Positions 1 to 64,000 of a stretch of DNA of 64,000 nucleotides are shown here, piece after piece. Under the pieces are notes generated by a model. That model was not told the DNA's origin and searched no databases. It saw only the letters and a list, made by a program, of their open reading frames with translations. Position numbers and translations under genes: made by a program. Each line of letters starts with the position of its first letter. Within the stretch, counting starts at the first letter, position 1. The DNA is taken from the NCBI GenBank assembly GCA_902563435.1, contig CACEXE010000001.1:113030-177029 (forward strand), written 5' to 3'. The stretch is from an uncultured Pelagibacteraceae bacterium. Its GTDB lineage: Bacteria > Pseudomonadota > Alphaproteobacteria > Pelagibacterales > Pelagibacteraceae.

Positions 1-85
1 TATCGGGTACTCCCACTCCATCCAAAATTTCTTGGATAGGTTTCATTTTTGCTTCTCTAGCTATTTCAATATCTGATTTTGACAT
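1..85 (-). CDS. fhs: Formate--tetrahydrofolate ligase, N-terminal fragment (runs off the left edge)
   Basis: Reverse complement from 85 reads MSKSDIEIAREAKMKPIQEILDGVGVPD, typical of the Fhs N-terminus; not in the ORF track because it is truncated. Confidence 0.85.
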   Translation of the reverse strand, partial: MSKSDIEIAREAKMKPIQEILDGVGVPD

Positions 86-213
86 TTAGTTTAAAATTTA
101 TAATTATTTAATGTGCAAAATGTCTATACTTTTTTGGTTTGATTTTAAACATCTAAAAAATATATATATAAAAAATAAGAAAAAATTTATGTTTAATTGG
201 ATAAAATTATAAA

Positions 214-1470
214 ATGCAAAAATACTCAGTTTTCAGCCTAATTAAAAATGCATTCTCAGATCATCAAAATTGGGAAGTAGCATGGAAAGATCCAACTCCT
301 AAAAAAGAATATGATGTGATTATCATAGGTGGAGGGGGTCATGGTTTAGCAACTGCATACTACTTAGCTAAGGAGCACAATATTACAAATGTAGCTATCA
401 TTGAAAAAGGCTGGATAGGTGGAGGTAATGTTGGAAGGAACACTACAATAATTAGATCAAACTATATGCATGATGACAATGCTTTGTTCAGTGAATTTGG
501 TATGGATTTGTGGAGAAAGATGAGTCAAGATTTGAATTACAATGTAATGTTTTCTCCAAGAGGAATAATTAATCTTGCCCATTCAGATGCACAAATGAAT
601 GCGTACTCTAGAAGAGGAAATTCAATGCGATTAAATGGAATTGATGCAGTTTTATTAAATAGGGAAGAGGTTCAAAAAAGAATTCCAATGGCGGATTTTT
701 CTGACAATGTGCGATTTCCAATTTTTGGAGGTTTGATGCAACCAAGTGCTGGGACTGCTAGACACGATGCTGTTGCTTGGGGATATGCAAGACAAGCAGA
801 CTCAATGGGTGTTGACATAATTCAAAATTGTGAAGTTACAGGATTTGATGTTACTAATGGTAAAATAGTTGGTGTAAGAACTTCTAGAGGAGATATCAAA
901 GCGAAAAAAGTTGGTTTGTGTGTTGCAGGTAGCACAAATATTTTAGCAGAAATGTTAAATATGACATTACCAATTGAAACTCATCTTCTTCAAGCATGTG
1001 TATCAGAACCTGTTAAACCTTTGCTTGACCATGTAGTTACATTTGGTGCAGGTCACTTTTATTGTAGTCAATCAGATAAAGGAGAGATGGTTATGGGTGG
1101 AGACTTGGACGGATACAATAGTTACTCACAAAGAGGAAACTTACCTACACTCCAACACGTATTGACTGAAGGTATTGCAATGTTTCCATTTCTAAGCAAA
1201 TTGAAAATGCTTAGAACTTGGGGTGGAATTATGGATATGTCAATGGACGGTTCACCAATTATTGATAAAACACATATTGATGGCTTATACTTAAATTGTG
1301 GCTGGTGTTATGGTGGATTTAAAGCCACTCCTGCTTCAGGTTGGACTTTTGCACATACAATTGCACAAGATAGAGTTCATGAATTAAACGCAGGTTACAA
1401 TTTAAATAGATTTAATACTGGTGATTTAATTGATGAAAAAGGTCTTGGAACCAAAACTTGGATATCTTAA
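214..1470 (+). CDS. soxB: Sarcosine oxidase beta subunit (FAD-dependent)
   Basis: FAD motif DVIIIGGGGHGLATAYYLAKEH; followed by soxD/A/G in canonical order. Confidence 0.95.
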   Translation: MQKYSVFSLIKNAFSDHQNWEVAWKDPTPKKEYDVIIIGGGGHGLATAYYLAKEHNITNVAIIEKGWIGGGNVGRNTTIIRSNYMHDDNALFSEFGMDLWRKMSQDLNYNVMFSPRGIINLAHSDAQMNAYSRRGNSMRLNGIDAVLLNREEVQKRIPMADFSDNVRFPIFGGLMQPSAGTARHDAVAWGYARQADSMGVDIIQNCEVTGFDVTNGKIVGVRTSRGDIKAKKVGLCVAGSTNILAEMLNMTLPIETHLLQACVSEPVKPLLDHVVTFGAGHFYCSQSDKGEMVMGGDLDGYNSYSQRGNLPTLQHVLTEGIAMFPFLSKLKMLRTWGGIMDMSMDGSPIIDKTHIDGLYLNCGWCYGGFKATPASGWTFAHTIAQDRVHELNAGYNLNRFNTGDLIDEKGLGTKTWIS

Positions 1471-1740
1471 ATGCTCTATATATTCTGTCCACATTGTGGA
1501 TCAAGATCACAGAATGAGTTTGCTTATGGCGGAGATGCAACAGTAAAACGACCAGAGCTTAACAAGGAAATTAGTGACCAAGAGTGGAATAATTTTGTTT
1601 ATTTAAGAAAAAGTCCTAGAGGAAAACACCTAGAGTTATGGCACCATATATCTGGCTGCAGACAATGGATTAAAGTTGAAAGAGATACTTCAACTCACGA
1701 AATTTTTAAAACTTATAAAGCAGATGAACTGACTGAATAA
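1471..1740 (+). CDS. soxD: Sarcosine oxidase delta subunit
   Basis: Short FCPHCGSRSQNEF...HISGCRQW zinc protein between soxB and soxA. Confidence 0.95.
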   Translation: MLYIFCPHCGSRSQNEFAYGGDATVKRPELNKEISDQEWNNFVYLRKSPRGKHLELWHHISGCRQWIKVERDTSTHEIFKTYKADELTE

Positions 1741-4736
1741 TGTCACAAGATTTTAGATTAGATAACATTGGAATGGTAAATAGAAATAAAAAAATTTCTT
1801 TTACATTTAACGGTAAAAAATATTTTGGTTATGAAGGAGATACTATTGCTTCTGCTTTAATAGCAAATGGAGTACATCTTGTTGGGAGAAGTTTTAAATA
1901 CCATAGACCTAGAGGTTTCTTTGGAGTTGGTGTTGATGAACCTTATGCAATTTTACAATTAGAAAGAAATAATGAGAGAGATCCTAATATTAGAGCTACT
2001 GAACAGGAGATTTTTGAAGGTTTAGAGGTTAAAAGTGTGAATTGTTGGCCTAGTGTAAACTTTGATATTGGAGCAATTAATAATTTCTTAAAAATGTTTT
2101 TTCCAGCTGGGTTTTATTATAAAACTTTTATGTGGCCACCAAGTTTCTGGTACAAAATTTATGAACCTTTCATTAGAATGGCAGCAGGCTTTGGAGAGGC
2201 ATCTATCAAACATGATAAAGAAAGATACGAGCATAAATATGAATATTGTGATTTATTAATCACTGGGTCAGGACCTTCAGGTTTAGCTAGTGCATATGCA
2301 GCAGCAAAAAATGGTGCGCGTGTAATTTTAGCTGAAGACAAACCAAGGTATGGAGGTAGCCTGTTAACTAGTGATGTAAATATTGGTAATCAAACTGGTG
2401 CTGAATGGTCAGAGAAAATAATTACAGAGTTAAAGTCAATGTCAAATGTGATTGTAAAAAATAGATCACAAGTATTTGGTTATTATGATCATAATATGTT
2501 GGTAATGTCGGAACGAATAAGCGATCACTTGCCCAAAACCCAAAAATATTTACCTAAACAACGTTTGTGGTACATAAGAGCAAAAGAAGTTCTTATTTCA
2601 TCAGGTTCAATTGAAAGACCACTAGTATTTGGTAACAATGATACCCCAGGTGTAATGTTATCTTCAGCAGCTAAAGAATACATGAAGGTCTATGGAGTTT
2701 TAGTTGGAAAAAAACCTTTGATATTTACTAATAATGACAGTGGATATGAAACCGCTATAGAGTTCAAAAAAAATGGTGTTAATCCAATAATTTTAGATAC
2801 TAGAAAAAAACCATCTTCTGACATAATTACTGAAGCAAAAAATTTAGGAATTGAAATTAAATATTCTTATGTGGTAGTTGCTGCTAAAGGATACAAAAAA
2901 GTCAAATCAGCTGATATTGCAAAAATATCTGATAATAAAAAAGATTTATCAAATATAGAAAATATTGAATGTGATTGTATTTGTGTTTCAGGGTTTTGGA
3001 CACCATCAATTCACTTAGCATCACAATCTGGAAATAAATCTGAATTTAATGAGAAAATAGATGCATTCATTCCAAAAAAATCTAAACAGAAAGAAAATAC
3101 TATTGGTTCTGCAAACGGTAAATTTACTTTAGAGGAAACTATTAATGAAGCATTCAATAAAGGATACGAAGTCTCAAACAAAATAACAGAAAATAATAAT
3201 AAAGTTTCTATTCCAACTGTAGTTGAAAAAAAATCTTCAGAGCATGACAAGTTTTGGTGTGTTCCATTACCAAAAGGTAAATCTTACAAAAGATTTTTAG
3301 ATTTTCAAAACGATGTGGCTGTAACAGATATAGAGTTGGCATTAAGAGAGGGTTTTAGATCAATCGAACATGTAAAAAGATATACCACCCTTGGAATGGC
3401 AACAGATCAAGGAAAGACAAGTAATCTTAATGGTTTACAATTAGTGTCAGATATTGAAAATAAAGTTGTACCACAAGTTGGCCACACTACATTTAGGCCA
3501 CCTTATACACCTGTTTCAATTGGAGCAATTGTGGGAAGAGAAGTTGGCAAACATTCTAAACCGACAAGAAAATCACCAATGCACGAGTGGCACGAAAAAA
3601 ATAATGCAGTATTTGTTGATGCTGGAGTTTGGTTGAGACCAAGATACTACAAGCAAGGAAATGAAACATTATTTGAAGCTTCAAAAAGAGAAGCAAAAAA
3701 TGTAAGAAAAAATGTAGGTGTATGTGATGTAACTACTTTAGGAAAAATAGATGTTAAAGGCCCCGATGCTGCAGAATTTTTAAATAGAGTTTATACTAAT
3801 GCATGGCTTAAGCTACCAGTTGGTAAAGCAAGATATGGAGTGATGCTAAGAGAAGATGGAATTGTAATGGATGATGGAACAACAACAAGAATTTCTGAAA
3901 ATCATTACCACATGACAACTACAACAGCTCAAGCAGCAAATGTCTTGTCTCATTTAGAATATTATTTGCAGCTAGTTTGGCCAGAATTAAATGTGAATGT
4001 AGTTTCAACAACAGAGCAGTGGGCTGGTGCTGCAATAGCAGGCCCAAATTCAAGAGCATTACTAATGAAATTATTTCCAAATACTGATGTATCTAATGAA
4101 GCTCTACCATTTATGGGTTACAAAGAGGCTGATTTATTTGGTATTCCTGCAAAAATTTATAGAATTTCATTTTCAGGAGAGCTTGCTTATGAAGTTAATG
4201 TGGAGTCAGACTATGGTAATTTCATGTGGGAAAAAATTATCGAAGTTGGTAAAGAATTAAAAATACAGCCATATGGAACTGAGGCCCTTTCTACTTTAAG
4301 GATAGAAATGGGTCACGTTGCTGGCTCTGAGCTTGATGGTAGAACAATTCCTCATGATGCATCGCTTGAAGGTTTAGTAAGTAAGAAAAAAGACTTTATT
4401 GGTAAAAGATCTTTAAGCAGATCAGCTTTTACAAAACCGGATAGAGAAAAAATAGTAGGCGTTGTTCCATTAGACAAAACAACAAGTATTCCTGAAGGTT
4501 CATATATTGTTAAAGACCCTAAAGCAAAACTTCCAAACCCTAAATTAGGTCATGTCTCAGCATCATGTTGGAGTGTTGAGTATGATAATCCATTCTCACT
4601 TGCGATAATTAAAGATGGTAAAAATATGATAGGACAAAAGTTATTTGCTATGTCACCTTTAAAAAATAAAACTATTCCTGTGGAAATTGTTTCATCTCAT
4701 TATGTTGATCCTGAAGGAAAGAGAGTAAGAGCATGA
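1740..4736 (+). CDS. soxA: Sarcosine oxidase alpha subunit with C-terminal GcvT domain
   Basis: 998 aa; N-terminal 2Fe-2S-like/FAD region (GSGPSGLASAYAAAKNGARVILAEDK), C-terminal aminomethyltransferase domain; start overlaps soxD stop. Confidence 0.95.
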   Translation: MSQDFRLDNIGMVNRNKKISFTFNGKKYFGYEGDTIASALIANGVHLVGRSFKYHRPRGFFGVGVDEPYAILQLERNNERDPNIRATEQEIFEGLEVKSVNCWPSVNFDIGAINNFLKMFFPAGFYYKTFMWPPSFWYKIYEPFIRMAAGFGEASIKHDKERYEHKYEYCDLLITGSGPSGLASAYAAAKNGARVILAEDKPRYGGSLLTSDVNIGNQTGAEWSEKIITELKSMSNVIVKNRSQVFGYYDHNMLVMSERISDHLPKTQKYLPKQRLWYIRAKEVLISSGSIERPLVFGNNDTPGVMLSSAAKEYMKVYGVLVGKKPLIFTNNDSGYETAIEFKKNGVNPIILDTRKKPSSDIITEAKNLGIEIKYSYVVVAAKGYKKVKSADIAKISDNKKDLSNIENIECDCICVSGFWTPSIHLASQSGNKSEFNEKIDAFIPKKSKQKENTIGSANGKFTLEETINEAFNKGYEVSNKITENNNKVSIPTVVEKKSSEHDKFWCVPLPKGKSYKRFLDFQNDVAVTDIELALREGFRSIEHVKRYTTLGMATDQGKTSNLNGLQLVSDIENKVVPQVGHTTFRPPYTPVSIGAIVGREVGKHSKPTRKSPMHEWHEKNNAVFVDAGVWLRPRYYKQGNETLFEASKREAKNVRKNVGVCDVTTLGKIDVKGPDAAEFLNRVYTNAWLKLPVGKARYGVMLREDGIVMDDGTTTRISENHYHMTTTTAQAANVLSHLEYYLQLVWPELNVNVVSTTEQWAGAAIAGPNSRALLMKLFPNTDVSNEALPFMGYKEADLFGIPAKIYRISFSGELAYEVNVESDYGNFMWEKIIEVGKELKIQPYGTEALSTLRIEMGHVAGSELDGRTIPHDASLEGLVSKKKDFIGKRSLSRSAFTKPDREKIVGVVPLDKTTSIPEGSYIVKDPKAKLPNPKLGHVSASCWSVEYDNPFSLAIIKDGKNMIGQKLFAMSPLKNKTIPVEIVSSHYVDPEGKRVRA

Positions 4737-5320
4737 CGGTGATTTCTGCATTACAAAATGTCCATGTAGAGGGGTCATTTGGAAACTTTGAAAATAAATC
4801 TGAAAATGAATTATTAAAAATTAAAGAATTAAAAAATTTATTAATCGTTCAAATAGTTCAGTATAAAAATTCTTCAATTAAAATTGACGATATAAATTTT
4901 AACAATTTAAAATTTATAAATCAGGCACAAAAAGTAGTTTCAAATGAAAATATAAGAGTTTTGTGGAATTCACCAAATAATTGGCTTTTAGTATCTCATA
5001 AAAAAGAATTGTTAAAAGAAATTTACAGCACTTTTAATGAAAATGATTTTGCTGTTACAGACCTATCTCATTCTAAAGCAACGATAGAATTAGAAGGACC
5101 ATACGTAAAAGAAGTTTTAAAAAAAGGATGTCCTTTTAATTTTAATATTTTAACGAAAAATATGAGTATTAACTCAGCTTATAATGGAATTTCTTTTATA
5201 GTTGATATGGTTGAAAATGAACCAGAAAAAGCAAGAATTTTTTCTCTAAGAAGTTTTGGGGAATCTCTATACCATTCTATCACTGATGCTTCTTTAGAAT
5301 TTGGCTATAAGTGTAATTAG
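4733..5320 (+). CDS. soxG: Sarcosine oxidase gamma subunit
   Basis: Position, ATGA overlap with soxA, and GcvT-fold-like SoxG sequence (LSHSKATIELEGPYVKEVLKKGCPFN). Confidence 0.88.
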   Translation: MTVISALQNVHVEGSFGNFENKSENELLKIKELKNLLIVQIVQYKNSSIKIDDINFNNLKFINQAQKVVSNENIRVLWNSPNNWLLVSHKKELLKEIYSTFNENDFAVTDLSHSKATIELEGPYVKEVLKKGCPFNFNILTKNMSINSAYNGISFIVDMVENEPEKARIFSLRSFGESLYHSITDASLEFGYKCN

Positions 5321-5323
5321 TTA

Positions 5324-6937
5324 TTATTCCTCAGTTTTAAATCTAGATTTCTGAATAAATAAAACAAATAGCACTGGTATAATTAATGTAATAATTGTAA
5401 CTGTTATTAATAATAATCCTAGCTCAGAATAATCTGCTGTAGTTAAAATTGCGTTTGTAACCTTATCTTTTACTTCTCTTGTAATTGTAAAAATTTCATT
5501 AAGATATTTTGTTAATAATGCACTTGCAGATAAAGCTAAATTAGTGAATGAGGCAAAAACTGCAAAAAAAGTTGCTTTTAAATGTGAAGGTGCATTCTTA
5601 GCAATCCAAGCCAAAAGTGGAATCATAGATATTTGACCCAAAGGAGATTCTAATGCTGTATTAATTATTGCTATAAATTTTGCATCAACAATTCCATTTG
5701 TTAACGAAGAAGTCCAGTTATGAAATCCATAATACATTCCAACACTTGGCAAAAATAATATTGATCCAGCAATTGATAAAATAACAATTATTTTAGCAAT
5801 AGAATTTTTTGCCATGAATGGTCTAAGCATTATTATTCCGACTAATGTAAGTATAGATGCTAGTAAAGACAGTATTGAAAAAAATTGTTCATTAAATTGT
5901 AGTTCATCAATTTCAAACCAAGATAAGCCTGGCCCAGGTCCGGGCATGGCTCTAAATATAAAAATAATTATAGCAGTTCCAACTATAGTAAATCTTAACT
6001 TTTCAGGTAACTCTTTAATAAGTTTATTCATAAGAAATAAAATGATTAACATAGAACCTAAAAAAACAATTTCTTGTGCAAAAGGCAATCCTAACGAACC
6101 GACACTCAATGTAAAAATTACAAAAATTAAACTACCACCTAGTATCCACCAATTAACTCTCGTTTTTTCGTGATTAAAATTGTCTTCCTCACCAGATAGA
6201 CCTTGTCTAATTAAAATGTTTTTCTTTTTATTTTTTAAATAAGCAGCAAAAATAACACCTAAAATTGAAACCATTGGTATTATTAATGCATAAAGATATA
6301 TCGAGCCGTATAATTGTATTTTTTCGGTCTGTTCAAGATCATCTACCCCCTTAAATAATATCACATTGGCAAGAGCAACCAATACTGTCCCACCTATAAT
6401 TGCAAATCTTCCAAGTGTTTGCATCGTCGTATGCATAATTTTAACTTGATCTGCTGTAAATTTTTCTCCATTTTCATTAATTAAAGGTACAGCTTCGACT
6501 GTCATTGCGTCAGCAACAACATCTTGAACTACATATCCAATAGGAGCTAAAAGAACACTTATTACAAACCAAGTTTCAACTTTTAAATAAGATGACATTT
6601 GTTCTGTATGAATTATTAGTCCGTACATTATTAATAAACTTACACCAATTAATGAGGCACCGACGTAAACCATGTAATTCTTCTTATTCCATATTAAATC
6701 TACCAAATGCCCTAGTGGCATTTTTAAAGCCCAAGGTATTCCTGCCCAGAAACCTAATCCTGCAAGAAATGCTGCAGATAAATTTAAGTAATCTTTTACA
6801 AAAAAAGTACCTACTATTCCTGTAAGTCCAGATATACCTGCTGCAACATAAATCATTAACGGAGGTAAATAAGACAATTTAAATTGTCTACCTAAATCAA
6901 AAAGTGTTGAGTCTATAAATTGAATGATTTTGTCCAT
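5324..6937 (-). CDS. MFS-type multi-pass transporter (folate-biopterin/BT1- or AmpG-like)
   Basis: 537 aa, about 12 hydrophobic segments; PxGYVVQDVVADAMTVE motif reminiscent of the folate-biopterin transporter family. Confidence 0.65.
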   Translation of the reverse strand: MDKIIQFIDSTLFDLGRQFKLSYLPPLMIYVAAGISGLTGIVGTFFVKDYLNLSAAFLAGLGFWAGIPWALKMPLGHLVDLIWNKKNYMVYVGASLIGVSLLIMYGLIIHTEQMSSYLKVETWFVISVLLAPIGYVVQDVVADAMTVEAVPLINENGEKFTADQVKIMHTTMQTLGRFAIIGGTVLVALANVILFKGVDDLEQTEKIQLYGSIYLYALIIPMVSILGVIFAAYLKNKKKNILIRQGLSGEEDNFNHEKTRVNWWILGGSLIFVIFTLSVGSLGLPFAQEIVFLGSMLIILFLMNKLIKELPEKLRFTIVGTAIIIFIFRAMPGPGPGLSWFEIDELQFNEQFFSILSLLASILTLVGIIMLRPFMAKNSIAKIIVILSIAGSILFLPSVGMYYGFHNWTSSLTNGIVDAKFIAIINTALESPLGQISMIPLLAWIAKNAPSHLKATFFAVFASFTNLALSASALLTKYLNEIFTITREVKDKVTNAILTTADYSELGLLLITVTIITLIIPVLFVLFIQKSRFKTEE

Positions 6938-6943
6938 TTATTC

Positions 6944-7384
6944 TTAATCTAAAAGGTTTAATTTAATTAAACTATTATTTTTTGTTTCTTTGCACCACAA
7001 TTCATAACTTTCGCACACTCTCCACAAATGATTTGTGGCTCTTTGTGATATTTCCAGGGGAAAATGACTTTTTGCATAGTACAAATCAGGAAATTTAATC
7101 AATTGCTTAATCATTGCCTCTTTTTGTAAATTCAAAAGCCTTAAAACCTCTTTAGAAATTTTTTCTCCTGAGGTCTCATCAACAAAATCGTTTTCTTTTA
7201 GTTTCTCAAACCATTCATCATGAAATTTACCACTACTCACTTTTTCATACAATTTTGAACCCATAAATCTTTCAATTGCATCTAAATTGGAAATATCAAT
7301 ATTTTGTTTTTTAATTTGAAATATTTCTAAATAGATTGCCTCAGCAACATAAAGTATGAAGGGTTTTTTATTTTGTTCTCCCAT
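6944..7384 (-). CDS. Hypothetical protein
   Basis: 146-aa ORF packed between two minus-strand genes; no family recognised. Confidence 0.65.
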   Translation of the reverse strand: MGEQNKKPFILYVAEAIYLEIFQIKKQNIDISNLDAIERFMGSKLYEKVSSGKFHDEWFEKLKENDFVDETSGEKISKEVLRLLNLQKEAMIKQLIKFPDLYYAKSHFPLEISQRATNHLWRVCESYELWCKETKNNSLIKLNLLD

Positions 7385-7388
7385 AAAA

Positions 7389-7859
7389 TTATAAATCTAA
7401 AGTATAATAACAAGAATTAGGGTCCTCTTTATAGTGAGCAAATGGTTTACACTTACTAAATTTAAAATGTTCAAAAAGTTTTCTGGCAGGTAAAAAGAAT
7501 TTTCCAGATCCTGTTTCAATACTAAGCTTTTTTATACCTAATTTTTTTGCCTGAATAATTAAATGCGAGATTATTTTATTACCGATACCTCTATTTCTAA
7601 AATCATCAGATACTCTAATAGATTTAAATTCTCCATGATTTTGTCCAATAAATTTTAAGGCTCCACACCCAATTAAATGATTATTATCCCACAAGCTCCA
7701 AAATTTTATACTCGGATCTTTAAGCCCAGGGATATCTAAAACATGAGTGCTACCTTTAGAAGAAACAGATCTTAATTCAATAAAGTGTTTTATTAAAAGA
7801 TGATTTACCTTTGGGTGGTCAAAGTTATTTTCTATTGATTTAATCATTAGCATGAACAT
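7389..7859 (-). CDS. GNAT family N-acetyltransferase
   Basis: IRVSDDFRNRGIGNKIISHLI acetyl-CoA-binding motif. Confidence 0.88.
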   Translation of the reverse strand: MFMLMIKSIENNFDHPKVNHLLIKHFIELRSVSSKGSTHVLDIPGLKDPSIKFWSLWDNNHLIGCGALKFIGQNHGEFKSIRVSDDFRNRGIGNKIISHLIIQAKKLGIKKLSIETGSGKFFLPARKLFEHFKFSKCKPFAHYKEDPNSCYYTLDL

Positions 7860-7895
7860 ATAATCTAAAAAAAAATTAAACCAATACGAAAAAAT

Positions 7896-8516
7896 ATGTG
7901 TGGAAGATACGTCATCACCAATGCTGTTTCAAAAACAAGTAAAATCGTTAAAACTGCAATTAAAGTAGAAGACTCAGAAAATTATAATGCACATCCTTAC
8001 CAAAAACTTCCAGTTATTAAGAAGTATAACAATGGAAATACTCTTGAAAATTTAAAGTGGGGAATTGTACCTAGTTGGGCTAAAAAAAAAGACTTTAAAC
8101 CACTAATTAATGCAAGATTAGAAACGATTGATGAAAAAGTCTCTTTTAAAAAGTTAATAAAGCTTCAAAGATGTGTTGCTGTGGCCGACGGATTTTATGA
8201 ATGGAAGAGAATAGAAAAAGAGAAGAAGCCTTATTACTTTTTAAGAGAGGATAAAAAACTTATTTATATTGCTGGTATTTTTGAAGAAGATCAATTTTGT
8301 ATGATTACTGAAGAAGCAAGTTCAAATGTAGCAGAAATTCATCACAGACAGCCAGTTATCTTAAATGAAAGTGATGTTAATAAATATTTGAATATTGAAA
8401 TTTCAGGTTCAAATTATTTAAAAGAATCGCAAAAATCAAAACTTTCTTTTTATGAAATTTCTAAGGATGTAAATAAGCCAACAAATAACAATATTTCTTT
8501 AATACAACCTATATAA
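7896..8516 (+). CDS. SOS response-associated peptidase / abasic-site processing (YedK/HMCES, SRAP) protein
   Basis: N-terminal MCGRY catalytic Cys; NARLETI, GFYEWK, HHRQPVIL motifs. Confidence 0.93.
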   Translation: MCGRYVITNAVSKTSKIVKTAIKVEDSENYNAHPYQKLPVIKKYNNGNTLENLKWGIVPSWAKKKDFKPLINARLETIDEKVSFKKLIKLQRCVAVADGFYEWKRIEKEKKPYYFLREDKKLIYIAGIFEEDQFCMITEEASSNVAEIHHRQPVILNESDVNKYLNIEISGSNYLKESQKSKLSFYEISKDVNKPTNNNISLIQPI

Positions 8517-8518
8517 AA

Positions 8519-9562
8519 TTATTTTTCAATTATTGTTAGATGTCCCATTTTTCTTTTCGCTTTTATTTGTTTTTTTAAATAGTCATAAAAAAACTCATTC
8601 TCTTTAAAAGTTTTATTTCTATAAATTGTTATGTCATCACCGATTAGATTAATCATTTGAGCATTATATATTTTTTTAGTGTCAATTTTTTCTAAACCAC
8701 AAACAGCTCTTATATGATTTTCAAATTGACTAACATTGTGTGAGTTTATTGTTAGATGACCAGAATTATGAACTCTAGGAGCAATTTCATTAACATATAA
8801 GTTTTCATTTTTATCAATAAAAAACTCAACGCATAATGTTCCAATATAATCTAGTTCTTCAACAATTTGTTTTGCCCATTCTTTTGATTTTACCTTTATT
8901 GTTTCTGAAACTTCAGCAGGAATTTTTGAATGTTTCAAAATTTGATCTTCATGAACATTCTCAATCGGTTCATATATCTCATATTTTTGATTGCCAAATC
9001 TACATATAACAATTGAAATTTCTTTTTTAAGATTAATAAACTTTTCTAAAATATATTCTTTAGTAAAATCAATGTCTTCATTTATGTCAATTAAACTATT
9101 TAATTTATATTGACCTTTACCATCATATCCAAGAGTAGTAGTTTTAAGTAACCCAGGCAAAAGGTTTTCATTATCTTTTATTTCATCCTTATTTTTAATT
9201 AAAGCATATTTAGTTGTTATAATATTATTTTTATTTAAAAAATCTTTTTCAGTTAATCTATTTTGGATTAAACTATTTATTTCTGGTTTGGGTAAAACAC
9301 TCTTTGATTTATTTATTTCATTTAATATATCAAAGGGTATATTTTCAAATTCATAGGTAACTAAATCAACGCTATTAACAAATTCTGTTATAATTTTTGT
9401 GTCATGATACTTTCCATATATGAACTTATTTGTAAAATTTTTGGCTGGCGCATCAGGATCATCACTAAGTACTACAGTTTTTATATCTACTTTTTTAGCA
9501 GCTTCAGAAAGCATACTACCTAGTTGACCACCTCCAATTATTCCTAAAACTGGCTGGTTCAT
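8519..9562 (-). CDS. purK: 5-(carboxyamino)imidazole ribonucleotide synthase
   Basis: LGIIGGGQLGSMLSEAAKK, ATP-grasp, VNEIAPRVHNSGHLTINS. Confidence 0.95.
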   Translation of the reverse strand: MNQPVLGIIGGGQLGSMLSEAAKKVDIKTVVLSDDPDAPAKNFTNKFIYGKYHDTKIITEFVNSVDLVTYEFENIPFDILNEINKSKSVLPKPEINSLIQNRLTEKDFLNKNNIITTKYALIKNKDEIKDNENLLPGLLKTTTLGYDGKGQYKLNSLIDINEDIDFTKEYILEKFINLKKEISIVICRFGNQKYEIYEPIENVHEDQILKHSKIPAEVSETIKVKSKEWAKQIVEELDYIGTLCVEFFIDKNENLYVNEIAPRVHNSGHLTINSHNVSQFENHIRAVCGLEKIDTKKIYNAQMINLIGDDITIYRNKTFKENEFFYDYLKKQIKAKRKMGHLTIIEK

Positions 9563-10057
9563 TTATTTTGGTTTTTTTTTAACAGATTTTGATTGTTTAG
9601 ATCGCCACTTATTCAGATTATTTTTAACACTCTTATCAAAGGTAGAAATAATCGATGCGGCATACAAAGCAGCATTTATTGCTCCATCTTTACCAATTGC
9701 TACTGTTCCAACAGGTATACCTTTTGGCATTTGAGCTATTGATAGTAAACTATCTAGACCTTTTAATTTTTTACTTTCGATTGGCACTCCTATTACTGGA
9801 ATTCTTGTTAGAGATGCAATCATTCCTGGTAGATGGGCCGATCCTCCAGCTCCAGCAATTATCACAGAAATGTTATTGTTTTCTGCAGATTTTGCATACT
9901 TAAACATACGTTCTGGAGTCCTATGAGCAGAAACTATATTTGTTTCGTAATTAATTTTAAGTAATTTAAGAATTTTTTCACAAAATTTCATGGTTGAGTA
10001 ATCAGAATTACTTCCCATAACAATTGATACCTTGTGACTATATTTTTTGTTTTTCAC
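9563..10057 (-). CDS. purE: 5-(carboxyamino)imidazole ribonucleotide mutase
   Basis: [15 protein letters not shown]...[10 protein letters not shown]...[10 protein letters not shown]; adjacent to purK. Confidence 0.96.
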
Positions 10058-10144
10058 GATACGAATTTGAATTTATATAGATTAACATATTCTTTAAATT
10101 TAAACTAGTCGACAAATTATATTATACTTATATTGTCTTTAAAT

Positions 10145-11113
10145 ATGAACTATCGAATAGATAATCTTCAATATTGTAACTGGTCTAGAGATATTTTTCT
10201 CATCAATAGGGAAGCTGGATTAAATGCAGTACACGTTACTCTAGTATATCACGAAGATTATGATGAATTCTTACAAAGAGTTAAAGAATGGGATAGATTT
10301 TTTGAAGAAAATTCAGATTTAATTTTTTTGGGAAAAACATTCGAAGATATTACAAAAGCACAATCTGATAACAAAACAGCAATTTTTTTTGGTTTTCAAA
10401 ATTGTTCCCCAATAGAGGATGATATAAACTTAATAGAGAAAGTCCATGAGCATGGTTGTAGATTTATGCAACTTACTTATAATAATCAATCCCTTCTAGC
10501 CACAGGATGTTATGAAAAAAATGATTCTGGTGTCACAAATTTTGGAAGACAAGCAATTAAAGAGATGAATAGGGTAGGTATAGTTGTGGACATGTCTCAT
10601 TCAGCAGAAAAAAGCACTTTAGATGCGATCGAAATAAGTGAAAAACCAATTGCAATTACCCATGCTAATCCTTCTTTCTGGCATGAGGCTTTAAGAAATA
10701 AATCAGATTTTTTATTAAAAAAACTTTCAGAAAGTGGAGGCATCTTAGGTCTTTCATTATATTCTCATCATTTAAAAGATGGAACGAATTGTAAATTAGA
10801 AAATTTCTGCGAAATGGTTGCTAAAACTGCAGAAATAATGGATGTAAAAAATATTGGTATCGGGTCAGACTTATGTTTGAACCAACCTGACAGCGTTGTT
10901 GAATGGATGAGAAATGGAACTTGGTCTAAAAGTACAAATTACGGAGAGGGAAGTAAAAAAAAACCTGGATTTCCAAAGCAACCCGAGTGGTTTCTGGACG
11001 CTAGAGGGTTTAATAATTTAGAAACAGGATTGAAAAAAGTTGGTTTTAATATGCAGGAAGTAGATGGAATTTTAGGAAATAATTGGTTTAACTTTTATAA
11101 AGGAATTAACTAA
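10145..11113 (+). CDS. Membrane dipeptidase (renal dipeptidase, peptidase M19)
   Basis: MQLTYNNQSLLATGCYE, VVDMSHSAEKSTLDAIE, ITHANP, GIGSDLCL motifs; ATG at 10145 preferred over TTG at 10133. Confidence 0.88.
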   Translation: MNYRIDNLQYCNWSRDIFLINREAGLNAVHVTLVYHEDYDEFLQRVKEWDRFFEENSDLIFLGKTFEDITKAQSDNKTAIFFGFQNCSPIEDDINLIEKVHEHGCRFMQLTYNNQSLLATGCYEKNDSGVTNFGRQAIKEMNRVGIVVDMSHSAEKSTLDAIEISEKPIAITHANPSFWHEALRNKSDFLLKKLSESGGILGLSLYSHHLKDGTNCKLENFCEMVAKTAEIMDVKNIGIGSDLCLNQPDSVVEWMRNGTWSKSTNYGEGSKKKPGFPKQPEWFLDARGFNNLETGLKKVGFNMQEVDGILGNNWFNFYKGIN

Positions 11114-12768
11114 TGGAAATAAGATTAAGAGATCCAAAATTTTTAATGAAACTATCTAAATTAGGATCTTTTCATCAATCAAAATTATCATTTCTAAGAT
11201 CTTTTTTATCTGAATTTAAAGATTGGAAATATAGCCGAGATTTATTTCAACTAAATGACAAAGGACATGGGAGAGCAGTTTATTCATTTACAAAAGATAA
11301 AAGAACATATTCTCTCATTTGTTTTGCCAATGAAATCAAAGATGACGAGAGATCAGATAGAGTAATAGCCACTAAGTGGGATGCTGCTTTTACTCTGTTT
11401 GATGGAATTCCATCAAAAGAAGATATTGATAGACTTAACGATAATGTTCCAAAACAAGAGGTGGGAAGACTTTCGTATAAGGAATTAACACTATCAAGAG
11501 CCAATAAGTCAGTAAGAGTTTTTGACCATGTGGTTGAAAGTTTATCAAATGGAGAGCAACCTAATAAAGAGATTTTATCTAAAGTAGGTTATTTATATAG
11601 AACAACGGCTGTTTATGGCTCTGGAAAATTTGGATTAGCGGACAGGTTTAGAATTAAAAATAGAGAGGAAATCAGAGGACCTTTTAGATTAGAAATGATG
11701 CTAGTTTATCTCGTTAGACAATTTACATTTGATCAGGTTAATCATATTGCAAAAAATAAAAATCCAAAATTAGCAGTAGAATTAGATCCCGCAATTAGCA
11801 GAAACTTAGGAATAGGAAACTCCACTGGTCTTGGTATGGCTCCTTTTATTGTTAATCATCCAACTTTGTTGAATAATTGGATACATGCAAGAGAAACTGC
11901 TTTGAAACAAATAAGAGAAATAGAGCAAGTTTCAAAAAATGACATTGATATTTTTTATAATTGCCTAATTAAATCTTTAAAGAATATAACCAGTTGGCAC
12001 ACTGATAGTGAATTTCAAAAAGAAAAAATCAAAGGTTTAATTGAAGATTTAAAAAAGTTTATAAAATTTATGAAAGAAGATTTTAAATTTCAAAATTCAT
12101 ATCAATTTAATCAAATTTACAACTGGTCAGAGGAAAATTTGAATGATGAATGTATAGAATATATTGTATCTATGATGATGGAACCGTATGATAACATAGT
12201 TAATCCATTGATTACGCAAATGAGTTCTGATGAGGAAAAGCATTTTAACATTCCCGTTGATAGAACTATTGAAGATTTAAGAAACATATTAGAAAATAAA
12301 TATTCTGAAATACTTAAAATTGATTTTTTAAAAGACAAAAATAATCAAAACTTTTGGTTTATATCGAAAAATAAAGAAGAACCTAGAATAGGAGACAGAT
12401 ATATTGATGAGGGATCTGATTTAGAACAACCTTTGGCAATAGCAAGAGACATAAATAAACTTTATGAAGCTGTATTTACAAAAAAAAATAGTTCTAAAAT
12501 TGGCAAATTTTTAAAAGATAATAATCATTTAAGACACGTTGTCAGAAGAGCATTTATTGTAGAAAAGTTTCCTTATTCAGAAATCCAAGACAATACAATT
12601 GGGTCCAAACTAGTTCCAATTGATATGTTAAGATTAAAATTATCATTTTTTGGAGCTATTAAGTTTGATCCTAGATCAGATAAATGGTTGCGTATTTGCA
12701 TGTTCCAAGGAGCACCTTTGCCTTCAGAACTTGGAAATTTTGATGATAAATGGATTTATAAATCATAA
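11113..12768 (+). CDS. Uncharacterised conserved-looking protein (551 aa)
   Basis: Long ORF whose start overlaps the dipeptidase stop (TAATGG); no family recognised with certainty. Confidence 0.8.
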   Translation: MEIRLRDPKFLMKLSKLGSFHQSKLSFLRSFLSEFKDWKYSRDLFQLNDKGHGRAVYSFTKDKRTYSLICFANEIKDDERSDRVIATKWDAAFTLFDGIPSKEDIDRLNDNVPKQEVGRLSYKELTLSRANKSVRVFDHVVESLSNGEQPNKEILSKVGYLYRTTAVYGSGKFGLADRFRIKNREEIRGPFRLEMMLVYLVRQFTFDQVNHIAKNKNPKLAVELDPAISRNLGIGNSTGLGMAPFIVNHPTLLNNWIHARETALKQIREIEQVSKNDIDIFYNCLIKSLKNITSWHTDSEFQKEKIKGLIEDLKKFIKFMKEDFKFQNSYQFNQIYNWSEENLNDECIEYIVSMMMEPYDNIVNPLITQMSSDEEKHFNIPVDRTIEDLRNILENKYSEILKIDFLKDKNNQNFWFISKNKEEPRIGDRYIDEGSDLEQPLAIARDINKLYEAVFTKKNSSKIGKFLKDNNHLRHVVRRAFIVEKFPYSEIQDNTIGSKLVPIDMLRLKLSFFGAIKFDPRSDKWLRICMFQGAPLPSELGNFDDKWIYKS

Positions 12769-12772
12769 ATAA

Positions 12773-13381
12773 ATGAGAAGCTTTAGTGAAATAGAAGTAA
12801 CTACAAAAAAAGCATCTAAAGCTATTGGTTTTTCTTGGGGAATATCAGAGGAGGTTGGAAAAAATATTCGATTACTAGAAATGTTTGGATTGCCAGGTCT
12901 TAAAAATTTAAACCAATACTACAAAATTTATAAAATCAGTAATTTTGAAAATATAGATGAAATATCGGCCTCAAATACTCCAAAGACTTTTTATTGTCCT
13001 ATATTATCTGGATTAAATTTTTTTGATCAATCTTCATCAATATCTAAATTCAACGAAATTGAGATAAATAAGATTGCTTTTCCACTTATATTTTTGTCGT
13101 TTGTAAGCAGAACCTCTGAAATTATTGGTAAGAGAATATTCTTAAAGATGGATGATAAAGAATTTTTATTTAATTTTAACGAGTCTATTTACTCCAACTA
13201 TTTGACAGGTGATGTATTAGAAAAATCAGACAAAATTAACTTAAAATTTTTAGATAATAAGAACAGTTTTAATGAAGATGAATGGTCTGAAATTTATAAT
13301 TTATCGCTAAAAACTTACGTTGATGAAAGTGATAAATCGAGGGAACGAACAGCAGGAGCTGGATTAACAGATAATGACTAA
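12773..13381 (+). CDS. DUF3726-like protein
   Basis: SFSEIEVTTKKASKAIGFSWGISEEVGKNIRLLE N-terminus resembles DUF3726; 4 nt after upstream gene. Confidence 0.7.
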   Translation: MRSFSEIEVTTKKASKAIGFSWGISEEVGKNIRLLEMFGLPGLKNLNQYYKIYKISNFENIDEISASNTPKTFYCPILSGLNFFDQSSSISKFNEIEINKIAFPLIFLSFVSRTSEIIGKRIFLKMDDKEFLFNFNESIYSNYLTGDVLEKSDKINLKFLDNKNSFNEDEWSEIYNLSLKTYVDESDKSRERTAGAGLTDND

Positions 13382-13541
13382 AGAATATGATGCAGAATTA
13401 AATAAGAATTTAGAAGCAGATTTAAATGATATTTGTGAAGAGTGTAAAAAAGAAGATGAAAGCGTAACTCAAAATTTATTCCTTACTGGTTTTAAAATTT
13501 GCAAATCTTGCAGAACATCTAAAACTGTTTTTCCTTTTTAG
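13374..13541 (+). CDS. 55-aa double-CxxC (zinc-ribbon-like) small protein
   Basis: MTKEYDAELNKNLEADLNDICEECKKEDESVTQNLFLTGFKICKSCRTSKTVFPF; overlaps DUF3726-like stop by 8 nt; below ORF-track size cutoff. Confidence 0.72.
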   Translation: MTKEYDAELNKNLEADLNDICEECKKEDESVTQNLFLTGFKICKSCRTSKTVFPF

Positions 13542-14083
13542 CTAATATTACTAATTGGAATTGAATTCATTCTATTAATTATGAATGTTATAGATAGAAA
13601 AGCTATTATTAGAAAAGATAAAAATACTATTCCAAATGATTTCAAGTTAGATTTTAAATTCAAAATTTGTTTGGTTGATATTATTAGAGATGCAAATATC
13701 CAAAATTGAGTAAGGAAAATAATTGGCAGAACTAAGTCAGGTGTTACTGCAAAAAACCTAATTAAACCTGGCGCATGAGCATAACCCACAGCTATTAAAA
13801 TCTTTTTAAAAGGAACCTTACTCCCTTTATCTGGAAAAATTTTTACTCCAATTACAAAAATAAAAATAGCCCAAACAAACCATGTTAAAAGAGCAGTCAA
13901 GCCCGAGATGCCAATTGATGTTCTCACGATTGAATTTGCCGCTACTGCTCCCGCGACACCATCAAGTATCATTACAAGACCAGCAAAATAGATTGCAGCC
14001 TCACCAAAGTATTTATTATCTCTGTATAAGCTTTGATCTAATTTTAAAGATTTAAAAAAAATTTCTAAAAATTGTGCGAACAT
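13538..14083 (-). CDS. Yip1-family-like integral membrane protein
   Basis: 181 aa with several hydrophobic segments; AVGYAHAPGLIRFF motif typical of bacterial Yip1 domain proteins. Confidence 0.7.
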   Translation of the reverse strand: MFAQFLEIFFKSLKLDQSLYRDNKYFGEAAIYFAGLVMILDGVAGAVAANSIVRTSIGISGLTALLTWFVWAIFIFVIGVKIFPDKGSKVPFKKILIAVGYAHAPGLIRFFAVTPDLVLPIIFLTQFWIFASLIISTKQILNLKSNLKSFGIVFLSFLIIAFLSITFIINRMNSIPISNIS

Positions 14084-14090
14084 TTTAATT

Positions 14091-14113
14091 AGGGAGGAGC
14101 TAAACTCCTCCCT
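14091..14113 (-). terminator. GC-rich hairpin downstream of the DmdA-like gene
   Basis: AGGGAGGAG-CTAAA-CTCCTCCCT, perfect 9-bp stem in a 39-bp intergenic gap; no clear U-tract, so could be an attenuator/processing element. Confidence 0.55.
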
Positions 14114-14122
14114 TAAAGTTAT

Positions 14123-15481
14123 TTAACCTTTTACAACTTCTCTTGTATTTGCGTTGTAAGATTCTTTAAATGGTATATCTACTATTACTGCATCAACAGG
14201 TTTGCCTGGAGTTTCAGAATATTTCTCCGGCAAATGTACCTTGAACTTAGATCCTACTTTTCCTTTTGGAAATCCATTTGCGTTCAATGTTCCATCAAAT
14301 GGCACATAACCCATAGCAATGTTCTGTTTCTTTTCAGGATGATACCAAGGAGAAGTAACAAAACCTATAGGTTCTCCACCACCCTCATCTGAAATTAGCC
14401 AAAAGTCAGGAGCGTATTCCTCAATTGGTTTTCCTCCTAATTCAAGACCAACTAATTGAAGTTTGTATGGTTTGTGACCTGCTTTTAAATCAGCTTTCAT
14501 TTTTTCAAGAGCTTTCTTTCCTACGTAATCTGCTTTCTTGTTCCATTCTCCTTTACCAGACAATGATACTTGATAACCTAAATTACATTGAAAAGGATTA
14601 TGTTGATTATCCATGTCTTGACCCCAAGAAAGAATTCCAGCTTGAATTCTTCTATGGTGCGCAGGGGCAATAACCATTAGGCTATGTTTTTTTCCTGCTT
14701 CAAGAACTGCATTCCACATATCCTCTGCGTATAGCGTACATTCTCTTAAATAAATTTCATAACCAGCTTCACCAGAAAACCCTGATTGAGATATCACGCA
14801 ACTTCTTCCACCGATTTTAGCTTCTGCTAAACCGTAGAATGGCATATTGTCAAAATCTACTTGATCTCCACATAAATCCTTCATTAATGCTTTAGATTTT
14901 GGCCCCTGTATCTGAACTGGGCTTACATCTATTTCATCAATTTCTACGTTGTATCTTTCGTCAGCGTTTACGCCTTGTAAATAAAGACCTATATCGCTAT
15001 CAGATAAACTAAACCAAAATTCATCTTTTGATATTCTTAAAAGAATAGGATCATTTAATACTCCGCCATATGCATTACAAAGAATTACATATCTTGCTCT
15101 CATTGGCGAAATTTTTGTAGCATCTCTTGTGATTACATAATCTACAAATTTTTCTGCATCTGGACCCTTTACTCTAATTTGTCTTTCAACAGCAACGTTC
15201 CACATTGTTACGTGATTTACTATTGCATCATACTCTACCATTGCACCACCATCTTCAGGTTTTACATATCCTCTTGGATGGTAAATACGATTATATACAG
15301 TTGCTCTCCAACAGCCTTCTTTCATTGACAAATGCCAATAGGGTGATTTTCTTACACGTGTTGAAATTAACATTTCAACTTTTGTTGGTCCGCTTTGTCT
15401 TAAATTATAAGGCACTTTTCTATCAGATTGATCTACTGATGTTACGTGTCTTAGTTTACTATAGTCAAATTCATTAGACAT
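14123..15481 (-). CDS. GcvT-family aminomethyltransferase, DMSP-demethylase (DmdA)-like
   Basis: 452 aa; MWNVAVERQIRVKGPDAEKFVDYVITRDATKISPMRARYVILCNAYGGVLNDPILLRIS...FSLSDSDIGLYLQGV resembles DmdA/GcvT folds but has an extended N-terminus; substrate unknown. Confidence 0.85.
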   Translation of the reverse strand: MSNEFDYSKLRHVTSVDQSDRKVPYNLRQSGPTKVEMLISTRVRKSPYWHLSMKEGCWRATVYNRIYHPRGYVKPEDGGAMVEYDAIVNHVTMWNVAVERQIRVKGPDAEKFVDYVITRDATKISPMRARYVILCNAYGGVLNDPILLRISKDEFWFSLSDSDIGLYLQGVNADERYNVEIDEIDVSPVQIQGPKSKALMKDLCGDQVDFDNMPFYGLAEAKIGGRSCVISQSGFSGEAGYEIYLRECTLYAEDMWNAVLEAGKKHSLMVIAPAHHRRIQAGILSWGQDMDNQHNPFQCNLGYQVSLSGKGEWNKKADYVGKKALEKMKADLKAGHKPYKLQLVGLELGGKPIEEYAPDFWLISDEGGGEPIGFVTSPWYHPEKKQNIAMGYVPFDGTLNANGFPKGKVGSKFKVHLPEKYSETPGKPVDAVIVDIPFKESYNANTREVVKG

Positions 15482-16202
15482 AGTTATTCTCCTTCAACCA
15501 CTTGTTTGTTTCCTTCAAGCCGCCGAATGTATAAATGTGAAAATAATCAGTATGCGATTTAACTTTCCCAATTAGATCATTAGGGTCTTTAGGTTTCAAT
15601 AAATCTAATGCCTTACTAAAATTAGATTTAAGAAAATTAATGGAATTTTTTGCACCAACAATATTTGCAAACTTTATCAAGCTTGAAATTTTCATGGGCC
15701 CAGTTATTCCAACATGAACTGGTATCGTTTGTTTAGAAATGAAATCAACGATAGGCTGAGAATCTAGTAACCATTGAGTAACTATATAATCAGCATAAGG
15801 CTTTTTATCTATCATTGCTTTTTCTAATTCTGAGTCGGATATATCAGGACTACCCTCTGGATGTCCAGCAATTCCAATCTTAATTCCATCAAATAAACCT
15901 GTCTCTAATATTTGATATGAGCTGTCAAATTTTCCAACTGGGTCTCTACTTCCACCTATAGCCAATATCTGTTTTACACCTAAATCTTTACATCTCGTGA
16001 TGTAGTCTTTAAGTTCTTCCTCATTATTTATTGATCTAGCTGGGAAGTGGGGCACTGGATTAAATCCTTTTTTAACCAAATCACCAGACTTATCAGCAGT
16101 CTCTTTATAATCTCCTCCAGGTAGCATGGTCACGTAAACATCTTTAACTTCAGGTAAAGTATCAAGATCTGTGTGAGGCCCAATTTCTAATGAAAAATTC
16201 AT
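15474..16202 (-). CDS. Methylenetetrahydrofolate reductase (MetF)-like, short form
   Basis: GFNPVPHFPARSINNEEELKDYI, ILAIGGSRDPVG, IGIAGHPEGSPD motifs; overlaps the DmdA-like gene by 8 nt. Confidence 0.85.
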   Translation of the reverse strand: MNFSLEIGPHTDLDTLPEVKDVYVTMLPGGDYKETADKSGDLVKKGFNPVPHFPARSINNEEELKDYITRCKDLGVKQILAIGGSRDPVGKFDSSYQILETGLFDGIKIGIAGHPEGSPDISDSELEKAMIDKKPYADYIVTQWLLDSQPIVDFISKQTIPVHVGITGPMKISSLIKFANIVGAKNSINFLKSNFSKALDLLKPKDPNDLIGKVKSHTDYFHIYTFGGLKETNKWLKENNYV

Positions 16203-16264
16203 TATTGGATAATTATTTATTTTAAAATAACTGTCTAGAAAAATATTAGATCAAAGTGTCAGGG

Positions 16265-17149
16265 TTATTTTTTCTGACCTCTATGTTTTTGAATTCTCTG
16301 ACCGTACTGCTGTGTTACTCTGTCAAAGATGATCGCCAGAGCTACTATTGCTAGTCCATTCATCATTCCAAGTGCTAAATACTGATTAGAAATAGCTTGT
16401 AAAATAGGCACTCCTAGACCTTTAACTCCAATCATTGACGCAATTACCACCATAGCCAAAGCCATCATAATTGTTTGGTTTATTCCAGCGAATATAGTGG
16501 GTAAAGACAACGGAATTTGCACAGATTTTAACTTTTGCATTGGCGTTGCACCAAATGCTTCGCTTGCTTCAAGTGTTTCTTTATCAACCTCTCTAATTCC
16601 AAGGTTTGTTAACCTAACAACTGGTGGTAAAGCATAAATACAAACTGCCAATAAACCAGGTACTTTCCCTATTCCTAAAAGCATTATTATAGGTATGAGG
16701 TAAACGAAACTTGGAATAGTTTGCATCATGTCCAATATAGGTAATATTGCCTTCTCAGCTCTACTTGATTTTGACATTAATATCCCAATTGGAATACCAA
16801 CAACTATACAAACTAATGTTGAAACAGATATTATAGCAACAGTTGCCATACAATTTTTCCACATTCCAAAATAGCCAATAACTATAAAACAAATTACAGT
16901 TCCTATGACCAGCTTAATACTTCTGGAACCTATCCAAGCTAATAAAGCAAATACTCCAATGACGATAGGCCAAGGACTATTAACTAATAATTTTTCTAAC
17001 CAAATTAAAAAATATAACAGTGGATCAAAAAAACTCTCTATACCGTCACCATAGGCTCTTGAAAAATCTTTAAAACTTAAATCAATTCCTTTTTTCAACT
17101 CTCTCAGAGCTGTTCTATCCATTACAGGAATTTTAGAAAAGAAGTCCAT
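16265..17149 (-). CDS. Glycine betaine/proline-type ABC transporter permease (ProW/OpuAB family)
   Basis: AILPILDMMQTIPSFVYLIPIIMLLGIGKVPGLLAVCIYALPPVVRLTNLGI; downstream of substrate-binding protein. Confidence 0.93.
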   Translation of the reverse strand: MDFFSKIPVMDRTALRELKKGIDLSFKDFSRAYGDGIESFFDPLLYFLIWLEKLLVNSPWPIVIGVFALLAWIGSRSIKLVIGTVICFIVIGYFGMWKNCMATVAIISVSTLVCIVVGIPIGILMSKSSRAEKAILPILDMMQTIPSFVYLIPIIMLLGIGKVPGLLAVCIYALPPVVRLTNLGIREVDKETLEASEAFGATPMQKLKSVQIPLSLPTIFAGINQTIMMALAMVVIASMIGVKGLGVPILQAISNQYLALGMMNGLAIVALAIIFDRVTQQYGQRIQKHRGQKK

Positions 17150-17164
17150 TTATTTTTTCTTAAA

Positions 17165-17192
17165 ATCGAACCCGTTTTATAACGGGTTCGAT
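17165..17192 (-). terminator. Perfect 12-bp stem-loop between substrate-binding protein and permease genes
   Basis: ATCGAACCCGTT-TTAT-AACGGGTTCGAT; on the minus strand followed by TTTTAAG; likely attenuator/3'-stabiliser giving excess binding protein. Confidence 0.75.
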
Positions 17193-17204
17193 AATTTTAA
17201 TTAA

Positions 17205-18215
17205 TTAAAGTGCTTTTTTGATTTTTTTAGCCGCTGAACTTGAAACCCATTTAGACCAAACGTCCTCTTGTGTTTTCAAAAATTCAATTGCAGCATCTGC
17301 ACCTTCAGCTTGGTTTTCTCCCATCCAAACTAACATTCCATTCATTACTGGACCTGGGTATGTTCTTTTTTCAAGATAATCCATACCTTCTTTTCCAGCA
17401 GTTTTTTTGTAATTGTCGGTTGCGACTGAATAAACTTCAGACTTAACCCATGAAGATTTTAAAGGATTAGCACACTCTTGCTCGGGTTTTGACAAACAGT
17501 TATCCCAGTTATCTTTACCAGCGTACTCACCCATATCCACAGCAATCATTCCATATTTTCCAATTATAGCAGTTGGTGACCAGTAGTAACCAAACCAGTT
17601 TTCACCTCTTTCTGCAGCTTTTGCAATTGAACCATCAAGACCTGCTGCTGATCCAGTTTCTACTATAGCCCAACCTTTTGCTTCCATTCCCCAAGCTCTA
17701 AAATGATTTCTGTTACTTAATTCACAGTTCCATCCTGGAGGGCAAATATGAAATCCGCCTTTTGATGGATCTTCCGGGTGTGGGAAAAGATCAGGTCTTT
17801 CTAAAATTGCATCGGCAGTTGTAAGTTCTGGATGCTTCTCTAAAGTTGCTGGTAATACCCACCAACCTTCACCTAAACCAGTAATCGGTGCTTTATTAAT
17901 CGAGTGGAGTTTTCCTTCGGCTACAGCAGCTTCTAACTCTACTTTTGCTGCATTTGCCCAAAACTCGGGAGCTATATCTGGCTCACCTTTTTCTTGCATC
18001 GAAGTAAATGTAGGCATTGTAGCACCAGGCACAAGCTCAACATTACATCCATAACCTTCTTCTAATATGATTTTGTCAACTTCAGCCATAAAATTTGCAG
18101 AGGCCCAATTCATATTAGCAATAGTAATGTCTCCACATTTTGCATTAGCAACATTACTGTACGATGTAACGCCTAAAACAAATAATGCAGAAAGTAATAT
18201 TCTTTTTAATTTCAT
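17205..18215 (-). CDS. Glycine betaine/proline-type ABC substrate-binding protein (ProX-like)
   Basis: Signal peptide; IANMNWASANFMAEVDKIILEEGYGCNVELVPG; AGGAGAT SD upstream. Confidence 0.92.
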   Translation of the reverse strand: MKLKRILLSALFVLGVTSYSNVANAKCGDITIANMNWASANFMAEVDKIILEEGYGCNVELVPGATMPTFTSMQEKGEPDIAPEFWANAAKVELEAAVAEGKLHSINKAPITGLGEGWWVLPATLEKHPELTTADAILERPDLFPHPEDPSKGGFHICPPGWNCELSNRNHFRAWGMEAKGWAIVETGSAAGLDGSIAKAAERGENWFGYYWSPTAIIGKYGMIAVDMGEYAGKDNWDNCLSKPEQECANPLKSSWVKSEVYSVATDNYKKTAGKEGMDYLEKRTYPGPVMNGMLVWMGENQAEGADAAIEFLKTQEDVWSKWVSSSAAKKIKKAL

Positions 18216-18357
18216 TATTATCTCCTAATTAATTAATTATAATTCATCAGAACATATAGAGGGATAAATTGCAAACTGGTTTCAACTCTTAGTTGTGTGA
18301 AAATTGTCTTTATACCCCTCATATTTATAAATAAATTATTAAAAAATATTAAATCCT

Positions 18358-18987
18358 ATGGCTCAGAAAGACGTTGGCAACAAAGTACCCATTTATAAAC
18401 TTAAAGAAACAAAAGAGGTTATGGAATTCTATGATGACTGGGGACTAAACAATAAATATGACAAAGACATGCTTGATTGGAATTATACAGGTCCAAAAGA
18501 GACCTCTGAAGTATTTGCAAAATACCAAAAAGAAAAAAATATAAAAATTTATGATGCTGGATGTGGCACAGGCTTAGTTGGTTTAGAGTTAAAAAAATAT
18601 GGTTTTTCTGACTTTTATGGCGCTGATTTATCACAAAAACTTTTAGATTTAGTTCCAAACAATCTTTATAAAAAATTAGAAAGAGTTGATTTAAATAAAC
18701 CAATAAATGAAAAAGATAATGATTACGACGCACTAATGTGTGTTGGAACATTTACTTTTGGTCATGTGAAACCACCAGCTCTTGATGAATTTATAAGAAT
18801 CACAAAAAACAAAGGTCTTATTTGCTTTACAATTAATGAAGGCATTCATGAAGAATATGGTTTTGATAAAAAGATTGAAAAATTAAACGAAGAAAGAAAG
18901 TGGAAGGAATTAGAATTTTTTAAGTCAGATTATATAGCAAGCAAAGATGTCAATGCTTGGTTGGGTCTATATGAAGTTACTAAATAA
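18358..18987 (+). CDS. SAM-dependent class I methyltransferase
   Basis: IYDAGCGTGLVGLELKKYGFSDFYGADLS motif I/II. Confidence 0.9.
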   Translation: MAQKDVGNKVPIYKLKETKEVMEFYDDWGLNNKYDKDMLDWNYTGPKETSEVFAKYQKEKNIKIYDAGCGTGLVGLELKKYGFSDFYGADLSQKLLDLVPNNLYKKLERVDLNKPINEKDNDYDALMCVGTFTFGHVKPPALDEFIRITKNKGLICFTINEGIHEEYGFDKKIEKLNEERKWKELEFFKSDYIASKDVNAWLGLYEVTK

Positions 18988-20162
18988 TGTCAGAAATTTT
19001 CAAGATTATAGAAAAGAAAAAATTAGATGTTGTCAAACAACCAATTAGTAAAGCACATGGTTTGCCAAATGAATGTTACACAAATAAAGAGTATACTTTA
19101 ATAGAAAGAAAAAAACTTTTTGAAGATAAGTGGACAGTAGTTGGTACTGCTAGCTCATTACCAAAAGCAGGAGACGTAAAACCATTTGATCTATTAGGTC
19201 TCCCACTGCTTATAGTTAGAAATAAAAAAAATAAAATTAAAGTTTTTCATAATATATGTAGTCATAGAGGTGTGAAACTTGTAGATAAACCTGGCAAAAT
19301 TAGAAATGTAATCAGATGTCCTTACCATTCCTGGTCTTATACAGCAGACGGAGAATTATTAGCAACTCCTCATATTGGAGGGATGAACAAACATCACAGT
19401 TCAAAGTTTGATAAATCTAAAAGTAATCTTAAAGAAATAAAATCTTATGTGTGGCTTGATTTAATAATTGTAAATATTAGCAACAATCAAATTCCTTTTG
19501 AAAAATATATCAAACCCTTAGATGATAGATGGGCTAAATTTTGGATCAGTAAAGATAGAGAGTTAATAAATCATGCTAATGATTTTGGATATTTCAAATT
19601 AAAAGCAAAATGTAATTGGAAATTTGCAATTGAAAATTATTGTGAGAGTTATCATTTGCCATGGGTACATCCTGGATTAAATAAATATTCCAAAATAGAT
19701 GATCATTATCATATTCAAGGTTTACCCAATCGATTTGCTGGACAAGGAACAACAAATTATAATCCTAAATTTAAAGGAAAGAAAAAATTTCCAAGCTTTC
19801 CTAATTGGCCAAAAAATAAGGAGCATATTGCAGAGTATGTTGCTCTTTTTCCTAATGTTATGTTAGGTATTCATAAAGATCATTATTATGCATATTGGCT
19901 AGAACCTATAGACCATGAAAATACTTTAGAACATATGGAGATATATTATGTAGGTGAAAAAGCTGCTAAATCTGAAAAATTTAGATCATTGAGAAAACAA
20001 AACCATAAATTGTGGGAGGACATTCAAAAAGAAGATGTAGATATCATTCAACGGATGCAAATAGGCCGCAATTCCAATGCATATAATGGTGGAAATTTTT
20101 CTCCCGATATGGATAATCCCACCCATCAATTTCACAAGTGGGTATCATCGAATCTTGTGTAG
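18987..20162 (+). CDS. Rieske non-heme iron oxygenase alpha subunit (GbcA/CntA-like ring-hydroxylating family)
   Basis: NICSHRG-x-RCPYHSW Rieske centre (CxH x17 CxxH); ENYCESYHLPWVHPGL iron site. Confidence 0.92.
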   Translation: MSEIFKIIEKKKLDVVKQPISKAHGLPNECYTNKEYTLIERKKLFEDKWTVVGTASSLPKAGDVKPFDLLGLPLLIVRNKKNKIKVFHNICSHRGVKLVDKPGKIRNVIRCPYHSWSYTADGELLATPHIGGMNKHHSSKFDKSKSNLKEIKSYVWLDLIIVNISNNQIPFEKYIKPLDDRWAKFWISKDRELINHANDFGYFKLKAKCNWKFAIENYCESYHLPWVHPGLNKYSKIDDHYHIQGLPNRFAGQGTTNYNPKFKGKKKFPSFPNWPKNKEHIAEYVALFPNVMLGIHKDHYYAYWLEPIDHENTLEHMEIYYVGEKAAKSEKFRSLRKQNHKLWEDIQKEDVDIIQRMQIGRNSNAYNGGNFSPDMDNPTHQFHKWVSSNLV

Positions 20163-20175
20163 AAAGTGATAATTT

Positions 20176-20616
20176 ATGTATAGACCATTACCAGATGAGC
20201 TTACAATTAAGCATTCCCCAATTGAAGGTCTTGGTTTATTTGCAACAAAAGAAATAAAAGCAAATACATTTATTGGTATTACACACATTAGAGACGAACA
20301 ATTCGAAAATAAATATATTAGAACTCCATTAGGTGGATTTTATAATCATTCAGATAGTCCAACAATTCAAAGATTAGTATCAAATGTTTTACCGACTTTA
20401 AAATTTGGTGATCCAATTGATCCAACTGTCAAAGCAAAAAAATTTAACGATAATGATGATAATTTAGAAAACATGTATTACAATTTATTAGAGAAACCTG
20501 ATGCTAAATATTTTTTTATGGTATCAATAAAAGATCTAAAGCCAGGTGATGAACTTTGTGCAAATTATAATCTTTATACTTACCCAAAGACTGGTGTGGG
20601 TATTCAAATGCTATAA
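20176..20616 (+). CDS. SET-domain protein
   Basis: HSPIEGLGLFATKEIKANTFIG...GGFYNHSDSPT...DLKPGDELCANYNLYT. Confidence 0.83.
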   Translation: MYRPLPDELTIKHSPIEGLGLFATKEIKANTFIGITHIRDEQFENKYIRTPLGGFYNHSDSPTIQRLVSNVLPTLKFGDPIDPTVKAKKFNDNDDNLENMYYNLLEKPDAKYFFMVSIKDLKPGDELCANYNLYTYPKTGVGIQML

Positions 20617-20624
20617 TTTTTTAA

Positions 20625-21035
20625 GTGAAAATAATTTTAATAATGGGTTTACCAGGAGCAGGCAAAACTACTTTAGCTGAGCAACTGGCTCCAAAACTTA
20701 ATGCAAAAAGATTAAATGCAGACGAAGTTAGAAAAGCTGCAGATGATTGGGATTTCTCAGAAGAAGGAAGAAAAAGACAAGCAAAAAGAATGGCAGATTT
20801 TGCATTAAAATTAAAAAGCAAAGGTAATTTTGTAGTTGCTGATTTTATTTGCCCTACACCAGAAGCAAGGAGTTTGTTTCCTGCTGACTACACAATTTGG
20901 GTAGACACAATTAAAGAAGGAAGATTTGAAGACACAAATCAGATGTTTATAAAGCCTGAAAAATATGATTTTCATGTGACCTCTCAAGATGCTAGTGTTT
21001 GGGCTGAAAAAATTATAAAGGAGATAGGCCAATGA
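20625..21035 (+). CDS. P-loop kinase, adenylylsulfate kinase-like
   Basis: GLPGAGKTTLAEQLAPKLNAKRLNADEVRKAADDWDFS; GTG start. Confidence 0.8.
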   Translation: MKIILIMGLPGAGKTTLAEQLAPKLNAKRLNADEVRKAADDWDFSEEGRKRQAKRMADFALKLKSKGNFVVADFICPTPEARSLFPADYTIWVDTIKEGRFEDTNQMFIKPEKYDFHVTSQDASVWAEKIIKEIGQ

Positions 21036-21406
21036 GTTATGAATGGGATAATAAAAAACCAACTGCACAGATGCTTGGAAGATGGCAACCTTTCCACGAA
21101 GGTCACTACACTTTATTTAAAGAAATTATAAAAAAAACTGGTCAAGTTTGTATTCAAATTAGAGATGTTCAGGGTGTTGATGATAACCCTTTTGATTTTG
21201 AAACAGTAAAAAAAAATATAGAAGATAAATTAAATCCAGAATTTAATGGTAGATTTAAAATAATGATGGTCCCTAATATAACAAACATATGCTATGGAAG
21301 GGGTGTAGGGTATAAAATTGAAGAAATAGTCTTATCTGAGGAAATACAAAAAATTTCAGCTACCAAAATAAGAGCTAAAATGAGAGAAGACGGCAAGCTA
21401 AAATAG
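21032..21406 (+). CDS. HxGH-type nucleotidyltransferase (adenylyl/cytidylyltransferase-like)
   Basis: LGRWQPFHEGHYTLFKEI and ISATKIRAKM motifs; ATGA overlap with the upstream kinase. Confidence 0.8.
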   Translation: MSYEWDNKKPTAQMLGRWQPFHEGHYTLFKEIIKKTGQVCIQIRDVQGVDDNPFDFETVKKNIEDKLNPEFNGRFKIMMVPNITNICYGRGVGYKIEEIVLSEEIQKISATKIRAKMREDGKLK

Positions 21407-21422
21407 GAAAGACGAACTCATT

Positions 21423-22196
21423 ATGAATGTTAAGATCAAAAAATTAGGCAATGGTATAAGCAATGTAATAATAAATGATCCAAAAACATATAATTCATTA
21501 TCATTTAAAACTTTAGGAGATCTTTTAAAAACTTTTATTAAACTTGATAAAGACAATAATACTAGAGTAATAATTTTAGAAGGATCAGGCAAAGGTTTCA
21601 GTGCAGGACATAATTTAAAAGAAGTTGGAGGAATAAAAAATAGATCAAATCACTTAAAATTATTTAACTTGTGTTCAAAATTAATGATGAAAATTGTTGA
21701 GGGAAAAAAACCAGTCATAGCAAAAGTTCACGGTGCAGCTTATGCTGCAGGCTGCCAATTAGCTGCGAGTTGTGACTTAGCTTACAGCACAACAACAGCT
21801 ACATTTGCAACTCCTGGTGTAAATATCGGATTGTTTTGTAGTACGCCAATGGTTGCTGTTAGTAGAAAGGTGACTAGAAAAATTATGATGAAGATGCTTT
21901 TAACTGGAGAACCAATAAATGCTAAATATGCAAAAGATATTGGTTTAATCAATGATTGTTATTCAAGTAAAAAACTTAATTCAGAAGTTCTAAAAATTGC
22001 TAAAACCATTTCTTCAAAATCAAATTTAACAATTAAAATTGGTAAGCAAGCTTTCTACAAACAATTAGAAATGCCATTAGGAGATGCATACAAATTTACA
22101 AGTAAAATGATGACTTTAAATATGGCTTCACAAGATGCAAAAGAAGGAATATCAGCTTTCTTACAAAAAAGAAAACCTGACTGGAAAAATAAATAA
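21423..22196 (+). CDS. Enoyl-CoA hydratase/isomerase family protein
   Basis: LEGSGKGFSAGHNLKEV; VHGAAYAAGCQLAASCDLAYS oxyanion-hole motifs. Confidence 0.92.
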   Translation: MNVKIKKLGNGISNVIINDPKTYNSLSFKTLGDLLKTFIKLDKDNNTRVIILEGSGKGFSAGHNLKEVGGIKNRSNHLKLFNLCSKLMMKIVEGKKPVIAKVHGAAYAAGCQLAASCDLAYSTTTATFATPGVNIGLFCSTPMVAVSRKVTRKIMMKMLLTGEPINAKYAKDIGLINDCYSSKKLNSEVLKIAKTISSKSNLTIKIGKQAFYKQLEMPLGDAYKFTSKMMTLNMASQDAKEGISAFLQKRKPDWKNK

Positions 22197-22217
22197 TAAT
22201 TATATTAAAATTAAATT

Positions 22218-22685
22218 ATGAACGACGATCAAATTAAATCCATTTTAAGAAAATCAAAAGTCATTGCAATGATTGGCGTTAGTTCTGAGAAAAAAGGGGA
22301 AGATAAAAAAAATCTTAAAAGAAAACCAGCAAATGTAGTCATGAAGTATATGCAAAACTTTGGTTATAAAGTGATACCCATAAACCCTTTTGCAGTAGGC
22401 GAAATTGTAAATGGTGAACCAATGGTTGAAAGTTTAGATAAAGTCAAGGAAGAGATCGATATAGTCGATGTCTTTAGACCTTCAAACGAAGCAGAGGGTA
22501 TTGCAAAAGAAGCGGTTAAAAAAGGAACTAAAGTATTATGGTTACAGTATGGAATTCATAATAATGAAGCTCAAGCGATTGCTGACAAGGAAAATATTGA
22601 ATTTATTTCTAACAGATGCATAAAACAGGAATATCAAAAACTTTTTCAAAAATCTAATCCAGTTTTTCCAGTTCTGAAAGATTAA
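22218..22685 (+). CDS. CoA-binding protein (YccU-like)
   Basis: IAMIGVSSEKKG...VIPINPFAVGEIVNGEP...VDVFRPSNEA...LWLQYGI. Confidence 0.9.
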   Translation: MNDDQIKSILRKSKVIAMIGVSSEKKGEDKKNLKRKPANVVMKYMQNFGYKVIPINPFAVGEIVNGEPMVESLDKVKEEIDIVDVFRPSNEAEGIAKEAVKKGTKVLWLQYGIHNNEAQAIADKENIEFISNRCIKQEYQKLFQKSNPVFPVLKD

Positions 22686-23254
22686 TGAAAAAAATATTTT
22701 TGGTTTATGGTCATTATAATAAAAAATCTTTCAATTCAGCAATCAAAGATGCTTTTATAAAATCAGCAGAAGAGAAAGGTCATTCAGTAGAATGTATAGA
22801 CTTATATAAAGAAAAGTTTAACCCAGTGTATGCTGGCGAAAAAGCTGACGAAGTAGTTTTAGATCACAGAAAAAAAATAGATGAAACCGATTTAATTGTC
22901 CTTGTAGCACCTATTTGGAACTATAGAATGCCAGCAATATTAGAGGGTTGGATAGATAAAGTATTAGCACCACCTTGGGCTTTTTCTTTTAAGAAACTTA
23001 TCGGTAACCATGGTTACGCTGTAGGAAAACTAAAAAGTAAAAAAGCTATTATTTTCTGTACATACGGCTCTCCAAGGTTTTCAATTTCAGATTTTTTTTT
23101 AAATTTACCGCTCAGAAGAATTAAAAAAGGTATTTTTAATAAGTGTGGTATTTATGACATTACCTATAAACGATATTTTGCTGTACCATTTGTTTCAAAT
23201 GAAAAAAGAATTAAATTTTTGGAAGATGTTAAAAATACAGCCAGCAATCTATAG
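22685..23254 (+). CDS. NAD(P)H dehydrogenase (quinone)/flavodoxin-fold oxidoreductase
   Basis: VLVAPIWNYRMPAILEGWIDKVLAPPWAFSF. Confidence 0.88.
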   Translation: MKKIFLVYGHYNKKSFNSAIKDAFIKSAEEKGHSVECIDLYKEKFNPVYAGEKADEVVLDHRKKIDETDLIVLVAPIWNYRMPAILEGWIDKVLAPPWAFSFKKLIGNHGYAVGKLKSKKAIIFCTYGSPRFSISDFFLNLPLRRIKKGIFNKCGIYDITYKRYFAVPFVSNEKRIKFLEDVKNTASNL

Positions 23255-23699
23255 TATTTTTTTTTTATTTATTTTTTCATTTAATGAATTATCTGCTGAG
23301 ATAAGAAAACCAAATCCAGAGATAAAGCCAAAAGAAGTTATTGAGATTCAACTCAATGCTTTAATGAAGAATGATAGTCCTGAAAAAGATAGTGGTATAA
23401 TTCAAACCTGGTTTTTTGCTCACCCAAACAATCAAAGAGTTACAGGACCTATTGAGAGATTTAAAAACATGATTAAGACCGATTCTTATTCGATGCTTTT
23501 AAATCATGAAAATTATGAAATTGTAGAAGTTTATAAATCAAAAGGTGTTTCGACATTTGAAGTGACCATAATGGATAAAGATAAAAAATATTACAAATTC
23601 AAATGGCAAGTTGAAAAATATGAAATTGACGGATTTTTAAAAAATTGTTGGCTAACTACAGCTGTATCTCAACCAATGCCAATGGGATCATCTATTTAA
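23226..23699 (+). CDS. DUF4864-like exported protein
   Basis: Start at MLKIQPAIYSIFFLFIFSFNELSAE gives a signal peptide; FFAHPNNQRVTGPIERFKNMIKTDSYSMLLNH resembles DUF4864. Confidence 0.75.
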   Translation: MLKIQPAIYSIFFLFIFSFNELSAEIRKPNPEIKPKEVIEIQLNALMKNDSPEKDSGIIQTWFFAHPNNQRVTGPIERFKNMIKTDSYSMLLNHENYEIVEVYKSKGVSTFEVTIMDKDKKYYKFKWQVEKYEIDGFLKNCWLTTAVSQPMPMGSSI

Positions 23700-23914
23700 T
23701 GAAAAAACCTAGTTTTCCAGTACGAATTGCAATACTAATGGCAATACTTTGCATCCCACCAATTGGTGCCACTCAGATAGGATGGTATTATTTTGGGCAA
23801 ACTATGGGAGTAAATTTTGGTATGGCCGCAGGAGTGGTGAGTGTAATTACTGCCGCATATTTAATGTACCAAATGGGTTGGAGAGATGACGATGATGATG
23901 ATTATGACTATTAG
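23699..23914 (+). CDS. Small membrane protein with acidic C-terminal tail (DDDDDDYDY)
   Basis: ATG at 23699 overlaps previous stop; two hydrophobic segments. Confidence 0.75.
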   Translation: MKKPSFPVRIAILMAILCIPPIGATQIGWYYFGQTMGVNFGMAAGVVSVITAAYLMYQMGWRDDDDDDYDY

Positions 23915-23954
23915 AATTATGTTTAGTTTATAAGAAAAATTTAGTAAAAATCGC

Positions 23955-26390
23955 ATGATGAAATCAAAAGCAAAAGTTGTAGTAGTAGGTGGTGGAGTTG
24001 TTGGTGTTAGTGCTCTGTATCACTTAGCTAAAAAGGGCTGGTCTGATGTTGTTTTGATTGAAAGAAAGGAATTAACCTCAGGTTCAACATGGCATGCAGC
24101 TGGATTACTTCCATTATTTAATATGAGCTACTCAGTTGGCCAATTACATAAATATGCTGTTAACCTTTATAAAAGCTTAGAAGAAGAAACAGGAAAGAAT
24201 GTTGGATTTAGTGTTGTGTCAAATATTAGATTAGCAAACAATAAAGATAGAATGGATGAATATCATCAGTACGCTGGTGTTGCAAAAACTATTGGGGTTG
24301 ACGTAAAATTTTTAACGCCAGATCAAGTAAAAGAAATTTGGCCTTTGTGTCATACAGATGATTTAATAGGAGCAATTCAACATCCTGAAGATGGATATAT
24401 TCAACCTGCAGATTTAACACAAGCATTAGCTACGGGCGCGAGAAATAGAGGTGCTGAGATTTACAGAAATACAACAGTTCTGGCGATGAAACAAAATAAA
24501 GATGGATGGGTTGTTGAAACAGATAAAGGATCTATAGAATGCGAACACGTAATTTCTTGTTCAGGAAATTTTGCTAGACAAACTGGTAAGATGGTTGGTT
24601 TAGATATTCCAGTAATACCAGTTGAACATCAATATATTGTAACAGAACCACATCCGGAAATTCAAAAAAGAAAAAAAGAAGGTCTTCCAGAAATGGGAGT
24701 TTTAAGAGATAGTGATAGCAGATGGTACATGAGAGAAGAAGCAGGTGGTTTAATTTTAGGACCATATGAAGATGGTGCTCCTGCCTGTTATGTAGATGGT
24801 CCTTCAAAGGAATCTGAGTATGAACTTTTTCAAGAAGATCTAGATAGACTTGCTCCTCATATTGAAGGAGCTATTCATAGAGTTCCAGCATTTGGAGAAG
24901 TAGGAGTTAAAAAAGTTTATAATGGCGCAATTTGTTATACTCCAGATGGAAATCCGATAGTTGGTCCTGCATGGGGATTAAAGAACTTTTGGATTAATGA
25001 AGGTCATAGTTTTGGCATTACTGCAGCTGGTGGAGCTGGATGGCAACTAGCAGAGTGGATCGTTGATGGTGAACCCACTATTGACATGCTTGGTGTAGAG
25101 CCAAGAAGATATGGAGATTATTGTTCAAAATCGTATCTTAAAGAAAAAAATGAAGAAGCTTATAGCCATGTATTTATAACTCACTTTCCAGACGAGGAAA
25201 GACCAGCCGCAAGACCTTTAAGAACAGCACCATGTTATGACAGAATGAAAAATCTTGGTGCAGTTTTTGGCCAAAAATTTGGATGGGAAAGACCAAACTT
25301 TTTTGCAACTGATGGTATGGAACAAAAAGATGATTGGTCATTCAGAAGATCTAATTGGTTCAAGGCAGTTGAAAAAGAGTGTAAAAATGTAAAAGAAAAT
25401 GTTGGTTTACTAGATATGACTGCATTTGCTAAATGTAGAATTAAAGGACCAGGAGCTGAAGAATTTTTAGATAAGTTGGTAGCTAATAAATTACCAAAAA
25501 AGGTTGGTAGAATTAATTTATGCCACGCATTAAATACCAAAGGTGGTGTTCACTCAGAATTTACAATTATGAGAGAGTCAGAAAATAGTTTTTATCTTGT
25601 TTCTGCCGGGGCTTACCAAAGATTAGATCACGATTGGATATTTGGTTGGATGCCAAAAGATGGATCAGTTCAATTTGAGAACTTAACAAATAGTAAAGGT
25701 GTACTTGTAGTATCAGGACCGAAAGCAAGAGAATTAATGCAAAGGGTGTCAAATGATGATTTTTCAAATGAAAATTTTAAATGGCTAAGCGCAAAACAAG
25801 TAGATGTAGGTTTTGCACCAGTAAATGCAATGAGAGTTAATTTTGTTGGAGAGCTAGGATGGGAACTTCATCATCCTATTGAATATCAAAATCATATTTT
25901 CGATAAACTTATGGATGCTGGTCAAGACTTAGGTTTAAAACCTTATGGTATCAGAGCAATGAACAGTTTAAGAGTTGAAAAATCCTACAAACTAGTTGGA
26001 ACTGAATTATCAATTGAGTATTCACCTTACGAAAGTGGTTTAGATAGATTTATTCATCCAAACAAAGGAAGTTTTATTGGACTTGATGCTTTAAATAAAT
26101 GGAGAGAAAAAGGCTTTGATAATAAGCTTGTTACTCTAGAGGTTCACGAAACTAGTGATGCGGATGTACTCGGAAACAACCCAATTTATGAAAATGGTAG
26201 TGTTGTAGGTCGTGCAACTGGTGGTGATTTTGGATTTAGACTAGGAAAATCTATCGCACTAGGAATGGTTAAACCTGAGTTAGCAAATGTTGGACAAAAA
26301 CTAAGGATTGATATACTTGGTAAAATGCATGAGGCAACAATTTTAGAAGAAAGTCCTTACGATGCAGAAAATAAATTATTGAGAGCTTAA
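23955..26390 (+). CDS. Dimethylglycine/sarcosine dehydrogenase-like FAD + GcvT fusion protein
   Basis: 811 aa; [33 protein letters not shown]-terminal aminomethyltransferase domain. Confidence 0.93.
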
Positions 26391-27140
26391 TGAAAATTTT
26401 AGTCGCTGTAAAAAGGGTTATTGATTATAACGTTCAAATTAGAGTTAAAGAGGATGGTAGTGGTGTAGTTACTGATAACGTTAAAATGTCAACGAACCCA
26501 CCAGATGACAATGCTATTGAGGAAGCTGTAAAAATAAAAGAGTCAGGTAAAGCAACAGAAATAATAGCAGTTACTGTTGGTGAAGAGAAAGCTCAAGAGA
26601 CAGTTAGAAAAGCTTTAGCAGTAGGAGCGGATAGAGGAATTCATGTAAAGGTTGATGGTATCATTGAACCTCTTGCTGTATCTAAAATATTAAAAAAAAT
26701 TGTTGAAAAAGAAAATCCAGATTTAGTATTTATGGGAAAACAAGCAATTGATGATGACTGCAATCAAACAGGTCAAATGTTAGCGGCACATTTAAATTGG
26801 CCACAAGCAACTTTTGCCTCAAAAATTGAGGTAAACGATCAATCATTACAAGTTACTAGAGAGGTAGATGAAGGTCTTGAAACTATAGAAGTTAATACAC
26901 CAGCTATTGTTACATGTGATTTAAGATTAAATGAGCCAAGATATGCGTCACTGCCAAATATAATGAAAGCTAAAAAAAAAACCTATTGAACAGATTAATG
27001 CGTCAGATCTAGGAGTTGATACAAACCCTAGAATAGAACATATTAAGATTGAAGAACCACCGAAAAGAAAAGCGGGTATAAAAGTTGCTAGTGTTGAGGA
27101 ATTAGTGCAAAAATTAAAAAATGAGGCTAAGGTAATTTAA
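26390..27140 (+). CDS. etfB: Electron transfer flavoprotein beta subunit, apparently frameshifted at a 10-A run (26972-26981)
   Basis: ORF 26390-26989 ends KAKKKTY*; removing one A gives [57 protein letters not shown], ending 27140 and overlapping etfA ATG. Confidence 0.93.
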
Positions 27141-28093
27141 TGTCAGTTTTATTAATAGCAGAGCATAACAACAAAGAGGTAAAACCATTTACTTTAAACG
27201 CGATTACAGCTGCATCGCAAATAGATCAAGATCTTCATGTACTGTTAATTGGAAGTAAGGCAGATGATGTTGCAAAATCTTTATCTGAAGTTCCTTTAGT
27301 AAAAAAAGTTCTGCATATAGATCATGAAATTTATGAAAATTATATTGCAGAGAATTATACTGCAGCAATTTTAAAACACGCTGATAAATATTCACATATT
27401 ATTTGCTCAGCAAATACATTTGGAAAAAACCTTATGCCACGAGTTGCAGCGTTGTTAGATATTTCACAAGTAAGCGATATTATAAAAGTAATTTCTCCTG
27501 ATACTTTTTTAAGACCAATTTACGCTGGAAATGCATTTGCTACTGTTAAAAGTAATGACGAAAAAAAATGTGTTACTATTAGACCAACATCATTTGAAGC
27601 AGCTGAAACAACTGGTGGATCTGCAGAAATAGAAAAAATCGATGCAGCAGACCAAACTGAAAATACTAAATTTATTAATAGAGAAGAAATTAAATCAGAT
27701 AGACCTGAATTAGGCACTGCCAGAATAGTAATTTCTGGTGGTAGAGGCTTACAAAGTGGAGAAAACTTCAAACTGATAACTGATGTAGCGGACAAGCTAA
27801 ATGCTGCAATAGGAGCTTCAAGAGCTGCGGTTGATGCTGGATATATTACAAACGAACATCAAGTGGGACAAACAGGAAAAGTTGTTGTTCCTGATCTATA
27901 TATAGCAGTTGGAATTTCTGGAGCTATTCAACATTTAGCAGGAATGAAAGAAAGTAAAGTTATAGTTGCTATAAATAAAGATGGTGAAGCACCTATTTTT
28001 AGTGTCGCAGATTACGGCCTGGAAGCTGATTTATTCGAAGCACTTCCTCAATTCTTAGAGGAACTGAACAAATTAAACACTATACAAAAATAA
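27140..28093 (+). CDS. etfA: Electron transfer flavoprotein alpha subunit
   Basis: VISGGRGLQSGENF; GASRAAVDAGYITNEHQVGQTGKVVVPDLYIAVGISGAIQHLAGM. Confidence 0.96.
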   Translation: MSVLLIAEHNNKEVKPFTLNAITAASQIDQDLHVLLIGSKADDVAKSLSEVPLVKKVLHIDHEIYENYIAENYTAAILKHADKYSHIICSANTFGKNLMPRVAALLDISQVSDIIKVISPDTFLRPIYAGNAFATVKSNDEKKCVTIRPTSFEAAETTGGSAEIEKIDAADQTENTKFINREEIKSDRPELGTARIVISGGRGLQSGENFKLITDVADKLNAAIGASRAAVDAGYITNEHQVGQTGKVVVPDLYIAVGISGAIQHLAGMKESKVIVAINKDGEAPIFSVADYGLEADLFEALPQFLEELNKLNTIQK

Positions 28094-28114
28094 CAAATAC
28101 TGTAAGAAATTAGT

Positions 28115-29734
28115 ATGTCCAGAGAAGTGATGGAATACGATGTTGTAATCGTAGGTGGCGGACCATCGGGACTTTCAACTGCAATAAAATTAAAGCAGTT
28201 AAATCCAGATATTAATGTCTGCCTTTTAGAAAAAGCATCTGAAATAGGTGCACATATTTTATCCGGGAACGTGTTTGAAACACGAGCCTTAGACGAACTA
28301 TTGCCAAATTGGAAAGATCTTAATCCACCAATTAAAACAAAAGTTAACAAAGAAAAGTTTCTATTTCTGGGAAAGACAAAAAAAATTAGTTGGCCAACCT
28401 GGTTATTACCTAAAGTACAACAAAATCATAACAATTATATTATTAGTCTAGCTAATTTATGTAGATGGTTAGCAGAACAAGCTGAAACTCTTGGAGTTGA
28501 AATATTCCCAGGTTTTCCTGCAAGTGAAGTTTTATATAATGAAGATGGTTCTGTTAAGGGTGTAGCAACTCAAGATATGGGTTTAGATAAAGAAGGTAAT
28601 AAAAAAGATGGTTATGAACCAGGAATGGAACTTCATGCTAAAGTTACAGTTTTTGCAGAAGGGTGTAGAGGACATTTGGGAAAAGAATTAATCAAAAAAT
28701 TTGATTTAGATAAAGGAAAGGATCCACAACAGTATGGAATAGGATTTAAAGAAATATGGGAATTAAAAGAAGAAAATCACGATGAAGGTCTAGTGATGCA
28801 TACTGCAGGTTGGCCATTAGATAACAGTACCTATGGAGGAAGCTTTGTTTATCATGCTGAAAATAAACAAATATTTTTAGGATATGTCATTGGTCTTGAT
28901 TATAAAAATCCACATCTTTCACCATTTGATGAATTTCAAAAATTTAAAACTCATCCTGCGATTAGATCAATATTAAAAGGTGGTAAAAGAATATCATATG
29001 GGGCAAGAGCACTTATAGAGGGAGGTTTTCAAAGTCTACCTAAGATGTTTATGCCAGGTGCATTATTAGTTGGTTGCGATGCAGGTACATTAAATATGCC
29101 AAAGATTAAAGGATCACATACTGCAATGAAAAGTGGAATGATTGCAGCGGAAACTATTATTGATCACATAAAATCAAGCAAAGAATTGTCTATTTATGAG
29201 GAAAACTTCAAAAAAAGTTGGGTTTATAAAGAGTTATATGAGGCTAGAAATGTTAAACCTAGCTTTAGCTGGGGTTTAATTCTTGGAATAATATTTACGG
29301 GTATTGATCAAATTTTATTTAGAGGAAGATTACCATTTACACTTAGACACAAACATGCTGACCACCAAACTTTAAAACCAGCGAGCGAAATGCCAAAAAT
29401 AGATTATCCAAAACCAGATAATGTCATTACATTTGATAAAACAAGTTCAGTTTATCTAACAGGAACTAATCATGCTGAAAATCAACCAGTACATCTTCAA
29501 CTTAAAGATAAAGATTTACCAATAAAATATACTTTAAGTAAATACGATGAGCCTGCGCAAAGATACTGTCCAGTTGGAGTTTATGAAATTCAAAAAGAAA
29601 ATGATGTTGAAAAATTTGTAATTAATTCTCAAAATTGTATTCATTGTAAAACTTGCGATATAAAAGAACCATCACAAAATATTACATGGGTCACGCCAGA
29701 AGGTGGGGGTGGACCTAAGTACGGAAATATGTAG
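28115..29734 (+). CDS. Electron transfer flavoprotein-ubiquinone oxidoreductase
   Basis: FAD motif plus C-terminal 4Fe-4S NCIHCKTCDIKEPSQNITWVTPEGGGGPKYGNM. Confidence 0.96.
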   Translation: MSREVMEYDVVIVGGGPSGLSTAIKLKQLNPDINVCLLEKASEIGAHILSGNVFETRALDELLPNWKDLNPPIKTKVNKEKFLFLGKTKKISWPTWLLPKVQQNHNNYIISLANLCRWLAEQAETLGVEIFPGFPASEVLYNEDGSVKGVATQDMGLDKEGNKKDGYEPGMELHAKVTVFAEGCRGHLGKELIKKFDLDKGKDPQQYGIGFKEIWELKEENHDEGLVMHTAGWPLDNSTYGGSFVYHAENKQIFLGYVIGLDYKNPHLSPFDEFQKFKTHPAIRSILKGGKRISYGARALIEGGFQSLPKMFMPGALLVGCDAGTLNMPKIKGSHTAMKSGMIAAETIIDHIKSSKELSIYEENFKKSWVYKELYEARNVKPSFSWGLILGIIFTGIDQILFRGRLPFTLRHKHADHQTLKPASEMPKIDYPKPDNVITFDKTSSVYLTGTNHAENQPVHLQLKDKDLPIKYTLSKYDEPAQRYCPVGVYEIQKENDVEKFVINSQNCIHCKTCDIKEPSQNITWVTPEGGGGPKYGNM

Positions 29735-30109
29735 TTAAGAAAGATCTATTGCAAATTTTTTTAAAGTTTCAATTGGTACCAACTTTAAAGTATTAACATG
29801 AGTTTTTTTTAAATATATAGAACATCCAATTCCTGCTTCTAAAGCTCTTGCAACCCAACTGGCACATACACACCAGTTATCTCCATCAACCAACCCAGGA
29901 AAACCAAATTCAGGGTGAGGTGTTATTAAATCATTACCAGCCTCTTTGCACCACTCTAAAAATTCATCGTTAACTTTTACACAAACTGTGTGTAAACCTC
30001 GATCGTTTTCATCTGTGTTACAACAACCATCTCTGAACCAACCAGTTAATGGATTTTTAGAACATTCTTCAAGATCTTCACCAAGAACGTTTTTTTGAGC
30101 CTCACTCAT
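29735..30109 (-). CDS. DUF2237 family protein
   Basis: NPLTGWFRDGCCNTDENDRGLHTVC...GFPGLVDGDNWCVCASWVARALEAG. Confidence 0.9.
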   Translation of the reverse strand: MSEAQKNVLGEDLEECSKNPLTGWFRDGCCNTDENDRGLHTVCVKVNDEFLEWCKEAGNDLITPHPEFGFPGLVDGDNWCVCASWVARALEAGIGCSIYLKKTHVNTLKLVPIETLKKFAIDLS

Positions 30110-30576
30110 TAAATTTTAGTGGGATTAGGTTGCCCTTTATAAACAACTTCTGGATCAAATTTTTTCTTTTCTTCTTCAAACTTCATTTCTACTTTCCGTC
30201 CATTTTCAATTTTGCCTGTAGGTACTGATCGATAAAAACATGATCTGTAACCGACATGACAACTTGCACCGTCACCAATATCTACAGTTATCCAAACTGC
30301 ATCTTGATCATCGTCAATTCTTATTTCTTTTACTTTTTGAGTAAACCCACTAGTTTTTCCTTTATGCCAAATCTCTTTTCTAGACCTGCTCCAGTAGTGA
30401 GCTTCTTTTGTTTCTATTGTTAATTTTAAAGCTTCAACATTCATATAACCGTGCATTAGAATCTCTTTGGTTTCAGCACATGTTGTAATTACAGGGATTA
30501 AACCATCATTATCGAATTTTGGAGATAATAAGTTACCTTCCTCTATATCAGCGACATTTTCTCTTTTTTTAAACAT
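30109..30576 (-). CDS. hisI: Phosphoribosyl-AMP cyclohydrolase
   Basis: MHGYMNVEALKLTIETKEAHYWSRSRKEIWHKGKTSG; CHVGYRSCFYR. Confidence 0.93.
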   Translation of the reverse strand: MFKKRENVADIEEGNLLSPKFDNDGLIPVITTCAETKEILMHGYMNVEALKLTIETKEAHYWSRSRKEIWHKGKTSGFTQKVKEIRIDDDQDAVWITVDIGDGASCHVGYRSCFYRSVPTGKIENGRKVEMKFEEEKKKFDPEVVYKGQPNPTKI

Positions 30577-30656
30577 ATATAAGTCGCAATATCTAACATA
30601 TTACTGAATATATTAAATATTTTAAATTTAAGGATTTATATATATAAAAACCCATC

Positions 30657-31259
30657 ATGAAATTAGTAAAAAACGAAAATAACAAGAATACTGAGATTGT
30701 AACAGATGAGGAAGCGCGTGAGGCTTTTGTTAAAATCTTAAAATGGATAGGTGAAGATCCATCCAGAGAAGGACTATTAGAAACCCCAAAAAGGGTTACG
30801 AAAGCATTTAAAGAGTACTTTAAAGGTTACAAAGAGGATCCTAAAGAAATTTTAAGCAAAACTTTTGGGGATGTTGAAGGTTACAGCGATATGGTAGTTC
30901 AAAAAAATATTTCTGTACAAAGTCACTGCGAACATCATATGGCACCTATTATTGGAATCGCACATGTTGCTTATATTCCAAATGAGAGAGTTGTTGGACT
31001 CAGCAAAATTGCAAGAGTTGTGGAAGTTTTTTCAAAAAGACTTCAAACACAGGAAAGATTAACAGTTCAAATCGCAAATACATTAATGGAGTCACTAGAT
31101 GCAAAAGGCGTTGCAGTTACAATTGACTCAACTCACCAGTGTATGACAATGCGAGGTATTAAAAAGGAACAAGCTACAACTGTTACTAATTTTTATTTAG
31201 GTCAATTTAAAGACGATCTTAGTTATCAGAATAGATATTTGCGATTTATTGCAAAATAG
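30657..31259 (+). CDS. folE: GTP cyclohydrolase I
   Basis: SVQSHCEHHMAPIIGIAHVAYIPNERVVGLSKIARVVEVFSKRLQTQERLT. Confidence 0.97.
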   Translation: MKLVKNENNKNTEIVTDEEAREAFVKILKWIGEDPSREGLLETPKRVTKAFKEYFKGYKEDPKEILSKTFGDVEGYSDMVVQKNISVQSHCEHHMAPIIGIAHVAYIPNERVVGLSKIARVVEVFSKRLQTQERLTVQIANTLMESLDAKGVAVTIDSTHQCMTMRGIKKEQATTVTNFYLGQFKDDLSYQNRYLRFIAK

Positions 31260-31272
31260 AGTTTAATTATAC

Positions 31273-32277
31273 ATGCCTGAAACTTTCAAAGCGCTGGTCT
31301 TAAACCAGGATGGTGAAAATTTTTCTCAAGAAGTTAAAGAATTAAATTTTGATTTTTTAAACGAGGGTGAGGTTTTAGTAAAAATACAATTCTCTGATTT
31401 AAATTATAAAGATGCTTTGATTTTAAAAGATGGGGCAAAATTAGTTAAAGAGTTTCCAAGAATTCCTGGAATTGATTTCTCAGGTACAGTAGCAGAAAGC
31501 AAGTCAGATGAATTTAAAGAAGGTGATGAGGTAATACTTACTGGTTGCAGAGTTGGAGAATTGTTTCATGGAGGATTCTCTCAATATGCAAGAGTTAAAA
31601 AAGAATTTCTGATAAAGAAACCTTCAGGTATTGATTTAAAGCAAGCAATGATGATGGGTACAGCAGGTTTTACTGCAATGTTGTGTGCATTTGCCGTTAA
31701 AGCAAAAGAAGAATTATTACTACAAAGTAAAGTGAACGATGTACTTGTAACAGGTTCAACAGGTGGTGTAGGTATGGTTGCAGTAAATATTCTGTCAAAA
31801 ATGGGATGTAATGTAACTGCAATCACAGGAAAACCTGAAAAAGCTGATTATTTAAAAGAATTAGGAGCAAAAACTGTTTTAGATCGTAAAGAATTTGAAG
31901 GTGAACCAAGATTAATTGGTAAAGGTACTTGGGATGGTGTTGTTGACACTGTCGGTGGAAATATTTTAGCAAATGCAATATCTCAAACAAGATTAAAAGG
32001 AATTGTAGCTGTCTGTGGTAATGCGAGTGGAACAAACAAATTAAATACTTCTGTAGTTCCTTTTTATATCAGAGCTGTAAAACTATGGGGCGTAGATTCA
32101 GTTAATGTAAGCAACAAAAGAAAAGAATTCGTATGGGGTGAAGTTCCAAGTTTAGTAGATTTTAGTATTATAGAAAAATCAATTAAAATAGTTGGGCTTG
32201 AGGAACTATTGACTATATTTCCAGAAATGCTTGGAGGAAAATTGAAAAATAGAATTCTAGTGGACGTAAATAAATAA
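31273..32277 (+). CDS. MDR-family oxidoreductase, AcuI/YhdH-type (acrylyl-CoA reductase-like)
   Basis: DLNYKDALILKDGAKLVKEFPRIPGIDFSGTV; TGSTGGVGMVAVNILSKMG. Confidence 0.9.
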   Translation: MPETFKALVLNQDGENFSQEVKELNFDFLNEGEVLVKIQFSDLNYKDALILKDGAKLVKEFPRIPGIDFSGTVAESKSDEFKEGDEVILTGCRVGELFHGGFSQYARVKKEFLIKKPSGIDLKQAMMMGTAGFTAMLCAFAVKAKEELLLQSKVNDVLVTGSTGGVGMVAVNILSKMGCNVTAITGKPEKADYLKELGAKTVLDRKEFEGEPRLIGKGTWDGVVDTVGGNILANAISQTRLKGIVAVCGNASGTNKLNTSVVPFYIRAVKLWGVDSVNVSNKRKEFVWGEVPSLVDFSIIEKSIKIVGLEELLTIFPEMLGGKLKNRILVDVNK

Positions 32278-33167
32278 TGGATTGGGATAAATTAAAAATT
32301 TTTCATGCGGTGGCTGAAGCTGGTAGTTTTACAAGCGCTACTGTAATTCTAAATCTAAGTCAATCTGCAATTAGTAGACAAATTCAATCTTTAGAAGAAG
32401 ATTTAAAAGTAAAGTTATTTGAAAGACATGCAAGAGGATTAACACTTACAGAAAATGGTGAATACGTTTATAAAACTGCACATGAAGTTATCAGTAAACT
32501 TAAAGAGGTAGAAACAACTTTAGGAGATCAAAAACATAAACCAACCGGAAAACTAACAATTACAACTGTTAGAAGTTTTGGTACTCACTGGCTAACTCCG
32601 AGAATTCAAGAGTTTATGCAATTAAATCCAGAAATTGAAATAGAATTAATTTTTGACGATAAAGAGTTAGATTTAAGCACAAGACAAGCCGATATAGGAA
32701 TATTTATGAGAAGACCAAAGCAACTTAATTATATTCAAAGAAAACTAATGGACATAAATTACCATATATATGGCTCAAATAAGTATCTAGAAAAACATGG
32801 AATGCCTAAATCTATAAATGATTTAAGCAAGCATAATTTTATATCATTTGGTAGAGGAGCCCCATCACCAGTGTTTAACCCAGATTGGGCATTAAAACTT
32901 GGTATAAAAGATAATAAAAAAAGAAAACCTGTTATGAAAGTAAATAGCGTTATGGGTTTACTATTAGCAGTCGAAAGTGGTGTAGGCCTTGCGGCTCTTC
33001 CAGATTATTTAGTTTCTTTATCTCGAAATGTAATTAAAGTTCTACCAAGCGTTGAGGGTCCGATTACAGAGGCTCACTTTGTCTTTCCAGAATCTTTGAA
33101 AAATGTAGCTAGAGTTACAACCTTCAGAAACTTTCTTTATAGTAAAATTTCGGAATTTAAGTCTTAA
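32277..33167 (+). CDS. LysR-family transcriptional regulator
   Basis: N-terminal HTH LKIFHAVAEAGSFTSATVILNLSQSAISRQIQSLEEDLKVKLFER; ATG overlaps upstream stop. Confidence 0.94.
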   Translation: MDWDKLKIFHAVAEAGSFTSATVILNLSQSAISRQIQSLEEDLKVKLFERHARGLTLTENGEYVYKTAHEVISKLKEVETTLGDQKHKPTGKLTITTVRSFGTHWLTPRIQEFMQLNPEIEIELIFDDKELDLSTRQADIGIFMRRPKQLNYIQRKLMDINYHIYGSNKYLEKHGMPKSINDLSKHNFISFGRGAPSPVFNPDWALKLGIKDNKKRKPVMKVNSVMGLLLAVESGVGLAALPDYLVSLSRNVIKVLPSVEGPITEAHFVFPESLKNVARVTTFRNFLYSKISEFKS

Positions 33168-33208
33168 AATATCAATAATATCATCGTTAAGTGCGTCATT
33201 AATGCGAT

Positions 33209-33223
33209 TGATAATCATTATCA
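33209..33223. promoter_or_regulatory. Fur box upstream of iron ABC operon
   Basis: TGATAATCATTATCA, perfect 7-1-7 inverted repeat; weaker second site TTATCAAAATCATTATAA just downstream. Confidence 0.85.
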
Positions 33224-33278
33224 TTGCGAATAGTTATCAAAATCATTATAATTTATAAAAAACAAAAGAGAGAGATAT

Positions 33279-34307
33279 ATGAAAAAAATGACAATATCCG
33301 CATTAATCTTATCCTTATTTGCATCAAGCTTTGCAATAGCAAATGAGGTAAATATTTTTAATGCAAGACATTATAAAGCTGATGCAGAACTTTATAGTAA
33401 ATTTACAGCAGCAACAGGAATTAAAGTAAACTTAATCAATGGTAAAGCTGGTGCTTTAGAAAAAAGAATGATCGAAGAGGGAGCTGACTCTGCTGCTGAT
33501 CTTTATATAACAGCTGACGCTGGAAGATGTGGTGCTTTTAAAGCAAAAGGAATGACTCAATCAGGATTAGTTTCATCTACAATTAAATCATCTGTACCAA
33601 AAAGTTTTAGGACTACACACTGGGTTGGAGTAGCAAAAAGAGCAAGAATTGTTTACTACTCACCAGAAAGAGTAAGCGGTGCTGAGTTATCAGGTTTAAC
33701 TTATGAGAGTTTAGCAGATCCAAAATGGAAAGGCAGAATTGCAATTAGAGCTTCTAGCAACATTTATAACAAATCTCTTGTAGCTTCATTAGTTAAAAAC
33801 AATGGAAAAAAAGCTGCAGGTGAGTGGGCTAAAGGAGTTGTTGCAAACATGGCAAGAGATCCAAAAGGAAATGATAGAGCACAAATTATGGCTGTAGCAG
33901 CTGGTGAAGCTGATATTGCTGTTGCAAATACTTATTACTTAGCTTTGATGTTATCAGGTAATAAAGGTCCAGAACAACAGGAAGCTGCAAAAAAAGTTAA
34001 AGCATTTTTCCCTAATCAAAATGATAGAGGGACACATATGAATATTAGTTGTGCTGCTTTAGTAAAAGGAGCGCCTAATAAAGCTAATGCAATTGCACTT
34101 GTTGATTTCTTATTATCACCAGAAGCTCAAGAACACTTTACAAATAATACATTTGAGTTTCCAATGATAGCTGGAGTTTCACCAAGTCCATTGGTAGTGA
34201 ACAACTTAGGTTTAGATTTTAAACAAGATCTAACAACAAGTGTTGCTAGTTATGGAGCAAAGCAAGCTGATGCCCTAGAGGTAATGACAGCTGCTGGTTG
34301 GAAGTAA
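33279..34307 (+). CDS. Fe(3+) ABC transporter substrate-binding protein
   Basis: Signal peptide; NEVNIFNARHYKADAELYSKFTAATGIKVNLINGKAG; NTYYLALML Tyr pair. Confidence 0.93.
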   Translation: MKKMTISALILSLFASSFAIANEVNIFNARHYKADAELYSKFTAATGIKVNLINGKAGALEKRMIEEGADSAADLYITADAGRCGAFKAKGMTQSGLVSSTIKSSVPKSFRTTHWVGVAKRARIVYYSPERVSGAELSGLTYESLADPKWKGRIAIRASSNIYNKSLVASLVKNNGKKAAGEWAKGVVANMARDPKGNDRAQIMAVAAGEADIAVANTYYLALMLSGNKGPEQQEAAKKVKAFFPNQNDRGTHMNISCAALVKGAPNKANAIALVDFLLSPEAQEHFTNNTFEFPMIAGVSPSPLVVNNLGLDFKQDLTTSVASYGAKQADALEVMTAAGWK

Positions 34308-34330
34308 CATTGAAAGTTAAAAAAAAATTT

Positions 34331-34480
34331 ATGTCTGAAGTTAATTTAAATAAATCAGCCAATGCATGCGTACCATGTGCTGAGGAGTGTAAAAAAATTA
34401 ACAAAAGAATAAATAAAAGGAAATTATCAGAGATAAGTACTAAAGATTTTCCGCACATTTCAAAGGTATTCAATATCTGA
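34331..34480 (+). CDS. Small Cys-rich ORF (49 aa) between binding protein and permease
   Basis: MSEVNLNKSANACVPCAEECKKINKRINKRKLSEISTKDFPHISKVFNI; within iron operon, upstream of a hairpin. Confidence 0.45.
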   Translation: MSEVNLNKSANACVPCAEECKKINKRINKRKLSEISTKDFPHISKVFNI

Positions 34481-34492
34481 CTTTTCTTAATT

Positions 34493-34523
34493 AAAGTGCC
34501 TATGCATCCTTCGTAGGCACTTT
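34493..34523 (+). terminator. Stem-loop between iron binding-protein and permease genes
   Basis: AAAGTGCCTA-(11 nt)-TAGGCACTTT followed by T then AAAAAT; partial terminator/attenuator. Confidence 0.7.
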
Positions 34524-34573
34524 TAAAAATATTAAGAGAGACTATATAGGTCATTTAAACTACAAATATCTCT

Positions 34574-36202
34574 ATGTTTACAAACAAATTTAATATCTGG
34601 TTTTTAAGCTCTCTACTTATTTCATTGCTTGTTATAATTCCTATTTTGACAGTCTCTTTTAGTTTTTTTGAAGATACTTCTCGATATTTTGACATACTTA
34701 AAAAAACTTTTTTGTTTGAATATATTTTTAATTCTTTGTCACTTCTAGTTGGTGTCTTAATACTAACTTTTTTTCTAGGTGTTGGATCTGCTTACGTAGT
34801 CTCTTTTTACAAATTTCCAGGAGTTAACTTTTTTAAATGGGCATTAATTTTATCTTTTGCTATACCACCCTATATTTATGCATACTCTTTATTTGCATTT
34901 TTTGACAATTATGGCACTGCATTTACAATATTAAAGACTTTATTTGGTGAAGGTGAGTACAATAAAAGTATACCAAAGTTTGATGGAATGTTTGGTTTAA
35001 TATTATCTATTTCATTTTCTCTTTATGCCTATGTTTATATTCTTGCAAGATCTTCTTTTTTATATCAATCACAAAATTTAATAGACCTTGGAAAAAATTT
35101 AGGTTTTTCAAAATTTAAATCTTTTTATTCAATAATATTACCAGCTGCTAGACCTGCAATAGTTGCTGGTCTCTCTTTAGTTGCAATGGAAACACTAGCA
35201 GAATTTGGGGCAGTAGATTTTTTTTCAGTTAATACACTAACAACAGGTATATATAATGCTTGGATAACTTTTGATGATTTAGCTTTTGCTAATAGAATAT
35301 CATTTTTTCTTTTGTTATTTATATTTATTCTTTTTCTGACTGAAAACCTATCTAGAAAAAAAGCGAAATATCATTTGGATACAAGAGGTGCTTTTAAACA
35401 AAAAGAAAAAATAAAACTTTCTGGAACAAATTCTTTTTTTGCCTTTTTATTCTGTTTTTTATTGTTCTTTATAAGTTTTCTATTTCCATTAGGACAAATG
35501 CTTTATTGGACAATAAAATTTCCAGAAAATTTCTTTGACATAAATGTAATTAATCTTTTGTTAAACACACTTTATTTAGTTGGATTATCCAGCTTAGTTC
35601 TAATAACATTTGCTCTGATTTCAAATTATGGAAATCGAGTTTCAAGAAATAAAACATTAAATTTTTTATCCACACTGTCGATTTCAGGTTACGCCATACC
35701 TGGTGTTATTTTAGCTGTCGCTTTTATAACCTTTATCGCCTGGTTTGATGAGAATATAATTAAATCTTTAGGTTTTTTATCAATTAAAAAATTATTTATT
35801 GGATCTATTTTAGGTTTAGTTATTGTATATTTTGTTCGTTTTTACTCACTAGCTTTCAATGGAATAAAATCAGGATATGAAAAAATAAACGTTTCAGTTG
35901 ATGAGAGTGCATATCTTCTTGGTTATTCAAAAAGAAAAACATTTCTAAATATTCATGTACCATATTTGAGAAATTCATTATTATTTGTAGTTATTTTAAT
36001 ATCTCTTGAAATAATTAGAGAATTGCCAATTACCTTGGTTTTACGCCCATTTAACTTTGAAACATTTGCAACTACTGCTTATATCTCAGCCTCAGAGGAT
36101 ATGCTTGAAGCAGCAGCGGTACCATCATTATTTTTAATTTTAATTGCTGCCTTTTTTATTACAATAACGTCAAATTATATTTTAAAAGAGAATAATGGCT
36201 AA
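34574..36202 (+). CDS. Iron ABC transporter permease
   Basis: 542 aa, many TM segments, LGFSKFKSFYSIILPAARPAIVAGLSLVAMETLAEFGAVDFFSVNTLTTGIY. Confidence 0.93.
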   Translation: MFTNKFNIWFLSSLLISLLVIIPILTVSFSFFEDTSRYFDILKKTFLFEYIFNSLSLLVGVLILTFFLGVGSAYVVSFYKFPGVNFFKWALILSFAIPPYIYAYSLFAFFDNYGTAFTILKTLFGEGEYNKSIPKFDGMFGLILSISFSLYAYVYILARSSFLYQSQNLIDLGKNLGFSKFKSFYSIILPAARPAIVAGLSLVAMETLAEFGAVDFFSVNTLTTGIYNAWITFDDLAFANRISFFLLLFIFILFLTENLSRKKAKYHLDTRGAFKQKEKIKLSGTNSFFAFLFCFLLFFISFLFPLGQMLYWTIKFPENFFDINVINLLLNTLYLVGLSSLVLITFALISNYGNRVSRNKTLNFLSTLSISGYAIPGVILAVAFITFIAWFDENIIKSLGFLSIKKLFIGSILGLVIVYFVRFYSLAFNGIKSGYEKINVSVDESAYLLGYSKRKTFLNIHVPYLRNSLLFVVILISLEIIRELPITLVLRPFNFETFATTAYISASEDMLEAAAVPSLFLILIAAFFITITSNYILKENNG

Positions 36203-37253
36203 TAACTTTTTAGAAGTAAATAACGTTGATTTCAAAGCTGGTGGAAAAACAAAAGTTAAAAATGTGTCTTTTTCAGTTCAAAACGAAGGAGACATTATTT
36301 GTCTTCTAGGACCTTCAGGAATAGGAAAAACTACGATTTTGAGAACAATCGCTGGATTAGAAAAGATTAATAATGGTTCTATAATTATCAATAATAAAAC
36401 TATATCTTCAAAAAAAATTCACATTGAGCCAGAGGACCGAAATATTTCACTTGCTTTTCAAGACAATAGTTTATTTCCACACTACAATGTTGAAAAAAAT
36501 ATATTAATTGGTACGGAAAAAAAAAATAAAAAAAAAATTAAAATAAATGCAAAAGAAATAGTAGAATTTTTGAATTTAAAAAAAATATTAAATAAATATC
36601 CACATGAGATAAGTGCCGGTGAAGCGCAAAGATCATCACTAGCAAGAGCTTTAGTTTCGAATCCAGACTTATTATTATTAGATGAGCCATTGTCCAATGT
36701 TGACCAAAGCTTTAAAGAAGAAATTCAAGTTGAATTAAAACAATTATTAAGTAAATCCAAAATAACAACTATAATTGTAACACACGATTCATACGAAGCG
36801 TTTTACTTGGGAAGTAAATGCGGAATAATATTAAATAAACAACTTAAACAATTTGATGATCCCTATAATGTTTATCATTTTCCTAATTCAGTAGAAGTTG
36901 TAAATTTTTTAAATAGAGGAATTTTAATTCCTGCAAAAGTTACAAGCGAAAATAGTTTAGAAAATAAAGATCTTGGAACAATTAAAGGTAATTTTGTTAA
37001 ACATTATCCAAATGGTTCAGAGGTAAAACTTTTACTACAACCAGAAGATTTAGAACATGATGATAAAAGTAATTTAAAATTAGAAGTCGTTGATCGTAAA
37101 TTTAGAGGAACAAATTTTATTTATACTTTAAAAACACCAAGTGAGTTACAAATTCCTGTATTTGTTCATTCACACCATATTCACCAGCATGAAATAGACG
37201 AAAAATTTGGTATTAAACGACCAATTCACATTGACCACATTGTTTGTTTTTAA
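36195..37253 (+). CDS. Iron ABC transporter ATP-binding protein
   Basis: Walker A LLGPSGIGKTTILR, ABC signature SAGEAQRSSLARAL, Walker B LLLLDEPLSNVD. Confidence 0.94.
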   Translation: MANNFLEVNNVDFKAGGKTKVKNVSFSVQNEGDIICLLGPSGIGKTTILRTIAGLEKINNGSIIINNKTISSKKIHIEPEDRNISLAFQDNSLFPHYNVEKNILIGTEKKNKKKIKINAKEIVEFLNLKKILNKYPHEISAGEAQRSSLARALVSNPDLLLLDEPLSNVDQSFKEEIQVELKQLLSKSKITTIIVTHDSYEAFYLGSKCGIILNKQLKQFDDPYNVYHFPNSVEVVNFLNRGILIPAKVTSENSLENKDLGTIKGNFVKHYPNGSEVKLLLQPEDLEHDDKSNLKLEVVDRKFRGTNFIYTLKTPSELQIPVFVHSHHIHQHEIDEKFGIKRPIHIDHIVCF

Positions 37254-37280
37254 GTATTATTATACTTTAAAAATATATTC

Positions 37281-39725
37281 ATGGATAAAGATTTACCAAG
37301 AAGCACTAAAGTTGTAGTTATTGGAGGTGGCGTAGCTGGAACATCGTGTGCATATCATCTAGCTAAATTTGGTTGGAAAGATGTAGTTCTATTAGAGAGA
37401 GACCAATTAACATCTGGAACTACATGGCATGCAGCTGGTTTAATGGGTCAATTAGGGGCTTCATCTACTATTACAAAGTTAAGAAAATATACTTTGGATC
37501 TTTATCAAGAATTAGAAAAGAAAACTGAATTATCTATAGGGTTAAAACAGAATGGTGCAATTACAGTAGCTACCACTAAAGAGAGAATGCAAGAGTTGTT
37601 GAGACAAGCAACTACCGCTCAACTATCTGATGTTGAAGTTCATGTTTTGGATAAAAAACAAACAAAGAATTTATATCCTGTTGTAAATAATGAGGACATT
37701 ATTGGAAGTGTTTTTATGCCAAAAGATGGTCAAGCTGACCCAGTAGGTGTAACTAATGTTTTAGCTAAAGCTGCTAGAATGGAAGGAGCACAAATTTTTG
37801 AAAAAACGCCTGTAACAAAAATTCTAGTTAAAAATAATTCTATAGTTGGAGTTGAGACCGATAAAGGAAAAATTGATTGTGAATATGTTGTTTTAGCAAC
37901 AGGTATGTGGTCTAGACAAATAGGTGAAAAAATGAATGTTAGTATTCCATTGTATCCCAATGAACATTTTTATGTGATCACAGAACCAATGAAAGATCTA
38001 CCAAAAAACTTACCAGTTTTAAGAGATTATAATAATTGTCTCTATCTTAAAGAAGACGCAGGTAAAATGTTAGTTGGAATTTTTGAACCAAATGCAAAAC
38101 CAGCTTTTAAAAATACTGGTGTTGTGCCAGATGATTTTTCCTTTGGTGAATTACCAGATGATTTTGATCATTTCGAACCTTATTTACAAAAATCATTTCA
38201 CAGGTTGCCTATGTTGGAAAATGCAGGAATTAGAAAATTTTTCTCTGGCCCAGAATCATTTACTCCTGATACTCAATATCTTTTAGGCGAAACGCCTGAG
38301 ATTAAAAAACTTTTTACATGTTGTGGTTTTAATAGTATTGGAATTGCAAGTTCAGGAGGCGCTGGAAGAGTTACTGCAGAATGGATGATTAATGGACACA
38401 TTAATGAGGATTTATTTTCATTAGATATTAAAAGATTTCAAAAATTTCATTCATCAAAAAAATTTATAATGGAAAGAGTGACAGAAACACTTGGTGATTT
38501 ATATGGAATGCATTGGCCATTTAAACAACATAAAACATCAAGAAACCAAATTGTATTACCCTACCAAGAGGAGCTAAAAAAATTAGGAGCTTGTTTTGGA
38601 ACCTCGGGTGGTTTTGAAAGACCTATGTGGTATGCGTTGAAAGGTGAAAAGGCTGATTACAATTATAGTTTTGGTTATCAAAATTGGTATCCATCAGCTG
38701 AATTTGAGACCAAAAATGCCAGAGAAAACGTTGGATTATTTGAGCTATCTCCTTTTTCAAAATTTGACCTAGAAGGGCAAAATGTTCATGAAGAATTACA
38801 AAAAATTTGTACAGCAAACATAAAAGATATTGAGGGTAGAGCAACTTATACCCAGATGTTAAATGAAGATGGAGGAATAGAGACTGATGTTACTGTTACT
38901 TGTCTTGAAAAAAACCATTTTAGAGTGATAGGTCCAGCAGCAACAAGAGAACATGATAAATTTCACATAAAAAAACATATTTCAGAAGAGGTCAATTTTA
39001 ATGATGTAACAGAAGATTTAACATGCCTAGGATTATACGGACCCAACTCAAGAAAATTACTATCTAATATCAGTAATGACGATTTTACAAATGAAGGTAT
39101 AAAGTTTAGTCATGGAAAATTTGTTACTATTGACGGAGTTAAAGTATGGGCTCAAAGATTATCTTATGTAGGTGAAATAGGATTCGAATTATATACAAAC
39201 ATAGATGAAAGCAAAAAATTATTTTTAGCTATTATTAAAGAGGGTAAAAATCATGGCTTATCACTGTGTGGTGCCCATGCTATGGATATTATGAGAATGG
39301 AAAGTGGTTTCTTACATTGGGGACATGATATATCACCTGAAGAAAATCAATATCAAGCAGGACTTAATTTTGCAATTAGTTATAAAAAAAATATAAATTT
39401 TGTTGGAAAAGAAGCATTATTAAAAATTAAAGATAAAAATCCTACAAAATCATTAGCTATGATGATATTGAAAGATAACGTACCTGGAGAACCTTTGTTA
39501 CTTCATGAAGAGCCAATTTACTTGGATGATAAAATAATTGGTAGAACAACTTCAGGAAACTATTCATTTAATTTTAAAAAAAATATCTCATTTGGTTATG
39601 TCAACTCTGGAAATACTTTCGAAAATTTGGTCAATAAAAATTTATCTATTGAAGTTGAAAAGAAAAAATACCCTGTAACAATAATTAAAAAACCCTTAAA
39701 TCAAAAAAATATAAAAGATATTTAA
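37281..39725 (+). CDS. Second dimethylglycine/sarcosine dehydrogenase-like FAD + GcvT fusion protein
   Basis: 814 aa; VVVIGGGVAGTSCAYHLAKFGWKDVVLLERDQLTSGTTWHAAGLMGQLG; C-terminal GcvT domain. Confidence 0.92.
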   Translation: MDKDLPRSTKVVVIGGGVAGTSCAYHLAKFGWKDVVLLERDQLTSGTTWHAAGLMGQLGASSTITKLRKYTLDLYQELEKKTELSIGLKQNGAITVATTKERMQELLRQATTAQLSDVEVHVLDKKQTKNLYPVVNNEDIIGSVFMPKDGQADPVGVTNVLAKAARMEGAQIFEKTPVTKILVKNNSIVGVETDKGKIDCEYVVLATGMWSRQIGEKMNVSIPLYPNEHFYVITEPMKDLPKNLPVLRDYNNCLYLKEDAGKMLVGIFEPNAKPAFKNTGVVPDDFSFGELPDDFDHFEPYLQKSFHRLPMLENAGIRKFFSGPESFTPDTQYLLGETPEIKKLFTCCGFNSIGIASSGGAGRVTAEWMINGHINEDLFSLDIKRFQKFHSSKKFIMERVTETLGDLYGMHWPFKQHKTSRNQIVLPYQEELKKLGACFGTSGGFERPMWYALKGEKADYNYSFGYQNWYPSAEFETKNARENVGLFELSPFSKFDLEGQNVHEELQKICTANIKDIEGRATYTQMLNEDGGIETDVTVTCLEKNHFRVIGPAATREHDKFHIKKHISEEVNFNDVTEDLTCLGLYGPNSRKLLSNISNDDFTNEGIKFSHGKFVTIDGVKVWAQRLSYVGEIGFELYTNIDESKKLFLAIIKEGKNHGLSLCGAHAMDIMRMESGFLHWGHDISPEENQYQAGLNFAISYKKNINFVGKEALLKIKDKNPTKSLAMMILKDNVPGEPLLLHEEPIYLDDKIIGRTTSGNYSFNFKKNISFGYVNSGNTFENLVNKNLSIEVEKKKYPVTIIKKPLNQKNIKDI

Positions 39726-40516
39726 TGTTAAAAATAATTTCAAAAAAAAATAGGGCTGCAGAAATTATCTGTAATCTTAACAAAATTGATAATAAGCAAT
39801 TAAAAGAAATTAAATCTACACTTGATAAGTATGGAATGATTTATTTTCCAAAACAAAAACTTAGTTCCAAAAATTATCTTAATTTTGCAAAAAAATTTGG
39901 TAAACCAGCTAATTATCCAAGATTGAAAGGTTTAAATAAAAAATATCCTCAAATAACTGTTGTACAACGTAAATCTACTGACAAAGGACCTAGTTTTGGT
40001 GAACAATTTCACACAGACTCCTCTTATACAAAAAAACCTCCTCGATACACGATGTTACTTTCTAAACTAGTGCCTAAAAAAGGTGTTGCTAATACTGACT
40101 TTTCTTCGCAGTACTTAGCTTATGAAAAATTATCAAAAACTTATAAGAATAAACTTAAAAAATTAAAAGGCATCTATTCTTCACATGGACCAATATCAAT
40201 TACAACAGTGGAGAGAGAAAAAGAAAAAGGAAAAATATCTAAAGAACTGATTTCCAGGCATAAAATAATAAGAACTATTAAAAATAAAAAAACTATATAC
40301 TGTAGCCCAGGACACTTTTTAAAATTTAATACATATATGACTAAACAAAAAAAAGACTTAAAGAAGTTCTTATTTAATCATCAGACAAAAAAAACCTTTC
40401 AATATTCATTAGAATGGGAAAAAGATCAGCTTGCTATTTGGGATAATAGAGCCATGCTCCATCAGGCTACACCGTTTAAAGGTAATAGAATACTTCATAG
40501 AATAACAATACTTTAA
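39725..40516 (+). CDS. TauD/TfdA-family Fe(II)/2-oxoglutarate dioxygenase
   Basis: GEQFHTDSSYTKKPPRYTMLLSK...WDNRAMLHQATPFKGNRILHR (HxD...H, R). Confidence 0.88.
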   Translation: MLKIISKKNRAAEIICNLNKIDNKQLKEIKSTLDKYGMIYFPKQKLSSKNYLNFAKKFGKPANYPRLKGLNKKYPQITVVQRKSTDKGPSFGEQFHTDSSYTKKPPRYTMLLSKLVPKKGVANTDFSSQYLAYEKLSKTYKNKLKKLKGIYSSHGPISITTVEREKEKGKISKELISRHKIIRTIKNKKTIYCSPGHFLKFNTYMTKQKKDLKKFLFNHQTKKTFQYSLEWEKDQLAIWDNRAMLHQATPFKGNRILHRITIL

Positions 40517-40520
40517 TAAA

Positions 40521-41447
40521 ATGTACTCAATATTTCTTGGGTTAACGCCTTTTATCTTTATCACACTATTTGGTTTTGTTTTTGGAAAACTTAAAATTTT
40601 TGACTTAGGTCATGCAAAAGTTTTAAATTTGTTTTTATTCTATGTAGCGGTCCCTGCCTTAATAATTAAATTTGTTGCTCAAAGTGAAATCGGCCAAGTC
40701 GATATAAAACAGATAGTTTCATATTTTTTAATGCAAGGCAGTCTTGGGTTTTTAACATTTTTATTAACGTCAAAGTTTTTTAAAAGACCTGTTCCAGAAT
40801 CTATTATATGGGCATTAATGGTAGCACTATCAAATCATGTAACATTATTATTACCTATTACAAAAATCTATTTTGGAACTGAAGTAATTACTCAAGTAAC
40901 AAGTATAATATTAATGGATGGGGTTATTTTATTATCTGTAATTGCTTTTTTTTTAGAACTTACCACTAAAAAAAATATTCGATTAACTGCATTTATAAAG
41001 AACATAGTTCTTAATCCAATGATATTTTCAATCTTAATTGGTCTTTTACTATTTGTGTTTAAGATAAATATCGATGATACGCCAATAGACTACGTTCTTT
41101 CTGTTTTGGCAGCTTGTGTTTCCCCTATAGGACTTTTCGCAATTGGTATCACATTATCTTTTTACACACATAAAGTTATTAATAAACTAACTGCTTCTGT
41201 ATCTATATTGAAATTAGTAGTTTCCCCAATCATCCTCTTGATAATCGGCTTTATCATATTTGATGCAGGACAACCTGAAAAAATTCCTGGTGCTTTTTTT
41301 GTTAGTGTTGCACCATGTGGTCATACAGCTGTAGTATTATGTTCTGCTTATAATGTAAGTCCTGAAAATATAATAAAAGCTTTATTTATCTCAACTTTTG
41401 CATCATTTGCTACCATATTTTTTGCTATTCAATATTTAACAACTTAA
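40521..41447 (+). CDS. AEC family transporter (auxin efflux carrier-like)
   Basis: About 10 TM segments; NLFLFYVAVPALIIKFVAQ; AACVSPIGLFAIGITLSF. Confidence 0.87.
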   Translation: MYSIFLGLTPFIFITLFGFVFGKLKIFDLGHAKVLNLFLFYVAVPALIIKFVAQSEIGQVDIKQIVSYFLMQGSLGFLTFLLTSKFFKRPVPESIIWALMVALSNHVTLLLPITKIYFGTEVITQVTSIILMDGVILLSVIAFFLELTTKKNIRLTAFIKNIVLNPMIFSILIGLLLFVFKINIDDTPIDYVLSVLAACVSPIGLFAIGITLSFYTHKVINKLTASVSILKLVVSPIILLIIGFIIFDAGQPEKIPGAFFVSVAPCGHTAVVLCSAYNVSPENIIKALFISTFASFATIFFAIQYLTT

Positions 41448-41448
41448 G

Positions 41449-42516
41449 TTAATTTATATTATCTAAGATTTTATTAGCACATTCTTTTGTATTGCTATCA
41501 CCATCTAGATCTTTAGTTCTATTTTGTTTTTCTAGCAAAGTTTTTTCAATTGAACTTACTATTCGTGTTGCAGCTTCTTTTTCGCCTAAATAATCTAACA
41601 TCATAGCGCCAGACCAAATTTGACCTATTGGATTTGCAATACCTTTTCCAGCAATATCAGGTGCTGATCCATGAACAGGCTCGAATAAAGAAGGATGTTT
41701 ATTTGTTGGGTTAATATTTCCTGATGGAGCTATACCAATTGTTCCCGTACATGCTGGACCCAGATCGGATAGAATATCTCCAAATAAATTTGATGCTACG
41801 ACAACATCAAACCACTCTGGTGTTAAAACAAATCTTGCAGCTAAAATATCGATATGAAATTGATCTGTTTTTATCTCAGGAAAATCTTTTTTATTTTCAT
41901 AAAATCTTTGGTCCCAGTATGGCATGGTTATAGAAATACCATTTGATTTTGTGGCATTAGTTAATTTTTTTCTATCTCTTGTTTTTGCTAATTCAAATGC
42001 AAATTTTTGAACTCTATCTATTCCATGTTTAGACATTATAGTTTCTTGTATAACAATTTCTCTTTCAGTATTTTGATACATTTTTCCACCTACCGAAGAA
42101 TATTCGCCCTCAGTGTTTTCACGCACTATCATCATATCTATGTCACCAGGTTTTTTATTTGCTAATGGTGCATTTACTCCTTCAAATAATTTTACTGGCC
42201 TTAAATTAATAAATTGATCAAATTCTCTTCTAAACTGTAGTAGGGAACCCCATAAAGTAATATGATCTGGATATTTATCTGGCATACCTACTGCACCAAA
42301 AAATAACGCATCATGATTACCAATTTGTTGTTTCCAATCATCAGGTAGCATTTTTCCATGCTTTTCATAATAATCGCATGATGAAAAATCAAATTCATCT
42401 ATCTTTAATTTAAATTGATGTTGATTTGCTACTTCTTTAAGTATTTTTAGAGCTTCTGGAACAACCTCTTTTCCAATACCATCTCCAGCAATTGAGGCGA
42501 TTTTGTATTCCTTCAT
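41449..42516 (-). CDS. Tartrate dehydrogenase/D-malate dehydrogenase-like (isocitrate/isopropylmalate family)
   Basis: IVRENTEGEYSSVGG; ASNLFGDILSDLGPACTGTIGIAPSGNINP; FEPVHGSAPDIAGKGIANP. Confidence 0.92.
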   Translation of the reverse strand: MKEYKIASIAGDGIGKEVVPEALKILKEVANQHQFKLKIDEFDFSSCDYYEKHGKMLPDDWKQQIGNHDALFFGAVGMPDKYPDHITLWGSLLQFRREFDQFINLRPVKLFEGVNAPLANKKPGDIDMMIVRENTEGEYSSVGGKMYQNTEREIVIQETIMSKHGIDRVQKFAFELAKTRDRKKLTNATKSNGISITMPYWDQRFYENKKDFPEIKTDQFHIDILAARFVLTPEWFDVVVASNLFGDILSDLGPACTGTIGIAPSGNINPTNKHPSLFEPVHGSAPDIAGKGIANPIGQIWSGAMMLDYLGEKEAATRIVSSIEKTLLEKQNRTKDLDGDSNTKECANKILDNIN

Positions 42517-42549
42517 ACTTACTTAGTGTTCCTTCATACTTACTTAGTG
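42508..42549. repeat. 21-bp perfect tandem duplication (2 copies)
   Basis: TTCCTTCATACTTACTTAGTG x2; contains ATGAAGGAA start of the downstream minus-strand gene and the stop region of guaC-like gene. Confidence 0.95.
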
Positions 42550-43598
42550 AAAGTATCGTTAAATTGTTTTGCAACTCTTACAAAAGTAGTACATTTACTT
42601 AATTGTTTTAATGAAGGAGCACCTACATAAGTGCAACTGCTTCTAACACCACCTAGAATATCTTGAATTGTATCTTTTATTTTTCCTCTATATTTAACTC
42701 TTACAGTTCTTCCTTCACTGCTTCTATAATTTGATAATCCTCCATAATGCTTTTTATTTGCTGTTTCAGAACTTGAGCCGTAGAATTCAATATATTTTGA
42801 GCCGTTTGATTTAACTATTTTCCCTTTGCCTTCATCGTGACCTGCAAACATTCCACCTAACATTACAAAATCTGCACCACCCCCAAAACCTTTTGAAACA
42901 TCTCCAGGACATGTACATCCACCATCTGCAATTATATGAGCTCCTAAACCATGGGCTGCATCAGCACATTCAATTACAGCACTTAATTGAGGGTAGCCAA
43001 CTCCTGTTTGAATTCTTGTTGTACAAACACTTCCTGGACCAATCCCAACTTTTACAATATCTGCACCAGATAAAATAAGTTCTTGCGTCATGTCTGCAGT
43101 AACCACATTTCCAGCAATAATAGTTTTAGTGGGATATTTTTCTCTTACAGATTTTAAAAATTTACTAAAGTATTCAGAATAACCATTAGCAACATCAATA
43201 CAAATGAACTTTATAAATCCAAATTCTCTTAAAACTTTGTTTAAATTTTCAAAATCTTCTTTTTTAGTACCAATGCTAATAGCTATATTTTTATAAATAG
43301 ATTTAATTTTTTTAAATTGCTTTATTTTTTTTACATCATGTTGTTTAGTTAAACATGTAATCATGCCATATTCAGATAATTTCTCAGCTACTCCAAGCTC
43401 TCCGACCCCATCCATATTTGCAGCCATTATTGGAATACCCGACCACTCATTTTTACTATATTTAAATCTGTATGTTCTTAAAAGATTTACATCTTTACGA
43501 CTTTGTAGCGTACTTCTTTTAGGTCTAAAAAGGACGTCTGAATAATCTAGTTTTAATTCTTCTTCAATTCTCACAAATCCGAATTTATACAGGTGCAA
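42540..43598 (-). CDS. guaC: GMP reductase / IMP dehydrogenase family
   Basis: [72 protein letters not shown]. Confidence 0.88.
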
Positions 43599-43679
43599 TA
43601 AGTAAATTCAAATTAAATATTATTAATATTGATACTAAGCTTTCATTAGTTATACTTTGAAAAATTCATATTATTAAGC

Positions 43680-44558
43680 ATGTTTAATGGTTTTAAGTCA
43701 AAGTACGTCAAGGTAAAAAAGGGCAAGGTTTTTTGTAGAGTTGGTGGTGAAGGTCCACCATTACTTTTACTACACGGATATCCACAAACACATTTAATGT
43801 GGCATAAAACAGCCCCTGAGTTATCTAAAAGATTTACAGTGGTTACTGCAGATTTAAGAGGATATGGAAATAGTCTTGCTCCAGCATCAGATAGCAAACA
43901 TTACAACTACTCAAAAAGAGAAATGGCAAGTGATATGAAACAGATGATGATAAAATTAGGGTTTAACAAATTTTTTGTTGCGGGACATGATAGAGGTGGA
44001 AGAGTTGCTCATAGGTTAGCAAGAGACCATAGAAAAAATATAATAGCTCTTAGTGTTTTAGATATTTGTCCAACATTAGATATGTACGAACTAACGACGA
44101 GAGATTTCGCAAAAGCTTACTTTCATTGGTTTTTTTTAATTCAACCAAAATGGTTACCTGAGAAAATGATAATGAGCGATCCACGTAAATGGATGAAAAG
44201 TTGTTTAGATAAATGGTCAGGTAATCACAAATTCGGAAAAGTTGAAGAAAATTATTTAAAATGTTTCAAGCAACCAAAAAGAATTCATGGGTCTTGTGAA
44301 GATTATAGGGCGTCTGCGACTATTGATTTGGATCATGACAAAAAAGATAGAAAGAAAAAACTAAATATTCCAGTTCAAGTGTTATGGGGAAGCAAGGGAG
44401 TAATTGGAAAGCAGTTCAAACCAATAAAAATTTGGCAAAGATATACTAAAAGAAAAGTTATAGGTTATCCTATAAATTCAGGTCACTTCATTCCAGAGCA
44501 AAATCCAAAGGCAACTATTAAACATTTAACCGATTTTTTTTTGAAGAAAATTAAGTAA
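43680..44558 (+). CDS. Alpha/beta hydrolase, haloacetate dehalogenase-like
   Basis: LLHGYPQTHLMWHKTAPELSKRFTVVTADLRGYG; FVAGHDRGGRVAHRL. Confidence 0.88.
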   Translation: MFNGFKSKYVKVKKGKVFCRVGGEGPPLLLLHGYPQTHLMWHKTAPELSKRFTVVTADLRGYGNSLAPASDSKHYNYSKREMASDMKQMMIKLGFNKFFVAGHDRGGRVAHRLARDHRKNIIALSVLDICPTLDMYELTTRDFAKAYFHWFFLIQPKWLPEKMIMSDPRKWMKSCLDKWSGNHKFGKVEENYLKCFKQPKRIHGSCEDYRASATIDLDHDKKDRKKKLNIPVQVLWGSKGVIGKQFKPIKIWQRYTKRKVIGYPINSGHFIPEQNPKATIKHLTDFFLKKIK

Positions 44559-44633
44559 TTAGCCTTACTTGATGTGATCAATAATCGCGCATATCATTCT
44601 TGATAATATAGAATTCACCTTTAAATATAGCTA

Positions 44634-46046
44634 ATGTCTTCTTTACTAAAAAATTCAGAATTAACTTCAGAAAAAGCAGATAGCATTGTTTCTGAAACTC
44701 TAAACAATTGTGATGATGGTGAGCTTTATATAGAGGATACAAAATCTGAGACAATTGTATTAGATGATAACAAAATTAAAAGTTCAAATTATACGTCTGA
44801 CTTAGGTTATGGCTTCAGAGCTGTAACAGGTGATACAGTCGCTTATTCTCATTCAAACGAAATTTCAGAAAAATCATTAAAAAATTCAAGCGAAAATCTT
44901 AAGTCAACTTTAAAAAATAATAGCGGAACATATAATTCAGAAATTAAAAAAACTAATCAGAAGCTTTATAAAGACGTTGATCCAATTGAGAGCAAGTCAA
45001 TGAAATCAAAAATTGAATTGCTGAACAATATGAATGAATATGCCAGATCAAAAGATAGTTCAGTTAAACAAGTAACAGCTAGTCTTCTAGCAGAAAAGAA
45101 AAATGTTGAGATCATTAGATCTGGAGGAGAATTATTATCAGATAATAGACCTTTAGTTAGAATAAATATGTCAGTAATGGTTGAAAAGAATGGTAGAAAA
45201 GAAACTGGTGTTTTTGGTATTGGTGGAAGACAGGATTATGATGAATATCTTAAAAATGATAATTGGAAAAAAGTTTGTGATGAAGCTTTTAGAATTGCAA
45301 GTACAAATATAGAAAGCAAACCTTCTCTTGCGGGAGAAATGAAAGTTGTTCTAGGACCTGGTTGGCCTGCAATTTTAATTCATGAAGCTGTAGGTCATGG
45401 ACTAGAAGGTGATTTTAATAGAAAAAAAACTTCAGCTTTTCATGATTTAGTTGGCAAAAAAGTTGCGAGCGATGGAGTTACAATAATCGACGACGGAACA
45501 TTAGATAATAGAAGAGGTAGTTTAAATATTGATGATGAAGGAACGCCAACAGAAAGAACAGTTTTAATTGAAAATGGTATCTTAAAAAATTTCATGCAAG
45601 ATAGACTAAATGCAAGACTTATGAATACAAAATCAACAGGAAATGGAAGAAGAGAGAGCTATAAACATGTCGTGATGCCTAGAATGAGAAATACGATAAT
45701 GTTAGGTGGATCAAACACCCAAGAAGAAATGATTAAGTCAGTAGATAAAGGTATTTTTGCTGTAAGTTTTGGTGGTGGTCAAGTTGACATTACCTCTGGA
45801 AAATTTGTTTTTAACTGTACAGAAGCTTATGAGATTATAAATGGAAAAATTGGATCTCCAATTAAAGGAGCTACTTTAATTGGTGATGGACCATCTTCTT
45901 TAAAAGAAATTTTAATGGTTGGAAATGATATGATGTTAGATCCTGGCATTGGAACATGCGGTAAAGCTGGACAGGGTGTGCCAGTGGGTGTTGGACAACC
46001 ATCTTTACTTATTAATAATATGACTGTTGGCGGAACTCAACTATAA
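44634..46046 (+). CDS. tldD: Metalloprotease TldD
   Basis: HEAVGHGLEGDFNRK zinc motif; C-terminal PSLLINNMTVGGT. Confidence 0.95.
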   Translation: MSSLLKNSELTSEKADSIVSETLNNCDDGELYIEDTKSETIVLDDNKIKSSNYTSDLGYGFRAVTGDTVAYSHSNEISEKSLKNSSENLKSTLKNNSGTYNSEIKKTNQKLYKDVDPIESKSMKSKIELLNNMNEYARSKDSSVKQVTASLLAEKKNVEIIRSGGELLSDNRPLVRINMSVMVEKNGRKETGVFGIGGRQDYDEYLKNDNWKKVCDEAFRIASTNIESKPSLAGEMKVVLGPGWPAILIHEAVGHGLEGDFNRKKTSAFHDLVGKKVASDGVTIIDDGTLDNRRGSLNIDDEGTPTERTVLIENGILKNFMQDRLNARLMNTKSTGNGRRESYKHVVMPRMRNTIMLGGSNTQEEMIKSVDKGIFAVSFGGGQVDITSGKFVFNCTEAYEIINGKIGSPIKGATLIGDGPSSLKEILMVGNDMMLDPGIGTCGKAGQGVPVGVGQPSLLINNMTVGGTQL

Positions 46047-46050
46047 TAAA

Positions 46051-47370
46051 ATGATTAAAGATCAAGAGTATCTAAAAAAAATTGCAGATATATGTCTTAG
46101 TAAATCAAAAAAATTAGGTTCATCTGATGCAAATATATTAGTGCAAAGTTCTGTTTCTGAGAATGTAAATGTAAGGAATAAAAAACTTGATGGATCTGAA
46201 AGGTCTGAAAATCTTGGAGTAGTCCTTACAACTTATTTAGGTAAAAAAAAGTCCTCAATAGCCTCATCAAATCTTAAAGAAAAAAATTTAGATGAGCTAG
46301 TAAATAGATGTATTGAAACAATGAAGATTACACCTGAGGATGAATATAATTCTTTACCAGATAAAGATCTCCATTTTAAAGGATTAAAAGACTTAGACTT
46401 GTATGATGAAACTCATTTAAGCAATGAAGACAAGATTAATTATATAAAAGAGGCAGAAGAGGAAGCTTTTTCAAATGATAAAATAATAAATACTAATGGA
46501 TCTGGATTTGGTGAGAACAAATCAAATTTTTTATTAGCCAATTCAAATGGGTTTGCTGATGGATATAAAACTTCACAATTTACTGCATACTGTGAAGTTG
46601 TTTCAAAAAGCAATGGAAGCATGGAAAGAGATTATGAATATACAAGTAAAAGGTTTTATAGTGATATTTTGAAACCTAAACAACTTGGATCTATTGCAGC
46701 GGAACATGCAGTAAAGAAATTAAATCCAAAAAAAATAAAAAGTGAAAAAATTAGTCTAATATTTGATAAAAGAATATCAAAAAACTTTCTATCTATTTTT
46801 GCAAGTGCAATATCATCAAGTGCAATAGCAAAAGGAACAACATTTTTAAAAGATAAATTAAATCAACAAGTTTTTAATTCTGAAATAAATATATTAGATC
46901 ACGGTAATATAAGAAAAGCCAATGGGTCTCGTTACTTTGATAGCGAAGGTATAGCTGTGGTTAACCTTGATTTGATAAAGAACGGTATTCTCCAAGACTA
47001 TTTAATTGATACTTACAATGGTAAAAAAATAAATAGAAAATCTAATGGTAGGGCAAGTGGAACAACAAATTTATATTTTCAAAATGGATCAAAAACATTT
47101 GAAGATTTAGTAAAATCAGAAAATAAAATCTTGTATATTAAAGAAACTATTGGACATGGTACAAATATTATTAACGGTGATTATTCTGTAGGAGCATCTG
47201 GCATGATGATTGAGAATGGAGAGTTTTCATATCCAGTAAGTGAAATTACAATTGCTGGAAACTTAAATAATATTTTTAAAAATATAACTTTAGCCGACGA
47301 TTTGGAATTTAATTATGCAACAAATTCACCGACAATGCTGGTTGAAGGTATGGTTGTAGGTGGAAAATAA
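46051..47370 (+). CDS. pmbA: Metalloprotease PmbA/TldE
   Basis: TldD partner; GYKTSQFTAYCEVV, NGRASGTTNLYFQNG; ATG at 46051 preferred over TTG at 46027. Confidence 0.93.
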   Translation: MIKDQEYLKKIADICLSKSKKLGSSDANILVQSSVSENVNVRNKKLDGSERSENLGVVLTTYLGKKKSSIASSNLKEKNLDELVNRCIETMKITPEDEYNSLPDKDLHFKGLKDLDLYDETHLSNEDKINYIKEAEEEAFSNDKIINTNGSGFGENKSNFLLANSNGFADGYKTSQFTAYCEVVSKSNGSMERDYEYTSKRFYSDILKPKQLGSIAAEHAVKKLNPKKIKSEKISLIFDKRISKNFLSIFASAISSSAIAKGTTFLKDKLNQQVFNSEINILDHGNIRKANGSRYFDSEGIAVVNLDLIKNGILQDYLIDTYNGKKINRKSNGRASGTTNLYFQNGSKTFEDLVKSENKILYIKETIGHGTNIINGDYSVGASGMMIENGEFSYPVSEITIAGNLNNIFKNITLADDLEFNYATNSPTMLVEGMVVGGK

Positions 47371-47377
47371 TTTCTAA

Positions 47378-47926
47378 ATGAAAAAAATAATAACCATTTT
47401 TTTTGCAATTTTTTTTATTACCAACTCATCAAACTCTAATGAATACGAAATAAGATTAAATAACTTATTTGAAAAATTAAAAATTCAAAACCACTCAATT
47501 GCAATTGATACAGAGATGAAAATTTGGGATATTTGGACAAAACATCCCACTAATCAAAATTTAACTTCTTTGCTATCAAGAGGAACAAAATTTATGAATC
47601 AAGAGCAATATTCAGTTGCTGTAGATATATTCACAACAGTAATTAAAAAAGATCCTGCTTGGGCAGAAGCTTGGAATAAAAGAGCAACTGTCTTTTATTT
47701 AATGGGCAAATATCAAGATTCTCAAAATGATATAGACAAGGTATTAAAACTAGAGAAAAGACATTTTGGAGCATTATCAGGACAGGGTCTTGTTCAAATT
47801 AAGTTAAAAAATTACGAAAAGGCTTTAAAGAGTTATGAAAAAGTAAAAGAGATTTATCCGTCCATGAGGTCACCACAAATAATGATACCACAGATTAAAG
47901 AGTTGATTAAAAATCAATCTGTGTAA
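47378..47926 (+). CDS. Exported TPR-repeat protein
   Basis: Signal peptide; AWAEAWNKRATVFYLMGKYQDSQNDIDKVLKLEKRHFGALSGQGLVQIKLKNYEKALKSYEK. Confidence 0.88.
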   Translation: MKKIITIFFAIFFITNSSNSNEYEIRLNNLFEKLKIQNHSIAIDTEMKIWDIWTKHPTNQNLTSLLSRGTKFMNQEQYSVAVDIFTTVIKKDPAWAEAWNKRATVFYLMGKYQDSQNDIDKVLKLEKRHFGALSGQGLVQIKLKNYEKALKSYEKVKEIYPSMRSPQIMIPQIKELIKNQSV

Positions 47927-48475
47927 ATGAAAAAACTGCTAATAATATTTTTTATCAATATTTTTGCTTTGAATTCTGCTTATTCTGAAGAAGAAGTTAT
48001 AACTTCTTTAAAAGAAGGAGGAAAAATAATTTTTATAAGACATGCGCTTGCACCAGGGAATGGAGATCCAGAAAATTTTGATTTAAATGATTGTTCTACC
48101 CAAAGAAATTTAAATCAAAGAGGAATTGAACAGTCAAAATTTATTGGAAATATATTTAATAAAAACCAAATTAAAATTGAAAATGTCTATTCAAGTGAAT
48201 GGTGCAGATGTATAGATACGGCTAAATTTGCTTTTAAAAATTATCAAACATTTAGCGCTCTAAATTCTTTTTATGATATTAGATTTGAAGCAAATGAAGA
48301 GAGGCAAATAACTCAACTAAAAGAGTTTATTAATCAATGGAATGGTAAAGAAAATATAATTTTTGTTACTCATTTTGTTGTTATATCCTCAATGCTAAAT
48401 ATAGGGACTTCTTCAGGAGAAATAGTAATAACTGATAAGAACTTAAATATTATTGGATCAATTGATACTTTGTAA
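47927..48475 (+). CDS. Exported histidine phosphatase family protein
   Basis: FIRHALAPGNGDP RHx motif; SSEWCRCIDTA. Confidence 0.85.
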   Translation: MKKLLIIFFINIFALNSAYSEEEVITSLKEGGKIIFIRHALAPGNGDPENFDLNDCSTQRNLNQRGIEQSKFIGNIFNKNQIKIENVYSSEWCRCIDTAKFAFKNYQTFSALNSFYDIRFEANEERQITQLKEFINQWNGKENIIFVTHFVVISSMLNIGTSSGEIVITDKNLNIIGSIDTL

Positions 48476-48493
48476 TATATTAACCTAAGATTT

Positions 48494-48685
48494 ATGAAAA
48501 CAATATTTATTATAGGATCAAAAAAGCATACTTTAAAATACACTAGAAAAATGCCTGAGGGCGAAGTAAAAAAAATGAAATCTTTTGTGACTAATAAAGG
48601 TCAAAAGTTAGAAAAAACATCTAAGTTTAAAATTATAAATATTTCAGACGAAAAAACGGCAAGAGTGTTTAAGATCAGTTTATAA
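48494..48685 (+). CDS. Hypothetical small protein
   Basis: 63-aa basic ORF in tightly packed same-strand run. Confidence 0.5.
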   Translation: MKTIFIIGSKKHTLKYTRKMPEGEVKKMKSFVTNKGQKLEKTSKFKIINISDEKTARVFKISL

Positions 48686-48710
48686 TATTAAATCCAAAAA
48701 TAGAGACTAA

Positions 48711-49859
48711 ATGAAGAAATCTAAAAGAAGCAATGTCGACCCATTTATTGTAATGGATGTAATGGAGTCTGCTAGAAAAGCAGAAGCTGATGGCAAGCAT
48801 GTAATTCATATGGAAGTGGGTCAACCAGGAACTCCAGCGCCAAAACTTGCCAAACAATTTATTTCAAATGAAATTTCAAATAATGATCTTGGTTATACTG
48901 TTACTTTAGGTTTACCTGAATTGAGAAATAGAATTTCTAAATTGTATGGAGATTGGTATAATATTGATTTAAACCCAGACAGAATAATTATAACAACTGG
49001 ATCTTCTGGAGCATTTATACTTTCTTTTGCAGCATTATTTGATGTTGGAGATAGAGTAGGTATTGCTGCTCCGGGGTATCCTAGCTATAGACAAATTTTA
49101 AAGTCACAAGATTTAATTCCAGTTGATATTTTTACAGAATTACAAAATAAATTTCAGCCTATACCCAAAGATATTAAAGAAAATAATTTAAATGGTTTAT
49201 TAGTAGCTTCTCCTGCAAATCCTACCGGCTCAATGCTTGATAAAAAAAAACTAGAAGAACTTATTAATACTGCGCATGAAAATAAAGTGAGTTTTATTAG
49301 CGATGAGATTTATCATGGAATCCAATATGAAAATAATCCTACATCTGCATTAGAAATTTCAAATGAATGTTATGTTATAAATTCATTTTCAAAATATTTT
49401 TCTATGACAGGTTGGAGAGTAGGATGGATGATTGTTCCTGAAGACCATGTGAGACAAGTAGAAAGATTATCTCAAAATCTTTTTATTTGTCCTCCTCATG
49501 TTAGTCAATTAACTGCTCTATCAGCAATGGATGCAAAAGAGGAATTAAATACAAATGTAGAGGTTTATAAAAAAAATAGATCAATTTTGTTAGAAGAGTT
49601 ACCCAAGGCTGGATTAAATAAATTTTCACCCCCCGATGGTGCTTTTTATATCTACATTGATATTTCAGAGTATTCGAAAGATAGCCTTAATTTTTGTAAA
49701 GAAGTGCTTGATAAAGCAGGAGTAGCAATAACTCCTGGACTTGATTTCGATCAAAAAAGAGGAAATTCTACAATTAGGTTTTCATACGCTAGAAGTACTG
49801 AGGATATAATAGAAGGAGCAAATAGAATAAAAAAATTTATGAAAGAAAAGTATTTTTAA
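48711..49859 (+). CDS. Pyridoxal-phosphate aminotransferase, class I/II
   Basis: ASPANPTGSMLDKKKLEELI; FISDEIYHGIQY; SFSKYFSMTGWRVGW. Confidence 0.95.
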   Translation: MKKSKRSNVDPFIVMDVMESARKAEADGKHVIHMEVGQPGTPAPKLAKQFISNEISNNDLGYTVTLGLPELRNRISKLYGDWYNIDLNPDRIIITTGSSGAFILSFAALFDVGDRVGIAAPGYPSYRQILKSQDLIPVDIFTELQNKFQPIPKDIKENNLNGLLVASPANPTGSMLDKKKLEELINTAHENKVSFISDEIYHGIQYENNPTSALEISNECYVINSFSKYFSMTGWRVGWMIVPEDHVRQVERLSQNLFICPPHVSQLTALSAMDAKEELNTNVEVYKKNRSILLEELPKAGLNKFSPPDGAFYIYIDISEYSKDSLNFCKEVLDKAGVAITPGLDFDQKRGNSTIRFSYARSTEDIIEGANRIKKFMKEKYF

Positions 49860-49864
49860 CAACA

Positions 49865-50521
49865 ATGAAAACCGCTGTTTTATTTGGCTCATCTGGGTTA
49901 ATTGGATCTAATTTACTAGATAATTTAATCAACAATAATACTTACAACAAAATAAAAATATTTGTTAGAAAATTACCTTCTATTGATAATTCAAAAGTTG
50001 AAGTGATCAATACAGATTTTTTAGATTTAGACACTTTAAAAGAAAAATTAACAGGCGATGATTGTTTTTTTTGCATTGGTACAACTCACAAAGACACACC
50101 CGATAAAAACGAATATAGAAGAATAGAATATGACTTGCCTGTACAATTAGCAAAAATTGCAAAATTTAATTCAATTAGTAATTTTATTTATGTCTCCTCA
50201 ATTGGAGCTAACCCAAAAGCCTCAAGTACATATTTAAAAAATAAAGGTCAAGTAGAAGAGGAGCTTAAAAAGATTGGGTTTTCTAACCTAAGCATTATTC
50301 AACCCTCATTTTTAGTTGGAAACAGAAAAGACTTTAGAATTGTTGAAGTTTTAGGAATTCCAGTGATGAAATTTCTATCCTTATTCTTTTTTGGTAGATT
50401 TAAAAAATACACTCCAATAAAAGTTGAGATAGTTGTGAATGCAATGATCAAACTTGCCTCAGGAAATAATAGTGAGCAAACTTATTTATCTGATAGGTTG
50501 CAAGAGTTAGGATCTAACTAA
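49865..50521 (+). CDS. NAD(P)-binding atypical SDR (HTATIP2/YwnB-like)
   Basis: AVLFGSSGLIGSNLLDNL; CFFCIGTTHKDTPDK; FIYVSSIGANPKASSTYLKNKGQVE. Confidence 0.88.
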   Translation: MKTAVLFGSSGLIGSNLLDNLINNNTYNKIKIFVRKLPSIDNSKVEVINTDFLDLDTLKEKLTGDDCFFCIGTTHKDTPDKNEYRRIEYDLPVQLAKIAKFNSISNFIYVSSIGANPKASSTYLKNKGQVEEELKKIGFSNLSIIQPSFLVGNRKDFRIVEVLGIPVMKFLSLFFFGRFKKYTPIKVEIVVNAMIKLASGNNSEQTYLSDRLQELGSN

Positions 50522-51094
50522 ATGAGAAAATCAATAATATTTATATCTTTTTTGATTTATATATTCTGTATTTTACCTTACTCTACTTCAATGGCTTATG
50601 AGGAATCTCAATATGATGTAGTATATAAATCTGAAATATACGAAGTGAGACATTATAAAGACCGTCTAGTTGTCGAAGTTGTAAGTAGAAATGATGACAG
50701 TAGTTTTAGAAAACTTTTTAAATATATTTCAGGCCAGAATAATAAATCCCAAGAAATTAAAATGACTGTGCCAGTAACACAGGGTGAGAAGGATAATGGA
50801 TACTATATGCAATTTTATCTTCCATCAAAATTTACAAAAGAGAATGCGCCTATACCCACAAATTCAGATGTTAAAATCTCAACAATAGAAGAAGGTTTCT
50901 TTGCTGTAATAGAATATTCTGGAAGAGCCTCAGATAATAATTTCTTCAAACATAAGGAAATTCTTAATAAAAAACTCTTAGAGGATAAAGTAATCATTAA
51001 AGGACCCCCAATAAGAGCAACCTATAATGGGCCTTTTACGCTTCCTATGATGAGACGCAACGAAGCTATGTTTAAAGTTGAGTGGAGTAAATAG
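50522..51094 (+). CDS. SOUL heme-binding family protein
   Basis: YEVRHYKDRLVVEV; KMTVPVTQGE; FTLPMMRRNEAMFKV. Confidence 0.9.
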   Translation: MRKSIIFISFLIYIFCILPYSTSMAYEESQYDVVYKSEIYEVRHYKDRLVVEVVSRNDDSSFRKLFKYISGQNNKSQEIKMTVPVTQGEKDNGYYMQFYLPSKFTKENAPIPTNSDVKISTIEEGFFAVIEYSGRASDNNFFKHKEILNKKLLEDKVIIKGPPIRATYNGPFTLPMMRRNEAMFKVEWSK

Positions 51095-51164
51095 AATACA
51101 TTTTGCCATATATATTAATTTCTATCGCCTGATAATTTAACTTCATTAATCAGAAAGGAATTTT

Positions 51165-51566
51165 ATGAAAAGATCATTTCTAATTTTATTTGTATTATTT
51201 GGTTTAAACAACTCTGTTTTTGCAGATGGTCATGTAAAAAGAATTTTATCAACTAGTCAGACTGGTATGGGTAACGATATTGTTTATCCATCCGGTAAAG
51301 CAAAGATCACAGCTTTTGAATTTACTGTGCCCGTAGGAGGCCCTGTAGTTCCGCATACTCACTCGTTCCCTGTTTTAATAATGATACAACAAGGAGAAAT
51401 TGAACTTACTCAAGGTGGCAAAAGCTATGTTTATAAAGCTGGAGATGCATTTATTGAAGATGTAGGTGTGGCTCATGAATCTAAAAATATTGGAGATGTT
51501 CCTGTTAAAGCAATTGTTGTAGCTATGGGAGTTGAAGGTCAAAAAATTATGACCCCAGTAAAATAG
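51165..51566 (+). CDS. Exported cupin-domain protein
   Basis: Signal peptide; GGPVVPHTHSFPVLIMIQQGEIELTQGGKSYVYKAGDAFIEDVGVAHESKN. Confidence 0.92.
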   Translation: MKRSFLILFVLFGLNNSVFADGHVKRILSTSQTGMGNDIVYPSGKAKITAFEFTVPVGGPVVPHTHSFPVLIMIQQGEIELTQGGKSYVYKAGDAFIEDVGVAHESKNIGDVPVKAIVVAMGVEGQKIMTPVK

Positions 51567-51575
51567 AAAGAAAAA

Positions 51576-51607
51576 ATATGGGGCAGTTATTCTTACATGC
51601 CCCATAT
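51576..51607 (-). terminator. Rho-independent terminator (strongest on minus strand)
   Basis: ATATGGGGCA-(12 nt)-TGCCCCATAT followed by TTTTTC on the minus strand; 10-bp perfect stem. Confidence 0.85.
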
Positions 51608-51620
51608 CTAATTCTTTAAG

Positions 51621-51812
51621 CTATATTTTTTTACTCTCTTTTTTTAAGTGTCCTAATGTTTCCCCAGAATTTTTTCCTGATTTGATAACGTATCCACTTG
51701 TACCGTTGGCATTAGTTTCTACGGTTTTTAAATTTCGAAACATTAATTGATTTAGCCTAGCGTTCTTTGAGCCTCGGCTAAACGAACTTAAAACTCTGTG
51801 CATTCTTTTCAT
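51621..51812 (-). CDS. Hypothetical small basic protein (63 aa)
   Basis: MKRMHRVLSSFSRGSKNARLNQLMFRNLKTVETNANGTSGYVIKSGKNSGETLGHLKKESKKI; strong SD AAGGAGAG upstream of ATG; own terminator downstream. Confidence 0.65.
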   Translation of the reverse strand: MKRMHRVLSSFSRGSKNARLNQLMFRNLKTVETNANGTSGYVIKSGKNSGETLGHLKKESKKI

Positions 51813-51975
51813 ACACTCTCCTTGTTTGTTTTTCCAAAACTCGCTTTTAACCGATGCGATATCGGCCTCTTTTTCACCATGAGATATGGTATTAATAAAT
51901 TATCTTTTACAAATAATTTTTTCAATTAGATAACTTATTATTATGACCAAACTGGGTTTTAAAATTGTTTAATAC

Positions 51976-53127
51976 TTACAGAATAACTAAGTCTGTCTTT
52001 TGATTACCTAATCTTTCATTTCCTTTTTCAGTAACAATGTAAGTCTCACCTAGATTCATAGCTAACTCATTTTTACTATCCATTAGAATCATGTGCATAA
52101 AGAAAACATTTCCTGGTTGGATTACATAAGGATTGCCTGTGTAAAGCATTGGCCAATCCATCCAATTAGGAGAAAATGTTGCACCTAATGAATATCCACA
52201 TGCATTCATCCGACAATCTTTATAACCTAAATTATCAAATATTTTTGCATGCATATCAAAAACCTCTCCGACTTTATTGCCAGGTTTTAATTTATTTTCA
52301 CAGTTTTTTAGTGCTTCTTCACAAGCTTCGTGCATTTCATAATGTTTGGGATTAGCTTTTCCAATCGGTATAGTTCTGAACATTGCAGAATGATAATGTC
52401 TATACGTGCCTGCCCATTCAATAGTTAGTTGATCTACATCATTAAGTATTTGTTTTTCTGATTGATATCTACATAGTAGTGCGTTTTTACCAGAACCTAT
52501 TATAAATTCATTTGCAGGATAGTCCCCACCTCCTTCAAAAATTACTCTATTCATTTCAGCAAGTATTTTACTTTCACTCACTCCCTTTTTAGCAAATTTC
52601 CAAACTTCATCTAAAGCTTTGTCGGCAAGGGTTGCTGCTTTCTTAACAAAGACTATTTCTTCAGGAGATTTAATTACTCTGAGTTTTGATATTAATTCAG
52701 ATTTATCATCTAAAGAGCAAAAATTTTTTAATGATGTATTTAAATTAATTGCATTACGCCCAGTAAGTCCATAAGCTTCATACTCAATACCGATCTTTTT
52801 ATCTTTTAAGTTAAGTTCGTTTAAGATTTGTTTTAAATCTTCTGTGGGATTAGAATCATCTTTATCAACCCAAATTTTTATATTTTCTATATTTGAAGTA
52901 TTTTGTGCTTGTCTTAAATCAGGAGCTCTAGTTAATAATATTAAATTACCCTTTTGGTCTAATATTAAGGACTGAAAAAAAACATAGCCAAATGTATCGT
53001 AACCAGTCAGCCAATACATAGACTCTTGTCTAAACATGACCAAGGCATCTATTTTTTCCTCTTTTAATTTAGTAATAACTTTATTTTTTCTACTTTTGAA
53101 TTCTTCTGAGGAAAAATGAAGACCCAT
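51976..53127 (-). CDS. M24-family metallopeptidase (Xaa-Pro dipeptidase/creatinase-like)
   Basis: SELISKLRVIKSPEEIVFVKKAATLADKAL; EWAGTYRHYHSAMFRT; VIQPGNVFFMHM. Confidence 0.88.
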   Translation of the reverse strand: MGLHFSSEEFKSRKNKVITKLKEEKIDALVMFRQESMYWLTGYDTFGYVFFQSLILDQKGNLILLTRAPDLRQAQNTSNIENIKIWVDKDDSNPTEDLKQILNELNLKDKKIGIEYEAYGLTGRNAINLNTSLKNFCSLDDKSELISKLRVIKSPEEIVFVKKAATLADKALDEVWKFAKKGVSESKILAEMNRVIFEGGGDYPANEFIIGSGKNALLCRYQSEKQILNDVDQLTIEWAGTYRHYHSAMFRTIPIGKANPKHYEMHEACEEALKNCENKLKPGNKVGEVFDMHAKIFDNLGYKDCRMNACGYSLGATFSPNWMDWPMLYTGNPYVIQPGNVFFMHMILMDSKNELAMNLGETYIVTEKGNERLGNQKTDLVIL

Positions 53128-53897
53128 TAATTGATAGTGGTTCTAACTGATCCGATTTTATCAACTTTGCCTATATATTCGCCCTTATTTTTTATTGGAA
53201 CAACTCCTACCGTTGAGCCTGTGAATACGTAGAAATCTTTCTCTAATTTTACTTTTTCTTTCCTAATTTTATTTAAGACAAATTTAAGAGAATTAAGAGG
53301 GTTTATGTAAACAGTATTTGTATTACCTTCGACATTTAACCCCTTATTATTTTTTAAATTTGTTTTTAAATTACTTAAATTTAATTTTTTAAACTTCTTT
53401 TTTGGTCCTGTAATAAATTTAATATTTACTCCAAAATCACTACATAAATCACCTAGATACTTAATACCTTTTTTCCTCTGTCTAAAACCTACTACCTCAA
53501 TGCAAGGACCCATATGGGTTATAAATTTTGTGATATTTATAGGATTAAGCCTACCTTTAAAACTAAAAAAGGATTTTTTTATTATGTAATAAACTTCTAC
53601 TTCAACACCGAGAGCATATTTATTTACCTTAACTTTACCACCTGATTTAATAAGGTTTTTTTGAAATACTGTTGAGTGGAAAGGTTCTTTTTCTTTTAAC
53701 TTTTTCAACAAAGCAAAAATAGTTCCACCTGCTTTAAATCCTATTTTAGTATCATTAATTTTACTTTCACATAGCAATCTTAACTTATGTGCAAGTTTTA
53801 TATCTCTGCAAAACTTATCAGGTATTGGATTGATTAATTTATTTTTATTGTAGGCATTAACTAGTTTTTTTGAAACTGTATTTATGTCATTTTTCAT
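53127..53897 (-). CDS. 2-keto-4-pentenoate hydratase-like (MhpD/FAH-like) protein
   Basis: KIGFKAGGT, LGVEVEVYYII, VFTGSTVGVVPI resemble the hydratase family. Confidence 0.7.
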   Translation of the reverse strand: MKNDINTVSKKLVNAYNKNKLINPIPDKFCRDIKLAHKLRLLCESKINDTKIGFKAGGTIFALLKKLKEKEPFHSTVFQKNLIKSGGKVKVNKYALGVEVEVYYIIKKSFFSFKGRLNPINITKFITHMGPCIEVVGFRQRKKGIKYLGDLCSDFGVNIKFITGPKKKFKKLNLSNLKTNLKNNKGLNVEGNTNTVYINPLNSLKFVLNKIRKEKVKLEKDFYVFTGSTVGVVPIKNKGEYIGKVDKIGSVRTTIN

Positions 53898-53901
53898 AAC
53901 A

Positions 53902-54945
53902 TTATTTTATATCTTTAATTATCCTTTCAGCAATAACATTATTACCTTTTTTATTAAAATGAATGTCAGTGAAAAAATAATAATCTAAGACTACTTTATT
54001 AGGACCTTTTTCTTTACTTAATTTGAAAAAATCATGAAAAAAATTATAAAAATTTTTACATTTTGAGTTTTGACAATAGTTTTTCCAGTGGACAACCTGA
54101 ATAGAGTTTTCATCATCATAAAGTAATTGCTGTGGCCAGGGATAAACAGCTAGTGAGTAGCCTATATTTTTTGAATTAAGAAAGTCTGCAAGAAATTTTA
54201 TATTTTGTGTGCTATAATCTAATCCTTTGATTTTATATTCATTTTTATCGTCGTAAGTCCATGAACCTCTGGCATAATTTTTATCATAAGCATCAAATTT
54301 TGAAAATAATTGTTCTTTTTTTTGTAACCCAAAATTATTTCTAAAATATGATTTTATGTTAAAATATAAAAAATATGTCATTTGTAGATTTGAAGTTAGA
54401 TAAATATATAAATCTACTTTTTCTGATATTTTAAAATTGCTGAAAGAATTTCTCACTTTTCCAGATCTCATATATTCATCAGGAATATCACTAATATCAA
54501 TAAATATTATGATATGGTCAAATTCATAACCACTTTCTATAAAACTACTAATTTTTTTTAAATAGTTCGCGGGTGAGTATGATCTAACACCTAAGTTGGC
54601 AACCTTAATTTTAGCTTTATTTTCAATTATACCGCCAATAGTATTCTCATAATTTAGTCCAACACCCTCAATAAAACTATCACCAATTATAGCTAAGTCG
54701 TATTTTCTAAAATTATTCTCATTTTTACAAGATACTCTCATTCCCGCCTCGTTTGTACATATGTCTACCAAGAATGGACCAAATTTTGTTTTTGATGAAA
54801 TATTTTTTTTAAAATTATATTCAAACTCTTTGTTAAATTCGATTACATCAATTAATTTAGAGTTTTTGTAATTAGAATAAATTAAATCAGTAATAATGAA
54901 TGATATTATTAGGACTGATAAACTAAGAATAATATTCTTAACCAT
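53902..54945 (-). CDS. SGNH-hydrolase-like exported/membrane-anchored protein
   Basis: N-terminal TM; LAIIGDSFIEGVGLNYENTIGGIIE; C-terminal DIHFNKKGNNVIAERI. Confidence 0.75.
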   Translation of the reverse strand: MVKNIILSLSVLIISFIITDLIYSNYKNSKLIDVIEFNKEFEYNFKKNISSKTKFGPFLVDICTNEAGMRVSCKNENNFRKYDLAIIGDSFIEGVGLNYENTIGGIIENKAKIKVANLGVRSYSPANYLKKISSFIESGYEFDHIIIFIDISDIPDEYMRSGKVRNSFSNFKISEKVDLYIYLTSNLQMTYFLYFNIKSYFRNNFGLQKKEQLFSKFDAYDKNYARGSWTYDDKNEYKIKGLDYSTQNIKFLADFLNSKNIGYSLAVYPWPQQLLYDDENSIQVVHWKNYCQNSKCKNFYNFFHDFFKLSKEKGPNKVVLDYYFFTDIHFNKKGNNVIAERIIKDIK

Positions 54946-55732
54946 TATTTAAAACAGTCATCGGATCTAGTCTTGTTTGGAACCAATTGACTCTAAAATC
55001 TAAATGAGGACCTGTTGATCTACCAGTAGAACCTACTGTCCCAATTATATCACCTTGTTTAATTAAGTCTCCAACGTCAACCATTACACTTTCTAAATGT
55101 GAATAGATTGTTGAAATGCCATGGCCGTGGTCCATTATGATTGTTCCACCAGTATAATAAAGATCATTTTCAGCCATTGTAACAACTCCAGTTCCAGATG
55201 ACTTTATCGGTGTTCCTTTTTTTGCAGCAATATCTATTCCATAGTGTGGCCATCTTGGTTTTCCATTTAAAATTCTTTGACTTCCATAAACTCCACTTAT
55301 TATTCCTTTAACTGGCATAATGAATTTATTGCTAAAATAATTTAAATCTGAATTTATGGCCCTTGCTTCACCTATTTTTCCATTCTCTTTTTTTATTCTT
55401 TTGTATACAGACTCTGGGGGTGTTACTTTATTTTCAGGCAATCCATCTATTCTTTGAATATTGTATTTTCTTTTAAATACACGTTTAGTAATTTTCTTAG
55501 TTTTTCCATTTGAAATTTTTGTAATTAATACATCATATTTTCTATCTCTATCTATACCAAACACAAAGAAACCATTTTTGGATACTTTAATTTCTTTTTT
55601 ATCAATTATGATTTGTGAATTTGGATCAGTTTTACCTAATATATAATGCCCTTGAATGAACTTTCCAGTAAATTCAATTGCTAGAATATTTGTAGGAAAT
55701 AAAATTGCTATGATAAGCAATATTTTTTTCAT
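54938..55732 (-). CDS. M23-family peptidoglycan endopeptidase
   Basis: Signal peptide MKKILLIIAILFPTNILA (start at 55732); HYGIDIAAKKGTPIKSSGTGVV...HGHGISTIYSHL...GPHLDFRV. Confidence 0.9.
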   Translation of the reverse strand: MKKILLIIAILFPTNILAIEFTGKFIQGHYILGKTDPNSQIIIDKKEIKVSKNGFFVFGIDRDRKYDVLITKISNGKTKKITKRVFKRKYNIQRIDGLPENKVTPPESVYKRIKKENGKIGEARAINSDLNYFSNKFIMPVKGIISGVYGSQRILNGKPRWPHYGIDIAAKKGTPIKSSGTGVVTMAENDLYYTGGTIIMDHGHGISTIYSHLESVMVDVGDLIKQGDIIGTVGSTGRSTGPHLDFRVNWFQTRLDPMTVLNNG

Positions 55733-56490
55733 TATTTTGCGGTCCACCCACCATCTATTTTTATCGACGTGCCCGTTATCATTGCTGCTGCATCTGATGC
55801 TAAGAAACATACAGCTGTAGCTACATCACTCTCTTTAGCTGCTTTACCCATAGGAATATTACCTAAAGCCAGATTTTTAAATTTTTTATTTTTAAAAAAC
55901 TTTTTCACCATAGGTGTTTCAACAAATGTTGGAGCAACTGTATTTACTCTGATATTTTTTGTTGCTAACTCAACACCCATGCCCTTTGTTAAACCTTCAA
56001 TTCCAAATTTAGTCATATTGTAAATATTTCTACCAGACATGCCTACATGACCAAGTTGGGACGACATATTTATAATTGACCCACCTCTTTTTTTGTTTTT
56101 AATCATTTTTTTTACCACCAACTGTGCAACGTTAAAGGCAGCTTTTAAGTTAAGATCTACTAAATAATTCATACTTTGCTGTTTTATCTTCTCAAATGGT
56201 TCTGGAATATTAGTCCCAGCATTGTTTACTAAAATATCTATTATTTTTATTTTTTTTAATTTTTCCTGTAATTCACTGTAGTTCATTACATCACAATTAA
56301 TTTTGATTAATTTACTTTTTACTTTTTTTATGTCTTTTTCTAACTTATCAAGATCAGATGATGTTCTGCTCAAACCAATAATTGTTGCACCTGCTTCAGC
56401 CAATGCAATTGAACAAGCACGTCCTAAGCCTTTACCAGCCCCCGTTACGAGAGCATACTTATTTTTAAGATTAATTTTTTTTAAGTACAT
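55732..56490 (-). CDS. Short-chain dehydrogenase/reductase
   Basis: ALVTGAGKGLGRACSIALAEAG; VNNAGTN; YNMTKFGIEGLTK. Confidence 0.93.
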   Translation of the reverse strand: MYLKKINLKNKYALVTGAGKGLGRACSIALAEAGATIIGLSRTSSDLDKLEKDIKKVKSKLIKINCDVMNYSELQEKLKKIKIIDILVNNAGTNIPEPFEKIKQQSMNYLVDLNLKAAFNVAQLVVKKMIKNKKRGGSIINMSSQLGHVGMSGRNIYNMTKFGIEGLTKGMGVELATKNIRVNTVAPTFVETPMVKKFFKNKKFKNLALGNIPMGKAAKESDVATAVCFLASDAAAMITGTSIKIDGGWTAK

Positions 56491-57066
56491 TTAAATTAAA
56501 AGTTTTATGTCTGTGTAAATTAATTCAACTGCCACAAACAATATAGCAAATAAACCAACCCATGCTATCCATTTATAATCTTTTATCCATTTGGAAATTA
56601 ATGTTGCAGCTGTAGCCATCAAAATAATAGATAAAACAAGACCAAATATTAATAGGTAATAATGATCTTTGGCAGCACCAGCAACACCAAGCACATTGTC
56701 TAAACTCATCGTAAAGTCAGCTAGCAAAACGGTCCAAATTGCTTTCAACATTGATGAGTTATCAACTTTAATATTTTCCTCACTACCACCTGAATTCTTA
56801 ATTACATCTACATAAAGTTTATAAACTATGTAAAGAAGCAACAGACCACCTATAAGTCTTAAACCTGTGATTTGTAAAAGATAAGCGGTTAAAAGTGTTA
56901 ATAAAATTCTTAGTATTACTGCTCCACCAATGCCCCAAAAAATAATTTTTTTTCTTTGTTCTGGTGGAAACTTAGAGGCAACCATTCCAATGATAATGGC
57001 ATTATCTCCAGCTAAAATTAAATCTATAAATATTATTTGAAAAAAAATTGTTATTTCTTCGGTCAT
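56491..57066 (-). CDS. TerC/YjbE-family integral membrane protein
   Basis: IDLILAGDNAIIIGMVAS; LADFTMSLDNVLGVAGAAK. Confidence 0.92.
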   Translation of the reverse strand: MTEEITIFFQIIFIDLILAGDNAIIIGMVASKFPPEQRKKIIFWGIGGAVILRILLTLLTAYLLQITGLRLIGGLLLLYIVYKLYVDVIKNSGGSEENIKVDNSSMLKAIWTVLLADFTMSLDNVLGVAGAAKDHYYLLIFGLVLSIILMATAATLISKWIKDYKWIAWVGLFAILFVAVELIYTDIKLLI

Positions 57067-58664
57067 CTAGCATCTTCTATTATCATATCTGCTGCTTTTT
57101 CAGCAATCATAATAGTAGGTGCATTAGTATTTCCTGAGGTTATTGATGGCATGACAGATGCATCAACTATTCTTAAATTTTCTAAGCCATGAGCGACTAA
57201 TCGGTCAGATACAACTGCATTTTCGTCAGTCCCCATTCTACATGTGCTCACAGGATGAAAAATAGTACTACAAAATTTTCCAGCCTCTTTAGCCAATTCC
57301 TCATTATCCGTAATATGAATTCCAGGCCTATATTCTTCAGGCTCATACTCTTTATAAGCTTTTGAATTCATAACAATATTTCTTGTGATTTTTAATGCTT
57401 TACCTGCAATTTCTCTGTCTTCGTCTGTAGATAAGTAATTCATCTTAATTTCTGGAGATACTCTTGTATCGGATGATTTTAATTTAATTGAACCTCTGCT
57501 AGTTGGTCTTACATTTGTGATGCTAGGAGTAAATGCTGTAAATTTATGAAGTGAGCCTTTGCCTAAGACATCTGTGCTAGCAGGAGATACATGGAATTGC
57601 AAATTAGGAGTTGCTAAATGATCATCACTTTTTACAAAGCCACATAAATAACTAGCCCCGACCGTTAGTGGTCCTTTTCTAAATAAGAAATATTTTAGTC
57701 CAGTCATAAGCTTTTTAGTCATACTATAATAGATATCATTTAAGCTTTCTAAATTTTTAACTTTATAAACTGGTCTTAACATTAAATGATCTGTTAAATT
57801 CATACCTACTCCAGGATGATCTTTAACTACATTTACATTATTTTTTTTTAAAAGTTCACCTGGACCAATACCTGAAGCTTGAAGAATATGAGGTGAGCCT
57901 ATAGTCCCAGAACTTAAAATTACCTCTTTATTTGCTTTAACAGTAATTACATTCTCACCAATCCAATAATTCACTTTGTTTGCCTTTTTATTATCAAACT
58001 CAATGTTCTTAACATGAGCATTCGTAACAACTTTTAAATTTTTTCTTTTTTTAACTGGATTGAGATAGCCTACGGCAGTACTACATCTTAGACCATTTCT
58101 TACGGTAAAAGGAAAATAACCCATTCCTTCATTGTCACCATTATTAAAATCATCAGTTCTTTTATGACCAAATTCTTCAGCTGCATCCATAAATAGATCG
58201 CACACTTTAAAAGTTCCTCTTATTTGCTGAACTGCCAAAGGACCACCAGATCCATGAAATTCATTTTCACCAAATTGAAAATCTTCAGATTTTTTAAAAT
58301 AGGGAAGCACATCTTCCCATGACCAACCAACGTTACCAAGTTGTCTCCAATAATCAAAATCGTTCGATTGACCTCTAATATAAAGCATTCCATTTATTGA
58401 GGAACTTCCACCTAAAGTTTTACCTCTTGGGTAAACCATTTCTCTATTATCACAAAACTCTTCTTTTTCCGTCTGAAAACACCAATCTGTTTTTGGGTTC
58501 AACATTGTTTTAAAATATCCACCTGGAATATGGATCCAAGGGTTTGTGTCTCTACTTCCAGCCTCGATCAATAAAACTTTATGATTTGGATTAGCGCTCA
58601 ATCTATTTGCTAGTACACATCCAGCAGATCCAGCACCTAAAATAACATAATCAAAGTTTTCCAT
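57063..58664 (-). CDS. GMC-family oxidoreductase (choline dehydrogenase-like)
   Basis: DYVILGAGSAGCVLANRLS; YPRGKTLGGSSSINGMLYIRG; SSGTIGSPHILQASGIGP; start at MENFDYV (58664). Confidence 0.93.
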   Translation of the reverse strand: MENFDYVILGAGSAGCVLANRLSANPNHKVLLIEAGSRDTNPWIHIPGGYFKTMLNPKTDWCFQTEKEEFCDNREMVYPRGKTLGGSSSINGMLYIRGQSNDFDYWRQLGNVGWSWEDVLPYFKKSEDFQFGENEFHGSGGPLAVQQIRGTFKVCDLFMDAAEEFGHKRTDDFNNGDNEGMGYFPFTVRNGLRCSTAVGYLNPVKKRKNLKVVTNAHVKNIEFDNKKANKVNYWIGENVITVKANKEVILSSGTIGSPHILQASGIGPGELLKKNNVNVVKDHPGVGMNLTDHLMLRPVYKVKNLESLNDIYYSMTKKLMTGLKYFLFRKGPLTVGASYLCGFVKSDDHLATPNLQFHVSPASTDVLGKGSLHKFTAFTPSITNVRPTSRGSIKLKSSDTRVSPEIKMNYLSTDEDREIAGKALKITRNIVMNSKAYKEYEPEEYRPGIHITDNEELAKEAGKFCSTIFHPVSTCRMGTDENAVVSDRLVAHGLENLRIVDASVMPSITSGNTNAPTIMIAEKAADMIIEDAR

Positions 58665-58744
58665 AATATTTTTATAATTAAATTTTTTTAAAAATCTTTT
58701 AACATATACTTTATAAATTAAATAATAACATTGAGTAGTTATAT

Positions 58745-60340
58745 ATGAAATATTTAGACGCATTAATTATAGGTGCTGGATTTTCAGGACTATATCAACT
58801 TCATTGTTTGAGAGATAAATTAAAATTAAACACATTGGTCCTAGAAGAAGGAGATGATCTAGGAGGTACATGGTACTGGAATAGATACCCAGGGGCGAGA
58901 TGCGACTCAGAGAGTTTTACCTATGGTTTTACTTTTTCAAAAAAAATTTTTAAAAAATGGACTTGGAAAGAAAGATATCCTAAACAAAAAGTAATTTTAA
59001 AATATCTCAAATATTTTTCGAAAGAATATAATCTTAAAAAAAACATAGTTTTTAAACAAAAGGTAATATCTACACAATATTTTGAAAAAGAAAACTTATG
59101 GAAAATAAAAACGAACAATATGAAAATTTATTTTGCAAAATATTTAATTTGTGCAGTTGGGTCCCTTTCCTCAATTAATTTACCTGCAATAAAAGGAATC
59201 AACCAATTTAAAGGTCAACTACACCACAGTGGAAGATGGCCCAAAAAAAATATTAATTTTAAAAATAAAATTGTTGGACAGGTAGGAACAGGTTCTACAG
59301 GGATACAGATCGCACCTGAAATTGCCAAAAAAGCAAAAAAATTAATTTTATTCCAAAGATCTCCGAATTTTAGTATTCCAGCAAGAAATAGAAAATTATC
59401 AAATACAAACATTAAAAACTATAAAAAAAATTTTAATAAATTAAGAAGTTTTTTAAAAAGGACACCGGGCGGCCATCCTTTTGAATTTCCAAAAAAATCA
59501 GCATTCGATTTTGATGAAGCTAAGAGAAATTTAATGTACGAAAAATCTTGGCAGTATGGAACTTTATCCTTTAGAGCAACTTTTAATGATATAGTAAAAA
59601 CCATCAAAGCTAATAAAACAGCAGTTAAATTTATTGAAAATAAAATATACTCAACAGTTAAAAATAGAGAGTATGCAAAGATCCTTACTAGTTTTGACCA
59701 CCCATTTACTGCTAAAAGACCAACCTTAAATACAAATTATTATGAGATGTTTAATAAAAAAAATGTGGAATTAGTTAATTTAAAAGAAAACCCAATTGTA
59801 AAAATTACTAAAAAAGGGATTAAGACAAAAAAAAATGAATACACACTAGATAAAATTATATTTGCAACAGGCTTTGATGCTTTGACAGGTTCAATTGAAA
59901 AATTAAATATAACTGGAAAAAAGGGAATTAAATTGACTAAATATTGGAAAAGTGGACCTAAAAGTTTTTTAGGACTTCTTGTTCCTAACTTTCCAAATAT
60001 GTTTATAATTAGTGGTCCAGGAAGTCCCTCAGTATTAACAAATGTACCGGTACAAATAGAACAGCATGTTGAATGGATTACTAAATGTATTAAGTTTTTG
60101 GAAAATAATAAAAGACAAAGTATAGAAAGTACAAATGAAGCAGCAAAAAAATGGCAAAAAGAAATTACGAGCTCAGTTAAAAAAACATTATTTATGAAAG
60201 CAAAAAGCTCGTGGTATAAAGGCGACAATATACCTGGCAAGTCGAAATCTTTTTTACCTTATCCTGGTGGAATGCCAAAATATAGAAAAGTTTGTTTAAA
60301 AGTTGAGAAGACTAATTATAAAGAATTAAAAATAATCTAA
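58745..60340 (+). CDS. Flavin-dependent Baeyer-Villiger-type monooxygenase
   Basis: LIIGAGFSGLYQL; GGTWYWNRYPGARCDSES; BVMO fingerprint FxGxxxHxxxWP (FKGQLHHSGRWP); GTGSTG. Confidence 0.9.
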   Translation: MKYLDALIIGAGFSGLYQLHCLRDKLKLNTLVLEEGDDLGGTWYWNRYPGARCDSESFTYGFTFSKKIFKKWTWKERYPKQKVILKYLKYFSKEYNLKKNIVFKQKVISTQYFEKENLWKIKTNNMKIYFAKYLICAVGSLSSINLPAIKGINQFKGQLHHSGRWPKKNINFKNKIVGQVGTGSTGIQIAPEIAKKAKKLILFQRSPNFSIPARNRKLSNTNIKNYKKNFNKLRSFLKRTPGGHPFEFPKKSAFDFDEAKRNLMYEKSWQYGTLSFRATFNDIVKTIKANKTAVKFIENKIYSTVKNREYAKILTSFDHPFTAKRPTLNTNYYEMFNKKNVELVNLKENPIVKITKKGIKTKKNEYTLDKIIFATGFDALTGSIEKLNITGKKGIKLTKYWKSGPKSFLGLLVPNFPNMFIISGPGSPSVLTNVPVQIEQHVEWITKCIKFLENNKRQSIESTNEAAKKWQKEITSSVKKTLFMKAKSSWYKGDNIPGKSKSFLPYPGGMPKYRKVCLKVEKTNYKELKII

Positions 60341-61084
60341 ATGAATAAAATTAAATTTCTAATAATATATTTTTTTTTAATTTGTAATGTTTTTGCCGCA
60401 GAAATAGAAATCATTCTTGATAAGCCAGGTGAAGGAAAAAAAATTATTAATCACTCATGGGTTCAAATTGAATACACAGGTTCTTTTGTTGATGGAAAAG
60501 TTTTCGATACCAACGTTGGAAAAGATAGACCCTTAGTTGTTCAAATAGGTATGAAAGAAGTTATACCTGGTTTTGAAATGGGTATAGTTGGAGCCAATAA
60601 AGGAACTGTCAGAAAAATTAAAATACCTGCTGAACTAGCATATGGAGCAACAGGCGCTGGAAATATAATACCACCAAACTCCGATCTTATTTTTGAGTTT
60701 AAGATTATTGATGTTCTAGATCCAAATTATAATTTAATCACATCTGATGAATTAAACAATTTATTGAAAAAAAATGCAGTAGTTTTAGATATCAGAACAG
60801 AAGACCAATGGATTAAAACTGGTGTAATTAAAGAGTCGTTTCAAGAAACAGCTTTCGATAAAAATGGAAAATTTAATGTTTACCTTATGGATAGAGTAAG
60901 AGCTTTAGCTGGAGCAGAGTCTCAAAATATTGAAATTATTTTTGTTAGTCATGATGGTGAAACAGCATCAATTTTAGGCAATGCTTTTGCAGAAGATCTT
61001 GGTTTTAAAAATGTTTATGTTCTTGATGGAGGAATTAAAGCTTGGATTAGTGAGGAAAAAGCATTAGTTTCCTTCTTAAAATAA
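60341..61084 (+). CDS. Exported FKBP-type peptidyl-prolyl isomerase fused to a rhodanese-like domain
   Basis: Signal peptide; VQIEYTGSFVDGKVFDTNVGKDRPLVVQIGMKEVIPGFEMGIVG...IPPNSDLIFEFKIIDV then VVLDIRTEDQWIKTG...VYVLDGGIKAWI. Confidence 0.92.
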   Translation: MNKIKFLIIYFFLICNVFAAEIEIILDKPGEGKKIINHSWVQIEYTGSFVDGKVFDTNVGKDRPLVVQIGMKEVIPGFEMGIVGANKGTVRKIKIPAELAYGATGAGNIIPPNSDLIFEFKIIDVLDPNYNLITSDELNNLLKKNAVVLDIRTEDQWIKTGVIKESFQETAFDKNGKFNVYLMDRVRALAGAESQNIEIIFVSHDGETASILGNAFAEDLGFKNVYVLDGGIKAWISEEKALVSFLK

Positions 61085-61101
61085 CGTCAATCATTTGGGA
61101 A

Positions 61102-61881
61102 ATGAAACTTAAAGATAGGGTAGCAATAGTTACAGGCGGAGGAAAAGGAATAGGACAAGAAATTTGTCTTGGTCTTGTAAAAGAAGGTGCAAAGATAGTT
61201 ATCGCAGAAATAGATATTGAAAATTCTGAAAAAGCTAAAAAAAAAATTATAGAGGCAGGCAGTGAAGCAATAATTATAAAAACTGACGTTTCAAATCAAA
61301 AGAGCATCAACGAGATGGTGGATCAAACTATCAAACACTACGGTAAAATTGATATTCTAATTAACAATGCAGGAATTAGACATGTTAAGAAACTTTTAGA
61401 TCATACAAAACAAGATTGGGATGATATGATTTCTGTAAATCTTACAGCACCTTTTCTTGCTAGTCAGGCTGTAATTCCTCATATGATTAAAAACGGAAAA
61501 GGTAAAATTATTAACTTTGGGTCTATAGCAAGTTTTATGGGAAGACCAGATAGGGTAGGATATGTAGCTGCAAAGAGCGGTGTCTTAGGTTTAACAAGAG
61601 CGTTATCTGTCGATCTGACCGGAAAAAATATTAATGTAAATACTATTTGTCCAGGTTTAATATCTACCTCATTTAATCAAAAATATGCTGAAGATCCAAA
61701 ACATGGTGAAGCCTGGGGTAAAGAAACTGTAGTAGGTAGATGGGGAGAACCAAAAGATATAGTCGGAGCAGCAGTATTTTTATCAAGTGATGATTCTGAT
61801 TTCATAAATGGCTCTGAAATAAAAATAGATGGTGGATGGCTCTCTTCTAAAGTTAGAAGAGGAGAATTAGATAATGAGTGA
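61102..61881 (+). CDS. Short-chain dehydrogenase/reductase
   Basis: AIVTGGGKGIGQEICLGL; INNAGIRH; YVAAKSGVLGLTRAL. Confidence 0.94.
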   Translation: MKLKDRVAIVTGGGKGIGQEICLGLVKEGAKIVIAEIDIENSEKAKKKIIEAGSEAIIIKTDVSNQKSINEMVDQTIKHYGKIDILINNAGIRHVKKLLDHTKQDWDDMISVNLTAPFLASQAVIPHMIKNGKGKIINFGSIASFMGRPDRVGYVAAKSGVLGLTRALSVDLTGKNINVNTICPGLISTSFNQKYAEDPKHGEAWGKETVVGRWGEPKDIVGAAVFLSSDDSDFINGSEIKIDGGWLSSKVRRGELDNE

Positions 61882-63391
61882 CTTTGAAAAAAATCTTGAA
61901 CAAGCAATTAATAATGCAAAAAGATTAACTGATAAAATTTTAATTGATGGTAAACTAATATCTGCTCAAACAAATAATAAGATACCAGTATTAAATCCAA
62001 GCACAGGAGACAATATCGGTTCTGCTCCTCAATGTAATAAAGATGATGTTAATATTGCAGTTGAGTCAGCACACAAAGCTTTTCAAAAATGGAAAAAAAT
62101 ACCAGCAAGGGAAAGAGGAAAAATGGTTGCTGCTGGAGCAAAAAGATTAGAGGAAAGAAAGTCAGAAATTGAAACTTTATTATCATTAGATACAGGTAAT
62201 GCTTTAAGGACACAGGCTATACCAGAAACAGGTGCCTCCATTGAACTTACAAATATGTTTGCTGGTTTGTCTGGAGAGTTAAAAGGGGAAAATTATCCAA
62301 CCAATATTCCAAATAGTATTCATTACACCACTAGAGATCCAATTGGCGTTGTTTGTGCAATCGTCCCTTGGAATGCGCCATTATTTTTAACAGTAGCAAA
62401 AATTGCTCCAGCTATTGTAGCAGGAAATAGTGTTGTTTTAAAAACAGCTGAACAAGCTCCATTTTGTGCTCTTCTACTATCGGAAATATTTCAACAAGAA
62501 CTTCCTCCGGGTGTTTTAAATGTAATTTCAGGCTATGGAGAAGAGTGTGGCGAACCTCTGGTAACTCATGAAAAAGTAAGAAAAGTAACGTTTACTGGAT
62601 CTTTTACTGTTGGAAAGATTATAGCACAAAAAGCAGCTCCTAAATTATGTCCAGTTACTTTAGAGCTTGGAGGAAAAAATCCGAATATAATAATGAGTGA
62701 TGCAGATCTAGATATTGCAATTCAAGGGGTTATTGATGGAATGAGATATACACGACAAGGGCAAGCATGTACTGCTGGTTCAAGAGTTTATATTCAAGAA
62801 AAAATTTATGACAAAGTATTGGATGGAGCTATTGAAAAATTAAGTAAATTAAAAATGGGTAATGCTCTAGATGAAAGTTCTGATATAGGAGCTATTATTT
62901 CCAAAGAACAACTGAAAAGAACTTTACACTATATGGATATTGCCAAAAAAAACTCTTCAACCAAAGTTGTGCATGGTGGCAATCAACCAACAGGTGGGGA
63001 TTATAAAAACGGTTTTTTTTACGAACCCACATTGATGTCAGGTGTTCCAGTAAGCTCTCCAGTTTGTCAAGAAGAAATATTTGGTCCTGTTGCTTGTGCA
63101 ATACCATTTAAAACATTTGATGAAGTAATGAACAGTGCAAATGATACACCATTTGGATTATCAGCGGTATTGTGGACGCAAAATTTATCTAGAGCTTTAC
63201 AGTTTGTTGAAGAAATCGAGGCAGGTTTTGTCCAAGTAAATCAATGTGTGGCGCCTAGAGCAAATGTTTCATATGGTGGTTTAAAAATGAGTGGGCTTGG
63301 AAAAGAGTACGCCTTTGATAGCATGATAAATCATTTTACTCAAAGTAAAACGGTTTTGATTAATAGAGGAAAATCAAATATAGATATTTAA
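61874..63391 (+). CDS. Aldehyde dehydrogenase family protein
   Basis: VPWNAPLFLTVAKIAPAIVAGNSVVLKTAEQAP; LELGGKNPNIIM; GQACTAGSRVYIQ. Confidence 0.95.
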   Translation: MSDFEKNLEQAINNAKRLTDKILIDGKLISAQTNNKIPVLNPSTGDNIGSAPQCNKDDVNIAVESAHKAFQKWKKIPARERGKMVAAGAKRLEERKSEIETLLSLDTGNALRTQAIPETGASIELTNMFAGLSGELKGENYPTNIPNSIHYTTRDPIGVVCAIVPWNAPLFLTVAKIAPAIVAGNSVVLKTAEQAPFCALLLSEIFQQELPPGVLNVISGYGEECGEPLVTHEKVRKVTFTGSFTVGKIIAQKAAPKLCPVTLELGGKNPNIIMSDADLDIAIQGVIDGMRYTRQGQACTAGSRVYIQEKIYDKVLDGAIEKLSKLKMGNALDESSDIGAIISKEQLKRTLHYMDIAKKNSSTKVVHGGNQPTGGDYKNGFFYEPTLMSGVPVSSPVCQEEIFGPVACAIPFKTFDEVMNSANDTPFGLSAVLWTQNLSRALQFVEEIEAGFVQVNQCVAPRANVSYGGLKMSGLGKEYAFDSMINHFTQSKTVLINRGKSNIDI

Positions 63392-63393
63392 AT

Positions 63394-64000
63394 ATGACAG
63401 ATCAAATAGCTTTTATTGGTGTTGGAAATATGGGTAACCCAATGGCAGATCAATTAGTTAAGGCTGGTAAAAAAGTTAAAGCCTACGATGTTTCTCCAGA
63501 AATGATAAAAAAAGCTAAGGATGCGAATTTAGATGTGGTTGATACATTAGATGAGGTCCTTGAAGGTGCAAATTTTGTAATCTCAATGTTGCCTGAAGGC
63601 AAACATGTAAAATCTCTTTTTTTAGGAGACAAAGGTATTATTGATAAAATTTCAAAGGATGCTCTCATAATTGACTGTTCAACAATTGATATTGAAACTT
63701 CTTTATTACTAGGCAAGGAAGCAAAGAATAGAGGAATTAAAATGATTGATGCGCCTGTTACAGGAGGTGTTATGGGAGCAAGAGTAGGTAAATTAAATTT
63801 TTTAGTCGGTGGAGATGATGAAGCTGTAAATTTAGCTAAACCATTAATGGATATAATGGGGCAAAAAATTTTACATGCTGGACCACAAGGAAGTGGAGTT
63901 GGAGTAAAGATTTGTAATAATATGTCTTTAGGAATTTCAATGATAGCAGCATCAGAGGCACTAATGTTAGCGAAAAGACTAAAGATGGATTTAAAAAAAG
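63394..64000 (+). CDS. 3-hydroxyisobutyrate dehydrogenase-like / beta-hydroxyacid dehydrogenase (truncated by right edge)
   Basis: ATG at 63394: MTDQIAFIGVGNMGNPMADQLVKAGKKVKAYD...DAPVTGGVMGARVGKLNFLVGG; absent from ORF track because open-ended. Confidence 0.92.
   Translation, partial: MTDQIAFIGVGNMGNPMADQLVKAGKKVKAYDVSPEMIKKAKDANLDVVDTLDEVLEGANFVISMLPEGKHVKSLFLGDKGIIDKISKDALIIDCSTIDIETSLLLGKEAKNRGIKMIDAPVTGGVMGARVGKLNFLVGGDDEAVNLAKPLMDIMGQKILHAGPQGSGVGVKICNNMSLGISMIAASEALMLAKRLKMDLKK

Follow-up and report, generated by a model that had tools for sequence, protein, structure and literature searches.

What does a SAR11 bacterium demethylate with a protein that resembles the DMSP demethylase DmdA and is encoded next to a short MetF? 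The question arises from a minus-strand gene unit in a 64,000-nt stretch of contig CACEXE010000001.1 (hereafter the window), from a Pelagibacteraceae (SAR11) genome. The first-pass annotation had described a binding protein, a permease, a MetF-like reductase and a 452-residue GcvT-family protein (hereafter F452); the four open reading frames are present (Table 1), and the 8-nt overlap between the MetF-like and GcvT-like genes was confirmed (15474-15481). According to that annotation, sequence cannot reveal the substrate. This holds for this sequence alone, but when genomes are compared, the replacement of genes in the same slot points to glycine betaine (GBT). From gene content, clade, operon conservation and the co-occurrence and replacement patterns described below, we infer that F452 is quite probably a cobalamin-independent GBT:tetrahydrofolate (THF) methyltransferase, with the adjoining MetF oxidising methyl-THF.

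Table 1. Genes of the window related to the putative GBT demethylation pathway
Feature	Coordinates	Strand	Remarks
soxB, sarcosine oxidase beta, predicted third methyl	214..1470	+	TIGR01373 678 bits, above cut-off
soxD, sarcosine oxidase delta	1471..1740	+	TIGR01374 113.8 bits, slightly below cut-off 116.5
soxA, sarcosine oxidase alpha	1740..4736	+	TIGR01372 1307 bits, above cut-off
soxG, sarcosine oxidase gamma	4733..5320	+	TIGR01375 67 bits, below cut-off 143.95
F452, 452-aa GcvT/DmdA-superfamily protein	14123..15481	-	Pfam GCV_T + GCV_T_C; DmdA model 236 bits; own clade
MetF-like, short catabolic type, 242 aa	15474..16202	-	MTHFR 28.7 bits
Permease, ProW-type ABC, 294 aa, variable accessory	16265..17149	-	found in 41/61 SAR11 loci
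Binding protein, OpuAC, 336 aa, variable accessory	17205..18215	-	217 bits to 7YLE
SAM-dependent methyltransferase, accessory cassette	18358..18987	+	neighbour in relatives
Rieske oxygenase alpha subunit, accessory cassette	18987..20162	+	GbcA model 121 vs cut-off 670, distant; neighbour in relatives
Dimethylglycine dehydrogenase-like (DMGDH; FAD + GcvT domain), predicted second methyl	23955..26390	+	652 bits to mammalian DMGDH
ETF beta	26390..26989	+	frame disrupted close to 26987; 249 aa in relatives
ETF alpha, electron acceptor chain	27140..28093	+	
ETF-ubiquinone oxidoreductase (ETF-QO)	28115..29734	+	

F452 is a member of the GcvT/AMT superfamily by both Pfam domain cut-offs (GCV_T, 135.9 bits; GCV_T_C, 28 bits). 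Its scores lie below the curated cut-offs for DmdA (236.2 vs 410 bits, NF009133), GcvT proper (127 vs 235.85, TIGR00528; 152 vs 300, NF001567), Tdm (150.9 vs 1100), LigM (37.5 vs 580) and DesA (45 vs 800). A separate DmdA is encoded in the same genome (L006, 529.7 bits on the DmdA model) and falls within the DmdA clade. In the phylogenetic tree, the F452 clade (100/98) is sister to DmdA and other AMTs, and the DmdA clade (100/100) does not include F452, in keeping with the initial description of a DmdA-like protein distinct from DmdA. The family extends over SAR11, other Alphaproteobacteria and haloarchaea. The extra N-terminal region noticed at first is present but not peculiar to this protein: it characterises the entire family, and DQSDRxxPxNLRQ(S/T)G occurs, with small variations, in all 24 aligned members, including the archaeal ones. 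DmdA (P. ubique 3TFH) and F452 share the GcvT fold family, the superclade, the absence of cobalamin, THF as acceptor (predicted for F452) and the NDP motif of DmdA-type methyl transferases, in place of which GcvT and Tdm have DD. They differ by this N-terminal extension, by GE in F452 where DmdA has KQ, and by their partners, DMGDH and sarcosine oxidase (Sox) for F452 and dmdBCD for DmdA. At the DMSP column (W197, corresponding in our analysis to W171 in PMC7487153), the alignment has F in 23 of 24 F452 rows and Y in three of the four from the DmdA clade; given such variation among DmdA proteins themselves, we did not retain this column as a test of DMSP specificity. The structure prediction from a SAR11-only alignment, with a mean pLDDT of 46.5, was too low for use.

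The conserved core of the unit in SAR11 is metF plus the F452 gene, metF being directly upstream in all 73 loci with enough sequence, and this adjacency is therefore not due to chance. The binding protein and the permease are a variable add-on: of the 61 SAR11 loci whose upstream sequence is long enough, 40 have the transporter genes, this sample leaning towards the window's closest kin, and the importer is missing from all distant carriers examined. Thus, of the module proposed at the outset, THF-linked demethylation by a DmdA-related protein outside DmdA, with MetF acting after the transfer, stands as a reading, but the transporter comes with it only in some loci. Nor is the module undescribed, as the pair was reported by Sun et al. 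2011 (PMC3160333), with SAR11_1264 (metF) adjoining SAR11_1265, a DmdA-related aminomethyltransferase with no assigned substrate. These two genes are very likely orthologous to the metF/F452 pair of the window. Matches of the MetF-like protein include MetF of the M. extorquens CM4 chloromethane plasmid (~30% identity), and we predict that the short MetF oxidises methyl-THF to methylene-THF.

At the locus, no ABC ATPase gene was found beside the permease gene, and the importer is incomplete there. The closest solved structure to the binding protein is DmpX (7YLE), and its resemblance to a DMSP binder was counted against GBT. Of the eight pocket (cage) residues described for DmpX (PMC10030565), equivalents of RnDmpX W35, T64, W84, E113, W152, Y200 and W202 are kept, and A153 is replaced by N. 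The ligand of this protein is likely to be GBT and/or DMSP. We dropped the importer as a guide to the substrate of F452, given that many SAR11 loci and every distant relative examined lack it.

Across genomes, the F452 gene keeps company with DMGDH and the later steps of GBT breakdown, and it replaces known GBT demethylases. It was found in 15 of 289 Alphaproteobacteria, and a DMGDH-type protein is present in all 15 carriers vs 99 of the 289 genomes overall (p=5e-8). Among genomes with a close DMGDH, MTTB/MtgB (PF06253) is present in 26/26 tested genomes without F452, a count that leaves out two qualifying F452-less genomes (G167 and G373), vs 1/12 with F452 (p=1e-8). Within 10 kb of DMGDH, MtgB is found in 17/26 genomes and F452 in 9/12. 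On the DMGDH tree, the presence of F452 changes eight times, with an MtgB swap in all five informative independent pairs (sign test p=0.0625, the lowest value reachable with five pairs). Later-step partners of F452 are dimethylglycine dehydrogenase, sarcosine oxidase and ETF. Locus L059 harbours soxB-D-A-G, DMGDH-like, MetF and F452 genes, all on the same strand, and locus L066 encodes F452, MetF, formate-THF ligase and DMGDH. Eight of the 11 near-complete carriers lack BHMT, PF06253 and GbcA above cut-off, and most carriers have sub-threshold Rieske proteins. BHMT is present in three carriers (G161, G127 and G333). The F452 gene is distant from that of DMGDH in G127, and the two are on different contigs in G214 and G115. 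In G385, PF06253 and BHMT occur together with a near-GbcA protein, and the F452 copy lies outside any GBT cluster.

In haloarchaea, F452 is accompanied, in varying combinations, by MetF, two DMGDH-type oxidases, a BCCT transporter, serine/threonine ammonia-lyase, GlyA, FolD and FDH. Where the F452 gene and metF are missing, a Rieske oxygenase takes the slot: in records sharing the DMGDH, MetF is found in 0/6 without F452 vs 13/13 with F452, and a Rieske oxygenase in 6/6 vs 3/13, absence here meaning absence from the plasmid records that were covered. F452 and the Rieske oxygenase occur together in records of H. marismortui/sinaiiensis, which form one species group. Neither Rieske oxygenase nor MtgB was found in the plasmid cluster of F452 in Haloarcula hispanica. 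A divergent haloarchaeal subgroup, GH36, has no GBT context.

We favour GBT over a sulfur compound because F452 is accompanied by DMGDH, sarcosine oxidase and ETF, and in haloarchaea also by BCCT transporters. F452 would transfer one methyl of this N-methyl onium to THF without cobalamin, yielding dimethylglycine and 5-methyl-THF. The short MetF, working in the oxidative direction, would convert the latter to methylene-THF, which would enter C1 oxidation or serine. DMGDH, via ETF and ETF-QO, would remove the second methyl as methylene-THF, and SoxBDAG would remove the third in the same form, leaving glycine.

Other substrates and roles have to be weighed against this scheme. F452 might act on another quaternary onium, such as carnitine, choline, proline betaine or beta-alanine betaine, with GBT handled by the Rieske enzyme or by BHMT. 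The Rieske gene near F452 in SAR11 and the H. marismortui/sinaiiensis records carrying both would fit such a division of labour, and GBT as the substrate is itself a prediction. We nevertheless consider it unlikely, since it leaves unexplained both the replacement by MtgB at the DMGDH slot and the carriers devoid of BHMT, PF06253 and GbcA. A THF-dependent helper role for F452 in breaking down dimethylglycine or glycine, with methylene-THF as the product, would suit the fold family of F452 and the constant company of DMGDH and Sox. However, DMGDH and SoxA already have GcvT domains of their own, F452 groups with DmdA-type proteins in the tree, and the adjoining MetF argues for methyl-THF as the product, which makes this role hardly probable.

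DMSP was the first idea, prompted by the DmpX-like protein, but the clade and gene context of F452 led us to put it aside. A second DMSP demethylase served by the adjoining importer would accord with the seven conserved pocket residues of the binding protein and with the ~37-40% identity of F452 to DmdA-like paralogues. It is very unlikely in view of the position of F452 outside a clade that contains the genome's own DmdA, the patchy occurrence of the importer and the partners of F452, which are not dmdBCD. Sun et al. 2011 (PMC3160333) surmised that SAR11_1265 takes the second methyl of DMSP, that of methylmercaptopropionate, from its nearness to dmdA and similar abundance. The haloarchaeal and alphaproteobacterial contexts relate to GBT and not to DMSP. 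Moreover, thioethers such as methylmercaptopropionate, unlike oniums, are poor methyl donors to THF, and we regard this reading as extremely improbable.

If F452 is a GBT:THF methyltransferase, it differs from the known enzymes for the first methyl. MtgBCD (Mausz et al. 2025, PMC12478193) likewise passes a methyl of GBT to THF, works with a catabolic MetF and occupies a slot near DMGDH, but it belongs to an unrelated family, has several subunits and requires cobalamin. BHMT (SAR11_1173), also from an unrelated family, uses homocysteine as the acceptor. The monooxygenase GbcAB, a Rieske oxygenase, catalyses step one of GBT breakdown with release of formaldehyde, making MetF unnecessary. The TMAO demethylase Tdm has a GcvT domain like F452, but it is larger and groups with GcvT, DMGDH and SoxA in the tree. 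We found no report of a GcvT-family GBT demethylase in the literature searched, although unpublished work may exist, and within that literature the assignment of the metF/F452 pair to GBT appears new. A family of single-polypeptide, B12-free GBT:THF methyltransferases in SAR11, other Alphaproteobacteria and haloarchaea is likely to represent a fourth first-step route, by which SAR11 would oxidise betaine methyls untied from methionine synthesis.

Glycine betaine is a main nitrogen osmolyte of the sea and of brines. If our proposal is true, its oxidation in very abundant ocean bacteria and in haloarchaea uses a B12-free folate enzyme, ocean surveys relying on bhmt and mtgC only underestimate GBT oxidation, and a testable function emerges for many proteins that now carry the label "glycine cleavage T-protein" or "DMSP demethylase-like". 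The MtgBCD study proposed that SAR11 alone depends on BHMT, with one methionine per demethylation (PMC12478193). Many SAR11 genomes, including two of 99% completeness, had no BHMT match, and the metF/F452 pair and DMGDH are kept. In HTCC1062, metF and SAR11_1265 vary in concert, separately from the strongly induced bhmT (PMC5069961).

The first-pass annotation had described a four-gene minus-strand unit, and the window sequence bore it out, including the 8-nt overlap between metF and the gene for the 452-residue GcvT/DmdA-superfamily protein (hereafter F452). The unit encodes OpuAC, BPD_transp_1, MTHFR and GCV_T/GCV_T_C Pfam domains. Its genome, G000, is a Pelagibacteraceae (SAR11) assembly that is 78% complete and totals 1.18 Mb over 41 contigs; its closest named records are single cells, e.g. 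AG-904-K03. We found metF directly upstream of the F452 gene in 73/73 SAR11 loci. The binding protein and permease genes adjoin metF-F452 in the window but are not a constant part of the module across SAR11: among 61 loci with enough upstream sequence, a set skewed toward the window's closest kin, they are present in 40 and 41, respectively. They were not found at the F452 locus in several more distant SAR11 genomes (G381, G295, G012, G061, G062 and G016), and no ABC ATPase gene lies beside the permease gene in the window unit. Downstream of F452, a Yip1-family gene is present in 58/61 SAR11 loci.

Features of the window discussed in the text
Positions	Strand	Feature
214-5320		soxBDAG (sarcosine oxidase subunits)
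13538-14083		Yip1-family membrane protein
14123-15481	-	F452
15474-16202	-	metF
16265-17149	-	permease
17205-18215	-	OpuAC binding protein
18215-18358		site lacking BHMT-like and second DMGDH-like genes
26390-27139		ETF beta, frame break near A-rich run (~26987)
33279-40516		ABC importer (binding protein, permease, ATPase), 814-aa DMGDH-type protein, TauD-type dioxygenase

As had been suspected, F452 resembles DMSP demethylase (DmdA) yet stands outside it. It scored 236 bits with the DmdA model (cut-off 410) and fell below cut-off with the GcvT, Tdm, LigM and DesA models. In a tree of 42 sequences, the 24 F452 proteins formed a single clade (support 100/98, rising to 100/100 when L054 is left out). 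Its sister clade holds DmdA and other aminomethyltransferases (AMTs), and GcvT, Tdm, dimethylglycine dehydrogenase (DMGDH) and SoxA fall apart from it. The DmdA clade (100/100) includes the same genome's own DmdA (L006, 530 bits). The extra N-terminal region noted at first was confirmed, with DQSDRxxPxNLRQ(S/T)G, with small variations, in 24/24 F452 proteins and in no DmdA/AMT row examined. F452 and DmdA share an NDP motif; the corresponding residues are DD in GcvT and Tdm. The column of Trp197 has been proposed to mark DMSP use (PMC7487153); in our alignment it failed to tell the groups apart. Identity over the length is 65-72% with members in other Alphaproteobacteria (52% for one) and 53-59% with haloarchaeal members. 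The genome encodes two more GcvT-like proteins: L008 (385 bits with the DmdA model, cut-off 410), which groups with a plasmid-borne Phaeobacter protein, and L007, a long branch.

The window unit is flanked by soxBDAG, ETF/ETF-QO genes and a gene for a DMGDH-like protein (652 bits to mammalian DMGDH). Locus L059 carries soxB-soxD-soxA-soxG, DMGDH-like, MetF and F452 genes on a single strand, and L066 has the order F452, MetF, formate-THF ligase, DMGDH. Haloarchaeal F452 and MetF clusters include, in varying combinations, BCCT transporters, two FAD/GcvT oxidases, serine/threonine ammonia-lyase, GlyA, FolD, formate-THF ligase and formate dehydrogenase. The available part of Anderson et al. 2011 (PMC3102087) places haloarchaeal dimethylglycine oxidases next to BCCT transporters and names no enzyme for the first step. 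Taken together, these neighbourhoods read as encoding a predicted full route that takes glycine betaine (GBT) to glycine and then onwards to pyruvate and CO2. Near-complete clusters of this kind occur on haloarchaeal megaplasmids (L155-L162, L235), some together with genes for folate synthesis (folP, pabB and dihydrofolate reductase). A divergent F452 homologue in Haloarcula sp. GH36 (L236, 15968-17335), with no MetF or DMGDH nearby, possibly uses another substrate.

F452 is quite probably a GBT:THF methyltransferase. It would convert GBT and THF to dimethylglycine and 5-methyl-THF, the latter would be oxidised by MetF, and DMGDH/ETF and SoxBDAG would complete demethylation. Gene content, clade placement, conservation and replacement patterns are observed; the substrate, the chemistry and the direction in which MetF works are predicted. 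The MetF is of the catabolic type, with a chloromethane-plasmid MetF among its matches (~30% identity).

Replacement patterns were analysed in two groups. F452 occurs in 15 of 289 alphaproteobacterial genomes, all 15 with a DMGDH-type protein, versus 99/289 overall (p=5e-8). Where DMGDH is close (at least 56% identity), PF06253, the family of MtgB from the cobalamin GBT methyltransferase MtgBCD, is present in 26/26 tested genomes without F452, a count leaving out G167 and G373 (close DMGDH, no F452), and in 1/12 with F452 (p=1e-8). DMGDH has MtgB within 10 kb in 17/26 genomes and F452 in 9/12. F452 changes state eight times on the DMGDH tree; five of six independent pairs swap it with MtgB and one shows no difference (p=0.0625, the lowest attainable with five pairs). 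Among the 11 carriers with completeness of 90% or more, eight lack a BHMT match, PF06253 and any GbcA (Rieske GBT monooxygenase) above cut-off; the Fisher test took a conservative 7/11. Because PF06253 spans several substrates, the MtgB reading rests on its DMGDH company and on PMC12478193. Among 19 haloarchaeal plasmid records with the same DMGDH (at least 75% identity), where absence means absence from the plasmid record, catabolic MetF accompanies F452 in 13/13 and is found in 0/6 without it (p=4e-5; by species, 8 versus 6, p=3e-4). A Rieske oxygenase occurs in 6/6 F452-free records, close to the cluster in most, versus 3/13 with F452 (p=0.003). A formaldehyde-releasing oxygenase requires no MetF, whereas a transferase making methyl-THF does.

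For SAR11 alone, the first GBT step has been proposed to use Bhmt (PMC12478193). Our SAR11 BHMT query matched 43/101 relatives (13/22 of the near-complete ones) versus F452 in most, which makes it unlikely that BHMT alone accounts for this step. The module, flagged at first as possibly undescribed, contains a known gene pair: Sun et al. 2011 (PMC3160333) reported the pair SAR11_1264/1265 in HTCC1062, guessing a role on the second methyl of DMSP. Judging by gene arrangement, these would be the metF/F452 orthologues. Their transcripts drop together in stationary phase, while bhmT of HTCC1062 rises ~34-fold under sulfur limitation (PMC5069961), a pattern consistent with a function in catabolism rather than in methionine synthesis. 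In R. pomeroyi, MetF2 is the most induced protein on N-osmolytes (PMC12478193). The non-DmdA clade of PMC7487153 (members such as AEM59334.1) is probably the F452 family; the GBT assignment, family breadth and replacement evidence appear new in the literature searched.

The sole structural match of the binding protein is the DMSP-binding protein DmpX (217 bits), with 7/8 pocket residues kept. HTCC7211 DmpX binds DMSP at 100 nM (PMC10030565); the consulted text of that paper contains no GBT test for this homologue. The candidate ligand may be GBT and/or DMSP.

Beyond the binding protein, most close relatives carry BHMT-like, second DMGDH-like, SAM methyltransferase and Rieske genes, of which the window keeps the last two. 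An assembly fault is an unlikely cause, because four further genomes (L077, L079, L081, L091) show the same absence. The ETF beta protein resumes in another frame after its break, which is either a natural mutation or an assembly error; relatives have an intact 249-aa ORF. The substrate of the second importer cluster is probably another methylated amine.
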